Shown: in pieces, positions 1 to 64,000 of the stretch | Layout: each line of letters opens with the position of its first letter | Position numbering within the stretch: position 1 is the first letter of the stretch | From: Liolophura sinensis | Lineage: Eukaryota; Mollusca; Polyplacophora; Chitonida; Chitonidae | NCBI RefSeq assembly: GCF_032854445.1 | Contig: NC_088301.1 | Location: 56,368,512-56,432,511, forward strand | Direction: 5' to 3' | DNA length: 64,000 nt | The notes under the pieces: generated by a model | What the model saw: only the letters and a program-made list of their open reading frames with translations | Told to the model about the DNA's origin: nothing | The model's database searches: none | Program-made: the position numbers and the translations under genes

Positions 1-95
1 TGTAAATTAACACAAGTTCCACTAGTGCTCTTAAAATTCAAAATTAATTTGCAGGGTAAATATAGTAACTGCACAGCATTTAGTGCATTTCACAC

Positions 96-3000
96 CTGTT
101 GCCGCTGCAGCAGCTATCTCAATCCCTGTAGTCTTTGCTTCCTGTCTATCTGCCAAATCCAGTGCAGCCAGTAAACTGTGGTTACTCAACCTGTCAACAG
201 GAGCTGTCGGGCCTCCCTCCCATCCCACAATCAGGGTGCCCGTAGTCTCCAAGGTAAACCATTCCTGGTCTAAGAAGGATGTCCTGTCAACAAAACACTT
301 ATCACTTGAGGTGAAACAGCACTGGAAGAATACAGACCAGACAAACAATTCACATCCAGTCCTCTTGTCTTTGAACATGTGCTTTGGGCCGGGGGGGTTA
401 AGCGGGTATGGGACTGGCAGTTTGTACAAATGATACAGTTAATAAAAGTGTTACAGAAGGACTTACACAGAAATGCGCACCTTGTATGCAATATACTTGT
501 GTTTTGTAGGGGACATTTCGGTGATAACTGTACTTCCACAAAGGACACAAGGAATACACAGGCAGAGGAGATGTCCATCCTTCTGCATGACGGAGAATGA
601 ACTTTGTACAAACTTGATTTAGAATTATGGACCAACACAGTTTATTAGATAAAAGGCAAAAATGTCAATAATGTATCACTATAGGTATTGCTTTGCAGAG
701 TTTTCACAATGAGCAAAGCATTTGAAAGTACCTGAACACTTTATTGGCTGCACTTCCGAGCACTTTCTCTCTCTTTTCCAGTTTTTGCAGCAAATCATTA
801 AACTGGCTCATCCCTTGAAGAATGTTCATCTGAAAATGCAACAGTAGGTGTCTGTATGGAAATTTAAGAATTTCTTCTTTATTATAACAAGGGTTGCACA
901 AATTTTTCTATGGATAAAAAATGACTAACTGCCCTAATGTAAATTACCTGAACAAGGTAGGGCATTTCTTCTGTGATCAACTTCCGAAGACGGCGACGAC
1001 GAAGGAAGCTGCGATACAGCTCTGGGAAATGAAGGGTCAAAGTATCCAATGCCTGTCAACAGACACTTAGCGCATGAAACTTCACTTCACATAAGAAAGT
1101 TATGAATATACTCGTATTCATTGACAAAAACAAATAATGTTGATCCTCATGATCTGATAGGCTTTTTAATTAAAACAGTGAAGTGTGTATTTACAGTCTT
1201 TTGATTTCTACAGGCATGTTTATTCTAATATTCAGATTGAACAGGTAGGGGAGAGGAGAATTAACGAATTGTGGACTGGAGTTTTTACTAATTTTCAGTG
1301 ATTCTGTATTGATGTCTCTACATTTAACTCTACTCCTTCTTGATGCTGACGGGCTGTTTCAGACATATTTGAAGTCACATTGATGGCCTGTAAAACAAAC
1401 AAAAAAACAAAAAATAATAAAAATTGTAACAAAACATGACAAGACATGACAAGGCAGAATGGTGATGTTCACAGCAATATGACACAAAGTGCTACAACAA
1501 CACATTTCAAGTGATGTTTGCTTTTTTCAGACATTAAACACAGCCAAAAATGACAGAACAAAATGGATTGGAGCACCAAATGGTTTTACAGATACCATAC
1601 CCAAACTTCTCAATTCTTCTTCAATAAACAGCTTGTAAACAAGACTTCACTTAGCTGATGACAGCTGAAAAATTGCACTGCCATATTTTCTTTGATACAG
1701 TATGTACTGTATCATTTTTCTAACTGACAGAAAAGCAAGTTTATAAACAATTAATGAAGAATACTTGAAATACTTGTGCATGTATCTATAGGTTTGTGCT
1801 ACCTTGTACTTCCTCCGCTTGTTGGGCCTGACTAATGCTTGGCGGGCCGTAGCTTGAGAGCCTTTATTCCGCGGGGTGACATCCACAGGCTGGACATGTA
1901 GGAAAAACACACAAGGTAAAGTAGACATGTCACATTGTCTGATCAAACATTAATGTTAATCCAAGCATAAATCAACCAACCTCATAGCTTGACATTTCTG
2001 TTACACCTCTTTTTATTTTTTGCACCTTAAGTCCAGAATGCTGACCAGTACATGGCAGTGAGGATTTTTATGGGTGAGCTAGGATAAAATATATATATTT
2101 CAAATCACCTTTGTCCTATCAGTAAGCAGTCTGACCTGTTTGCTTCATGCTTAAAATTGACTGGCAAATACAAAAAGTAAGATGTATTGCAGTAAATGTT
2201 GAAAGAATACAGTTAAATTTCATTTACATCTAAACCTCCACCACAAACTACAGAAATTGTACATCATAACTGAGAAGGTTGTCATTAAGAAAACACACCA
2301 CAACCAAATATAGAAATGCATTTAATACATGTATTTACGATTGTCTTCATGTGTTTATCAATGACTTGAGATACTATAAAATGTCTAAAGCACCTTGGAC
2401 TTATCTCTGGAGTATTCCACCATTGCTGCTGCAAACTTCTTTGGATCTTCGCCTGTCACATTAGGACCACCTACTTGTTTGCCAAAAGCTGGGCGGATTC
2501 CAAGAATTTGCTCATTACGCCTTGAAATCAAATAAACACCAATAGCACAAATGGATTGATTAAGCGTATTTTCATAACATACTCAACAGAGCAACTTTGA
2601 AGCACTTTTATTAAATTATCTGATGCTGAGGGCATGAACTGCAGTCAACATTTCAACGTTGAAGCAATGCTGAGTACTTGAGAGACTCAAATATAAAACA
2701 CTATGATCCTAAGATGACTCTCTCACAACTTAGAACATAACCTCAGTTGATGGTTTTAGGTTAATAGGTAGTACACAGTATGTCTCCCACAAAATAATGA
2801 TTGCTTTTCTTCCTGTTTAGTTTAAGCTGCACCAGAAGTCATAATAATGTTCATTACAGTATCTGATCAAACCACAATTTTGGGGCTCGATGGATGAGTG
2901 GTAAGCATGTTATCACAGCAAAATGCCAAAGGAGCCTCTCACCAATGTGGTCACTGACATTTCAAATCTAACTTCTGCTTTCTTCCTCTAGGGTATGCAT

Positions 3001-4520
3001 GGGAAGGTCTGCCAGCAACATGTGAATGATCAACACTCTGCCAGTCTCCTCTCATCATAATGCTCTTCACCATTGTATAAGTGAAATATACTTAAGTATG
3101 GGGTAAAACACCAATCCTATAAATAAATAAACAAATAAATAAATAAATAGATAAACAAATAAATAAAACCACTATCTAGATTCGTCCACTGCTGATTTTA
3201 TGTACCATATTTACTTATGGCTCTCTTTTTAAGAAAGAAGAACCTACGCTTACTTCGCTATCCACTGGTGAGCATCTTCACACCAGTCGAGTGCCATCTC
3301 AGGTTGCCCCTCACTCAAGGCCTTCTGTACCAGCTGAACAAGAAATTCCAGGTAACGTGCTCGCCGCTTAAACTTTACCACTGCAATGAGATAATAAAAA
3401 TGGAATTTCACTCTACACCACTGCTACTAATACCTGTTTACATCTGTTAACTCTTAAAACACTAGTATCTACATGTATGTTAATGTATGGCAGAATGGTA
3501 GAAAGAGATCACATAGCACTAATGTACAGTACTATAGGCACCGCTGTGGGGTGAATGATGTGTCACTGAGGCACATCATCTTGTCTATTCAGATCCACTA
3601 CAAGTCCATTACTTACAGTTAAAAACTGTTTCTAAGTAGAAACCAATGACATCCTTTCTACCATTCTGATGTACATGAACATGGATTCATGTTGTTCATT
3701 TATCAGCTAAACTGCAAAGAAATATTATAGTAGTGTACACAGCTTTGGACAGTTTCTCTACAGGACAACACATCACAACAGCTAAATTTACAGATAATAC
3801 ATACACTCTTTGAAGACAACTTTACTGGGCAGGAAGGCAATGTAAGCATGGAGAACATTTGGATCTTCATATCCTGTCAACTCATGATCGCTCTGAGCTG
3901 TGAAATGAAAACCAAAAAAAAAAAAAAACACCTATGGTCAGCTTAGAAAATTACGTTGTAAACATAAAATCAATTTTTGTCTGATAAGTTAATACAAACT
4001 TATCAATATGAGCTTTGAAAAAAAAGATCTAAATGAAGCAATGACTTTTACACCTAGGTACAATACATGAATGTGTTTTTAAATTAATTTGATATTCTGA
4101 ACTACATGCAATTAAGTGTTCAAGTGATGCACTTTGATTTTCCAAAATGCAGAGATATCTGCCCAAATGAATTAATAGCTTTCAAAGGTGGGTAACTAGG
4201 AATCTGACTGTTCACTTACAAAGCTTGGTTATGGTCATCATGTGGGCCTCCAATGCTTTCAGCTCTTCATTAATAGCAGGCTCACCCTCATCCCTGAATG
4301 GACTTGGGTGCTTCCTCTTGGTGCGTTTCTTCAAATGTGGGGCTTTATTTGCCTCCCCTGTCTTTGAGTCAGGGGCCACAGTCATGTCTGATTTGTCTTT
4401 TTGCTCTGGAGAACCTGTCTGCTTTTGCTCAGCATGGTCCGTGGAATCAGAACATAGCAGCTTCCTCCCAGCTTCATTCAGGTTACTGGCCAACGTTTTC
4501 TGGCCTAACATTCTCAGCAC
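96..4520 (-). CDS. CFAP54: CFAP54 exons 30-38 (gene continues past left edge)
   Basis: Exons: 4220-4520, 3805-3897, 3254-3380, 2394-2520, 1803-1889, 1334-1387 (donor uncertain, possibly 1322), 948-1052, 732-829 and 96-283. Phases agree throughout; the last exon ends in phase 1, so coding continues left of the window. Exon 30 is a charged, low-complexity linker with a basic cluster (KKRTKRKHPSPF). Exon 32 encodes KRRARYLEFLVQLVQKALSE and W-rich helices. Exon 36 has an Arg-rich run (FLRRRRLRKLI). The 96-283 exon includes FLDQEWFTLETTGTLIVGWE, resembling a beta-strand module. Confidence 0.82.
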
Positions 4521-7500
4521 CTGTCAAACACAAATTGGCACCATTTTCATGCCTCAGAAATCCAGAGACATACTAAAGCCAGAATGTTATCAGCTAGGGG
4601 CGTGAATTGGTATCCACGAACCTTTATGTGTGCAAACTGTCTGCTAAATGTGTAACAATAAAGGTCTGATAACATAAATGTTCTTCAAAAGTACTCAAAA
4701 GTGTGAATATCTATTCTCAAATTCCCAAAAAACACAATGTCGTCTAGAATTAGTTTTCAAGTTAAACATTTTCAAGATGTAAAGACCGTGGAGTACAAAT
4801 GAGCACAATGGAAGTAAAAAATACAATCAACATTGCAGAACAATTATTCATACACTGGGAACAATGACAACCTAGAACCATATCATGATATGGAACCCAA
4901 TAACTCTGTGCCATGAGTTCTGTCACCCACTGGCTAGATAAAACAATCAAGTACAGTGATATATAAATACCTGAGCTGGTACGCATTTACACAGTTACAA
5001 ATTAAAATGGTATGTTTTTGATTATATAAAATTTGAGATGCATTTCAATCTTTGACAACACGTGCTGACTGATTACATAACAGGCTTCAGTAAACTAAGT
5101 TAATATTTAACAGGCATTCATCACAGAATAAAATGAGCAAGTTTCAAAAAAGATACATCTATAAGGCAAAGTTACTTGTTGAATTTATTGCCTTGTTGTT
5201 TTCCACGGATTCTGGCTTAACCACGTTCTCACTATGATATAACCGAAGTATTGTCAATGGGCTTTAAACCCACAATTTATGTGTTCATTGTTCTCTTGAT
5301 AATGGCAAAAACACAGCTATCAGCACCCAAAATAAAAATATCAGAGATCCTTCAACATTGTTTTGGTGTATAAAGTGAAGAGCACAAATAATATGACAGC
5401 ATTAAAATCAAATGTAACAAAGCATGACTGTATTCATGTTTGTTAATGCATTATATTACTAATAATATAAAGAGCACATATCTATCAGCATCTACCCCAG
5501 GCAAATAAAACCACAGTATACCCAGCTCACTGTTTAATCAATTGAGACTGATAGATAACAACAATTTCAGCTCCACAATCTTTCTTAGGTAGAATTTTGC
5601 CTTTTTACATGAAATATTTGTGTGGTTAATTTGAGTTACATGTAAAGTGATAATACATAGCAGAGAACTTACTTGATTGCAGTTAGCTTTGTGTCAAAAT
5701 ATGTGTCATTCATACATTAACTGATTTAGTGTTATGCCAATAACTTCTAAATACCGTAGCAGAGGATGTAAATAAATGACGAGGATTACATGTTATATGA
5801 ACAGCCTATATTTTGGTTGTGTTTCTTTAATCTTAATGGAGGAAACGTAGATCTATATGAACAACGGCAACACTGAATTTCAATTTAACTACATGTAAGT
5901 TTGGTAGCTGAGGCATTCTTGATATTAAAGAACATTCAAATAAAACTATAAAAGAAGGTACAGACACTGATGTATCCATAGTTGTATGCTATGTCTGGTC
6001 ACTGTATGCAGAGAATCAAGGCAGTGCTCACTGAGCCTTTAGTGCACATGCACCCCCAGCCCACTGAGCTGTTGCCTGGCAACCAGGTTACATCTACTGG
6101 TCCCACAGAATAATGGTATGGATAATGCTGCAGAGGGCAAAAACTAAATACATGAAATTATAAGACTGTTAACTGTATCAACCATTTTACAAAAAACATT
6201 TTCTGCTACACAAAAATATTGTTAAAAACTAAAAGGTGAGTTAAAAATCAAGTTGGTACACCAAATTTTAAGGGGAATTAAATTACTGCATTCATTTAGG
6301 CACAGAATAATCAGACACATTATGCACATGTTAGACCCTACAAGGGAGACAGGGATGGGAATGGCAGGGTATATAGGGCCACACAGTATCTCAGCAAAAC
6401 AGGGAGGTCCGGTACCATTGGCTCCTATGTGCTTCTGTTCTGACTTGATTGTGATTTCTCATCACTGGTAATTCATATTAGTGTTCCATATAGTGCTTCC
6501 AATGGTGATCTTTGACCTCCTTTTTTTTTTATTTTTTATTTTATTTCCTTCCTATCCATATGCTTACTGTGCAAATCTTCTTTTAAATACCTATAAAAGT
6601 AAGTCCTCTTATAATAAGATTTTATTTATTTATTTATTTGGGGTTCAAGCCATTCAGGCTTGAATCTCTGTTGTATCTGTCAGGATTATTTGTTTTTATT
6701 ATTATTATTCTCGGCAAAACTGTGACGCCTTTCTAGCCAATACGGTTAGGCCAAATTTTATAAAATTTTAGTATGTTTATCTGCATACCTTCAAGTTGTG
6801 CATCGAATCTTTTGGGCCGATTGGTTATGTGACTTGGCGGCCATATTGGATTTTGTTGAAAACCTTTAAAATCTTCTTCTTTAAAACGGCTGATGGGATT
6901 GATCTGAAATTTAAACTGTAGTTGCACTAAGCCTAGGTACATTTAGGGTGTATATGAAAAGTTTGTGCGTTGAAAATTGTAGAAGCTCGCATTTGGGTGA
7001 ATATGCCATGTGACTGAAAAATTTATTTTTTTCTAATAACTTCTACACTTTTACACATGATGTTGTACAAATACTCCTGCCTGATGCAGTTTTGGACACT
7101 GAGTCCAGATATGCTAATTTTGGGAAACCGGAAGTGACGTCATCAAAACTGAAAATGTGAATATCTCCATAACCAGTGAAGCTGGAGTCGCAGTCTTAAG
7201 GCCTAACATCATCCCAAGGCATGAAGAGAAATTTGACATAACCGGAAGTGACGTCGGCCAACCGGAAGTGGTACATTCCAAAACGAAAATGGCTATTTTT
7301 ACAAGTTTCAAAATTGAAAAACTTCTGCGGCTAAATTAGCATGGCAGAAATGTGTGAAATCTAACTAGGTAGTAGGAGTGGGGACTGTCTTTTATACGAA
7401 TAAAAGTTTAGGTGTCTCAGGTCACGTGACCCAGCCGCCATGTTGGGTTGCGAGTAAAAGATTTGGGAAACATTTTCTTCTGAACTTAACATTCGACTGA

Positions 7501-10500
7501 CCTGACATTCTCTACATGGAACAACTGTTGCCTGTGAATTATTTTGACAGAGGCAGAATGCAATATGTCAGGAAAAAAACAGGAACAGAAGTGATGCCAT
7601 CTCAAATCAAAAATTTTAAAAATCGTCGAAGTGTCTTAATAAATGTTGGAGTTGTAGTGCTTGAAATATTTTCCAAAGGCTGATTTACTATATTTGGCAC
7701 TTTGACGTTCCCATGTTATATAATGCATTTTAAATGCGTTTATGACCAGGATGAAGGTGGAAATGTTGATGGCATGCTACCCGACGTAGTTTGAGGTCCT
7801 GATCATGAATCGGGGCTTGTTTCTTTAGTATGACTTATCATTTTGCCGCCACTTGCCATCAAAGTGTGAAAAAGCGCAATTTACACCATGTTGCAGAAGT
7901 CTTGTGACAGAACACTGTTATAGAAGTAAAGCTGAATATCACTGGGTGCAAAGCACTATAAATGTACTCAACATGTGCTGAACATCGTTGAGCTGTGTTG
8001 AAAAAGCAGGGACATACCCACCTTCAAATATTGTCCAAAGTGTGATCATTGTGTTATTTTATAAGAACTTCAAAACAATGCTCCATGATTTAACAGCCTG
8101 GAAGTTGTGAATAAGTACAAAAACCTTGATACTGCCCAAAAACTGGTAAGATATTCATGTCAAATATGTCTTTTTTTTAAAGAGTGTGTTTTAGCTCTCA
8201 GGCACAAGTCCCGCAAGTTTGCGGAGGTGTCTTGGTTCTCTGAATTCATTGTTTTTATATCGATGCAATTAAAAGCATGCCTTTTTTTTATAACATAACT
8301 GTCACATGATATCAAGATAAAATTAAGCGTACCTTTGAAGAAAAATGTTAACCCCCTTAATAAGTATATTGGGAAGTGTTTACTATTTTCTTTTTTTGTC
8401 CATGCATTTCTTTCTGGTTACATTCAAGAGTATTATTTACAAGTGGTAAATTCCAAAACGACTAGATTTTTGGTATTTTCTTTCAATGTATTTCGGGGTT
8501 GAACTGCTTTCTCCAGCTACTTTTTTAACAGAAAGAGTTATTTTTACATTTTGCCAATCAGTATTGTTGTATATTAAGTTTGATCAAAGAGTTCTTAGTA
8601 ACCACCAGGTGTGTTATTTCCTTTCAACTAACTGTATGTATATGTATATGTTCATAGCATATTCCAGTGGAATATGATGCTTGTTTAATTTGTCTTATGT
8701 TTATAATTGAAAAAATTTGTCTCATGATGTACAAGATGTGCTGTTTAGTTTCAAAGCATTTCCCCATCATTAAACAGCCTGAAAGTTGGGAATAAGAACA
8801 AGACATGTTATATCCTTAATACTACCCCAAAACTGATAAAATGTTCATGAAATGTGTCTTTTTGTCAAACTCAGCTTTTAGTTCACATATGCCAGTCGTG
8901 CAAGTTTGCAAGAGTGTCTAGATTCTCTCCATCAACCATTTTTTGGGGCCTATACTTATTACTTAGTACTCCAGCTACTTTTTGAACAACAAAAATGGCC
9001 TTCACGGCAGGTTTTTTTTTATGTTTGTTTTTCTATGTCATTATTGTTGTATAAGATTGGTCAAACAGTTCTTAGTAAGCACCAGGTTTGTTATTTCCTT
9101 TCAATTAGCGTTTGATATATTCATAGCATATTCCAGCGGAATACATGTTTGTCTCTTTCTTATATGGACCTTTTTGTAACCAAGCTTGTTTTGTACAAAA
9201 TAATACATCAGTTGTCAAACGAAATATGAGTTTGTGGGTTGGCCTTATTATTTAAGTATGTTTCTAGTGCACAGAGATCCACATCTATTGTATATGCGCC
9301 GATACATGCACATACCGGCCCTACTGGCTTGAACCCCGGCATCGCTGCCCCTGACAGCTATATTTTCATTTGTGTTTTTCTCAAGAATATTTCACTTATG
9401 TGACAGCGCCCAGCATCACAGCAGGAGGAAACCTATCAAGGCTCGGGGAAAACCAAAGATCATCTGCAGGTTGCTGACAGACCTTCCCACGTACGGCCAG
9501 AGAGGAAGCCAGCATGAGCTGAACTTTAACTCATAGTGACCGTATTGGTGAGAGGCTTCTCGGTCAATGTGCCGTACTGGCATGCTAACCCCCTCAGCCA
9601 TTGAGGCTCCTACGAGTTTTTATTTTTCCTATCATCAACTTTTTATTTATTTTTTTATTTATGGTATCCACATGTAACCATAAGGAAGGAATCTTTGTAT
9701 GTGTATATGTATGTTCAATTTTCTCCACAAGTGTTCATACCATCAACTTTTATAGCTGAGAAACCAAGCAGGCCTAGAATTTTGATGCGGATCCGGGAAT
9801 CGATGGATTCGTGCAGAGAAAGTGTTTCACCCAGCACTCAAAAGTATTTAAAATCAATTTAACAATCCTCATCCCTGTTATATATAGACTAAATTTCACT
9901 TACCTTACATGTAAAAATGTTACTCTTTCAGATACAAAAAAGGCTGAAGATTAATGATTTCGGTACAGATTACATTTGTCCAAGTAAATAATGCTTCGCT
10001 TGCATGGACTTCTGAACCACTGGCCCCTAACTTCCATGGTAGGCACCATTAATATGTACACTTTCATATACATCTGAAGTAAACCCTTATAGTTGGATGA
10101 TTATACAAGAGGGAAATCCTTTTATATCTCAATGAGCAAATTTCAGCAAATTTTACATCACAACACAGCTTTCCAACCCAGGTAGATGTAGATATGATAC
10201 ATAACTACATGTAGTTATGTTTTAAATATTATGTCCTTCCAAATGTTTCAGTCAAGGTGCAGCACACATGTTCCTACACAACCTGGCCAGGCAACATTCT
10301 AAATTTTGAATCAAAACAACAAATTATGCTCTCAATCTTTAACTTGATCTATACAGGCTACTTCTTTTATAACCCCTTGCATGCAGAGTTTTGTTACTCT
10401 TTTACAATTTACTAAGATTTAAAAAGAAAAGGAAAAGCATGTACGGCATAAAATTTTTAGATACAATACTTTAAATGGCTCTTCCTCACTACAACCCTGT

Positions 10501-13500
10501 TGTTTGGAGGCAAATGTGCCTACCATGTTATTAAACTATTTATTTGCCTACCACATTATTTTCTTATTTATTTGCCTACCATGTTATTTACTTATTTTAT
10601 TTGATTGGTGTTTTACATCATACTCAACAATATTTCACTTATATGACGATGACCAGCATGATGGTGGGATGAAACCGGGCAGAGCCAAGCGGTAACCAGA
10701 CCATCTGTAAGTTGCTGGCAGACCTTCCCACACACAACCAGAGAGGGAGCCAGCATGAGCTGGACTTCACTCACACCGGCCTCATTGGTGGGAGGTTCCT
10801 GGGCCATTGTGCCCCCCTGGCGTGCTAATCTCCTCTGCCACAAAGGCCCCTGCCTACCATGTTATAAGTGAATTAAGCATGTGATATGAAGTTTGTTAGC
10901 TACTTATAGCTTGTGATATAGTAACAGACACAGTGAGATACAGGAAGTTAGCTGTAAAAAAACCCCACAAAAATCAAACCATATCATGAATTTCTTAACA
11001 AGCTAGCTTCTGAGTGCAAAGTATGAGCAAAATCTGAAGTTTTTTTTTCACTTAATCTTTTGAAAGAATGTACAAATGTGTGCAATAACATCAATGCCAT
11101 TATCAAATTGGCTATGAAATCTACTAAAAGTCTGGTCATCTACTACTCCATTCTTTAAAAAAAAATGAGATGACATGTTCACTAACCATGTACTGTCAAA
11201 TGCAGTAGCTTACCTTGCAAAGGTAATAGGTGATACAAGCTGTCATGTGATGTAAGCTTTCAGCAATGCTGGCCTGGCGTTTCTGACGAAGGCCTGCTGG
11301 TATTTCCTGAAGAGCTGCATGGCAGAACTCCAGTACCTTGAAACAGGAAGTAATCTCTAATTACATCAGTTTCACTCAGGTCATTAGACAATGACATTAT
11401 AAAAATTAACAGCACATGAAAGATCATAAAAATAGAGGATATTAAACAACAGAGGTAATATCTTGTTGGTTAAGAAAAGAAAAAATACTTATAATGATGG
11501 TCAGAATTACCTGCATTACGGCAATGCATGGAATGTTGTGGAAGAGAAGTGGTGCCAGCAGGCCATAACACTGTACAACCCCCTGTAATGCCAGGTTTGC
11601 CTCATTCAGCCAACCTGCTAACTCAAGGGCGAGCAACATCTTCTCGCACTGATGTAGGCGATTAATCTAAGAGAAGAAACAAATGAGTATGAAAATCAAG
11701 ATTGTAACTAATTATAAAACCTGGTGATACTGATACTTTCAACACCTAAGACTGGTTGCACTTGATCGTCAAGAAATGGTCAAACACCTATGCGAGACAG
11801 TGCTTGGTCAACAGAGAGAGGTCTATATGGTTACCTTCTTGACTACTAAGCTGCACTGCATGTTTCTTTAACCAAAAGCTATGAACTACTTTAACATTTA
11901 TCATATAATTTTACAACCGGTGCTTAAGTATCATTTGGTACTTTGCAAAAATACCACAAATACAAATAATCCCTTTTCACATGATGCTATACAGCTAATT
12001 TTCAACATAATACGGTCACAGTCTACATAGCTCGTATAGTTTAAACCAACTGTAACTACCATGCCAACTTAATAGGGGAGTTTTGAATTCTTTTGTCGTT
12101 GAAGTTAAAAACAGTCAATCCACCTGTGATTGGTGAAAAATGTTAGGCAACTTTTATAGACATTAAATTACCGATCACTTGTCCCACCATGTTCCAGAGG
12201 CACAAATGACACCTCTTTCCTTTATAAGCTGCTCAAGCTCCCAAGTATTCAGCTCCCCATTTTCCCCAGTGTTTGTCTGCTCTAAATAGCTCTAACATTT
12301 ATGACAGGTCACATGACCTGTCCAAAACTTTCAACACTGACTTTTATACATAGCAATTTTACTTTTACTATTTTGATGCTAATTAATCTTGCTTTTAAGA
12401 CATAGAGGTTTTGTGTATATCTTTAAATCTGCATACCTGTCCAGTGTAAAGGGGCCCCATACTGCAGAGAACATCTGGAAACAGTTCATTCTGACGTACA
12501 CAGATGTCTACACTGATGAACACACTTGTCAAGGTTTGGCGTATCAAGACAGGAGACGAAAGCAGCACAACTTTTTTGTTGAGCCTGATAAAAAAAGTGC
12601 CATAAAAATGAAGTTTGTGACTCCAGAAGTATAAAAATCATGCGGCTGGGGAGGAGAAAGCAGTAATAGTTTTTGAAATTTTTCTAAAGGCATAGAGATC
12701 ATTCTTTACATCAAGTTTTTGTTTGTTATATTATGTATATTATCATGGTTCCACACACTTGTAGAGAGTGAGACGATAGTCCTTCTGTACACGAGTGACG
12801 TAGGTATCTCCTTCTGGTGCAGGGGGAGGTGCCACAAAGTGATCCCAGAGCACCTTACATGCCTGCTGGGAAATGTTGTAACATCCAACCTGGTAAGCCA
12901 CCTGGAAAACAAAGAATATACACTTTGTAAAAGAAAATATGAAATCTGTATGCTTGTTTATTGCACATCTAATTATAATGGGTGAGTGTGTATGTGCATG
13001 CGAACACACTGGATTTCAAAGTCAAGAATACATTTGTAATTATGTGACATGAACAAGAAAAAAGTCAAGGTTGTGATTTTCATTATTTACTAAAATTAAT
13101 TTTTTAATTATAAAACTTATCAACACCAGATGTATCCTGTACCTAGGGGACACATGACAGAATAGAGGAAAAAAATGCAGCATCTTACCATTAAAAGTAA
13201 CCTGTCCAGTAAACATGTGCGAATTACCATCTTATTACCTGTGAGAGGAATGCCCAGGTCATGAGGACAGGTAGTGGGTGGGAGGCCAGCACAGGTCGAC
13301 ACATCTCTCCGATACTGTCCCCTATCAGTTTCCCTTTATCTGTGTATGCTGCCAGGGCAAACACATACCGCTCATTGGGAAGGAGTCCAGACGCACAAAT
13401 CTCACAGTCAAATGCTGGAACCTGTGACGATGTACAATTCATAACTACAGGATACAGCTGCATGCAAATACTGCACACTTGGTGTGGGGATGTAACACCA

Positions 13501-16500
13501 CAAGAATTAAATACCACTACGGTTATGAAGATGAGGGAAATCCATACTGGTCTATCCTATCCAGAGGCAACCAACTCTAGCATTCCATATTTGGTAGGCA
13601 TAATACTCAAGCAATTCTTCACACACGACAGTAAATCAAAATGTTTCATGTATGTTATCCAATTATATAGATAAATAAATTGGTATCACTCAGGGGAGAC
13701 AGCTCTTACCTGCTGTCCTGTGCCATTCAACAGAGTATCAGCCAGTCTGACCTTCACACTGCTGCCAGTTGAAGATCTACCAAACAGTGTATACCAGGCC
13801 ACCTGAAGGAATAGTATTTATAATACACTACAAAACATTACCTTATCCCTGAATACACATGTACCAGACACAAAACAGAAGTTTATGTATACTTCTGTCA
13901 TAAGTTATACTGCAACACGACTTTTATAACATCAGTGAGAGACACTATTTCCATACACACGTAATGACAAAGCCCACTGAAGGCTATGACACAAAATACT
14001 GCCTACTGGTTAATGTTCAATTAAGAAACCAAACAAAATAAGTTTTGGCTTTAAGCACCTAGAATACTGACATGGAGACTAACATTGAAATAGAGCACAG
14101 TTGTAGTCCTTGAGGGACTATACATAGGACAGACATACAAAGAGACTTTCCAGAAATCACAATCCTTAGAATAATAAATTTTCAGCCAGAGTGCTTGCCT
14201 TTTCGCCAGATGATGGTGTGAAGGGGGCAGGTCTAAACACCATCCGTGTGTGGGTCCTACTCATCAGGACAGGGGCAGGTGGCACCTTAGCAACCTTTGG
14301 TGGAGCATTCCAGTCTATAGTGTTGTCCACATATAACCTTTTCTCGTCTACCTGAGCTCTTGTGATCAAAGTTACTGTGTCCTAACAAATGAAGAAATTC
14401 AGGTTATGTACTACAATGGTTATAAGCATAGAACATCTAAAAAAACATGTCAAGCAATAGAGAATATAGAGTACAAGGAAATAACAATTAATGAGATGAG
14501 TACACACTTGATCGGACAGAAACGAACAAGCAGCTTCTGATCGTTTACCTCAAGCAGTTTCCTCTGATCTGGTGCTGAAGTGATGTCTGTCTTGTTAATG
14601 ATAGCCCTCTGCATGTTGAGCAGGGCTTTCGAGATCAAAGACTTGTTACACCTGGCAGTCAGCTCCTCCACTGTTTCCACATAGTGACCTGCCATCTGTT
14701 GGCTAGAACCCTGTGGTTTAACATTAAGACATAATCAAACCTACTCAAGAGTAACATGTGTAAACATTACAGTAAAAGAAGGCATACTTATATGTATCTG
14801 TAAAAGTATATTTAAATTTTACTTCATGATAAATTTCATTAGATATGTATCCTGATTGTAAGACTACATCTGTCAGGATTATCTTCATGACTTCACTTAC
14901 AGCCCTGCTGTATGAATGGCAGCATAGAAGGATGATGATTAACACCTGGTGAAGTCATGGGATGAGATTAAATGTGAATCACTTCAAATTTCCTTTGTTT
15001 TTTTGGGCCATAATTAAAGTTCTACAAATGAACCTAAAGGTTTGAATCATGAAATTCCACATTCCAAAGTCAGCCATACATATAAACATTAAAAGTCTTA
15101 GCTGATAAATGACACTATCTACTGCCCGTATAACAAAATCATGCTTCTAAACAATAATAACATTAACTCATACAGTTCTCACCATGCGGACTTTTGTGCA
15201 AACTCTCCTGTATGGCTTCTTTATTTGCATTGCAGGGTCTAGAGAAAAATCAAAATTTACCAAAGAGTAAACATGAATAATGCAAATGTGGGGTTTTCGA
15301 ATCTTAGATGCAACCCCCCCTCCACCACCCCCTTCAAAAGAAATAAGACACTAATAATAACGATATTACAAAACATCAACAATTAATATACAGATAAATG
15401 AATGCATGAACGATTAAATTTCAACAATGACTTCCATTTTATAAATTTTTGTATTATTTAAACACAGACTGCTAACATCATATCAAGTTATCTTTTTTAA
15501 AAAGAGGAAGGTGAAATCTGTGTGGTCACACACCTGGCCCAAGTGCAGCCAGCTTCAGACAAACCCGATGGTACATAAGCAGGAGCTCAAGGTGGAGGTC
15601 TTTGATGGTGCTCCACAGAGCTGTAGCTGGGCTTGACTGGCTGAATGCCTCATGGTCTATATCTACCACTTTCTCATCCTCAGACTTTGTCTCCTCTGTC
15701 TCTGAATGGGTTGACACTTCTGCCTCTGCAACTGCACTCTCAGGGGAGAACAAATCACGGTTCAATTCCTGCAGAGGCAAAAGGCAAATGCACGTATAGA
15801 CCCATATACTTGATCACTACATCTGGTCAAGTTGGCTAAGAAACTGCGTAGCTGGACAGCATTGCAGTTTTACCTGTAGATCTGGACAATGTTGGATCCT
15901 AAGTCCCAATCCAGAGACCTTTAGTTAGAAGTTAAAAGTTGAACGAGTAACTTGTTACAAGTTGCAACTTCAAACAAGAATAGGTAAACTAATTCAAATT
16001 TGAAGTTAGACGTTACAACTGGTAACTTCTAATTAAAGGCCTATATGACTCTGGAGATCATTAACATTAAATAAATATAAATAAAGAACAGATTAGATGA
16101 GAAACATATTTACAGCTATGTTGCACCACATTCACCTTGAAACTAAAGCCTTTCCTTTACCAATTTATGATTTCAGGCATTATCAGCCCCAATATCTCAT
16201 ATACTGAAACTGAATGCAATCTTGCACACAAGCCACTGTTAATATGTTAAACAAAGTTTAACTGCAACAAAAGAACTATTCTTATCATACATTTTCTACT
16301 GCAGATACTTAGTTTTCACTCAGTAAATAAGATTCATTCTAAGCGCTTTTCATGCCCTTTTGCTAAATTATATCCAACATAAATTTAAATAATACAAATA
16401 TATTATAGATCACACCCAGAATGAAAAATTATCAGAAGCAATGCACTACATGAACATGTGAAAACCACTTCACAAAACTTCTAGGGGAGCCTACAAGCAA

Positions 16501-19500
16501 AGATTAGTTTGCATGGATATGAAAATAAAAAAATGAAATGTTGTGCACTACAATGACAAATATTTGGATAGAATACTTGCAAATAGCGCCTTAAGACCAC
16601 TGGAGAACGGCACCCTCAGCCATTCTTAGTAAAGCTTGGTGATTATTGAAATAATCACTTTTAACATATCCCTTTTTTCCCTCTGGATGGTGGACATCTC
16701 CGGGGTGAAAATGTTCGGTCATTCACTTTTTTTAAGAGCTCAAAGTCAAAATGATGACCTCAGATTGAACACGGAGATGTCTTTGTATCATGCAAATATT
16801 CATAATTTCAGGCTCCTAAATTGTTGATTGTTGTAATTTATCCACTTTCATGTTGTTTTACATGTACAATGATACAAATGGGACTTAAGACATTCCCCAC
16901 ATAAAAAAAAAATACACATTGTGATGACCTCATTTTTTTCATCACTATGAGGAGCTGAAAATATCACACATTTGACCCTTGATCTGTTTCACAAACAAAT
17001 CCAACAATGGTAACTATAGGCAGTTCAGCACAATGCCAGGGTGAAGGTTCATGTTGAAAAGCTGCCCATGAAAACAGGATCTGACTGCTTAACTGCTTTC
17101 CCTACAAGCATATGGCTTGGGTACTGATGGACTGATTACTCACTGGTGAACACCCAGAGCAGATCTGGGCTAGGGGCTCAAACATATATGACCTGGGGGT
17201 TTACACTGCTAAAAATGGCACCATTTTGTTATTATTGTTCTGCAGAAAACAGAACTAATGACACATTTGCACCTTTGTCATGTGACAGTGTTGGGGATAT
17301 TCAAGCAGCCTTAAATGTGAGCTAGCTGCATCAAAAGCCAGTGTTAAGTTGTCAAGAGTACATTACAGGCAGAGATTAGCTTGCAAACTGAGGTACCCAT
17401 ATGACCATAAACTCACAGCACTGTTGACCTTCACTTCTCTTCTGCTTTGTGATGGAACTGTGGATAATTTCTCCACATTAAACACAGACTCTGTCTCAGA
17501 GAGGAACAAAACATCCTCATCCTAGGGATAAAATTGGGCTCTATAGTACTCAGTGAATAATGAACCCAAGAAACATGGAGGTATTGCCACATACCTGGTA
17601 TTTATCACTCTTAGAATCATTGAAATTAGTTTCATGGTTTAATATTTAAATATTGCCATAGTCTCTGTAAACAACACTTTAAAAGGGTGAAAAATGTTTA
17701 ACAAAACAAAAAAAACAAACAAACAAAAAAAACAGGATTAACACCATGCAAAGATGCAACATATGAATGTCTAAAACATGCATGCCAAATCGTGCGAGAA
17801 AGTTGTAACTTTATTTAGCAGTATACAGCAGAAATTACTTAAAAAGAGTTCCTAAAACATCTAAATTTACCTTGACCCATCCTATGTCGGCAATAGACTT
17901 GCCATCTGAATGTGCAACAGTCTGTCTGGCTATGGAAACATGCTCCAGTCCTAGCTCTAGGATATCTCTAGCCTGTAAGAGCTGCTCTCTGACCCCCTGG
18001 TAAAGAATGGACATCTGGACATTCAAGTGGCTAACCACTGTGTGACTGGCAAACTCTCCTGCTGACATTGCACCCATGTCTGTAGTGGACTCCTTTAGCT
18101 GGGAACGGGAATCTGGAACAGCAGAGGTAAGAACACTGTAGGCCACACTGTGTGACTGTGTAATGGTCAGAGTGGAACAGAAAACACAACAATAGTTAAG
18201 ATTTAACTAGAAGATGTTAAGATTTAATAAAAAGTTTCCTTAATTTATCTCTTCCAAATGTCTTACCAGTAAGGTGAAAACAATTAAACTCCAAGAACTA
18301 CAAATTTAGAGAATCAGTCATTTTGTAAATGGTAACAATGAGCTGTTGTATCTTTGTAAATTCTCATTTAAACACTAGACAAAATTTGAAGAAACTTCAG
18401 TCTGAATTTTATCATTTTCATTCACACAAATATGATATAACATACATGTATATATTACAATATCAGTTTCAATTTCAACATGTGTAAATATTATAAAAAA
18501 AAAAAACAATCAGGAAAACACTGCTCTCTAAAAGCTATGTATAAATTAATCTGAACTTTGCAATCCCTGTGAGTACACTGGCTGAAGTTGCCTACCATCG
18601 TGAAAGTCCATCTGTGCTGCAGACTCCAGGACCAATGCCAGCCGCAAGACAACTTCAGAAGTAAGGGCTGGATCCACACGGCTTATCCCACACCAACAGA
18701 GTATCTGATGGACACTATCCAGGATGTACAACCACTTGAAATGTAAGAAAAAAGAACCATGAACACTTTACTTGCTGCCTAAAATGAATACAGGTTTATA
18801 CTGTGGCAGTTCTTAACAGAATTCATCAATCTTCAAATTTTATCTGTTAACATGGAACCATTCCTCCCTGAAGTACTTAATTTGGCTCCAATTTGTATAG
18901 CCTATTCTTTATTCCTGCCTTCACTCATGTGCTGCAAGTTAACAGTTCTAAACTCAGCTCGGACATGAGTTGCCATTGCATGATAAATAACCCATTAGTC
19001 AGTATTTTTGGAGTTGCAACAAATTATCTAATAACATTTAAAACATAAATTGTCTTAATGCTTTTTTTTATGACTTCTGAAAGCAAAAAAATTAATGACA
19101 TCTATGGCCTATCAATGGGGTTCTGTATGGTATAAGGAAAAGCAAAAAATAGTTCAAGGTGCTTGATTTCAATCAATTTTCCACAAAGAATGTTCAAACA
19201 ATACACATACATGAATTTACAAATACAGTCATCAATCAGTTTGATGTAGTATAAACTAAAGGCAAGATAAAAGCTTATCATAGGAATATCACATGAGCTA
19301 TATTTACTTTGCCAGGCTGCTCCATCCTTTGTAGATACTTGGCATTGTCAGATCCTGTCTGGTATTTTTCAAAGATGGCTTTGCATTTCTTCCAAAGAAA
19401 GAGGCCACCATCTACCATCATGTCCACGCAAAATGACTCTTTCTGGAGACAAAACAGAAATACAAGTTCAGAATATTTGGTTGTTGTCAAGAGTATAGTT

Positions 19501-22500
19501 CTAACATGGCATGATGCACATGGCCAATCATACAATTTGGTATGACGGGAAGGTCTGGCAACAACCTGCAGATGGTTGTGAGTTTCACCTGGCTCTGCCA
19601 GATATCCTCCCACCATGATGATGACCACCATCACATAAATGAAAATATTCTTGGCATAGAACACCAATCAATTAAATAATTAAATCATGCAAGACTCACC
19701 CCAAAAAGTTTAAAGCCAAGTTTGGTCACTGATATCTAAGTAGTTATATACACATGGACAATTTACAAGACATGAAACCTCACCAAATCTGATCTGAAAA
19801 TAAATGCACTAACAACATCTGCTAAGAAACAGTGTCACAAACTAAATAAAAAATAAGAAAGGGCAATAATTAATGGAGTGAGGAAAGGGAAACTGTGTCT
19901 AAACACAAAACAGGTTGTTTAATCAGCACTATAATAATGAAGAGATCATGACACTTACAGTGAATTTACCATTCACCACTGACATTAAAACATCAGCAAG
20001 CTGTATCAGATCATCACAGCCTTGGCTCAGGGAACGGGTTGACGTGCCTCCTATAAGTAAATGATAAAATAATCACTTCATACATGTACATTTTATTTAA
20101 AGAACACAGCACCACAAAAAAATTCTATGCAGTTGCCACACTATGAAAATATTTTGTTGGTAAAAAACAAGCATGATTCTGAAGAAGAAGCTATGACAAC
20201 CAAGCCAGCAACAGCTAGATATTTGAATGTTACTATGAAGAATAAATCCTAAAATGCATATCCTAAAACATTATTTTGGTTGGGAGAGTGTCTCATATAA
20301 CTACTGCGTGGAAGTATACTGTGATTAGACTTCAGTACATTGTATGACACAGGTAAAAACAATTTCTCTATGCCTTCCCAAAACATCCAAAACAGAAAGA
20401 AAATTAATAAAAAAAATGACTGGTTAATTTATTTTGTTGTTACTTTATTTCATTTACTACACTAGTCACACACAAGAAAATTGTACTTTTATGAAACCTT
20501 CACATCTTGAAAGAGAGGCCTACGTGACAAAGCTACAGACTTACAGCTAATGCTGAAATGGTCAAGGCAGATTTTGAACATGACATGCTCAAACAATTTG
20601 GTTAACAATTTACAATGTTAAGAAACACATGTTTACCTAGTTGTGATGGTGGATGATGAAGAGAGTCTTGGTTGATGACACTGCTGTCTTCTATAGCTGA
20701 AGTCTGACGTTTGTGACGACGACTTGCATTCACTCGCTCCATAGCCAAGAGGATCTCTAAAGCCTTTTCATCATTTGTATATCTGTTGTCATTGAGCATC
20801 TGCAATGAATGAACCAAAATAACAATTGCATGCTAAATAATGGTCATCTTGTATCTTTAAACTTTAACCAGCACAGCTGCTGAGCTGTAGTTATACACAA
20901 TTATTAAACTCTGAAACACAAAACAACTACAACTACAGCTGAGCATTTCTGTTTCTGCTTAAATACACCCCTGTCACCTGAACATGCTCAACCAGCAGTA
21001 CATTTTAAGGTCGTCATTAAATTATTATAGTTGACAAACTCAATGCATAAATTTAATGTAAAAAAAAGGTATTTTTTTGATTGTTTGAATCGACTCAGGA
21101 CCAACATTCATATTAACAATACTTTCATCCCATCTCCATATTGTATGAATATGAGAGGCATGCAATGAAAGTTGGTTTAATGGAAACTGAAAAAAAAAAA
21201 CACTACGAGCAAATATTTTTTTATATTGCCTTAAATCACAAACTCTTTGGATTTAAGATGTGTCGGTTATATAGGTCATATAGGTCAAGATTGTAATAAG
21301 AAAAGCAACTGATGTGCTCAATACGTTTATTTACCCTTATATAACTGAGGACTCTATCCACAAGCAAATCAAATGCTTCCCACTGCTCATAACAATAGGC
21401 CAGTTTCACAAGACGTACAGCAGCAGATAAGGGAACTCCATCTTCACCTTCAAAAACAAAGAACAAAATCTATCAAGGGTTCAAATGTGCACCAGATGCC
21501 GAGAAGAGTTAAATATAATAACAATATTATCTTTGTTCAAAGGTAGCTGGGTCAATTTACAATGAAATGTTTTTTTCCCTGAGGACTTCACAGGAAAAAC
21601 AATGTATAGGAACAAGGCATTCAGAGAATCCCACCAGCTCGCCTGTTATAGCAGTCAACTTGACAATGGAATCAGAATAAAGACAAAAGTTGTAAAGTGT
21701 TGTGGTGGTAAAAAAAGATGTCACTGTGGGGAGTTCTTGCTTAAAATTGAGGCAAATTGTGAAATGCATGCAGCAATCCATGAACAATTCCAGTGTTGTG
21801 AATGGCTGAGCACGATAGTAAAAATAACTTCATTCTGGGGGTGTTTGAGTACCAACTTGCTGGAGTGGTCTTTCATATGGAAATCGCTTCCCGTGATTGG
21901 CTATCTGTGTACTAAGGATGGCCACTGCATCCGCCTCATTGACCGAGCAAATACTCAGTTGACAAGTCACTGTTTGCGTGGATGGTTTAAACAATTTTTC
22001 ACCGTAAAGGAAAGGACATGCATCGGCCTGGCTCCTAGTACTATAAATACAGATGTGGAAAGCCTTCTTACAGATACTGTGTATACCAGATAAATTAGTA
22101 TACACAAATTACAAAAATGGTAAATCTGACAAAGCCCATAAATCTCATAAGCAAAAAAGTCACAGAAGCATGTTCTAGAAAACATGCTTACTACTGAAAA
22201 ACAAGTAAAAGTTTATATAATTGATAAAATTGTGTCTGTCAATTAAAATCATTAAAAATCATTCACAAAGCCTATAAAACTAAAACCAATAAAACAGATC
22301 AACTTCCATCAGTAGGTCCTCTTGCAGATGAACACAGGCCAAAAGAACTATAAAAAAAACTACACAAACAAAAATATAACTTTCTATTGCTGTATGTTGG
22401 AGGTAAAAAGAAAAGAGCTTAACCTGCCATCTGAGAATGTGCATGTACACACCACACCTTAAACTAGGGAGCCAGAAAAAAACCTAACCTTCAATCCATA

Positions 22501-25500
22501 TGTGATAGCCTAATATATAAGAGGTAAAAATAAAAAAAAAACCCTTAACCTATGGTCGGAGAATGTGCATTTATACACCATACCTTAGACTAGGGATCTC
22601 AAAAAAAGCCTCGCCTTCAATCCATGTATGATTGACCAATATCAAAGAGCTAAAAATCTAAGTATGTGCATTTACACACCATATCTTAGACTAGAGAGCT
22701 AAACAAAAAGGCTCAACCTTCAATGAATGAATGAGAGCCCATTGCACATGTACAGGAGATAAAAGAAAAAGCTTAATCTTCAATTCATGCATGAGAGGTT
22801 TGACCAAGAAAGCTAGCAACAATATGGATGAATAGAGACGAGCTTGTACTTCTGAATCATGACATATGTGCTCGAGGAATACTTTCTCACTGTTTTAAAT
22901 TGAATTTTGCTTAACTCTAATATGTATATTTTAATGTACATGTTAACAAAAGCCAAAATTTCCCCCTTTTCACAAAACCTTGCCTTACTTCATACACAGG
23001 CGAGCTGATAAATGTACTTTAGAGTCCCAAAAAATACTTCAATGTATATATAAAACAAGATAAAGCATCATGTAGTTTGAAAAGTGAAGCTACATACTCA
23101 TATATGTACAAAAAAGCAACAACACAACCAACAGACGGCACACTGCCGACCCCTTCCTGCCCTACTGCTGGCTGAAACCCCATACACACATGTACAAGGA
23201 ACAAACCAGTTGAGTGGAAGATGGCCCTTTTCCCATCTGTTTGGTTTGAACAATGCACATATATGTGAGAGTGTTACACTGACATAGCCTTATGAAAGGA
23301 CTTTTATAATAATAACAATAATAATACAGCTACATGTAAGTGAAGTATTTGTATTTTTTGACATATTTCAAATAATTTTATTTTCAAGAAAAAAATTAAT
23401 AAATAAATAAATAAAAATTAATAAAATAGACTTTTTACCCAGAGATGCCATTGTAATGAGGGATTTGGTATTGTTTATTCCTTGCATGGCAGCAAGTCCA
23501 GTAATGCTTCCAGCTTTGGGAAGACTGTAGGTCCCCCCACCACCTGGTAAATGCAAACAAACAGGGTCACTTATAATCACCTAATGAGAAGACAGTACAC
23601 TGGCAATATTTCCACATATATACAAGTATTCTATTCTTCCCAAGTATCTAATTATGAAACTTGCACAGTAATTCTTAGTTAAACATGATTTTTACACATA
23701 CATGTAATACTAAACATTAGTTGACACAAATGTATACTTGCAGATGTATACTTGCAGATGTGAAAGCTTACCTGCTAGGATTTCTTGGCCAGCCATTATC
23801 AGCTCTGCATAGACATCCAGAATTTCTGGCTCACTATCTTGGGCAGGTGGAGATGTGACTAATGTCCGCCTACTGGCATCTGTCAAGCTCTCAAGTATAC
23901 ACAAAAACTGGGCAGCGCTTCCTTCAAACATGTCTGACAGAAGCTTTTCCGTAGGAGTTCTTGGCCAAGGAAGCTATGTCATTGAAACCAAGATCAAAAT
24001 GTAGCTTAAACTGATTCAATAACCTGTCACAAAAGCTCACAACTTTCACATGTACACATAGCTTTGATCTTGTGTGCTTTAGTGTTGCTTCTAGCTTACT
24101 CAATTCAAGAATGTGGTAAATAAATGTTTGTTTATAATTAGAAAACAATACTAAAAATAAATTTAAAAAATTGAAACTATATAGACCACAACATAAAAAA
24201 TATTCAGTCATTTGTCATGATTTACCCCTTGTGCATCTTTCAGGTTTGCTCTTGTCTTTGGCCTCAAGAGATTTTTGGGTTTTCTTCTTGTTTCAAACAC
24301 AGACCTCTTAAATACCATGATGGCCATCTAAAGACAATACAAAACATCATGTCTGAGGAACTTTTAATTCAACGTCCGAAAGACACAAGAATAATCAAAA
24401 ATTACTGGAATAAATACAGCTTTGACAGACTGATTTCCTATAAGGCTTTTAAAGTCTGCCATTGATGCCTTTTTTTGCCAGACCGAAAGGATCACACATA
24501 AGCAAGGATTTTCTGAAGTGTCCGTGATCAAATCAGAATGAATGTAGCAATCTGATGCCATTCTGGACACTCTCAGGCATATCTACAATTATTATTTCAA
24601 CAATAACAACAAAAATATTAGTTAAGTTTTGTCAGGGATTGAATTAAAAATCTTTTCAACCTATAAAACAATGAATTATGACAAAAATACATTATTTCAA
24701 TTTACACAAGATGAAATATGGATGTTGCAATACTGAGTCAGAAATTCATGTTCAGTCACAAACACTAAGATGGGGGGAAAAATTTATACTGTACCTTCAC
24801 AGTAGCCTCACGGAAGATGAGCTCACTCTGAGGATTTTCTGTTCCACTGCTCATATTCTCCAGCTGGGACAGCTCATTTATTTTGGACAACCCTCGTCTG
24901 GCAAATGACTAAACAATTTACATCAAAACATATTAGTTGATGTATTAATCCAAACTGTTGGTGTTGAGTTTGTATGCATTTGTATGCCAATGATTAAGGT
25001 AACTGGCAACAACATGGATGAATACAGAAGAACAGGAATACTTTCTCACTGTTTTAATCTGAATTTTTCTTGAGTATGATATGTATATTTTGATGTACAT
25101 GACAAGAAAAGCCAAAATTAGGAAAAGTAAAAAAAAAAAGAGGATTGACACATACTGATATGTTTGCATTGGGAGTACAGTGACTAAATCAACTGGCCTT
25201 TAGTGTAATTTTTCTATTTTCTGCCATCTTAAATTGGCTTTTTACTTGAACTTGATAAGCTTACCTCCGCATTTGAGCCTGCCCTGCAGTCATAATAGCA
25301 CTGACACACTGATGTGTACAATATTGTCCTCCATGGCAAGTATTTCACACTGAGCAGAGGACCAGATGTCTCCATGCATACACTTGACCACAGCAGAAAC
25401 TCTATCACCTTAACACAGGAAAATGGCAAAGTATATTTGCTGATGAAACTAAACCAGGTGTGGAGAAATGATAGTCAGAAAACTGCCCACAGATTCTCAC

Positions 25501-26029
25501 AAAAGTCTCAAAATACCTTACTCTACCTATGGAATCACATTATATTAGTAATCACTTGTTTCATAATCACTTATGAAATCAGTTGCTTTTTGTTTTTCAA
25601 ATTTAACCAAAAACGTCTGAAATCAGCCAAGTGAAGGAAATTTTCGATGCCTGTTAAACCTAAGTAACAAAAGATTAAATGGTGCACTTATCTGTTTATT
25701 CCACAATGTGGTACATAAATCCTAATACGCAAGTGAAAACAATACCTTTGAACAGTGTCCGTATGACATCAGATATCTTGAAATGCTGTAAATGTGGATG
25801 GTACCTGTAATACAATGGAATAAAACTGTAAGCTACATGACATGTTGTTTTTTTAATGGTGGGATGAGTTATATAAACTGGAAGTCATAGTGCTTTTAAC
25901 AACACACTAATAGTAAAAATTTAAATACAGAAGTTGATATGCACTCATACAAGTATTATAATGTTAATGGGACGTACACAGAAACTGTGCATATCTTAAC
26001 ATGTACTATTTGAAATGACACAAGTTAAC

Positions 26030-26083
<54 letters not shown>

Positions 26084-28683
26084 CATAAAATATATATAAT
26101 ATATTCTGTTGATCATCTACAAAAGCAAAACAGCAAAAGATACAAAGATTATATTTCCTAGGTAGCTGTTGATGTTTGCTCAGGCACATTTTCTTTGCAT
26201 GGCAAAATGCTTGTATGCATGTCATATGATGGCAAAACTTTTTTTATATGTTCAAGTAAAATCGATCCACGACATTTATAACTTCTGCCTACTACACATT
26301 TCTCTCTTACCATTGTATACCAGCCAACAAAGAGACTCTTTTGGCAACACAACCTGAAGAAGCATTCTGAGAAAAGTCAGGATATGTAGACACTTCTCCA
26401 CTGACTGACTGTTCTGAAGTTTAGGGTCACTGGTCTTCACTGCTTGATACATTGTTGTACACTTCCCCATGAGAGCACGGAACTAAACAAAAACCAAACA
26501 AGCGCATTTTGATATCTAAATTAGATGTTCATATACAGATGTACATATACATTTGATTTTTGGTCTTCATGTACAACTAAATCTTCAGTATTGTTGAGTG
26601 TAGAGTCGCAGACCTACGAACTCCATCTTCATCTTTTATGTACATTTATATCAAAATTACATGTAGATCTGAGATTTGTTTCATCCTTCCCAGCTCTGCT
26701 TTCAGAAATACAATGTGCAAGCTATTAGCTGAGAACATTGCCAAACAATCTCAGACCTACACAATGTGTAGCTTTTATCCATGATAAGCTGACCGTATGT
26801 CAGTAGATTTGGTATGGTAGATATGAAAATTACTACCTTCAATACATTTTATTTACTTAGTAATAAAGAAACGCTAAGAACTCATACTGATTTCTCATTG
26901 AGTGTTTGTCTTTTTGTAGCCTTAGCTAGCTGTAGGTAATTAAAGCTCTTACTCAAAAATGGTTTCATGAGTATAACAGTACTTAATATTATGGCTGTTT
27001 CTTTTTAATGTACATTTATCAGTTTAAGTCAGAAGAACTGTTACCATAAAACCCAATATTTTCTGTCTCAAATCCTTCCCTGAAGAAAAGATTCTTGAAT
27101 GTATCCACATCTGTGATATCTTTTGTTCTGATATTTCCAAAAAGAACTCAAATATCGGTCATAGCACTGCCACAGAGCCAGGTTATACTCCTAGTTTAAT
27201 AAACAAATAAGAAAAAAATCAATTTAATCAAAACTGAGTAAGGATTGAATGATTCTTATACTGAGAAAACAATGCAATATTTTCCCCATGAACTCTCATG
27301 AATGTTTTTACAAATAAGTTTTGTTCAGTTTTATAAATGAGGAAAATGACAATTTTTGCACTGAATTATAAGAAAACTAAATACAGATGCTTACTTTAAC
27401 ATATTTTCTAAAACAAGCAAAAAAAGAAAAAATGAGGGAAACATTGAAAGCATTGTAGAGTCTAGCTTGGTAAATTGTATTACCTTTATTGACACCAAGA
27501 AGTCACCAACTTCCAAAAGTTTTTCTTCAAAAACTTCTTTGGGGAGCTTGGCCTCATATTTGTTCCAAAGTTCAAACAGCATTTCATACATGTTCACATA
27601 TTAGAAGAGGTCACATATTTTTTAGATCACATTTTCTACCTTTAACTACAAAACACAATGCATTGATTATACTAGTTATTCAATCAAAGGATAGAGTAGT
27701 GTACCCCTATCATAGCCAACCTTTATTTTTTTTTTCTTTCAATGAAAAGTGGTACCATGGCCATACCTGTTGTACTGCTTCCAATGCCACTGTAATCATA
27801 CGGAGAATTAAAACATTTTTGTGAAGCTGATCCAATCTCTGATCCATAGACTATCACAGTTGGCATCAGAAGTATCAATTGAGGCCATTATGTACTTCTG
27901 AAAGTGCATTCAGTCTTAAATGCCAAACTTTAGGTTAAAGACAGTATAAATAATTTACTGTGATGTTTTACTAACTCAGATGTTGAGATTCTCTGCAATG
28001 TCTTGAGCCTGTAACTGATGAGCTTCAGGGCATTCGTGACAAACATTTTTTTATTATTTTGCAATGAAATTTGTCGGACAAATCAAACTGAAATATAAAA
28101 GAATGCTAGGTAGAGAAATCCAGTATTTCAGATATTTCCCTAGAGGCAGTATTTAGAAAAATATTTTTTCCAAGTACATGTATATCTTCACAGTTCAGTA
28201 GTGCTATGGGGTACAATTTCCCATATAATGACCTTAAGCCTTTTTTCCCATTAAATTTTTTTTTCAATTTTATTTCAACAATTTCTGGCCTACTATCACT
28301 GCTGCAGTACTACAGTAAAGGTGTACTTTAAAAAAAAATAATAATAAATCCGTGTTAGTTTAAAGTACTGTTTTTTATCACGGCCTGGGTAAGAGCACCT
28401 GCTATATACCGGTATACTTAGAAAATCTTTTTTGTGCATATTGTTGTTTTGACACTTACATTTCTGGATAAGAAATTGAACTTACGCCCTTGAAACCGAA
28501 TCGTCTGATGATGGTTTATAGTCTTGTGTAGTTACATGTGTCTTCTTCATGTATACAACATACAATTTTATCTCCTTGTTCATCGCTTGAAGAACTGGGT
28601 TGTTTTTATCCTTGGAATAAAATGAACTGGATTGGCCCTTATTGGCCGCCAGCTGCTGCTGCAGTCCGCAGGGTAGAAGCCAT
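96..28683 (-). CDS. CFAP54: CFAP54, cilia and flagella associated protein 54 (5' part of gene, 38 exons)
   Basis: Large axonemal protein of the central-pair apparatus, needed in vertebrates for normal motility of 9+2 cilia and sperm flagella (family knowledge). The window holds about 1,680 codons in 38 exons; vertebrate CFAP54 is about 3,100 residues, so the gene continues past the left edge. Identification rests on the N-terminal third, where segments such as CQCYYDCRAG, LPKESLCWLVYNG and GTIHIYSISRYLM match the vertebrate protein closely as I remember it. From exon 6 to the last exon every junction keeps phase with GT-AG borders, except one GC-AG intron. Exons 1-5 contain apparent frame breaks and one odd acceptor (see findings). 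The exon blocks are listed in the next entries. MANBAL lies upstream on the same strand. Confidence 0.93.
2882..3169 (+). mobile_element. SINE, Meta-domain type, diverged
   Basis: The body GGGAAGGTCTGCCAGCAAC, a degraded CATAATGCT...GTATAAGTGAAATA block and the tail ACACCAATCCTATAAATAAATAA identify the family. The tRNA-derived head is strongly mutated but keeps GGAGCCTCTCACCAATG. AAACCAC occurs on both sides and may be the target-site duplication. It lies in the CFAP54 intron between exons 33 and 32. Confidence 0.8.
6720..7570. repeat. Unclassified repeat-like segment with CCGGAAGTGACGTC motifs
   Basis: Within the long intron this stretch differs from its surroundings. It carries ACCGGAAGTGACGTC twice (near 7128 and 7242) plus a partial ACCGGAAGTG at 7260, and paired phrases GCGGCCATATTGGAT (6838) and GCCGCCATGTTGGGT (7434). 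The composition suggests an old non-autonomous element. No transposase or reverse transcriptase coding remnant could be recognised, so class is unknown. Confidence 0.4.
8060..9165. repeat. Degenerate direct repeat, two copies
   Basis: Two diverged copies lie in the same orientation: about 8085-8690 and 8760-9165. Shared landmarks in order are TTTAACAGCCTGGAAGTTG / TTAAACAGCCTGAAAGTTGG, CGCAAGTTTGCGGAGGTGTC / GTGCAAGTTTGCAAGAGTGTC, GTTCTTAGTAACCACCAGG / GTTCTTAGTAAGCACCAGG, and TCATAGCATATTCCAGTGGAA / TCATAGCATATTCCAGCGGAA. The second copy is shorter. No coding capacity was recognised. Confidence 0.65.
9366..9612 (-). mobile_element. SINE, Meta-domain type, minus orientation
   Basis: On the minus strand it reads from a tRNA-like head near 9610 through GAGAGGCTTC-complement and the GGGAAGGTCTGTCAGCAACCTG body to CATAAGTGAAATATTCTTGAG near 9385. 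The usual CACCAATCAAATAAAT tail is degraded. No clear target-site duplication. Confidence 0.78.
10588..10851 (-). mobile_element. SINE, Meta-domain type, with 14-bp target-site duplication
   Basis: Minus-oriented copy with tail complement ATTTTATTTGATTGGTGTTTTA at its left end and a tRNA-derived head ending in GGCAGGGGCC-type sequence at the right. It is flanked by a perfect direct repeat GCCTACCATGTTAT at 10574-10587 and 10852-10865. The left flank also carries two further, diverged copies of the same 28-bp phrase (10517 and 10545), so the target was already a short tandem repeat or became one after insertion. Confidence 0.85.
11214..11666 (-). CDS. CFAP54: CFAP54 exons 28-29
   Basis: Exon 28 (11511-11666) encodes INRLHQCEKMLLALELAGWL then NEANLALQGVVQCYGLLAPL, and exon 29 (11214-11336) VLEFCHAALQEIPAGLRQKR. 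Both are phase 0-0 with clean TTAG and TTCAAG acceptors and GTAA donors. The paired helices resemble TPR/HEAT-like repeats. A 6.7-kb intron follows before the next exon at 4520. Confidence 0.88.
12437..14381 (-). CDS. CFAP54: CFAP54 exons 23-27, fibronectin type III-like domain
   Basis: Exons: 14199-14381, 13710-13802, 13239-13421, 12759-12901, 12437-12584. The translation has FN3-like spacing: PAPVLMSRTHTRMVFRP as early strands, the W-Y of VAWYTLFGR in the middle, and the FN3-type motif CEICASGLLPNERYVFALAA followed by YTDKGKLIGDSIGE. Exon 23 ends AAG|GCAAGC, so its intron is a GC-AG intron; without that splice the frame stops 10 codons later. Exon 26 ends in phase 2 (TAC AA|GTGTGT) and is completed by the first base of exon 27. 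The assignment as FN3 is from pattern, not from a profile search. Confidence 0.85.
14549..20799 (-). CDS. CFAP54: CFAP54 exons 14-22, helical middle region
   Basis: Exons: 20637-20799, 19959-20050, 19308-19442, 18596-18734, 17871-18112, 17417-17521, 15534-15768, 15183-15238, 14549-14710. Phases run 0-1, 1-0, 0-0, 0-1, 1-0, 0-0, 0-1, 1-0, 0-0 without a break. The 17871 exon encodes a long helix-like stretch (VREQLLQARDILELGLEHVS). The 15534 exon joins an acidic linker (ETEETKSEDEKVVDIDHE) to a conserved-looking helix (IKDLHLELLLMYHRVCLKL). The last exon ends in LLNMQRAIINKTDITSAPDQ, just before the beta-rich domain. Confidence 0.88.
19548..19690 (+). mobile_element. SINE 3' fragment, 5'-truncated
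   Basis: Starts at GGGAAGGTCTGGCAACAACC, includes the TCCTCCCACCATGATGATG block and ends with AACACCAATCAATTAAATAATTAAAT. The tRNA-derived head is missing, as expected for an incomplete reverse-transcribed copy. It is in a CFAP54 intron immediately upstream (minus sense) of exon 16. Confidence 0.75.
21335..26482 (-). CDS. CFAP54: CFAP54 exons 6-13, most conserved block
   Basis: Exons: 26311-26482 (FRALMGKCTTMYQ...), 25746-25804 (GTIHIYSISRYLMSYGHCSK), 25265-25408 (VIEFLLWSSVCMETSGPLLS then KYLPWRTILYTSVCQCYYDC), 24795-24908, 24226-24327 (MAIMVFKRSVFETRRKPKNL), 23772-23973 (LPWPRTPTEKLLSDMFEGSA...), 23439-23543 (GGGGTYSLPKAGSITGLAAM) and 21335-21447 (EDGVPLSAAVRLVKLAYCYE). All borders are GT-AG and all phases agree. 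The order and spacing of these motifs match vertebrate CFAP54 residue blocks, which makes this the strongest evidence for the gene. The Cys/Tyr/Trp-rich helices resemble an alpha-solenoid scaffold, which is an inference. Confidence 0.92.
21880..21940 (-). repeat. Dispersed repeat, minus copy (partner at 33.35 kb)
   Basis: Reverse-oriented partner of the 33.35-kb copy, inside the CFAP54 intron between exons 13 and 12. It overlaps a 163-codon open frame on the plus strand (21602-22093), which I therefore treat as repeat-derived and not as a gene. Confidence 0.58.
22400..22800. repeat. Degenerate tandem repeat, about 100-127 bp unit, 3-4 copies
   Basis: A unit containing GAGGTAAAAA, GCTTAACCT, GAATGTGCAT...ACACACCA, CTTAGACTAGGGA and CCTTCAATCCATGTATGA recurs with GTGCAT landmarks near 22439, 22566 and 22666, and a partial fourth copy to about 22790. 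Spacing is uneven (127 and 100 bp), so copies carry indels. It lies in the intron between CFAP54 exons 13 and 12. Confidence 0.7.
22810..22970. repeat. Dispersed repeat copy A (pair with 25.0 kb)
   Basis: Contains GAGGAATACTTTCTCACTGTTTT, ATATGTATATTTTAATGTACATG and AAAAGCCAAAATT in the same order and orientation as a second copy at about 25005-25122 (GGAATACTTTCTCACTGTTTT, ATATGTATATTTTGATGTACATG, AAAAGCCAAAATT). Both begin with CAACA(A/C)ATGGATGAATA-like sequence. Both are intronic in CFAP54. Element class is unknown. Confidence 0.65.
25005..25122. repeat. Dispersed repeat copy B (pair with 22.8 kb)
   Basis: Shorter partner of the 22.8-kb copy, in the same orientation, lacking about 35 bases near its start (the region around CTTCTGAATCATGACATATG in the other copy). 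No coding content. Confidence 0.62.
26030..26105. repeat. (TA)n microsatellite
   Basis: About 75 bases of almost pure TA dinucleotide with a few ATAC interruptions, in the CFAP54 intron between exons 7 and 6. Apparent reading frames over it (runs of YIYIYI) are translation of the repeat. Confidence 0.95.
27045..28683 (-). CDS. CFAP54: CFAP54 exons 1-5, N-terminus with frame disruptions
   Basis: Exon 1 (28564-28683) begins at the ATG at 28683-28681, followed by an Ala-rich stretch. The conserved part (SFYSKDKNNPVLQAMNKEIK) is in another frame, so one base is apparently extra between them. A 19-nt exon at 28486-28504 is tentative but restores phase. Exon 3 is 27767-27850 (starts SMDQRLDQLHKN). 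Exon 4 is 27484-27600 (MLFELWNKYEAKLPKEVFEE, then KLLEVGDFL) and lacks an AG acceptor. Exon 5 is 27045-27190 (EYNLALWQCYDRYLSSFWKY, then DITDVDTFKNLFFREGFETE) and needs two one-base corrections, both in four-base homopolymers, to read through and to join exon 6 in phase. Gene identity is firm; exact borders of exons 1-3 are not. Confidence 0.75.
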
Positions 28684-28689
28684 CTTCAA

Positions 28690-30476
28690 ATGACAAATTA
28701 AATACAGGTTTTTTTCTAGTTGCAGTAGCTGTAAGTTATTCCACCTCTTTCCGATTTGTGACAGAATGGCCAGTTACTAGCGGCCATCTTAAACGCCTAT
28801 TCGTTACTAATAGCGACGACTGGCGGTCGTACCTTGACACAGCCTCGTACCTTGCCTATTGAAACACTTACCGTTCTTCTTGTCTTCTGCTGTTATCCAA
28901 TCAAAGCGTGACCTGATTGTACATACGTGTGTACCCTATTTCGTCTAATTTTTGTGACACCTGGTCTACTCATTTTAGTCCCATGTATATGTAATTGTAG
29001 CAGAAATATTAAGTTTCTTTTTTTCTCCCATGGTTAGCCCATATAATGAACAACATACTCATTACTTTTCCAAAAAGCTGGTAAAAAAATGTAATATTCT
29101 TTCAACTTCTATATAGTATATATATAATACTAGTATATATCAACACTGATAGCTAATTTGACAGATTTCTCTGGACAAACACTGAACTATTTGAGATATG
29201 ACTGTTTCATAAAAAACTGATGATAAAAGTTTGTTTGATATGTTTATAAAGCAGTGAATGTCAGACATGCAACATGATAGTGATTGAACTCTAGTCAGAA
29301 CGGCCATTTCACTACGATTTCTTCAGTGCAAAACTTGCACTGTGAAGTGGCAAATGTGTGAACCATTGTCAAGTCAAGAGTTTATTGTAGCCCATGCAAA
29401 ATTTAAGTTTTTATTACTTTGGCATCATTATTATTCTGTTAATATTAATATTAATATGACTTCAACCTAAAATAAAAACCTGGCCAACCTTATTGACTAT
29501 GAAACTCCAGCTAGACACCAGTAACGAGAACATTGATTCTTAATTTGATGAAGTGAAAGAGTTCTGCTTCTGAGGATTTGCCAGACCACCAATTATATTG
29601 ACTTAACACAAGTCCTACAAATCAGTAGAATTCTTAATCTAGTTATAGAATCTTATCACAGCCACTTCTTCATAACCAAGTCAGAGTTGGTTACTGCTTG
29701 CTACATTATCTTTAAAAAGTGAACAAAAGGCATCCAAGTAACAATAATGAAAGTTTACTTCTAAAACCTGAACATGTAATAAAATAAATGAGGCTTTTTA
29801 TACAAAATACATACACGCTGAGCTTGTATGTTCGGCAGACAATAAAGAGAAGTATATTCCTTTCATGCATAAATTTTGCACTTTATTCAAACTTCAGACT
29901 TACTGGCTGGTAGATATATTCACAAATGTACAAAAGTTACAATAATAAAATACAAATCTTTTCTATGAACACATAAATGAGATAAGGTGAAAGAACTGAA
30001 ACATTTCCATACAATTTGTCATATATCCATGCTGTTAAATGGATATGTAAGCACATGTCTTATGGTAATCTTCTATCCACACTGACAAAAATGATCTTAT
30101 TGCTGTGTTTAGGACAATGTTATTGATGATGTCTCACATTAATCACATTTCAATCTCATGTGAGACACTGATATCCTCTATTTTACACTGAGGTGAATGT
30201 CTTAGTCTCAGACAACATTTCTCATGGGCTAGGCAAATGTTAATATCATTCTTTCCATTAATAATTACAACAGATCATCTCCTAATTTCTCAACAGTGGT
30301 TCTATAAATGAAAATTAAAGGTTGAGCCACACATGCAGTGAGTTTATTACTGAGAAAATAATGAATTTACACATGGAAATTGCATGACACATTCTCAACA
30401 GTTCAAAGCAGATTTTCTATAAGATATGAGAATCATGATTGTTTCTGCCAATGCCACAGTTTTTCATCTGTATAGT
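28690..30476. other. CFAP54 upstream region and MANBAL 3' UTR
   Basis: Gap between the CFAP54 start and the MANBAL stop, both minus strand. The right part (about 29.88-30.48 kb) is probably MANBAL 3' UTR, with a minus-strand AATAAA at 29882-29887 as candidate poly(A) signal. The left part has the candidate CFAP54 promoter. No other gene or clear repeat was seen. Confidence 0.5.
28803..28817. promoter_or_regulatory. Candidate RFX X-box upstream of CFAP54
   Basis: GTTACT-AAT-AGCGAC is an imperfect inverted repeat close to the RFX X-box (GTYRCC, 0-3 nt, RGYAAC). It lies about 120 bp upstream of the CFAP54 start codon, the usual distance for RFX-controlled cilium genes. A CCAAT-type box (ATCCAATCAAAG, 28895-28906) is nearby. 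Two mismatches to consensus keep confidence low. Confidence 0.35.
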
Positions 30477-31645
30477 TCAACGCCTCTTTTTCCTCTCATG
30501 TTTCGTGTTTCGGCGAGCGGTGTTCTGATCATGCTTTGGTGTACTTGCTTGGTGAGGTTCGGGTAACTCTTGGTCAGTTTCCTGGAAAATAATGAAAACA
30601 TTTAAAATGAATAATTCACTGTATATGATACCATACATAAGGGTGATGAGGCCATGAATAAAAATACTAAAAATTCTAAAGTTTTTATAAAGATTATATT
30701 AGAAGTTTCTTCCTTTAATACTTTGTTAATTTCTTTGCAAAAATCTTATTCAAAAGCCACATTAAAAAAGAATGATCTAGTGGCCTATCCTGATCCCTAT
30801 TATTTCCTGATAGTGTTGGGTTACACCCCCCAAAAATTGTTAATGATGGGCTGACCGCCAATTATCTTCAATTTTTGATTACTGCATATGTACAGTAAAT
30901 GCCCGACTCCTGTAAATAAGGAAAACTAAGTAATCTTTTGCATTTCTGTTTAGACTAATTGCATGATCTGAGTTTGTCTGAGATAGCTCTGATGTTAAGT
31001 TTGGCAAATGCACTCCATTTAAAATCCTGGTGCATTTGGAGTAGCAGTTAGTCACCACACTTGAGTCCAAAATTACCCATCAAATATGACTCCTCAGCCT
31101 AAGACTTATGTTACTTACAATTTTGTTTTTTGATGTTAAGAGGACATAACAACCAAAGTAACCAGCACTATAGGCATTTTAAGTCGTCATGGTAGTTACA
31201 TGCTTTTAACGTTAAGAGAGTTTCGTGCAAGTGGGTCCTGGCAAGTGATTAACCATGCAAGGGGTCTCTCCGTGGCGAAGTACAGAGTCGATCCACAGAG
31301 ATAAGTTGATTTGGTAATACTAAGTAGCCATATGATGTCATTCTTGAAAACTAGGATATCCAAAACCCCACCCACCCAAACACACTCTCCTTCCAACCAA
31401 CCCACACCCCCAAACCCCTTACCCCAACACCCTTTTCAATTTAATGATTTCCGAACACTGGCAAAGCTTCACTCGTCATTTTAACTTCATACCTTCTCTG
31501 CATCACTCTTTGGGATAAACACCACAGCAAATATACAGACAAGCTGGAAAACTGCGCCGATCATTAGTCCATAATACAAAAAGTTGTCTATAAAAGAATA
31601 TTCTAAACTTTTATCCAAGACGATCTTGTCAGCTGTGGACGCCAT
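30477..31645 (-). CDS. MANBAL: MANBAL homologue (UPF0239 family), complete, two exons
   Basis: Complete gene of 85 codons plus stop, the same length as human MANBAL. Exon 1 is 31493-31645 (51 codons), exon 2 is 30477-30581 (34 codons and TGA); the 911-bp intron has GT-AG borders and is phase 0. The protein has a short N-terminus, one hydrophobic segment at about residues 22-44 (FLYYGLMIGAVFQLVCIFAV) followed by PKS, and a basic C-tail ending KHERKKRR. The YGL..GA.FQL.C...V..PKS pattern is diagnostic of the MANBAL family. Molecular function is not known; topology suggests an endomembrane single-pass protein. It is too short and split to be seen as one open frame. It sits 634 bp head-to-head with the plus-strand gene. 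Confidence 0.93.
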
Positions 31646-32278
31646 CGTGAAGCACTGCAATCGTTACGGCATTCAAGACCCACTTTACGGCAAACATCAC
31701 GGAGCCAATCATATAATTCAGAAACTGACACCACGTGACACTTCAAATCTTGGAGGTAAATTCAGATCTGTGAAAGTGTGTCATTTGCTGCACAACTCCT
31801 TAGTCAGAACGTAGATAAATAATCAAAACAGCATTTAAGGTATGTAACTAAATGTACTTTACAAGTGATAAATGATAACACGCATAAAGTACTGAGTAGT
31901 AATTCAGCCAGCTATACGATCTCCCTCCTTATTCAACATTCTAACATCTACGAACCGAATGAATGTCAGAAATGTAAAATATGGAGGCAGTACATTTAAC
32001 GTTGTTGAATTAACTGAGTAGTTAGGACGTCATGTTCGATTAGGCTCATTGCACCGCCAGCTTAATAGTAGGGCTGTCATTAGGCATATTATCAAAGCCC
32101 TGTCTTATTGTATAAGCTTACCTTGAACACCTCTAGGTTTGATTGTTCAAAAGGTTGTTAGCGACTAAATCTGGGTTAAATCTGCCAACCCTGGGTTAAC
32201 TTGTACCCTAGGTTAAATTTATGTTGTTCAAAGCGGTTTTAGTTGCGGAATGTAACTCTGAAATCGATCAACACGATA
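31646..32278. promoter_or_regulatory. Shared head-to-head promoter region, MANBAL and plus-strand gene
   Basis: The 633 bp between the MANBAL start (minus) and the proposed start of the plus-strand gene (32279). Such spacing is typical of bidirectional promoters, but no TATA box, CpG-dense tract or initiator was convincing. The right part contains repeated GGGTTAAAT phrases that may belong to a mobile element. Confidence 0.4.
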
Positions 32279-32935
32279 ATGTCTCCGATTGACGGTAAGC
32301 CAAATAATCACATCTTCACCGTAGACCCGATATTAGAAGCATTTTTTCCTCGTAACTCTCCGAAGACTTCATTTGGGTCCATTTAAGAATTACAGCCCGC
32401 AGCTAAAGCGGTGTTAATGTTAACTATGGGTTAAATCAACTCTAACCCCAAGTTAACTTTACCACATTGATTAAGGATGGTTGAGTCTATCCAACACATG
32501 CAATAAAATGTTTTTTTTTTTTGTTCGGTTCGTTCCACCACCTCCATTTGCCTCCAAAACTCGCCCCTGAACAACTTTACAGACAATGAATTAAGGGCTA
32601 GTTTTCGATTTTCGATCACTTGGGTTTTCTTATTTTCCTGATTGATGATATTGTTTGTTAACTGCTAATTCAGCCCGGGAAAAATTTGCCTTAGCTTACG
32701 CTTGCTTGTTGGTAGGGGCTGTAGTAAAGACTAGATGGAGAGGGAATAGGGAATTATGTGATAATTTTTGTGTGGAATTTCCCTTTTCTATTTTTATTTC
32801 GTATTTAATACTTGGTAAGTAACACCACCACTAACCCACGGTTCATCAAGGTACATTAAACACCACCCACCTAGCTAACCCTGGGTTAAATTTAACCCTC
32901 CTTCAAACAACCGGGTCCTAGTGATTTGTAAAGAC
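32130..32935. repeat. Possible inverted-repeat element with GGGTTAA ends
   Basis: Left end: CTAGGTTTGATTGTTCAAAA...CTGGGTTAAATCTG...AACCCTGGGTTAACTTG (32140-32200). Right end, reverse complement: CTAGGACCCGGTTGTTTGAAGG...GGGTTAAATTTAACCCAGGGTTAG (32880-32930). Shared order CTAGG, TTGTT(C/T)(A/G)AA, GGGTTAA suggests terminal inverted repeats of a MITE-like element of about 0.8 kb. The ends are imperfect and no clean target-site duplication was found. The proposed first exon of the plus-strand gene (32279-32294) would lie inside it. Confidence 0.4.
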
Positions 32936-35900
32936 TAGGTTCGTGTTAACGTGTTGCTTTTCACATTTGTATTTGTGTAATTTTTTCCCCACGATCACAT
33001 GTTTTTACTGATTTTTCATTGGTTAAAAAATGAATTTGAAAAAGCTTGATTTACAAAATAATATAGCATTACTACACAGTTCTTCACATATGGTACTGTC
33101 ATTCAAGAGTATTCAGCAATCTTTTCATTGCAGCTCATATAATCTCCATTGTAATAACTTTTTAGCTGGCCTGTACAATGTAAGCAGAGGTAGTCTGAAT
33201 ATTCTATAACTTGCTGCAGATGTGATAGACCTAAGAATATCTACGGCATGTTTTAGTCAGAATATTCACACTGTGAGAGGGGTATCAGATGCTGTCAGTG
33301 GCAGAGTCAGTGCCCGTTGGGTAAAGTTTTTGGCCAATCATAAAATCACAGTGGCCATCTATAGGACACAGATAGCCAATCACTGGAAGCAGTTTGTATA
33401 TATCAAAGGAAGTTTTTTATGTTGATCATAACTCATCATTTCCTTAGCAGTTCACAGGGTTTAAGTTGCCACCCATAGTACATAAATTACCAAATGCAGT
33501 TCGCGATTTGCATTTCAAACCCCTCCGGGGTAAATTTTTGCATGAACACCACAGTTACTGTGTCTTTTACCACTGCAATGATTTACAAATCCATAACATA
33601 CAAAGTCATTGCTCTGCAATCCTTGCACATACGATGAACAGTCATAGTTGTGACAGTGTAATAATTTTGGCCTTTCTTGTTGATTTAATGACAAGATCTA
33701 ATTAGAGAATAATATCTGTGTATGGCAGTGTCAATCACTCTACTTTTTTTCGGTTTAGAGGTCAATATTTGAATGTATTACATGACTTGAAGATTATGCA
33801 GTTTCACAAACTGTTCAATCAGATGAGCTTTCAGTATTCTCTGAAGGCTGTGTTGTTCCTTGTGAAACCTCTCAAACTACCATCAGTCTACATCAGGAAA
33901 AAGGTCTCCTCATATTTGGCCATCCTCATTCAGGGAAGCATGAATGAATTGGCGTAAGTAGTGATGTGAAAACTACACGTAAAGAAGAACCTAGTGTTTA
34001 CTACAGCCAAGAGCCCACCTCTGTACTTCCTGTGCTGGCCTAAATGAACTACTGCTGTCGGCCAAGTAATGTCTGTCCGTACTCATAGTTGTCTCAGGTA
34101 TCAATCCCAGGTAGGTGTCCCCATGTGTCATCACCAGTAAATCCACACAATAACGTGCTCCACTCCAAGCAAAGAAACATCTTGCGCCCAAGGTAATATC
34201 ACACACTCACGAGGCAGTAGCCGTCAATCTTGTGCTACAGGTAATATCCCATGACCACATGCCTTTATTCTGCCACCAAGTTGACAGTTCCTGACTTTGC
34301 TGTAGATGTACAAATTCTGCAATTTAAAGTACAAACCAAGGAAGTACGTTTCTTGATATGCACTACCAGTTGTCTCAAGCTGACAGTTCTAACTAGCACA
34401 GAAAGCAAAAGATTACATTTCTCTTTTATTTTTTTTCAGAACAGTGAAGATATTAATGGCGGTGTATGTTTTTCGTTAGATGGGCTAATCATGTGAGAAA
34501 AGAGAAACTCGATCTGTATTCCTGCTAGAATAACAATTTACGTTTATATTCCCTAAATGGGCAGACCAGATGTCCTAAAAATTTAGTGAATTACAATAAT
34601 GTCAATAAATGTTAATGTAATTAAAGTAATGTAATTTGATGTCAATCCCTCAAATTGGCAACTTTTGGGAGTTTGAAGTGTTCCAAAAACATCAGTATAA
34701 GTGCATTTTTTCTAATTTCCAGAATAAAATTTTCATTTAAAAGGTGTTTGTTTGGTGTAACCGACAACCATCCAGATTTTTTTTGTTACTCAGGAAAAGC
34801 CTTAAATTTAGGATATTATATATGTGTGCTGCATAAACATTCAGGAAATTGTGTTATTTTTAGAAAATTCCATACAAACGAGTGACTTATGAAGAATACC
34901 ACATTGACAGATCATTAGAAAAATTGCTTGTTCAGTGAGCATGTATAGGTTTATCTGTACATATGTATACATCAGATATCTGTTTTATGCAACTTGCTCA
35001 TTTTAAAGGTAAATCTGACAAATGATCTGCTTTTAATTTAATTACAGTGAAGTGCGAAGGTCATTGTACCCTGACTCTTCAAGGATGTCTGGTAGGTACA
35101 TTTACATGAATTAAAAATTACCTCCAAGATGCTTAGCGTTTACTGTACACAATTACAAACACATATGTTTCTGTCAGAATTATGCACTGTTGTAGACATT
35201 TTACAATTAGTGATCAGACTGTCTTTCTGTCTTTTTATCTGGCTGTGCATAAGCATTACCTTGTCAGCGTGTCACCTCCTACAGATATCATTGAGTTTGG
35301 GTTCATACGCCACATGAATTACATTTTAAACATAGAATGGGGACTTGTAGGTTGTGTGCCCTTGTCAGCGCATCACCTCCTACAAATATGACTGAGATTG
35401 AGTTCATACAACACATGAATTACATTTTAAACATAGAATGGGGACTTGTAGGTTGTGTGCCCTTGTCAGTGCATCACCTCCTACAGATATGACTGAGTTT
35501 GGGTTCATACACCACATGAATTACATTTTAAGTACAGAATGGGGACTTGTAGGTTGTGTGCCCTTGTCAGCGCATCACCTCCTACAGATATGACTGAGTT
35601 TGTGTTCATACACCACATGAATTACATTTTAAATACAGAATGGGGACCTGTAGGTTGTGTGCCCTTGTCAGCGCATCACCTCCTACAGATATGACTGAGT
35701 TTGTGTTCATACACCACATGAATTACATTTTAAACATAGAATGGGGACTTGTAGGTTGTGTACCCTTGTCAGTGCATCACCTCCTACAGATATGACTGAG
35801 TTTGAGTTCATACACCACATGAATTACATTTTAAACATAGAATGGGGACTTGTAGGTTGTGTGCCCTTGTCAGCGCATCACCTCCTACAGATATGACTGA

Positions 35901-38900
35901 GTTGTGTTCATTACACCACATGAATTACATTTTAAATACAGAATGGGGACCTGTAGGTTGTGTGCCCTTGTCAGCGCATCACCTCCTACAGATATGACTG
36001 AGTTTGTGTTCATACACCACATGAATTACATTTTAAACATAGAATGGGACTTGTAGGTTGTGTGCCCTTGTCAGCGCATCACCTCCTACAGATATGACTA
36101 AGTTTTTGTTCATACAACACATGAATTACATTTTAAACATAGAATGGGGGACTTGTAGGTTGTGTGCCCTTGTCAGCGCATCACCTCCTACAGATATGAC
36201 TGAGTTTGTGTTCATACACCACATGAATTACATTTTAAACATAGAATGGGGACTTGTTGGTTGTGTGCCCTTGTCAGCGCATCACCTCCTACAGATATGA
36301 CTGAGTTTGGGTTCATACACCACATGAATTGCATTTTAAACATAGAATGGGGACTTGTAGGTTGTGTGCCCTTGTCAGCGCATCACCTCCTACAGATATG
36401 ACTGAGTTTGGGTTCATACAACACATGAATTACATTTTAAACATAGAATGGGGACTTGTAGGTTGTGTGCCCTTGTCAGCGCATCACCTCCTACAGGTAT
36501 GACTGAGTTTGTGTTCATACACCACATGAATTACATTTTAAACATAGAATGGGGACTTGTAGGTTGTGTGCCCTTGTCAGTGCATCACCTCCTACAGATA
36601 TGACTGAGTTTGTGTTCATACAACACATGAATTACATTTTAAACATAGAATGGGGACCTGTAGGTTGTGTGCCCTTGTCAGCGCATCACCTCCTACAGAT
36701 ATGACTGAGTTTGGATTCATACACCACATGAATTACATTTTAAATACAGAATGGGGACTTGTAGGTTGTGTGCCCTTGTCAGTGCATCACTTCCTACAGA
36801 TATGACTGAGTTTGAGTTCATACACCACATGAATTACATTTTAAATACAGAATGGGGACTTGTAGGTTGTGTGCCCTTGTCAGCGCATCACCTCCTACAG
36901 ATATGACTGAGTTTGTGTTCATACACCACATGAATTACATTTTAAACATAGAATGGGGACTTGTAGGTTGTGTGCCCTTGTCAGCGCATCACCTCCTACA
37001 GATATGACTGAGTTTGTGTTCATACAACACATGAATTACATTTTAAATACAGAATGGGGACCTGTAGGTTGTGTGCCCTTGTCAGCGCATCACCTCCTAC
37101 AGATATGACTGAGTTTGTGTTCATACACCACATGAATTACATTTTAAATACAGAATGGGGACTTGTAGGTTGTGTACCCTTGTCAGCGCATCACCTCCTA
37201 CAGATATGACTGAGTTTGTGTTCATACACCAAATGAATTACATTTTAAACATAGAATGGGGACTTGTAGGTTGTGTGCCCTTGTCAGTGCATCACCTCCT
37301 ACAGATATGACTGAGTTTGTGTTCATACACCAAATGAATTACATTTTAAACATAGAATGGGGACTTGTAGGTTGTGTGCCCTTGTCAGCGCATCACCTCC
37401 TACAGATATGACTGAGTTTGAGTTCATACAACACATGAATTACATTTTAAATACAGAATGGGGACCTGTAGGTTGTGTGCCCTTGTCAGCGCATCACCTC
37501 CTACAGATATGACTGAGTTTGAGTTCATACACCACATGAATTACATTTTAAACATAGAATGGGGACTTGTAGGTTGTGTGCCCTTGTCAGCACATCACCT
37601 CCTACAGGTATGACTGAGTTTGTGTTCATACTCCACATGAATTACCTTTAAAACATAGAATGGGGACTTGTTGGTTGTGTGCCCTTGTCAGCGCATCACC
37701 TCCTACAGGTATGACTGAGTTTGGGTTCATACTCCACATGAATTACCTTTAAAACATAGAATGGGGACTTGTAGGTTGTGTGCCCTTGTCAGCGCATCAC
37801 CTCCTACAGATATGACTGAGTTTGTGTTCATACACCACATGAATTACATTTTAAACACAGAATAGGGACTTGTAGGTTGTGTGCCCTTGTTAGCACATCA
37901 CCTCCTACAGGTATGACTGAGTTTGTGTTCATATACCACATGAATTACATTTTTAAACATAGAATGGGGACTTGTAGGTTGTGTGCCCTTGTCAGCGCAT
38001 CACCTCCTACAGATATGACTGAGTTTGTGTTCATACACCACATGAATTACATTTTAAACATAGAATGGGGACTTGTAGGTTGTGTGCCCTTGTCAGCGCA
38101 TCACCTCCTACAGATATGACTGAGTTTGTGTTCATACACCACATGAATTACATTTTAAACACAGAATAGGGACCTGTAGGTTGTGTGCCCTTGTCAGCGC
38201 ATCACCTCCTACAGATATGACTGAGTTTGTGTTCATACACCACATGAATTACATTTTAAATACAGAATAGGGACTTGTAGGTTGTGTGGCCCTTGTTAGC
38301 ACATCACCTCCTACAGGTATGACTGAGTTTGTGTTCATATACCACATGAATTACATTTTAAACACAGAATAGGGACTTGTAGGTTGTGTGCCCTTGTCAG
38401 CGCATCACCTCCTACAGATATGACTGAGTTTGTGTTCATATACCACATGAATTACATTTTAAACATAGAATGGGGACTTGTAGGTTGTGTGCCTTGTCAG
38501 TGCATCACCTCCTACAGATATGACTCAGTTTGGGTTCATACTCCACATGAATTACCTTTAAAACATAGAATGGGGACTTGTAGGTTGTGTGCCCTTGTCA
38601 GCGCATCACCTCCTACAGATATGACTGAGTTTGTGTTCATACACCACATGAATTACATTTTAAACATAGAATGGGGACTTGTAGGTTGTGTGCCCTTGTC
38701 AGCGCATCACCTCTACAGATATGACTGAGTTTGTGTTCATACACCACATGAATTACATTTTAAACATAGAATGGGGACTTGTAGGTTGTGTGCCCTTGTC
38801 AGCACATCACCTCCTACAGATATGACTGAGTTTGGGTTCATACTCCACATGAATTACATTTTAAATACAGAATGGGGACTTGTAGGTTGTGTGCCCTTGT

Positions 38901-41900
38901 CAGTGCATCACCTCCTACAGATATGACTCAGTTTGGGTTCATACTCCACATGAATTACCTTTAAAACATAGAATGGGGACTTGTAGGTTGTGTGCCCTTG
39001 TCAGCGCATCACCTCCTACAGATATGACTGAGTTTGTGTTCATACACCACATGAATTACATTTTAAATACAGAATGGGGACTTGTAGGTTGTGTGCCCTT
39101 GTCAGCGCATCACCTCCTACAGATATGACTGAGTTGTGTTCATACACCACATGAATTACATTTTAAACATAGAATGGGGACTTGTAGGCTGTGTGCCCTT
39201 GACAGCGCATCACCTCCTACAGATATGACTGAGTTTGTGTTCATACACCACATGAATTACATTTTAAATACAGAATGGGGACTTGTAGGTTGTGTGCCCT
39301 TGTCAGCGCATCACCTCCTACAGATATGACTGAGTTTGTGTTCATACACCACATGAATTACATTTTAAACATAGAATGGGGACTTGCAGGTTGTGTGCCC
39401 TTGTCAGTGCATCACCTCCTACAGATATGACTGAGTTTGTGTTCATATACCACATGAATTACATTTTAAATACAGAATGGGGACTTGTAGGTTGTGTGCC
39501 TTGTCAGCATATCACCTCCTACAGGTATGACTGAGTTTGGGTTCATACACCACATGAATTACCTTTAAAACATAGAATGGGGACTTGTAGGTTGTGTGCC
39601 CTTGTCAGTGCATCACCTCCTACAGGTATGACTGAGTTTGTGTTCATACTCCACATGAATTACCTTTAAAACATAGAATGGGGACCTGTAGGTTGTGTGC
39701 CCTTGTCAGTGCATCACCTCCTACAGATATCATTCAGTTTGTGTTCATACAACACATGAATTACATTTTAAACATAGAATGGGGACTTGTAGGTTGTGTT
39801 CCCTTGTCAGTGCATCACCTCCTACAGGTATGACTGAGTTTGTGTTCATACACCACATGAATTACATTTTAAACATAGAATGGGGACTTGTAGGTTGTGT
39901 GCCCTTGTCAGCACATCACTTCCTACAGATATGACTGAGTTTGAGTTCATACAACACATGAATTACATTTTAAATACAGAATGGGGACTTGTAGGTTGTG
40001 TGCCCTTGTCAGTGCATCACCTCCTACAGATATGACTCAGTTTGGGTTCATACACCACATGAATTACCTTTAAAACATAGAATGGGGACTTGTAGGTTGT
40101 GTGCCCTTGACAGCGCATCACCTCCTACAGATATGACTGAGTTTGGATTCATACACCACATGAATTACATTTTAAACATAGAATGGGGGACTTGTAGGTT
40201 GTGTGCCCTTGACAGCGCATCACCTCCTACAGATATGACTGAGTTTGGGTTCATACACCACATGAATTACATTTTAAACATAGAATGGGGACTTGTAGGT
40301 TGTGTGCCCTTGACAGCGCATCACCTCCTACAGATATGACTGAGTTTGGGTTCATACACCACATGAATTACATTTTAAACATAGAATGGGGACTTGTAGG
40401 TTGTGTGCCCTTGACAGCGCATCACCTCCTACAGATATGACTGAGTTTGTGTTCATACAACACATGAATTACATTTTAAACATAGAATGGGGACTTGTAG
40501 GTTGTGTGCCCTTGTCAGCGCATCACCTCCTACAGATATGACTGAGTTTGGGTTCATACACCACATGAATTACATTTTAAACATAGAATGGGGACTTGTA
40601 GGTTGTGTGCCCTTGTCAGCGTGTCACCTCCTACAGATATCATTGAGTTTGGGTTCATACACCACATGAATTACCTTTAAAACATAGAATGGGGACTTGT
40701 AGGTTGTGTGCCCTTGTCAGCGCATCACCTCCTACAGATATGACTGAGTTTGGGTTCATACACCACATGAATTACATTTTAAACATAGAATGGGGACTTG
40801 TAGGTTGTGTGCCCTTGTCAGCGCATCACCTCCTACAGATATGACTCAGTTTGGGTTCATACTCCACATGAATTACCTTTAAAACATAGAATGGGGACTT
40901 GTAGGTTGTGTGCCCTTGTCAGCGCATCACCTCCTACAGATATGACTGAGTTTAGGTTCATATACCACATGAATTACCTTTAAAACATAGAATGGGGACT
41001 TGTTGGTTGTGTGCTCTTGTCAGCACATCACCTCCTACAGATATGACTGAGTTTGAGTTCATACAACACATGAATTACATTTTAAATACAGAATGGGGAC
41101 TTGTAGGTTGTGTGCCCTTGTCAGCGCATCACCTCCTACAGGTATGACTGAGTTTGAGTTCATACAACACATGAATTACATTTTAAATACAGAATGGGGA
41201 CTTGTAGGTTGTGTGCCCTTGTCAGCGCATCACCTCCTACAGATATGACTGAGTTTGAGTTCATACAACACATGAATTACATTTTAAATACAGAATGGGG
41301 ACTTGTAGGTTGTGTGCCCTTGTCAGCGCATCACCTCCTGCAGATATGACTGAGTTTGAGTTCATACACCACATGAATTACATTTTAAACATAGAATGGG
41401 GACTTGTAGGTTGTGTGCCCTTGTCAGCGCATCACTTCCTACAGATATGACTGAGTTTGAGTTCATACAACACATGAATTACATTTTAAATACAGAATGG
41501 GGACTTGTAGGTTGTGTGCCCTTGTCAGCGCATCACCTCCTACAGATATGACTGAGTTTGTGTTCATACACCACATGAATTACATTTTAAACATAGAATG
41601 GGGACTGGTAGGTTGTGTGCCCTTGTCAGCGCATCACCTTCTACGGATATGACTGAGTTTTAGTTCATACAACACATGAATTACATTTTAAATACAGAAT
41701 GGGGACTTGTAGGTTGTGTGCCCTTGTCAGCGCATCACCTCCTGCAGATATGACTGAGTTTGTGTTCATACACCACATGAATTACATTTTAAACATAGAA
41801 TGGGGACTTTTAGGTTGTGTGCCCTTGTCAGCACATCACCTCCTACAGATATCATTGAGTTTGTGTTCATACACCACATGAATTACATTTTAAACATAGA

Positions 41901-44900
41901 ATGGGGACTTGTAGGTTGTGTGCCCTTGTCAGCGCATCACCTCCTACAGATATGACTGAGTTTGGGTTCATACACCACATGAATTACATTTTAAACATAG
42001 AATGGGGACTTGTAGGTTGTGTGCCCTTGTCAGCGCATCACCTCCTACGGATATGACTGAGTTTGAGTTCATACACCACATGAATTACATTTTAAACATA
42101 GAATGGGGACTTGTAGGTTGTGTGCCCTCTTCAGCGCATCACCTCCTACAGATATGACTAAGTTTGTGTTCATACACCACATGAATTACATTTTAAATAC
42201 AGAATGGGGACTTGTAGGTTGTGTGCCCTTGTCAGCGCATCACCTCCTACAGATATGACTGAGTTTCAGTTCATACACCACATGAATTACATTTTAAACA
42301 TAGAATGGGGACTTGTAGGTTGTGTGCCCTTGTCAGCGCATCACCTCCTACGGATATGACTGAGTTTTAGTTCATACAACACATGAATTACATTTTAAAT
42401 ACAGAATGGGGACTTGTAGGTTGTGTGCCCTTGTCAGCGCATCACCTCCTACAGATATCATTGAGTTTGTGTTCATACACCACATGAATTACATTTTAAA
42501 CATAGAATGGGGACTTCTAGGTTGTGTGCCCTTGTCAGCGCATCACCTCCTACAGATATGACTGAGTTTGGGTTCATACACCACATGAATTACATTTTAA
42601 ACATAGAATGGGGACTTCTAGGTTGTGTGCCCTTGTCAGCGCATCACCTCCTACAGATATGACTGAGTTTGGGTTCATACACCACATGAATTACATTTTA
42701 AACATAGAATGGGGACTTGTAGGTTGTGTGCCCTTGTCAGTGCATCACCTCCTACGGATATGACTGAGTTTGAGTTCATACACCACATGAATTACATTTT
42801 AAACATAGAATGGGGACTTGTAGGTTGTGTGCCCTCTTCAGCGCATCACCTCCTACAGATATGACTAAGTTTGTGTTCATACACCACATGAATTACATTT
42901 TAAATACAGAATGGGGACTTGTAGGTTGTGTGCCCTTGTCAGCGCATCACCTCCTACAGATATGACTGAGTTTGTGTTCATACACCACATGAATTACATT
43001 TTAAACATAGAATGAGGACTTGTAGGTTGTGTGCCCTTGTCAGCGCATCACCTCCTACGGATATGACTGAGTTTGAGTTCATACACCACATGAATTACAT
43101 TTTAAACATAGAATGGGGACTTGTAGGTTGTGTGCCCTCTTCAGCGCATCACCTCCTACAGATATGACTAAGTTTGTGTTCATACACCACATGAATTACA
43201 TTTTAAACATAGAATGGGGACTTGTAGGTTGTGTGCCCTTGTCAGCACATCACTTCCTACAGATATGACTGAGTTTGAGTTCATACAACACATGAATTAC
43301 ATTTTAAACATAGAATGGGGACTTGTAGGTTGTGTGCCCTTGTCAGCGCATCACCTCCTACAGATATGACTGAGTTTGTGTTCATACACCACACGAATTA
43401 CATTTTAAACATAGAATGGGGACTTGTAGGTTGTGTGCCCTTGTCAGCGCATCTCCTCCTACAGATATGACTGAGTTTGAGTTCATACACCACATGAATT
43501 ACATTTTAAGTACAGAATGGGGACTTGTAGGCTGTGTGCCCTTGACAGCGCATCACCTCCTACAGATATGACTGAGTTTGTGTTCATACACCACATGAAT
43601 TACATTTTAAACATAGAATGGGGACTTGTAGGTTGTGTGCCCTTGTCAGTGCATCACCTCCTACAGATATGACTGAGTTTGTGTTCATACACCACATGAA
43701 TTACATTTTAAACATAGAATGGGGACCTGTAGGTTGTGTGCCCTTGTCAGCGCATCACCTCCTACAGATATGACTGAGTTTGGATTCATACACCACATGA
43801 ATTACATTTTAAACATAGAATGGGGACTTGTAGGTTGTGTGCCCTTGTCAGCACATCACCTCCTACAGATATCATTGAGTTTGTGTTCATACTCAACATG
43901 AATTACATTTTAAACATAGAATGGGGACTTGTAGGTTGTGTGCCCTTGTCAGCGCATCACCTCCTACAGATATGACTGAGTTTGGATTCATACACCACAT
44001 GAATTACATTTTAAACATAGAATGGGGACTTGTAGGTTGTGTGCCCTTGTCAGCACATCACCTCCTACAGATATCATTGAGTTTGTGTTCATACTCAACA
44101 TGAATTACATTTTAAACATAGAATGGGGACTTGCAGGTTGTGTGCCCTTGTCAGTGCATCACCTCCTACAGATATGACTGAGTTTGGGTTCATACACCAC
44201 ATGAATTACATTTTAAACATAGAATGGGGACTTGTAGGTTGTGTGCCCTTGTCAGTGCATCACCTCCTACAGATATGACTGAGTTTGTGTTCATACAACA
44301 CATGAATTACATTTTAAACATAGAATGGGGACTTGCAGGTTGTGTGCCCTTGTCAGTGCATCACCTCCTACAGATATGACTGAGTTTGGGTTCATACACC
44401 ACATGAATTACATTTTAAACATAGAATGGGGACTTGCAGGTTGTGTGCCCTTGTCAGTGCATCACCTCCTACAGATATGACTGAGTTTGTGTTCATACAA
44501 CACATGAATTACATTTTAAACATAGAATGGGGACTTGTAGGTTGTGTGCCCTTGTCAGTGCATCACCTCCTACAGATATGACTGAGTTTGTGTTCATACA
44601 ACACATGAATTACATTTTAAACATAGAATGGGGACTTGTAGGTTGTGTACCCTTGTCAGTGCATCACCTCCTACAGATATGACTGAGTTTGGGTTCATAC
44701 ACCACATGAATTACATTTTAAACATAGAATGGGGACTTGTAGGTTGTGTACCCTTGTCAGTGCATCACCTCCTACAGATATGACTGAGTTTGGATTCATA
44801 CACCACATGAATTACATTTTAAACATAGAATGGGGACTTGTAGGTTGTGTGCCCTTGTCAGCACATCACCTCCTACAGATATCATTGAGTTTGTGTTCAT

Positions 44901-47900
44901 ACTCAACATGAATTACATTTTAAACATAGAATGGGGACTTGTAGGTTGTGTGCCCTTGTCAGCACATCACCTCCTACAGATATCATTGAGTTTGTGTTCA
45001 TACACCACATGAATTACATTTTAAACATAGAATGGGGACTTGTAGGTTGTGTGCCCTTGTCAGCGCATCACCTCCTACAGATATGACTGAGTTTGTGTTC
45101 ATCCACCACATGAATTACATTTTAAACATAGAATGGGGACTTGTAGGTTGTGTGCCCTTGTCAGCCCTATATAAGACTGAGGACAATAATAATTGATGCA
45201 TAAAGCCTTTGTTTTTTGTTTGAAGACCTCCTAAAACCAGCTTCACGCTCCTTCTCATACTGAATTGAAGATGGAAACACTTTTCTTTAAGGATGTAATT
45301 GTAAATGTATTTACGTTTGTTCCTTTTTTCTGGCTTTAGACTGCCCAGTAGGTTTGCTGGTGGACCTGAGTTTGCCCTCACCAGACCCCATGGGGACAGC
45401 CAGACCTACAATTACCATTGATGGCAATGCAGGGGAGACCAAGGATAATCCAGAAAACAGTAAGGAGGTGTATTAGTTACACACTGTTCATATCGCATAT
45501 GCCACCAGGGCTGTATCTAAGAGCCAATTTAATTGCGGAAATTGTTTGGGCTCCAAAACTAATGAAGCTGAATTAAAACTGACTAGTAAATATAACAAAG
45601 TAAGATGGTTTACTAATAAAAAGATAGGTTTTTGCACAATTTGTTTCGTTCAGTCTTAAAGTTCTCATTTAAAGTTGCAGTTTATGAAATCACAGTTACG
45701 AGGTCATCTTTAAAATTTGTGATCAGAACCTTTGATTTCTTTTTTCTTGACATGGCCCTCAAATGTTTGTAATTTGTATTCCATATAGATACAGTGGTTA
45801 AAGAGAATTTTGACAAAAAAATCAATCAGCACAAATCCAACTGAATTTTTACTGTTGTTTTAGAATAGCCATAGTGAAATTTCAGCCTCATGTGTGCATT
45901 TGTTGCCATTCAAAATTGGTAATACGGTTCTTGAAATTTTTAAAGAGGGTGGCTGTATAGATTTTTCAAACTTTTATAATTGAAGAAGATTTGAAAATGC
46001 ATCTTTTGCCAAAAATCTAGAGTATAGCCTTTTTAAGGTGCTTTTTTTTTTAATTGCACCCAAGAACACATAAGGTGTGAGGGCTTTCCCAGCAAGGAAT
46101 TGGAACGCTCATTACAATATGTGTAAAGCGCATCATACCAATACACTGAGTAACAAATACCTGAAAATCCATTATTCTACTTGTGTTCATACAACACATG
46201 AATTACATTTTAAACATAGAATGGGGACCTGTAGGTTGTGTGCCCTTGTCAGCGTATCACCTCCTACAGATATGACTGAGTTTGGGTTCATACACCACAT
46301 GAATTACATTTTAAACATAGAATGGGGACTTGTAGGTTGTGTGCCCTTGTCAGCGCATCACCTCCTACAGATATGACTGAGTTTGTGTTCATACACCACA
46401 TGAATTGCATTTTAAACATAGAATGGGGACTTGTAGGTTGTGTGCCCTTGTCAGCGCATCACCTCCTACAGATATGACTGAGTTTGTGTTCATACACCAC
46501 ATGAATTACATTTTAAACATAGAATGGGGACTTGTAGGTTGTGTGCCCTTGTCAGCGCATCACCTCCTACAGATATGACTGAGTTTGGGTTCATACACCA
46601 CATGAATTACATTTTAAACATAGAATGGGGACTTGTAGGTTGTGTGCCCTTGTCAGCGCATCACCTCCTACAGATATGACTGAGTTTGTGTTCATACACC
46701 ACATGAATTACATTTTAAACATAGAATGGGGACTTGTAGGTTGTGTGCCCTTGTCAGCGCATCACCTCCTACAGATATGACTGAGTTTGAGTTCATACAC
46801 CACATGAATTACATTTTAAACATAGAATGGGGACTTGTAGGTTGTGTGCCCTTGTCAGCGCATCACCTCCTACAGATATCATTGAGTTTGTGTTCATACT
46901 CAACATGAATTACATTTTAAACATAGAATGGGGACTGGTAGGTTGTGTGCCCTTGTCAGCGCATCACCTCCTACAGATATGACTGAGTTTGGATTCATAC
47001 ACCACATGAATTACATTTTAAACATAGAATGGGGACTTGTAGGTTGTGTGCCCTTGTCAGCACATCACCTCCTACAGATATCATTGAGTTTGTGTTCATA
47101 CTCAACATGAATTACATTTTAAACATAGAATGGGGACTTGTAGGTTGTGTGCCCTTGTCAGCGCATCACTTCCTACAGATATGACTGAGTTTGAGTTCAT
47201 ACACCACATGAATTACATTTTAAACATAGAATGGGGACTTGTAGGTTGTGTGCCCTTGTCAGCCCTATATAAGACTGAGGACAATAATAATTGATGCATA
47301 AAGCCTTTGTTTTTTGTTTGAAGACCTCCTAAAACCAGCTTCACGCTCCTTCTCATACTGAATTGAAGATGGAAACACTTTTCTTTAAGGATGTAATTGT
47401 AAATGTATTTACGTTTGTTCCTTTTTTCTGGCTTTAGACTGCCCAGTAGGTTTGCTGGTGGACCTGAGTTTGCCCTCACCAGACCCCATGGGGACAGCCA
47501 GACCTACAATTACCATTGATGGCAATGCAGGGGAGACCAAGGATAATCCAGAAAACAGTAAGGAGGTGTATTAGTTACACACTGTTCATATCGCATATGC
47601 CACCAGGGCTGTATCTAAGAGCCAATTTAATTGCGGAAATTGTTTGGGCTCCAAAACTAATGAAGCTGAATTAAAACTGACTAGTAAATATAACAAAGTA
47701 AGATGGTTTACTAATAAAAAGATAGGTTTTTGCACAATTTGTTTCGTTCAGTCTTAAAGTTCTCATTTAAAGTTGCAGTTTATGAAATCACAGTTACGAG
47801 GTCATCTTTAAAATTTGTGATCAGAACCTTTGATTTCTTTTTTCTTGACATGGCCCTCAAATGTTTGTAATTTGTATTCCATATAGATACAGTGGTTAAA

Positions 47901-50900
47901 GAGAATTTTGACAAAAAAATCAATCAGCACAAATCCAACTGAATTTTTACTGTTGTTTTAGAATAGCCATAGTGAAATTTCAGCCTCATGTGTGCATTTG
48001 TTGCCATTCAAAATTGGTAATACGGTTCTTGAAATTTTTAAAGAGGGTGGCTGTATAGATTTTTCAAACTTTTATAATTGAAGAAGATTTGAAAATGCAT
48101 CTTTTGCCAAAAATCTAGAGTATAGCCTTTTTAAGGTGCTTTTTTTTTTAATTGCACCCAAGAACACATAAGGTGTGAGGGCTTTCCCAGCAAGGAATTG
48201 GAACGCTCATTACAATATGTGTAAAGCGCATCATACCAATACACTGAGTAACAAATACCTGAAAATCCATTATTCTACTTGTGTTCATACAACACATGAA
48301 TTACATTTTAAACATAGAATGGGGACCTGTAGGTTGTGTGCCCTTGTCAGCGCATCACCTCCTACAGATATGACTGAGTTTGAGTTCATACACCACATGA
48401 ATTACATTTTAAATACAGAATGGGGACTTGTAGGTTGTGTACCCTTGTCAGCGCATCACCTCCTACAGATATGACTGAGTTTGTGTTCATACACCACATG
48501 AATTGCATTTTAAACATAGAATGGGGACTTGTAGGTTGTGTGCCCTTGTCAGCGCATCACCTCCTACAGATATGACTGAGTTTGTGTTCATACAACACAT
48601 GAATTACATTTTAAACATAGAATGGGGACCTGTAGGTTGTGTGCCCTTGTCAGCGCATCACCTCCTACAGATATGACTGAGTTTGAGTTCATACACCACA
48701 TGAATTACATTTTAAACATAGAATGGGGACTTGTAGGTTGTGTGCCCTTGTCAGCGCATCACCTCCTACGGATATGACTGAGTTTGTGTTCATACACCAC
48801 ACGAATTACATTTTAAACATAGAATGGGGACTTGTAGGTTGTGTGCCCTTGTCAGTGCATCACCTCCTACAGATATGACTCAGTTTGGGTTCATACTCCA
48901 CATGAATTACCTTTAAAACATAAAATGGGGACTTGTAGGTTGTGTGCCCTTGTCAGCGCATCTCCTCCTACAGATATGACTGAGTTTGTGTTCATACACC
49001 ACATGAATTACATTTTAAACATAGAATGGGGACTTGTAGGTTGTGTGCCCTTGTCAGCGCATCACCTCCTACAGATATGACTGAGTTTGGGTTCATACAC
49101 CACATGAATTGCATTTTAAACATAGAATGGGGACTTGTAGGTTGTGTGCCCTTGTCAGCGCATCACCTCCTACAGATATGACTGAGTTTGTGTTCATACA
49201 CCACATGAATTACATTTTAAACATAGAATGGGGACTTGTAGGTTGTGTGCCCTTGTCAGCGCATCACCTCCTACAGATATGACTGAGTTTGGGTTCATAC
49301 ACCACATGAATTACATTTTAAACATAGAATGGGGACTTGTAGGTTGTGTGCCCTTGTCAGCGCATCACCTCCTACAGGTATGACTGAGTTTGTGTTCATA
49401 CAACACATGAATTACATTTTAAACATAGAATGGGGACTTGTAGGTTGTGTGCCCTTGTCAGTGCATCACCTCCTACAGGTATGACTGAGTTTGTGTTCAT
49501 ACAACACATGAATTACATTTTAAACATAGAATGGGGACTTGTAGGTTGTGTGCCCTTGTCAGCCCTATATAAGACTGAGGACAATAATAATTGATGCATA
49601 AAGCCTTTGTTTTTTGTTTGAAGACCTCCTAAAACCAGCTTCACGCTCCTTCTCATACTGAATTGAAGATGGAAACACTTTTCTTTAAGGATGTAATTGT
49701 AAATGTATTTACGTTTGTTCCTTTTTTCTGGCTTTAGACTGCCCAGTAGGTTTGCTGGTGGACCTGAGTTTGCCCTCACCAGACCCCATGGGGACAGCCA
49801 GACCTACAATTACCATTGATGGCAATGCAGGGGAGACCAAGGATAATCCAGAAAACAGTAAGAAGGAGGTGTATTAGTTACACACTGTTCATATCGCATA
49901 TTCCACCAGGGCTGTATCTAAGAGCCAATTTAATTGCGGAAATTGTTTGGGCTCCAAAACTAATGAAGCTGAATTAAAACTGACTAGTAAATATAACAAA
50001 GTAAGATGGTTTACTAATAAAAAGATAGGTTTTTGCACAATTTTTTTCGTTCAGTCTTAAAGTTCTCATTTAAAGTTGCAGTTTATGAAATCACAGTTAC
50101 GATGTCATCTTTAAAATTTGTGATCAGAACCTTTGATTTCTTTTTTCTTGACATGGCCCTCAAATGTTTGTAATTTGTATTCCATATAGATACAGTGGTT
50201 AAAGAGAATTTTGACAAAAAAATCAATCAGCACAAATCCAACTGAATTTTTACTGTTGTTTTAGAATAGCCATAGTGAAATTTCAGCCTCATGTGTGCAT
50301 TTGTTGCCATTCAAAATTGGTAATACGGTTCTTGAAATTTTTAAAGAGGGTGGCTGTATAGATTTTTCAAACTTTTATAATTGAAGAAGATTTGAAAATG
50401 CATCTTTTGCCAAAAATCTAGAGTATAGCCTTTTTAAGGTGCTTTTTTTTTTAATTGCACCCAAGAACACATAAGGTGTGAGGGCTTTCCCAGCAAGGAA
50501 TTGGAACGCTCATTACAATATGTGTAAAGCGCATCATACCAATACACTGAGTAACAAATACCTGAAAATCCATTATTCTACTTTGCAATGTAGGATGTCA
50601 AAGTGGTCAGCCTAACTGAGTGAAATGTACTGATGGTTTCTGGTAAATCGTTGGTTGTTACTTGTAAATAAAATGCCCAGATTATGTTGTAAATCACTAA
50701 ATCCTGAAGATGACCTGAGTAAAGTGTTTAAATATTGATTCATTTATTGATTAATTTATTTATTTGATTGGTGTTTAAGGCATACTCAAGAATATTTGAC
50801 TTATACAACGGCGGCCAGCATTATGGTGGGAGGAAACCGGGCAGAGCCCGGGGGAAACCCATGACTATCTGCAGGTTGCCGGAAGACCTTCCTGCATACG

Positions 50901-53900
50901 GCCGGAGAGGAAGCCAGCATGAGCTGGACTTGAACTCACAGTGATTGCATTGGTGAGAGACTCCTGGGACAATACGCAGCGCTAGAGTGCTAACTGACTG
51001 AGCCACGGAGGCCCCTTGATTCGTGATGCTTGCATTCACATGTAATACATGTATCTTCTAAGTAACTTTCTCCATTATGCTAATGTATTCTCTATGTTGT
51101 TTAAACTATTTTACAACACCATTAGTATAAATTTGTTGTTTATTGAACAAAAATTGAGTTCTTGTCAGTGAACTGCAACTGTTTACTCTCCTACGTAACT
51201 ATTCACAGAAACGTTGAAGAAAGAATACAACAGTTCTGTGAAGAAACAAGCTTCAAGCAAGCTTGCAGTGGAAATAACATCTCCTGTGACATTTGTCAGT
51301 TCTCCTAAGATGAATCAAGAATCTCACCGGGGAACACATCAAGACAAAACCATTGAAGGTAGGCCCGTGCAATTATAAAGAAGTTCCACATGTGTACAGG
51401 GATTATCCTGGACAGATCTCTAAATGGGAGAAAAAAATGTGATATTTCTCTAAGTGTATGGGACATTCTAAAATTTTAAAGAGATATCTATTTCAAATTT
51501 CATTAAATTAAGTGTCCACCACAAACCAGAATCTTGCCACTATGTTTTTGCTCCCTGTATGTTTTAAAGATTTTTTCTGAGTGAGTGGAGCTGTTGTAGT
51601 TTTTTGATGATCTTTGACGAAACCTGCCATGTTATGGTGTTTGTGTTAACATAATTGGTTCCAATAGTCATGCTGTTCACCAGTTTCTCAGATCCACACA
51701 GTAAGCAAAACATTTCATTTTTCTTTTCGGCGTATTTTATCCTAGTTGCCGTACCGTCAAAACCCAAGGCGTCTGAAACTTCAAACTTTTTGTATCAATC
51801 TGCACAGAATAATGCCTTCAGAATATGCTTGCATAAACGCTTTTAATTAAGAAACATTACAATGCTTGTATCAATTTTTTAACATGTTGACATAAAATTG
51901 GAGTAAACTTTTTTTTCATTTTTTATGTTGCAGACTGGTCTCTAATCAATGTAGACAGTTTTAACTTGAGTGACTTTCTAGACAATTTGGTTCCAAGGTG
52001 AGTATGACAATACAGATTCCTTGAACCACTGTGCACAGTCTGTAATTGTGTTACAAACATAGTAAGCAATAGTTTCAAATTTCTCCTATTGTTAGCCTAA
52101 AACTTGTTTCGTTACCACATAATCCATACTGACTGACAATATTATGGTGGCAGGTTTGGGATCGACATTGGTGATAGAGCAAATTAAGTGACAGTAGGTC
52201 TGTACATTAGGGTATATATTATATAACCAAAATATATTCAGGCAGCCTTTTCAAACTTTTGAGCCCCTCTTTTTTTTTCTTTCTTCAATAAATGAGGTAA
52301 AGTAAATAATCTACATGGAGTATAATTTGTTTGCCATTTGTAGGAGATTTAAACATCAGCTGAAGTTTGTGATGAAATTCAGCAGAACTGTTTCCTAGAA
52401 AATTAAATAGCAGTGTAACCTATGAATTATGTAATTCACTACGGGCAAGGTCCCACTTCTCGTAGCTTCATGTGTCAAGTGTCACATTATGTCATAGCTC
52501 ATATGTGAAATCAAGGGTAATACAGTGGAGGCCTGTGGGACTGTAAAGGTACCCATTGAGAATGAGTGCTTTATACTCACCCAGCGAGCACAAATCAGTT
52601 AGGCAGACATTTGACATTTTTTTCTTCTGACAAGATTTCCTCTTCCTTCTAGTGCTGAGAAGGAAATTAAGAAGGAGCTTAGCCTTATAAAATCCCCAGG
52701 ACATGAAAGTTCGAAGTTGAATATTTCTAGCATAACAGGTGTGGAGAAAGATGAAGTGCCGAACAAAGAAGAGTCCAGTGCTAAAGATGTAAAACCAAAT
52801 GACCAGCTGACTCCCCCCACTCGTTCACCACATAAGACTGATCAGTCTGGCTCTGATAAACAGAAGGGTTCCTCAAGGCTGCGACGCAAAGGCACATTTA
52901 CCGTGAAAGATAAAGAGGCAACAGATGCCTTGAAGCAGACAGGTGAGATGTCTGAAAAAGATATTAACAGCACTTCCAGTTCTAAAGATTCTGCACCGAT
53001 TCCAGTGAAGAAGTCACTCCCCAAGCCCTCTGGCCTCACCCTGAAGTCTCTGAGTACCACCCAGAAGACAACTGATAAAGTCGCACAGCTGGACAGATCT
53101 CTAAATGGGAGAAAAAAATGTGATATTTGTCTAAGTGTATGGGACATTCTAAAATTTTAAAGAGATATCTATTTCAAATTTTATTAAATTAAGTGTCCAC
53201 CACAAACCAGAATCTTGCCACTATGTTTTTGCTCCCTGTATGTTTTAAAGATTTTTTCTGAGTGAGTGGAGCTGTTGTAGTTTTTTGATGATCTTTGACG
53301 AAACCTGCCATGTTATGGTGTTTGTGTTAACATAATTGGTTCCAATAGTCATGCTGTTCACCAGTTTCTCAGATCCACACAGTAAGCAAAACATTTCATT
53401 TTTCTTTTCGGCGTATTTTATCCTAGTTGCCGTACCGTCAAAACCCAAGGCGTCTGAAACTTCAAACTTTTTGTATCAATCTGCACAGAATAATGCCTTC
53501 AGAATATGCTTGCATAAACGCTTTTAATTAAGAAACATTACAATGCTTGTATCAATTTTTTAACATGTTGACATAAAATTGGAGTAAACTTTTTTTTCAT
53601 TTTTTATGTTGCAGACTGGTCTCTAATCAATGTAGACAGTTTTAACTTGAGTGACTTTCTAGACAATTTGGTTCCAAGGTGAGTATGACAATACAGATTC
53701 CTTGAACCACTGTGCACAGTCTGTAATTGTGTTACAAACATAGTAAGCAATAGTTTCAAATTTCTCCTATTGTTAGCCTAAAACTTGTTTCGTTACCACA
53801 TAATCCATACTGACTGACAATATTATGGTGGCAGGTTTGGGACCGACGTTGGTGATAGAGCAAATTAAGTGACAGTAGGTCTGTACATTAGGGTATGTAT

Positions 53901-56900
53901 ATATTATATAACCAAAATATATTCAGGCAGCCTTTTCAAACTTTTGAGCCCCTCTTTTTTTTTCTTTCTTCAATAAATGAGGTAAAGTAAATAATCTACA
54001 TGGAGTATAATTTGTTTGCCATTTGTAGGAGATTTAAACATCAGCTGAAGTTTGTGATGAAATTCAGCAGAACTGTTTCCTAGAAAATTAAATAGCAGTG
54101 TAACCTATGAATTATGTAATTCACTACGGGCAAGGTCCCACTTCTCGTAGCTTCATGTGTCAAGTGTCACATTATGTCATAGCTCATATGTGAAATCAAG
54201 GGTAATACAGTGGAGGCCTGTGGGACTGTATAGGTACCCATTGAGAATGAGTGCTTTATACTCACCCAGTGAGCACAAATCAGTTAGGCAGACATTTGAC
54301 ATTTTTTTCTTCTGACAAGATTTCCTCTTCCTTCTAGTTCATGTAAATAAATTAAGCTGGTTTTAGCATGATTGAAGTTAAAAGGAGTATTCACCTTAGA
54401 ATGCTATTCCAAATTTCAGTGGGGACAAACCTAGAAAAGAGTCTGAGAAATTTGTTCTAGGAATAGAAGCCGATGATGTTGCAGACAAGGTGAAGAGATG
54501 TGTCAGTATGCTCACTCAGTCCAGCAGGGAGGCAGAATCTACCACAGGTGACTTGTTGTGTGGTGCTGAGAAGGAGATTAAGAAGGAGCTTAGCCTTATA
54601 AAATCCCCAGGACATGAAAGTTCGAAGTTGAATATTTCTAGCATAACAGGTGTGGAGAAAGATGAAGTGCCGAACAAAGAAGAGTCCAGTGCTAAAGATG
54701 TAAAACCAAATGACCAGCTGACTCCCCCCACTCGTTCACCACATAAGACTGATCAGTCTGGCTCTGATAAACAGAAGGGTTCCTTAAGGCTGCGACGCAA
54801 AGGCACATTTACCGTGAAAGATAAAGAGGCAACAGATGCCTTGAAGCAGACAGGTGAGATGTCTGAAAAAGATATTAACAGCACTTCCAGTTCTAAAGAT
54901 TCTGCACCGATTCCAGTGAAGAAGTCACTCCCCAAGCCCTCTGGCCTCACCCTGAAGTCTCTGAGTACCACCCAGAAGACAACTGATAAAGTCGCACAGC
55001 CAAAGCCTGGTCACAGTGGAAAGCGCAGGCTTGTTAGGCCTGCCCGAAAATCTTTACAGGTTAGTAGATCTGTGCCAAAAGATTTTCGTGCTGCTCAGTT
55101 TGCATTTACATTATTTATATCTTTATTGTTTACATGTTGCCACTACATGGACACGTCATAGTTATTACTCACCAATAGTTGGTAAAACCTTTGTATCCTT
55201 CCATCATGCTGGCTATTGTCGGATAAGTGAAATATTCTTGAGTACTGTTTAAAACACCAATGAAATAAATAAATATAGGTGGTATTAAGTGAGGAGGCTG
55301 TAAGATTTCACCCCGTTGATATTTTTAGTTATAAACCTTTCAGATTTTTGATTGAAACTTTGTACATGTGCTTAGTATGTAGTAATACAGGGCATGTTTC
55401 TGTTTGAAGATGATTACTGAATTTATTTTTCAAGTGTCCACCCTTAAAAAATTTGCTGGTTAGGGGCAACTCCAAAATATCAACAAAAAAAAAGGGTGGG
55501 AGACAGAGAACAGAGATAGAGGTGAATATGGGAATCTGTTGAAGGCTGTACAATATTACCTCACGATGGTAGAGGATCTCAGCCAAACATAGTGGCAGAC
55601 AAGTATTTTGATTTACACTGTGTACCATTATTGGCTTACAAAAGTCACATAGAAATCATAAATACAATCAACAGAACCTGAAAAGTTTTATATTTTTTTT
55701 TTTTTTCAGTTTGAGTTTCTTTAGTTTCCCATATAGCCATATAAGGTTGTTACACTTACATGTAGTTGTGATGGTGATGTTGAGGTGCTTGAAACTCTAA
55801 CCTTGATCATGGCCTATCTTGCCCTTAGGGTTCCACTGTGGGTTCCCTGCAACAGTCCAGAAGTGTGCGGAAGAGCTTGGGGTCTCAAGGCACAGCAGAA
55901 AACTACAGTATCAATTCCGACTGCAAGGACACCTCCACAAGTTTTACCACATCTACCAACTTGTCCAAAGTCCCTAAATTCTTCCCCCAAAAATCTGCTC
56001 TTGGAAAACCAGTAAAGGTATTTAATTAAGCTGTCCATAATCTAGTAGTTTTCTTTGCACCCAGAAATTGACTGAAAGTATATGTAATAGACATTCTATC
56101 GTGGTTGTGTTAACAATTCACTGTTGAAACAGGTCTAAATATGCAAATGATAAATTCCAAATGGCACCCGGTAGGGGTTCTTGACCCCAAAGGAAACTTC
56201 AAGACTGTGCATGAATGTTTAATCAACGTCTTGCTCCTTAATTTGATGTCTTAATTGCACGGTGGCTTTAATTACGGAATCTGGGGTATTGGCAGTCATT
56301 GGTTGATTGTATGGTCAAGCTTTTTGAATAAAGAGGACTTCTCATATATGAACTGTTGATGAACTGATATCAACCCAGCTGAAAACCTTGCAAATCTTAC
56401 ATTTAAATGTACAGATCAATTGAATATTCAGCTAATAGCATACATGAAACATAGACAAAATGTGGACTGCTAAATTTTCTTTGCTTCATAAACAGTACAA
56501 ACCACTCTTTTAAGATGATCTTTTTATATTATTAACTGCGAGTCCACGATATATTGACCTTTCTCTTGCTTTTTGTAATCTTTTTTTTCTGATTTATTGG
56601 CAAGGCTTTGACTCTTGAAATTGAAGCTTTATATGTTCACCTTTGGAAGTTACATGTAATTTGTAAAATCTCAACAGAGCAGAAAGAAAATTATTTTTTA
56701 ATGTTACCTAACCGACCTTTTCATTGTCACGGTTAAGGCTGGTGCTGTGTTTGTGACCGCTGGTAAGGGGAGGAACCAGGAACAGAAGACGCTTGGCAGG
56801 ATGTCTTCTGGAGGCAATACTAGAGAGTCAGACAAGGTTGTGCACATGCCAACGACCGGCAGGAGATGTAGTTTGCAAATACCAGCCTCTTATACCTCTA

Positions 56901-57845
56901 TTAACGCTGACTTGCCAACACACAAATCTCAAGACCTGAAGAGGCGATCAGTATGCGACATTGCCAATTTCCCACACAAAAAAACATGCTTGCCATCAAG
57001 TGAATCTGAAGCCAAGAAAAGACGATCAGAATGCACTATGATGGAGCACCAAAGCAAAACAGGTAGAGCAGAAGTTTCAAGCTACTAAATTTTCTGTTGC
57101 CAGTGCATTTGCTGAGCATCGGTCAAGGATAGGTTTTGCCTTTTCGGCAGCTCTGATGTTCATAAATGTATATCTATGTTCCAGGCTACTCACCTTCTTT
57201 ATTCACTATTAAAAAAAAAAAAAAAAATTGTAAAACAATGTGTTGCCATAACAGCTGTTCCCTTTGGAGTTTCCATGCCAAGAAGATGGCTCTTTCAGTC
57301 GATAATGTATAAATTTGCAGCATCTGTCTCACCTGTAGTGCATCATTACTAAAATTTGTAGCACGCAGCAGTGAAACAGGTTTATACCTGTGTGTAAGCC
57401 TCCATCTGTTATACTGCTCTACCCTAGTTCCTCAACTTATTCACATACGAAAGAGCAACTTTCCGCATGACTTGTAGCACGTATTTGGATTTCAATCTAC
57501 ATAGAATGTTGTGAGAATGTTCTTGAATACCAATGTTGTAAACCTGCAAAAAGGTTGAAGAATTTCAGTATGTGAATTGTCTTATGATTGGTACGGCATG
57601 TGAAATATATATGTTGGTTATGCAGGAAATATCTATAGCACTTTGAAAATGTTTTCAATACAAAGTTGTCAGAGTCTGATTATTTCTCAATTGATATGTT
57701 TTAAAGACAAGTTAATATTTGTTTTTCAGGAACAGAAAACTGTACTGGTGCAGCTACTCCAGTCAAGGCTAAAAAATGCATTAACCCGAAGAAGTTAGTT
57801 TTGCCTAGCAAGATTCCATGGTGTTCGAATTCCAAGAGAGTGTGA
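32279..57845 (+). CDS. Unrecognised multi-exon gene with amplified exons, basic Ser/Thr/Lys-rich protein
   Basis: Proposed exons: 32279-32294 (MSPID), 33458-33529, 33761-33953, 35048-35091, a 120-bp exon present at 45340, 47438 and 49738, 51209-51358, 51934-51997 (or its duplicate 53615-53678), 54420-55059, 55829-56017, 56738-57062 and 57730-57845 ending VLPSKIPWCSNSKRV and TGA. Phases match at every junction, giving 642 residues with one 40-codon exon or 722 with three. Residues about 1-100 look folded (YLNVLHDLKIMQFHKLFNQM, YSLKAVLFLVKPLKLPSVYI). The rest is hydrophilic, rich in Ser, Lys, Thr and Pro, with basic clusters (RLRRKGTFTVKDK, GKRRLVRPARKSL), as in many chromatin or cytoskeleton linker proteins. 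I do not recognise the family. The first exon is the least certain. Confidence 0.72.
33340..33415 (+). repeat. Dispersed repeat, plus copy (inverted partner at 21.9 kb)
   Basis: CAGTGGCCATCTATAGGACACAG followed by ATAGCCAATCACTGGAAGC matches the reverse complement of 21885-21935 (CAGTGGCCATCCTTAGTACACAG, ATAGCCAATCACGGGAAGC). The match marks a short dispersed element present in introns of both CFAP54 and the plus-strand gene. Limits are approximate. Confidence 0.6.
35254..45165. repeat. 101-bp satellite array, about 98 monomers, intronic
   Basis: Head-to-tail monomers of 101 bp, each reading GGTTGTGTGCCCTTGTCAGC, GCATCACCTCCTACAGATAT, GACTGAGTTTGTGTTCATAC, ACCACATGAATTACATTTTA, AACATAGAATGGGGACTTGT. 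Monomers differ mainly at fixed variable positions (GTG/GGG/GAG before TTC, ATACAG/CATAGA, GCG/GTG/GCA after TCA) and rare single-base indels. The array fills the intron between the 35048-35091 exon and the first 120-bp exon. Frame-length 60-114 codon open frames in it (repeats of GLVGCVPLSAHHLLQI) are simple translations of the monomer; 101 is not a multiple of 3, so frames rotate and close. Confidence 0.98.
45166..46181 (+). repeat. 1-kb exon-bearing block, copy 1
   Basis: Non-satellite block beginning CCTATATAAGACTGAGGACA and ending CCATTATTCTACTT, with the 120-bp exon at 45340-45459 (TTTAG acceptor, AACA|GTAAGG donor). The exon encodes 40 residues starting DCPVGLLVDLSLPSPDPMG. Phase is 1 on both sides. 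Copy 1 appears identical to copy 2 over the block. Confidence 0.95.
46182..47263. repeat. 101-bp satellite between block copies 1 and 2, about 10.7 monomers
   Basis: Same monomer as the main array. It enters at the TGTGTTCATACAACAC position of the monomer directly after CCATTATTCTACT, and leaves at CCCTTGTCAGC into CCTATATAAG. Its last monomers carry the ACTCAACATG variant also found just before block copy 1, showing that satellite and block were duplicated together. Confidence 0.97.
47264..48279 (+). repeat. 1-kb exon-bearing block, copy 2
   Basis: Second copy, 2,098 bp downstream of the first, with the 120-bp exon at 47438-47557. I saw no difference from copy 1 over the block, including intron sequence, so the duplication is recent or homogenised. 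Confidence 0.95.
48280..49563. repeat. 101-bp satellite between block copies 2 and 3, about 12.7 monomers
   Basis: Same monomer and same entry and exit points as the preceding satellite stretch, but 202 bp (two monomers) longer. Order of variant monomers differs from the preceding stretch, consistent with unequal exchange inside the satellite. Confidence 0.97.
49564..50582 (+). repeat. 1-kb exon-bearing block, copy 3 (probable ancestral position)
   Basis: Third copy, 2,300 bp after copy 2, with the 120-bp exon at 49738-49857. It differs from copies 1 and 2 by an AGA insertion just after the donor (AGTAAGAAGGAGG) and a few substitutions (ATATTCC for ATATGCC, ACGATGTC for ACGAGGTC). After CCATTATTCTACTT it continues into unique intron, which marks it as the copy at the original right border. 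Confidence 0.93.
50733..51017 (-). mobile_element. SINE, Meta-domain type, full length, minus orientation
   Basis: Reading the minus strand: GGGGCCTCCGTGGCTCAGTC head, a GAGTTCAAGTCC B-box-like sequence, AGCTCATGCTGGCTTCCTCT, the AAGGTCTTCCGGCAACCTGC body, the CCCACCATAATGCTGGCCGC block and a CACCAATCAAATAAATAAAT tail. TTGATTC at both ends may be the target-site duplication. It lies in the intron before the 51209 exon. Confidence 0.88.
51408..53088 (+). repeat. 1.68-kb tandem duplication, first copy, with broken exon
   Basis: Starts at CTGGACAGATCTCTAAATGG inside the intron after the 51358 donor and runs to the CACAGC of the next coding exon, where it joins directly to the start of the second copy. 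It contains a good copy of the 64-bp exon (51934-51997, DWSLINVDSFNLSDFLDNLV). The following exon (from 52653) lacks its first 144 coding bases and has no donor: it reads into duplicated intron and stops at 53158-53160. Relative to copy 2 it lacks 226 bp (54338-54563). Confidence 0.92.
52653..53160 (+). pseudogene. Truncated duplicate of the 640-bp coding exon
   Basis: The frame runs from AG|TGCTGAG (SAEKEIKKELSLIKS...) to VAQ, then into intron-derived LDRSLNGRKKCDI and a stop. The 5' deletion removes exactly 48 codons and places the AG of a pyrimidine-rich tract (TTTCCTCTTCCTTCTAG) next to the remaining exon in the right phase, so splicing from the 64-bp exon is possible and would give a short isoform. 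More likely it is skipped or non-functional. Confidence 0.75.
53089..55000 (+). repeat. 1.68-kb tandem duplication, second copy (intact exons)
   Basis: Copy of 51408-53088, 1,681 bp downstream, with the 64-bp exon at 53615-53678 and the intact 640-bp exon beginning at 54420 (SGDKPRKESEKFVLGIEADD). It also has a 4-bp longer GTATGTATAT tract. The coding exon continues past the duplication end to 55059, so this copy keeps the functional gene structure. Confidence 0.9.
55203..55277 (+). mobile_element. SINE 3' end fragment
   Basis: Only the last 75 bp of the SINE family: CATGCTGGCTATTGTCGGAT, AAGTGAAATATTCTTGAGTAC and AACACCAATGAAATAAATAAATA. It lies in the intron after the 640-bp exon. Confidence 0.75.
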
Positions 57846-58862
57846 TAAATTTGTACACTGATTTCCTAAACATTACATGCAGGGTGCATGTTCGTACTTA
57901 TATCATTTTCTATGGTTAACTTCCAAAGGCCAACATGAATATTTTGTAGGTGTATATTTTGCATCATGTACAGCAAACAGGATCCAATACTATTGTATTT
58001 TCAAGTATTGGTACTTTGTCTGCAGATTATGGTTTTATACACATAACTTTTTTACATAATTTTTTCCACAAGAAATTTCAGATAATCTGGCTATGCCCTG
58101 CTAAAAGTTTTGGCATTTATTGCTTACACAAATTATAGTGTGAACTTTTGTTATACTTTTATCATTGTAGCCTGTGAATTAACCCTGTGTGCATATTAAT
58201 AGCTATAAATTACAGAATTCTTAGCCTCTTTTGTATTACAGTCAGCGTTAAGGTAAATATAAAGGTATGTATCTCAAAAAGTACTGCATGTGCTGAACTG
58301 TTTTGCATGTGCACAATGACATATGGAGGATTTCCCATAGTTGAAGCTCCGAGTGTGTGTTTATGATCAGAAATTTTCCTGATAATCGCTTTTGTATGTT
58401 AGGTTCCAGTTTAAGTTAAACTTAATGTGCTTAATGTATTGAGCTGAAGTTTTATATCCATATATCTCCTACATGAAATAAGCTATAGAAAAAGTACGAG
58501 AAGAAAGTTTTTTGTTTTTTTACTCTGCCGTTTTGATGAACTTGTACTTCTACAAGTTGAATCAACTAAATTGTATTGTTTGTTACCTGTGTTCCATTAG
58601 CATGTGGTAAAAATAATCTAGTCTGAGGCCTTACTGATAAGTTAGACTGGTGACCAAATGAATGTGCTTGTGCCATGTCTGGTACCGTTTCATGATAAAG
58701 GATATATGTTTATTTGTGATTTGCAATTCTTTAAAAGACTTCAGGTTAAAAATAGATTTCTCAAAGTTGTAAATGTTGAAATCAAAAGATCTGTTATAAG
58801 AAGAATACATTATGATATGAGCGATATATTGATATATCTTGTATGTATTCAAGAATTAGTAC
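57846..58862 (+). other. 3' flank and probable 3' UTR of the plus-strand gene
   Basis: AT-rich non-coding sequence after the TGA at 57843-57845. No AATAAA lies close to the stop. The best-placed plus-strand AATAAA outside SINE tails is near 59644, which would make the 3' UTR about 1.8 kb and include a SINE. The true end is not resolved. Confidence 0.35.
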
Positions 58863-58865
58863 CAG

Positions 58866-59113
58866 TTAGTTAGCGTGCTAGCGCAGCGTAATGACCCAGG
58901 AGCCTCTCACCAGTGTAGTTACTGTGAGTTCAAGTCCAGCTCATGCTGGCATCCTCTCGGGCCGTATGGGGAAGGTCTGCCAGCAACCTGCAGATGGCCG
59001 TGGGTTTCCCCCGGGCTCTGCCTGGTTTCCACCCACCATAATGCTGGCTGAAATCATATAAGTGAAATATTCTTAAGTACAGCATAAAACACCGGTCATA
59101 TAAATAAAAAAAT
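58866..59113 (+). mobile_element. SINE, Meta-domain type
   Basis: TAGTTAGCGTGCTAGCGCAG head, GTGAGTTCAAGTCCAGCTCA B-box region, GGGAAGGTCTGCCAGCAACC body, CCACCCACCATAATGCTGGC block and AAAACACCGGTCATATAAAT tail. TTAGTACCA on the left and TTAGTGCCA on the right are a likely target-site duplication with one change. Confidence 0.87.
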
Positions 59114-59920
59114 AAGTTAGTGCCAATAGTAAAAATGAAATAACCTCTCTGAATATAATTTGCTGGTTTGAAAACTCTTTCATTAGAGATAAATGTATTA
59201 TCGATGAAGACAATTGGCACTGACTAATAAGAAGGGTTCAAACGAGGAACCTACGAATGGAATGAATGGCCATACTGGTGATTTTAAGTCCTGGGATATG
59301 TCCAATATCAGGAAAATGGCAATGGTATGCCTGGTCCCTCCTCTCATAAGTTATTAACAGTTTTAACCATTAGTCAGATATAAATAATGGTGACAACTGG
59401 GTACAAATCTATGTGCATAATATAGCTTAGATACATATCTCTGTTATAATCAAGTAAAATGTGATCAAATATACCTGTGATTTCCTGATACGTTAATTTA
59501 ATACCTGTGAAAAAAATAAAAATATTGTACATTAAGGTTAGTTTTGACCTTGTAAAAATCCTGTGTAAGGATCTGAAATGTTTGTGGGGAAAGTACTGAC
59601 AGGAACTCGTCCCTTTGTTGTAGGCCGGTTTGTGTTATTTAGTAATAAACAAGACTACAGGAAACTTCATAATACTTTTGCATTTTTCATCTCTGTTTTT
59701 GCCGTGAAAAGAAATAGTTTACTGATATCTGTGTATCTTCTATGTGTTTAACTCCAGTCCCATTTAGGTGAAAGCTTGTCAGAGCTATATTTCCATTATA
59801 GAAGTTTGTTAAGAGGGTTTCATGATATCCTACTGGCAAAAAGTTATACTTTGTTACCTATATTTCACCCTTGAAATGCACTGTCACATATAGTAGGTCT
59901 ATATGTGGTTCAAAACAACA

Positions 59921-60191
59921 TCGGGGGCCTCCGAGGCTCAGTTGGTTAGCGCGCTATCGCAGAGTAATGACTCAGGAGCCTCTCACCAATGCAGTCACTG
60001 TGAGTTCAAGTCCAGCTCATGCTGGCTTCCTCTCTGGCCGTACGTGGGAAGGTCTGCCACCAACCTGTTGATGGTCGTGGGTTTCCCCGGGCTCTGCCTG
60101 GTTTTCACGCGCCATAATGCTGGCCGCCGTCGTATAAGTGAAATATTCTTGAGTACAGCATAAAACACCAATCAAATAATTAAATAAATAA
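59921..60191 (+). mobile_element. SINE, Meta-domain type, best-preserved copy, 11-bp TSD
   Basis: Full-length element: head GGGGCCTCCGAGGCTCAGTT with A-box-like TGGTTAGCGCGC, B-box GAGTTCAAGTCC (60002-60013), central AGCTCATGCTGGCTTCCTCT, GGGAAGGTCTGCCACCAACC, CGCCATAATGCTGGCCGCCG, GTATAAGTGAAATATTCTTG and tail ACACCAATCAAATAATTAAA. A perfect TCAAAACAACA flanks it at 59910-59920 and 60192-60202. This is the best template for the family in the window. Confidence 0.93.
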
Positions 60192-60202
60192 TCAAAACAA
60201 CA

Positions 60203-62688
60203 GTGTGACCTGGTGAATGTAAGTTTCCTGTGATTTCCTTGACTCATTAACCTAAAGACTGTCATAAATATGAAAGATTCTTGAACATGGCAACACCAAT
60301 CAACTATACATATTTCACCTTTATCACAGATTTTGAGAACTGCACTGTTGGCCTTGGTTATGTGCCATCAGTATTTTTGATTTCCCCCCCACCCCCCACA
60401 ATCATTTCTGATCAATATGTTTCCTGACAACATAATTCTGTTACATGTATAAGTACATGTATGTACATAAAGATCCAAGTTGAGCAATTAACTAAATTTT
60501 GGCCTAGTTTAGCACTCTCAGATTTTCCATTTTTTTGGCACGATGACTCCACTACTTGTTTGTGTGTAATTATCCCATATGAAAAAGCGAGGGATATTAA
60601 TTTGGGTCTGTGCATGTCATGTTTCAATTTCAAATACTGTCAGAAACCCATCTTAATCCATACATAAGTTTTGCACATTTAGCATGAGGATCATTATTGG
60701 ATTTTTTTTCTCCATGTGATAGGGCTTACAATATGATCATTTCGGGAAACCTAGGATCAATTTCAGGTCAGGTCATGCCAAAATGGTGCTTGTAGTTAGA
60801 ACAGGGAAACCGGACTGGTTGGCCTGGTGTCAGTATATAACTGGGTGGGGTGTCATGTCTGGGCTTTGGCATGATACATCAGTGGCAACAGCAATTCGGT
60901 GTCATGGACACCGTGACACACAAAGACACATTATATGTACACACATCTAATGACATTTCATTGTGATATGACTGAAAAATTGTTAACTATGAGATAAGAC
61001 CTCAAACATAAATACATACATACATATGATCACAAATTGGCTGGAGTGTCAATTTGATGAGAACTGGTTAACAATCTGGCTATTAGTGAATGACAAACTA
61101 AGGCTCCATAATTCCTTCAAATTTTGTGTATGTCTGAATAATTAATTTCCACAAATTGCCCTAAGAGTTGCCATCTCTTATGCAAAAAGTTCGAGGAATT
61201 AGGGTATAACTTAAACATGTTTGATATACTTCAAACTCCACTCCAACAACTGCTGTTTTCTGTAAATTACTAAGCTGTGGAGATTAAAGAATTATTAAAA
61301 TGTGTTGAAAAATTATCCAGGCTTTGACTGCAGCATTATAATTATGGTAAATTATAAGCAACAATCACAAGCAGATGTGATGCTTGCCTGCTTAGGGTTT
61401 AAATACATGTATATCCTCATACCTCCAACTACTTCCAGTTTTGTTAGAAGTTCAATTTTGGTTTCTCCATTTTGCTAATTTCATGCGTCTTGTTGTGGCA
61501 AGCTATATTTGTAAATACAGTACATGTATTTATAAGCGAAAAGAACTGCAGAAAATTTGGTTTATCCCCTTGTGTTGTTTCACTTATAAGTGCAGTCAGT
61601 TTTCAAGTGTATGAGGTGATTGAACCTGACGGACCTTCAGACCAAATCTGAGACCAATCACATAAGATTCAGTTGTGACATCACATGGAAACAGAGAGGT
61701 GTGGGTAGACAAAAATTAAAAATATATTTCAAGATTTCATGCCAAGATACTCACAGGCCAAATTTGAGACCAGTCCAAAAAGTCTGAGAGTTTTTCTTGC
61801 TTCTAACATGTTCTCACCACAATATGACTGAACTTGATCACAAGAAAACCAATTATTAAACTGATGAACAGAACAATGCTAAGGAAGGTGTCAAGCCAAA
61901 GTATGTACAGGCCAAGTTTCCATTTACGCAAGGCATGTGGGGTTGAGAATACAATGATATTCGAAGAGAAGCTGGACAGTATGCAAACAAATAGTACTCA
62001 AAAATTTTATGAAACATAACAGAACAATTTATTTTCATCTACAATTCTTCCATAAGAATAACAGCACAAGAACACCAAACTGCTTATTTATTATCAATAC
62101 AGTTAAATTACCCTACCAGTACTGACTTCTCCATTCTGGATTATATATGTAACTATAACTGTTTACCAATTCATTACACCATACACAACCAACAGATCCG
62201 AAATAATATTTGCTTCAATACAGCATATAATGTGTTTCCATTACAATGTTATTTATTTAAAAATGTTGTAAACAAAAATAATTCTATGATATCACAGACA
62301 TAAATAGATCCAGCCTTATTTTGATGTAGAAACTCTTATGTAAAATTCTCTATTGCTAATTTCCAGTAAAGGCACTTAGATACACTGCGTCATTTTACAA
62401 TTAGTTAACATGCACTGCCCCAAATCCTTTTTCAAATGCATTATCATTCTTCCATGTCTGAATTAAAACAAAGCACTACTTGAAGTCCATTTAATTTATG
62501 CATCTCTAAAAACATTTTAAATTAGAAATGTAAAATTCATGTACATAATTTAAGTACACATCTGAACACAGCGTTTAATACATGTATTAAAATACAGGTA
62601 CATGTATATGTACATAATTTAGGTACCACCAAAATATTTTTTCTCAAATGTGAAGAAGGGGAAGGGGAGGGGTGTAGAAGTAACATAA
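60203..62688. other. Intergenic stretch between convergent genes
   Basis: AT-rich sequence with no supported gene. It contains a short poly-C tract near 60386 and several TTTATT (minus-strand AATAAA) candidates between 62086 and 62260 for the gene on the right. Open frames here are short and look random. Confidence 0.5.
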
Positions 62689-63714
62689 TTAGCCAAAACT
62701 TGGTGTATTAACATACTGCAACTGTTGTTTGATAGCTTGAGTTATCTCTGTTATCTGTGTATCGTAGTTTACTTCACAAAGTTTTCTTTTGTTGGCATTT
62801 TTCCGACTCACTTTTCCTTCCTACAAATTAAAACAAATAAAAAAATAAAAAAACATAGAACAAAATATTCATGAGGGTGAATTAAATATGTCGCTTTTAA
62901 AGATATCAGTTTAGTCTTCTATGAGATTCTTGGTGCTCAGTTGGAAACCTGTTTCTGTGCTCACAGTTACAGACAAAATATCCATACCATAATATGTTCC
63001 AACTAATTTCAGGCATATAATAATGCCCAAGTACTATGAGTACAGGCATTCATAAGATGGCTAAAAGGTGTTTCCTTGCTTTCTGACATGTGTTGCAAGT
63101 ACACTCTGTGAGACAATGAAATTATATATGCACAGCAATGAGAGACAGCATCAAGCATGTTAGATTTTTATTTTTTTTTATTTCCCAAAAATGTAAAAGC
63201 TTCACTCCTTACCAGAACAAGTGCTCTGTCATCAAATGGCTCATTCAAAGTATCACAGAATTTGAAGCAAGGGCTGCTTAGTAGATCATCAAAAGTTCTG
63301 TTTGTATCTTCTTCTGGAAGAAAAAACGTACATTTAGCATAAAGGCATAAAAAATGTTAATTTTGATGTATATTTGGTTTAAAAGGAACAGGCAGTTTTC
63401 TCCCCAGTCCTTTCCCAAGAGGTTCTCTTACGCCCTAGGTCATAATAACTACTTTGACAACATGTTCAGCCTTAGACCATGAAAGTGAGTCTCTCAATCT
63501 AGAAAAAAAAATCATACAATCTTGAAAAGAAAACGAAAAAAAAAAACAAGATGAAATTCAAAGGGATGTTCAGTTTACCCGATTCCATATTAGAGCGGCT
63601 CCACTTGGTTCTTGATATTTCAGTGACAAAACTTGGTGTTCTTCTGCACCTAACCTTTCGTTTCATTACCATTTTCATTGTTGCCATTGGTGGGGAGGTT
63701 TCCCTCCCTGGCAT
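62689..63714 (-). CDS. Unrecognised gene, last three exons (enters from right edge)
   Basis: Exons 63579-63714 (MPGRETSPPMATMKMVMKRK, then RCRRTPSFVTEISRTKWSRS), 63213-63313 (EEDTNRTFDDLLSSPCFKFC, then DTLNEPFDDRALVL) and 62689-62820 (EGKVSRKNANKRKLCEVNYD, ending QQLQYVNTPSFG and TAA). All borders are GT-AG and phases agree (0-1, 1-0, 0-stop). This gives 122 C-terminal residues; earlier exons lie beyond the window. The first visible Met may be internal. The basic Ser/Thr-rich first part and short acidic motif (TFDDLLSSPCF) suggest a nuclear or regulatory protein, but I do not recognise the family. Confidence 0.7.
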
Positions 63715-64000
63715 CTACAACATACAAAAAAAAAATACATACATGTATATACAAAGAAAACAGAATACATAAATTTACACGAGCTCAGCATATATTATAT
63801 GTGTACGCATGGAAGTAAACATGATCACTGAGGTTATATTCAGCTCCAGCTGGTTTGACTTAAACTTCTGGTCTGTAGGTTTGTCAGGTACTCAGTGTTT
63901 CATTTATTTCTTCACCCCAGAATATGACTATTCTTGTCAATGAAATATTCTAAAGGTAACTCACTACATGTAACTTGAAACACTTGGATCATTTTAAAAA

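Follow-up and report, generated by a model that had tools for sequence, protein, structure and literature searches.

A probable recent in-frame triplication of a 120-bp candidate exon among copies of a private 101-bp tandem array

Introduction

How does a short exon come to stand three times, in frame, between stretches of tandem repeats, and what would the repeats and the exon copies do to the encoded protein? This question is raised by the window analyzed here, a stretch of 64,000 nucleotides (positions 56368512-56432511 of contig C7, in an assembly of 609 Mb and 632 contigs) that contains 0 N. A preliminary description of the window had placed a 120-bp exon of a plus-strand gene at 45340, 47438 and 49738 and had linked its multiplication to recombination in the surrounding repeats. 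A literature search carried out without the species name returned no paper on this locus among those listed. In this study, we have examined the candidate exon and its predicted host gene, the structure of the array and the probable order in which the copies arose.

Results

The window holds more than one gene territory. Two minus-strand ORFs, at 23710-23973 (E 5.7e-26) and 21236-21469 (E 1.1e-7), matched CFAP54_N above the Pfam cut-off, and a third minus-strand ORF at 31490-31636 matched UPF0239 (E 5.6e-12); we take the latter to be MANBAL-like, and the matches together point to an animal genome. The UPF0239 ORF and the start of the predicted plus-strand gene at 32279 are arranged head to head at a distance of about 640 bp, and a promoter common to both is possible. 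Five dispersed related copies, presumably SINE-like, were also observed in the window, at 9380-9611, 10588-10851, 50750-51016, 58863-59115 and 59924-60191; they are 76-88% alike and occur in both orientations.

The 120-bp candidate exon was found on the plus strand at 45340-45459 (copy 1, phase 1 on both sides), 47438-47557 (copy 2) and 49738-49857 (copy 3). The three copies are letter-identical, and each is preceded by TTCTGGCTTTAG and followed by GTAAG, which bears out both the positions and the intact AG and GT splice sites claimed earlier. As in a tandem in-frame exon duplication, the copies are adjacent, share one orientation and have the same phase on both sides. When the 609-Mb assembly was searched at the protein level in six frames, the exon was matched in these three places only (three candidates, three scored), and no second haplotype of the exon locus was found in the assembly. 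Ranked with a home-made consensus matrix, the acceptor is 62nd among the 3610 AGs in the window, and the donor is 140th among the 3803 GTs in copies 1 and 2 and 224th in copy 3. The G+C content is 52.5% in the exon against 33.0% in the remainder of the block that contains it. For the codon score, training was restricted to the other predicted exons; it was 12.8 in the frame that the gene model requires and -18.1 and -10.4 in the remaining two. This score was attained by 14 of 2746 stop-free 120-bp windows, a null set that includes CFAP54 gene territory and is hence not purely non-coding. The exon peptide gave no accepted match in PDB. Within the repeated 40-residue peptide, LLVDLSLPSPDP is present, and an LVDL stretch presumably recalls the LI[DQ][LF] clathrin-binding motifs of GTSE1.

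The predicted host gene extends from 32279 to 57845 on the plus strand. Its first coding exon (32279-32294) encodes MSPID plus one base (MSPID, then G) and ends in phase 1 at the donor GTAAGC; it was chosen as the top-scoring ATG-to-donor start with outgoing phase 1 within 31640-35258, and its frame fits. Downstream of the 120-bp exon, the model contains exon 3 (51209-51358; phase 1-1, 50 codons, frame fit, with a weak acceptor ranking 866 of 3610), exon 4 (54461-55059; phase 1 in and 0 out, with a strong ORF coding score), exon 5 (55829-56017; phase 0-0), exon 6 (56738-57062; phase 0 in and 1 out, acceptor weak at rank 781 of 3610) and a last exon with the stop codon (57730-57845), all predicted on the plus strand. 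The 5′ end of predicted exon 4 is uncertain: its acceptor at 54461 is weak (rank 1260 of 3610), and phase-compatible alternatives exist at 54485, 54548 and 54611.

With zero, one, two or three exon copies, the gene model yields predicted proteins of 464, 504, 544 and 584 aa, each with a single, terminal stop. The proposal that any number of copies from none to three is compatible with the frame therefore holds, while the lengths that accompanied it (642, 682 and 722 residues for one, two and three copies) are replaced by 504, 544 and 584. No further exon that could supply the 138 extra residues was found in the scanned predicted introns (32295-35258, 50584-51208, 51359-54460, 55060-55828, 56018-56737 and 57063-57729), and the earlier 642-aa model may have counted part of a second, broken copy of exon 4 that is described below. 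The predicted protein contains 13.5% S, 12.3% K and 9.1% T, and this richness in S, K and T suggests that it is disordered. Searches of the 504-aa prediction against Pfam, NCBIfam and PDB gave no accepted match, the only NCBIfam hit being below threshold, with an E of 0.12. Ten ORFs were also searched against Pfam, with a single LisH match below threshold (E 0.02) to an ORF in a different frame.

A second, separate tandem duplication was found in the same gene, where 51408-53088 and 53089-55000 are about 99% alike (98.66% over 1268 columns for 51408-52671 against 53089-54356, and 99.54% over 438 columns for 52652-53089 against 54563-55000). One product of this duplication is an incomplete, broken copy of exon 4 (52652-53088, plus strand); it lacks the exon's 3′ end, where it runs into intron sequence, as well as about 207 bp at the 5′ side. 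The copy scores as coding, and an inner piece of it (52700-52942) would be phase 1-1; its strongest acceptor, however, is in phase 2, whereas exon 3 ends in phase 1. Use of this asymmetric, cut copy is unlikely. It represents the opposite outcome to the symmetric exon triplication, in the same gene and only a few kb downstream.

Three stretches of a 101-bp tandem array, all given on the plus strand, accompany the exon copies. The main array, S0 (35259-45164), lies in predicted intron 1 and was described by TRF with a period of 101, 98.1 copies and 94% matches. S1 (46181-47262) lies between the first and second exon-bearing blocks, its left part S2-like and its right part S0-like, and S2 (48279-49562; TRF, monomers cut) lies between the second and third. 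The 118 full monomers that were cut (96 from S0, 10 from S1 and 12 from S2) comprise 95 distinct sequences, with a mean pairwise difference of 6.1 out of 101. The repeat had been called satellite DNA, a term that does not suit it in the genome-wide sense. Assembly-wide, 123 of the 129 monomer matches listed, these counts being lower bounds with common words skipped, fall in this array, and the repeat is private to the locus. A genome-wide satellite is ruled out; this is a single-locus 101-bp array with six weak single matches elsewhere among those listed, each 54-77 bp long and 77-85% identical. The six dispersed places are alike beyond the monomer, and in two of them a core motif recurs at a spacing of 158-162 bp. 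No 160-bp array was detected by TRF in one dispersed place (L002). The 101-bp array may have originated as a tandem repeat carried by a dispersed element.

Block 1 (45165-46179, 1015 bp) contains exon copy 1, block 2 (47263-48277, 1015 bp) is identical to it, and block 3 (49563-50580, 1018 bp) runs on into unique DNA; all three are on the plus strand. The identical run around blocks 1 and 2 measures 1151 bp. Compared with these two, block 3 has one 3-bp indel just 3′ of the donor and three G/T substitutions. All three blocks start at the same monomer point. Blocks 1 and 2 also have a common end, the block-to-array junction TTCTACTTGTGTTCATAC, whereas block 3 ends in TTCTACTTTGCAATG, after which unique DNA begins. 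Since block 3 continues into unique DNA, it holds the original right border and probably occupies the original position. Further, because blocks 1 and 2 pass into the array and block 3 into unique DNA, the junction would mark the first duplication.

The distribution of monomer variants was then compared among the arrays. The GAATTGCATTT variant stands at an equal distance from the junction in S1 (46402) and S2 (48500). In contrast, ATACTCAACATG occurs five times in the window: three times at the right end of S0 (43889, 44091 and 44899), twice in S1, within its right part (46896 and 47098), and never in S2. Of the 31-mers in S1, the ones also present in S0 but not in S2 lie at 46850-47200, and the ones also present in S2 but not in S0 at 46377-46416, without interleaving. 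When compared in the left register, S1 and S2 show 10 differences in the first 569 sites, as against 20 for S1 and S0 in the right register.

Discussion

Based on these observations, we think it likely that the locus carries a real and recent in-frame exon triplication in the predicted first intron region, that it arose in two steps (a duplication set by its breakpoint, then recombination in the array), and that the copies would by default all be spliced. In the first step, a tandem duplication would have connected the exon block, at its end, with a site within the neighboring 101-bp array, using about 2 bp of shared sequence, and would have left a stretch of array and an exon block ahead of the original block. 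In the second step, the third copy would have come from unequal crossing-over, or an equivalent misalignment of arrays, in which the upstream array engaged the newly formed one between the blocks. Unequal exchange between chromatids predicts a middle array that starts like the inter-block array and ends like the upstream one. Because S1 resembles S2 on its left and S0 on its right, it looks like the hybrid that unequal crossing-over predicts, and the second step is to this extent supported by the sequence. The same observation lends support to the idea, put forward in the preliminary description, that recombination in the array changes the number of exons.

In coding VNTRs, a sign of copy-number change by recombination between units is looked for, and the hybrid S1 provides one, with some caveats. 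S1 and S0 are not in exact right register: 43 mismatches were counted over the whole of S1, and a slip of one monomer is needed. S0 is also about eight times longer than S2, which favors matches to S0 only. Finally, the S2-only signal consists of one variant, and its motif, GAATTGCATTT, is also found once far to the left in S0, at 36326. A hybrid array could be imitated by gene conversion among the arrays. By the same array recombination, the copy number could shift again. An exon length divisible by three is expected by chance in one case out of three and is therefore no evidence of selection.

An assembly error is the less likely explanation. It would mean that there are fewer true copies and that allelic versions with arrays of different lengths were laid end to end, which we consider unlikely. 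Tandem arrays are prone to assembly errors, and the exon copies are set in just such an array; the identity of blocks 1 and 2 within the 1151-bp run would also agree with an artefact. An end-to-end error of some sort does occur elsewhere in this assembly, for another contig (C99) carries seven COX1 matches about 15.5 kb apart, with internal TGA codons, and probably represents a mitochondrial genome that was concatenated. Exons falsely gained within genes have been documented as well, and satellites showed the highest excess among repeats in that study (available text of PMC9516828). Nevertheless, the junction is present twice in identical form, and a single true block would give no block-to-array junction. 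The existence of this junction needs at least one real duplication, so that, judged from the sequence, at least one is probably real. Moreover, block 3 differs from blocks 1 and 2, and S1 and S2 differ in both length and variants. According to the available text of PMC9516828, false duplications are marked by read depth that is low or halved, by gaps that separate the copies, by linked reads that are discordant and by one-copy k-mers; as to gaps, the window is without N. A mixed history of two real copies and a false third is possible, given that block 1 equals block 2 exactly.

If the triplication is real, as we favor, the next question is how its copies are used. From what is established about splicing, symmetric exons that are identical and have equal signals would be expected to enter the transcript together. 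Because this exon is in phase 1 on both sides and its copies share their splice signals, one would by default expect all three to be spliced in, giving three identical 40-residue units in the predicted protein. It is also conceivable, although improbable in our view, that the duplication is real but that one copy is spliced per transcript or that the exon is skipped, as in cassette or mutually exclusive splicing. Tandem exon duplication is a known source of alternative splicing (work cited within the available text of PMC2394523), and the frame is kept here when all copies are skipped. However, the acceptor is the same in all copies and the donors are near-identical, the introns between copies are about 2 kb long, and the symmetric phase removes any reason of frame for exclusive use. 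Least credible of all, and very improbable, is that the 120-bp stretch is open only by chance and belongs to intronic DNA that was duplicated, not to a coding exon: the exon is without homologue or domain in Pfam, NCBIfam and PDB, and block parts outside it are about 70% like dispersed repeats, but the step in G+C content, the codon score in the right frame alone and its rarity among open windows, the rank of the acceptor and a frame that suits both predicted neighbors all argue for an exon.

Returning to a real triplication with all copies spliced, we can speculate on its consequences. The private array may act as a working copy-number switch. Alleles with one, two, three or more copies would then segregate, splicing would take in every copy present, and a probably disordered protein would have more or fewer binding or phosphorylation sites according to how many 40-residue units it contains, each of them with LLVDLSLPSPDP; we offer this only as a tentative proposal. 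Should copy number vary, the locus would offer a clean natural experiment on how protein length comes to vary where non-coding tandem repeats lie beside a symmetric exon.

Among known systems, the KIV-2 VNTR of LPA works alike (available text of PMC11462820). For KIV-2, polymorphism and effect are established in many people, whereas here a single assembly is considered; the present locus also differs in the size of its units (2.1-2.3 kb), in encoding a 40-residue stretch with no known fold, and in that the part which recombines is a minisatellite present in every unit. The triplicate region of nebulin (NEB TRI) is similar in that coding exons are triplicated within a gene in highly similar copies, and intronic repeats have been suggested to drive recombination and copy-number change there (available text of PMC9109913). 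As described in that text, NEB TRI is built of 10-kb blocks that comprise eight exons each and contain Alu and LINE repeats, in contrast to the one 120-bp exon and private 101-bp array seen here, and copy-number variation has been demonstrated for it, whereas the present locus is read from one assembly. Vertebrate COE genes likewise have an exon duplicated beside itself, and the addition of a symmetric exon leaves the frame intact; according to the available text of PMC2394523, the COE exon needed a second step to become symmetric, while the exon described here was symmetric from the start and its copies are still identical. With regard to the array, the Helentron elements of the Pacific oyster (Cg_HINE) are dispersed mobile elements with satellite-like central repeats in short tandem arrays (available text of PMC7492417). 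The relatives of the 101-bp monomer in six dispersed places are reminiscent of them, but the array here, unlike those in the described Cg_HINE, has a 101-bp period and one locus. Internal tandem repeats also alter the structure of human genes (available text of PMC2812944).

Taken together, what distinguishes this locus from LPA KIV-2 and NEB TRI is the private minisatellite in each unit and a two-step history that can be read. Most coding repeats are read long after their origin; here, the copies are young enough for the steps to be read from the DNA.
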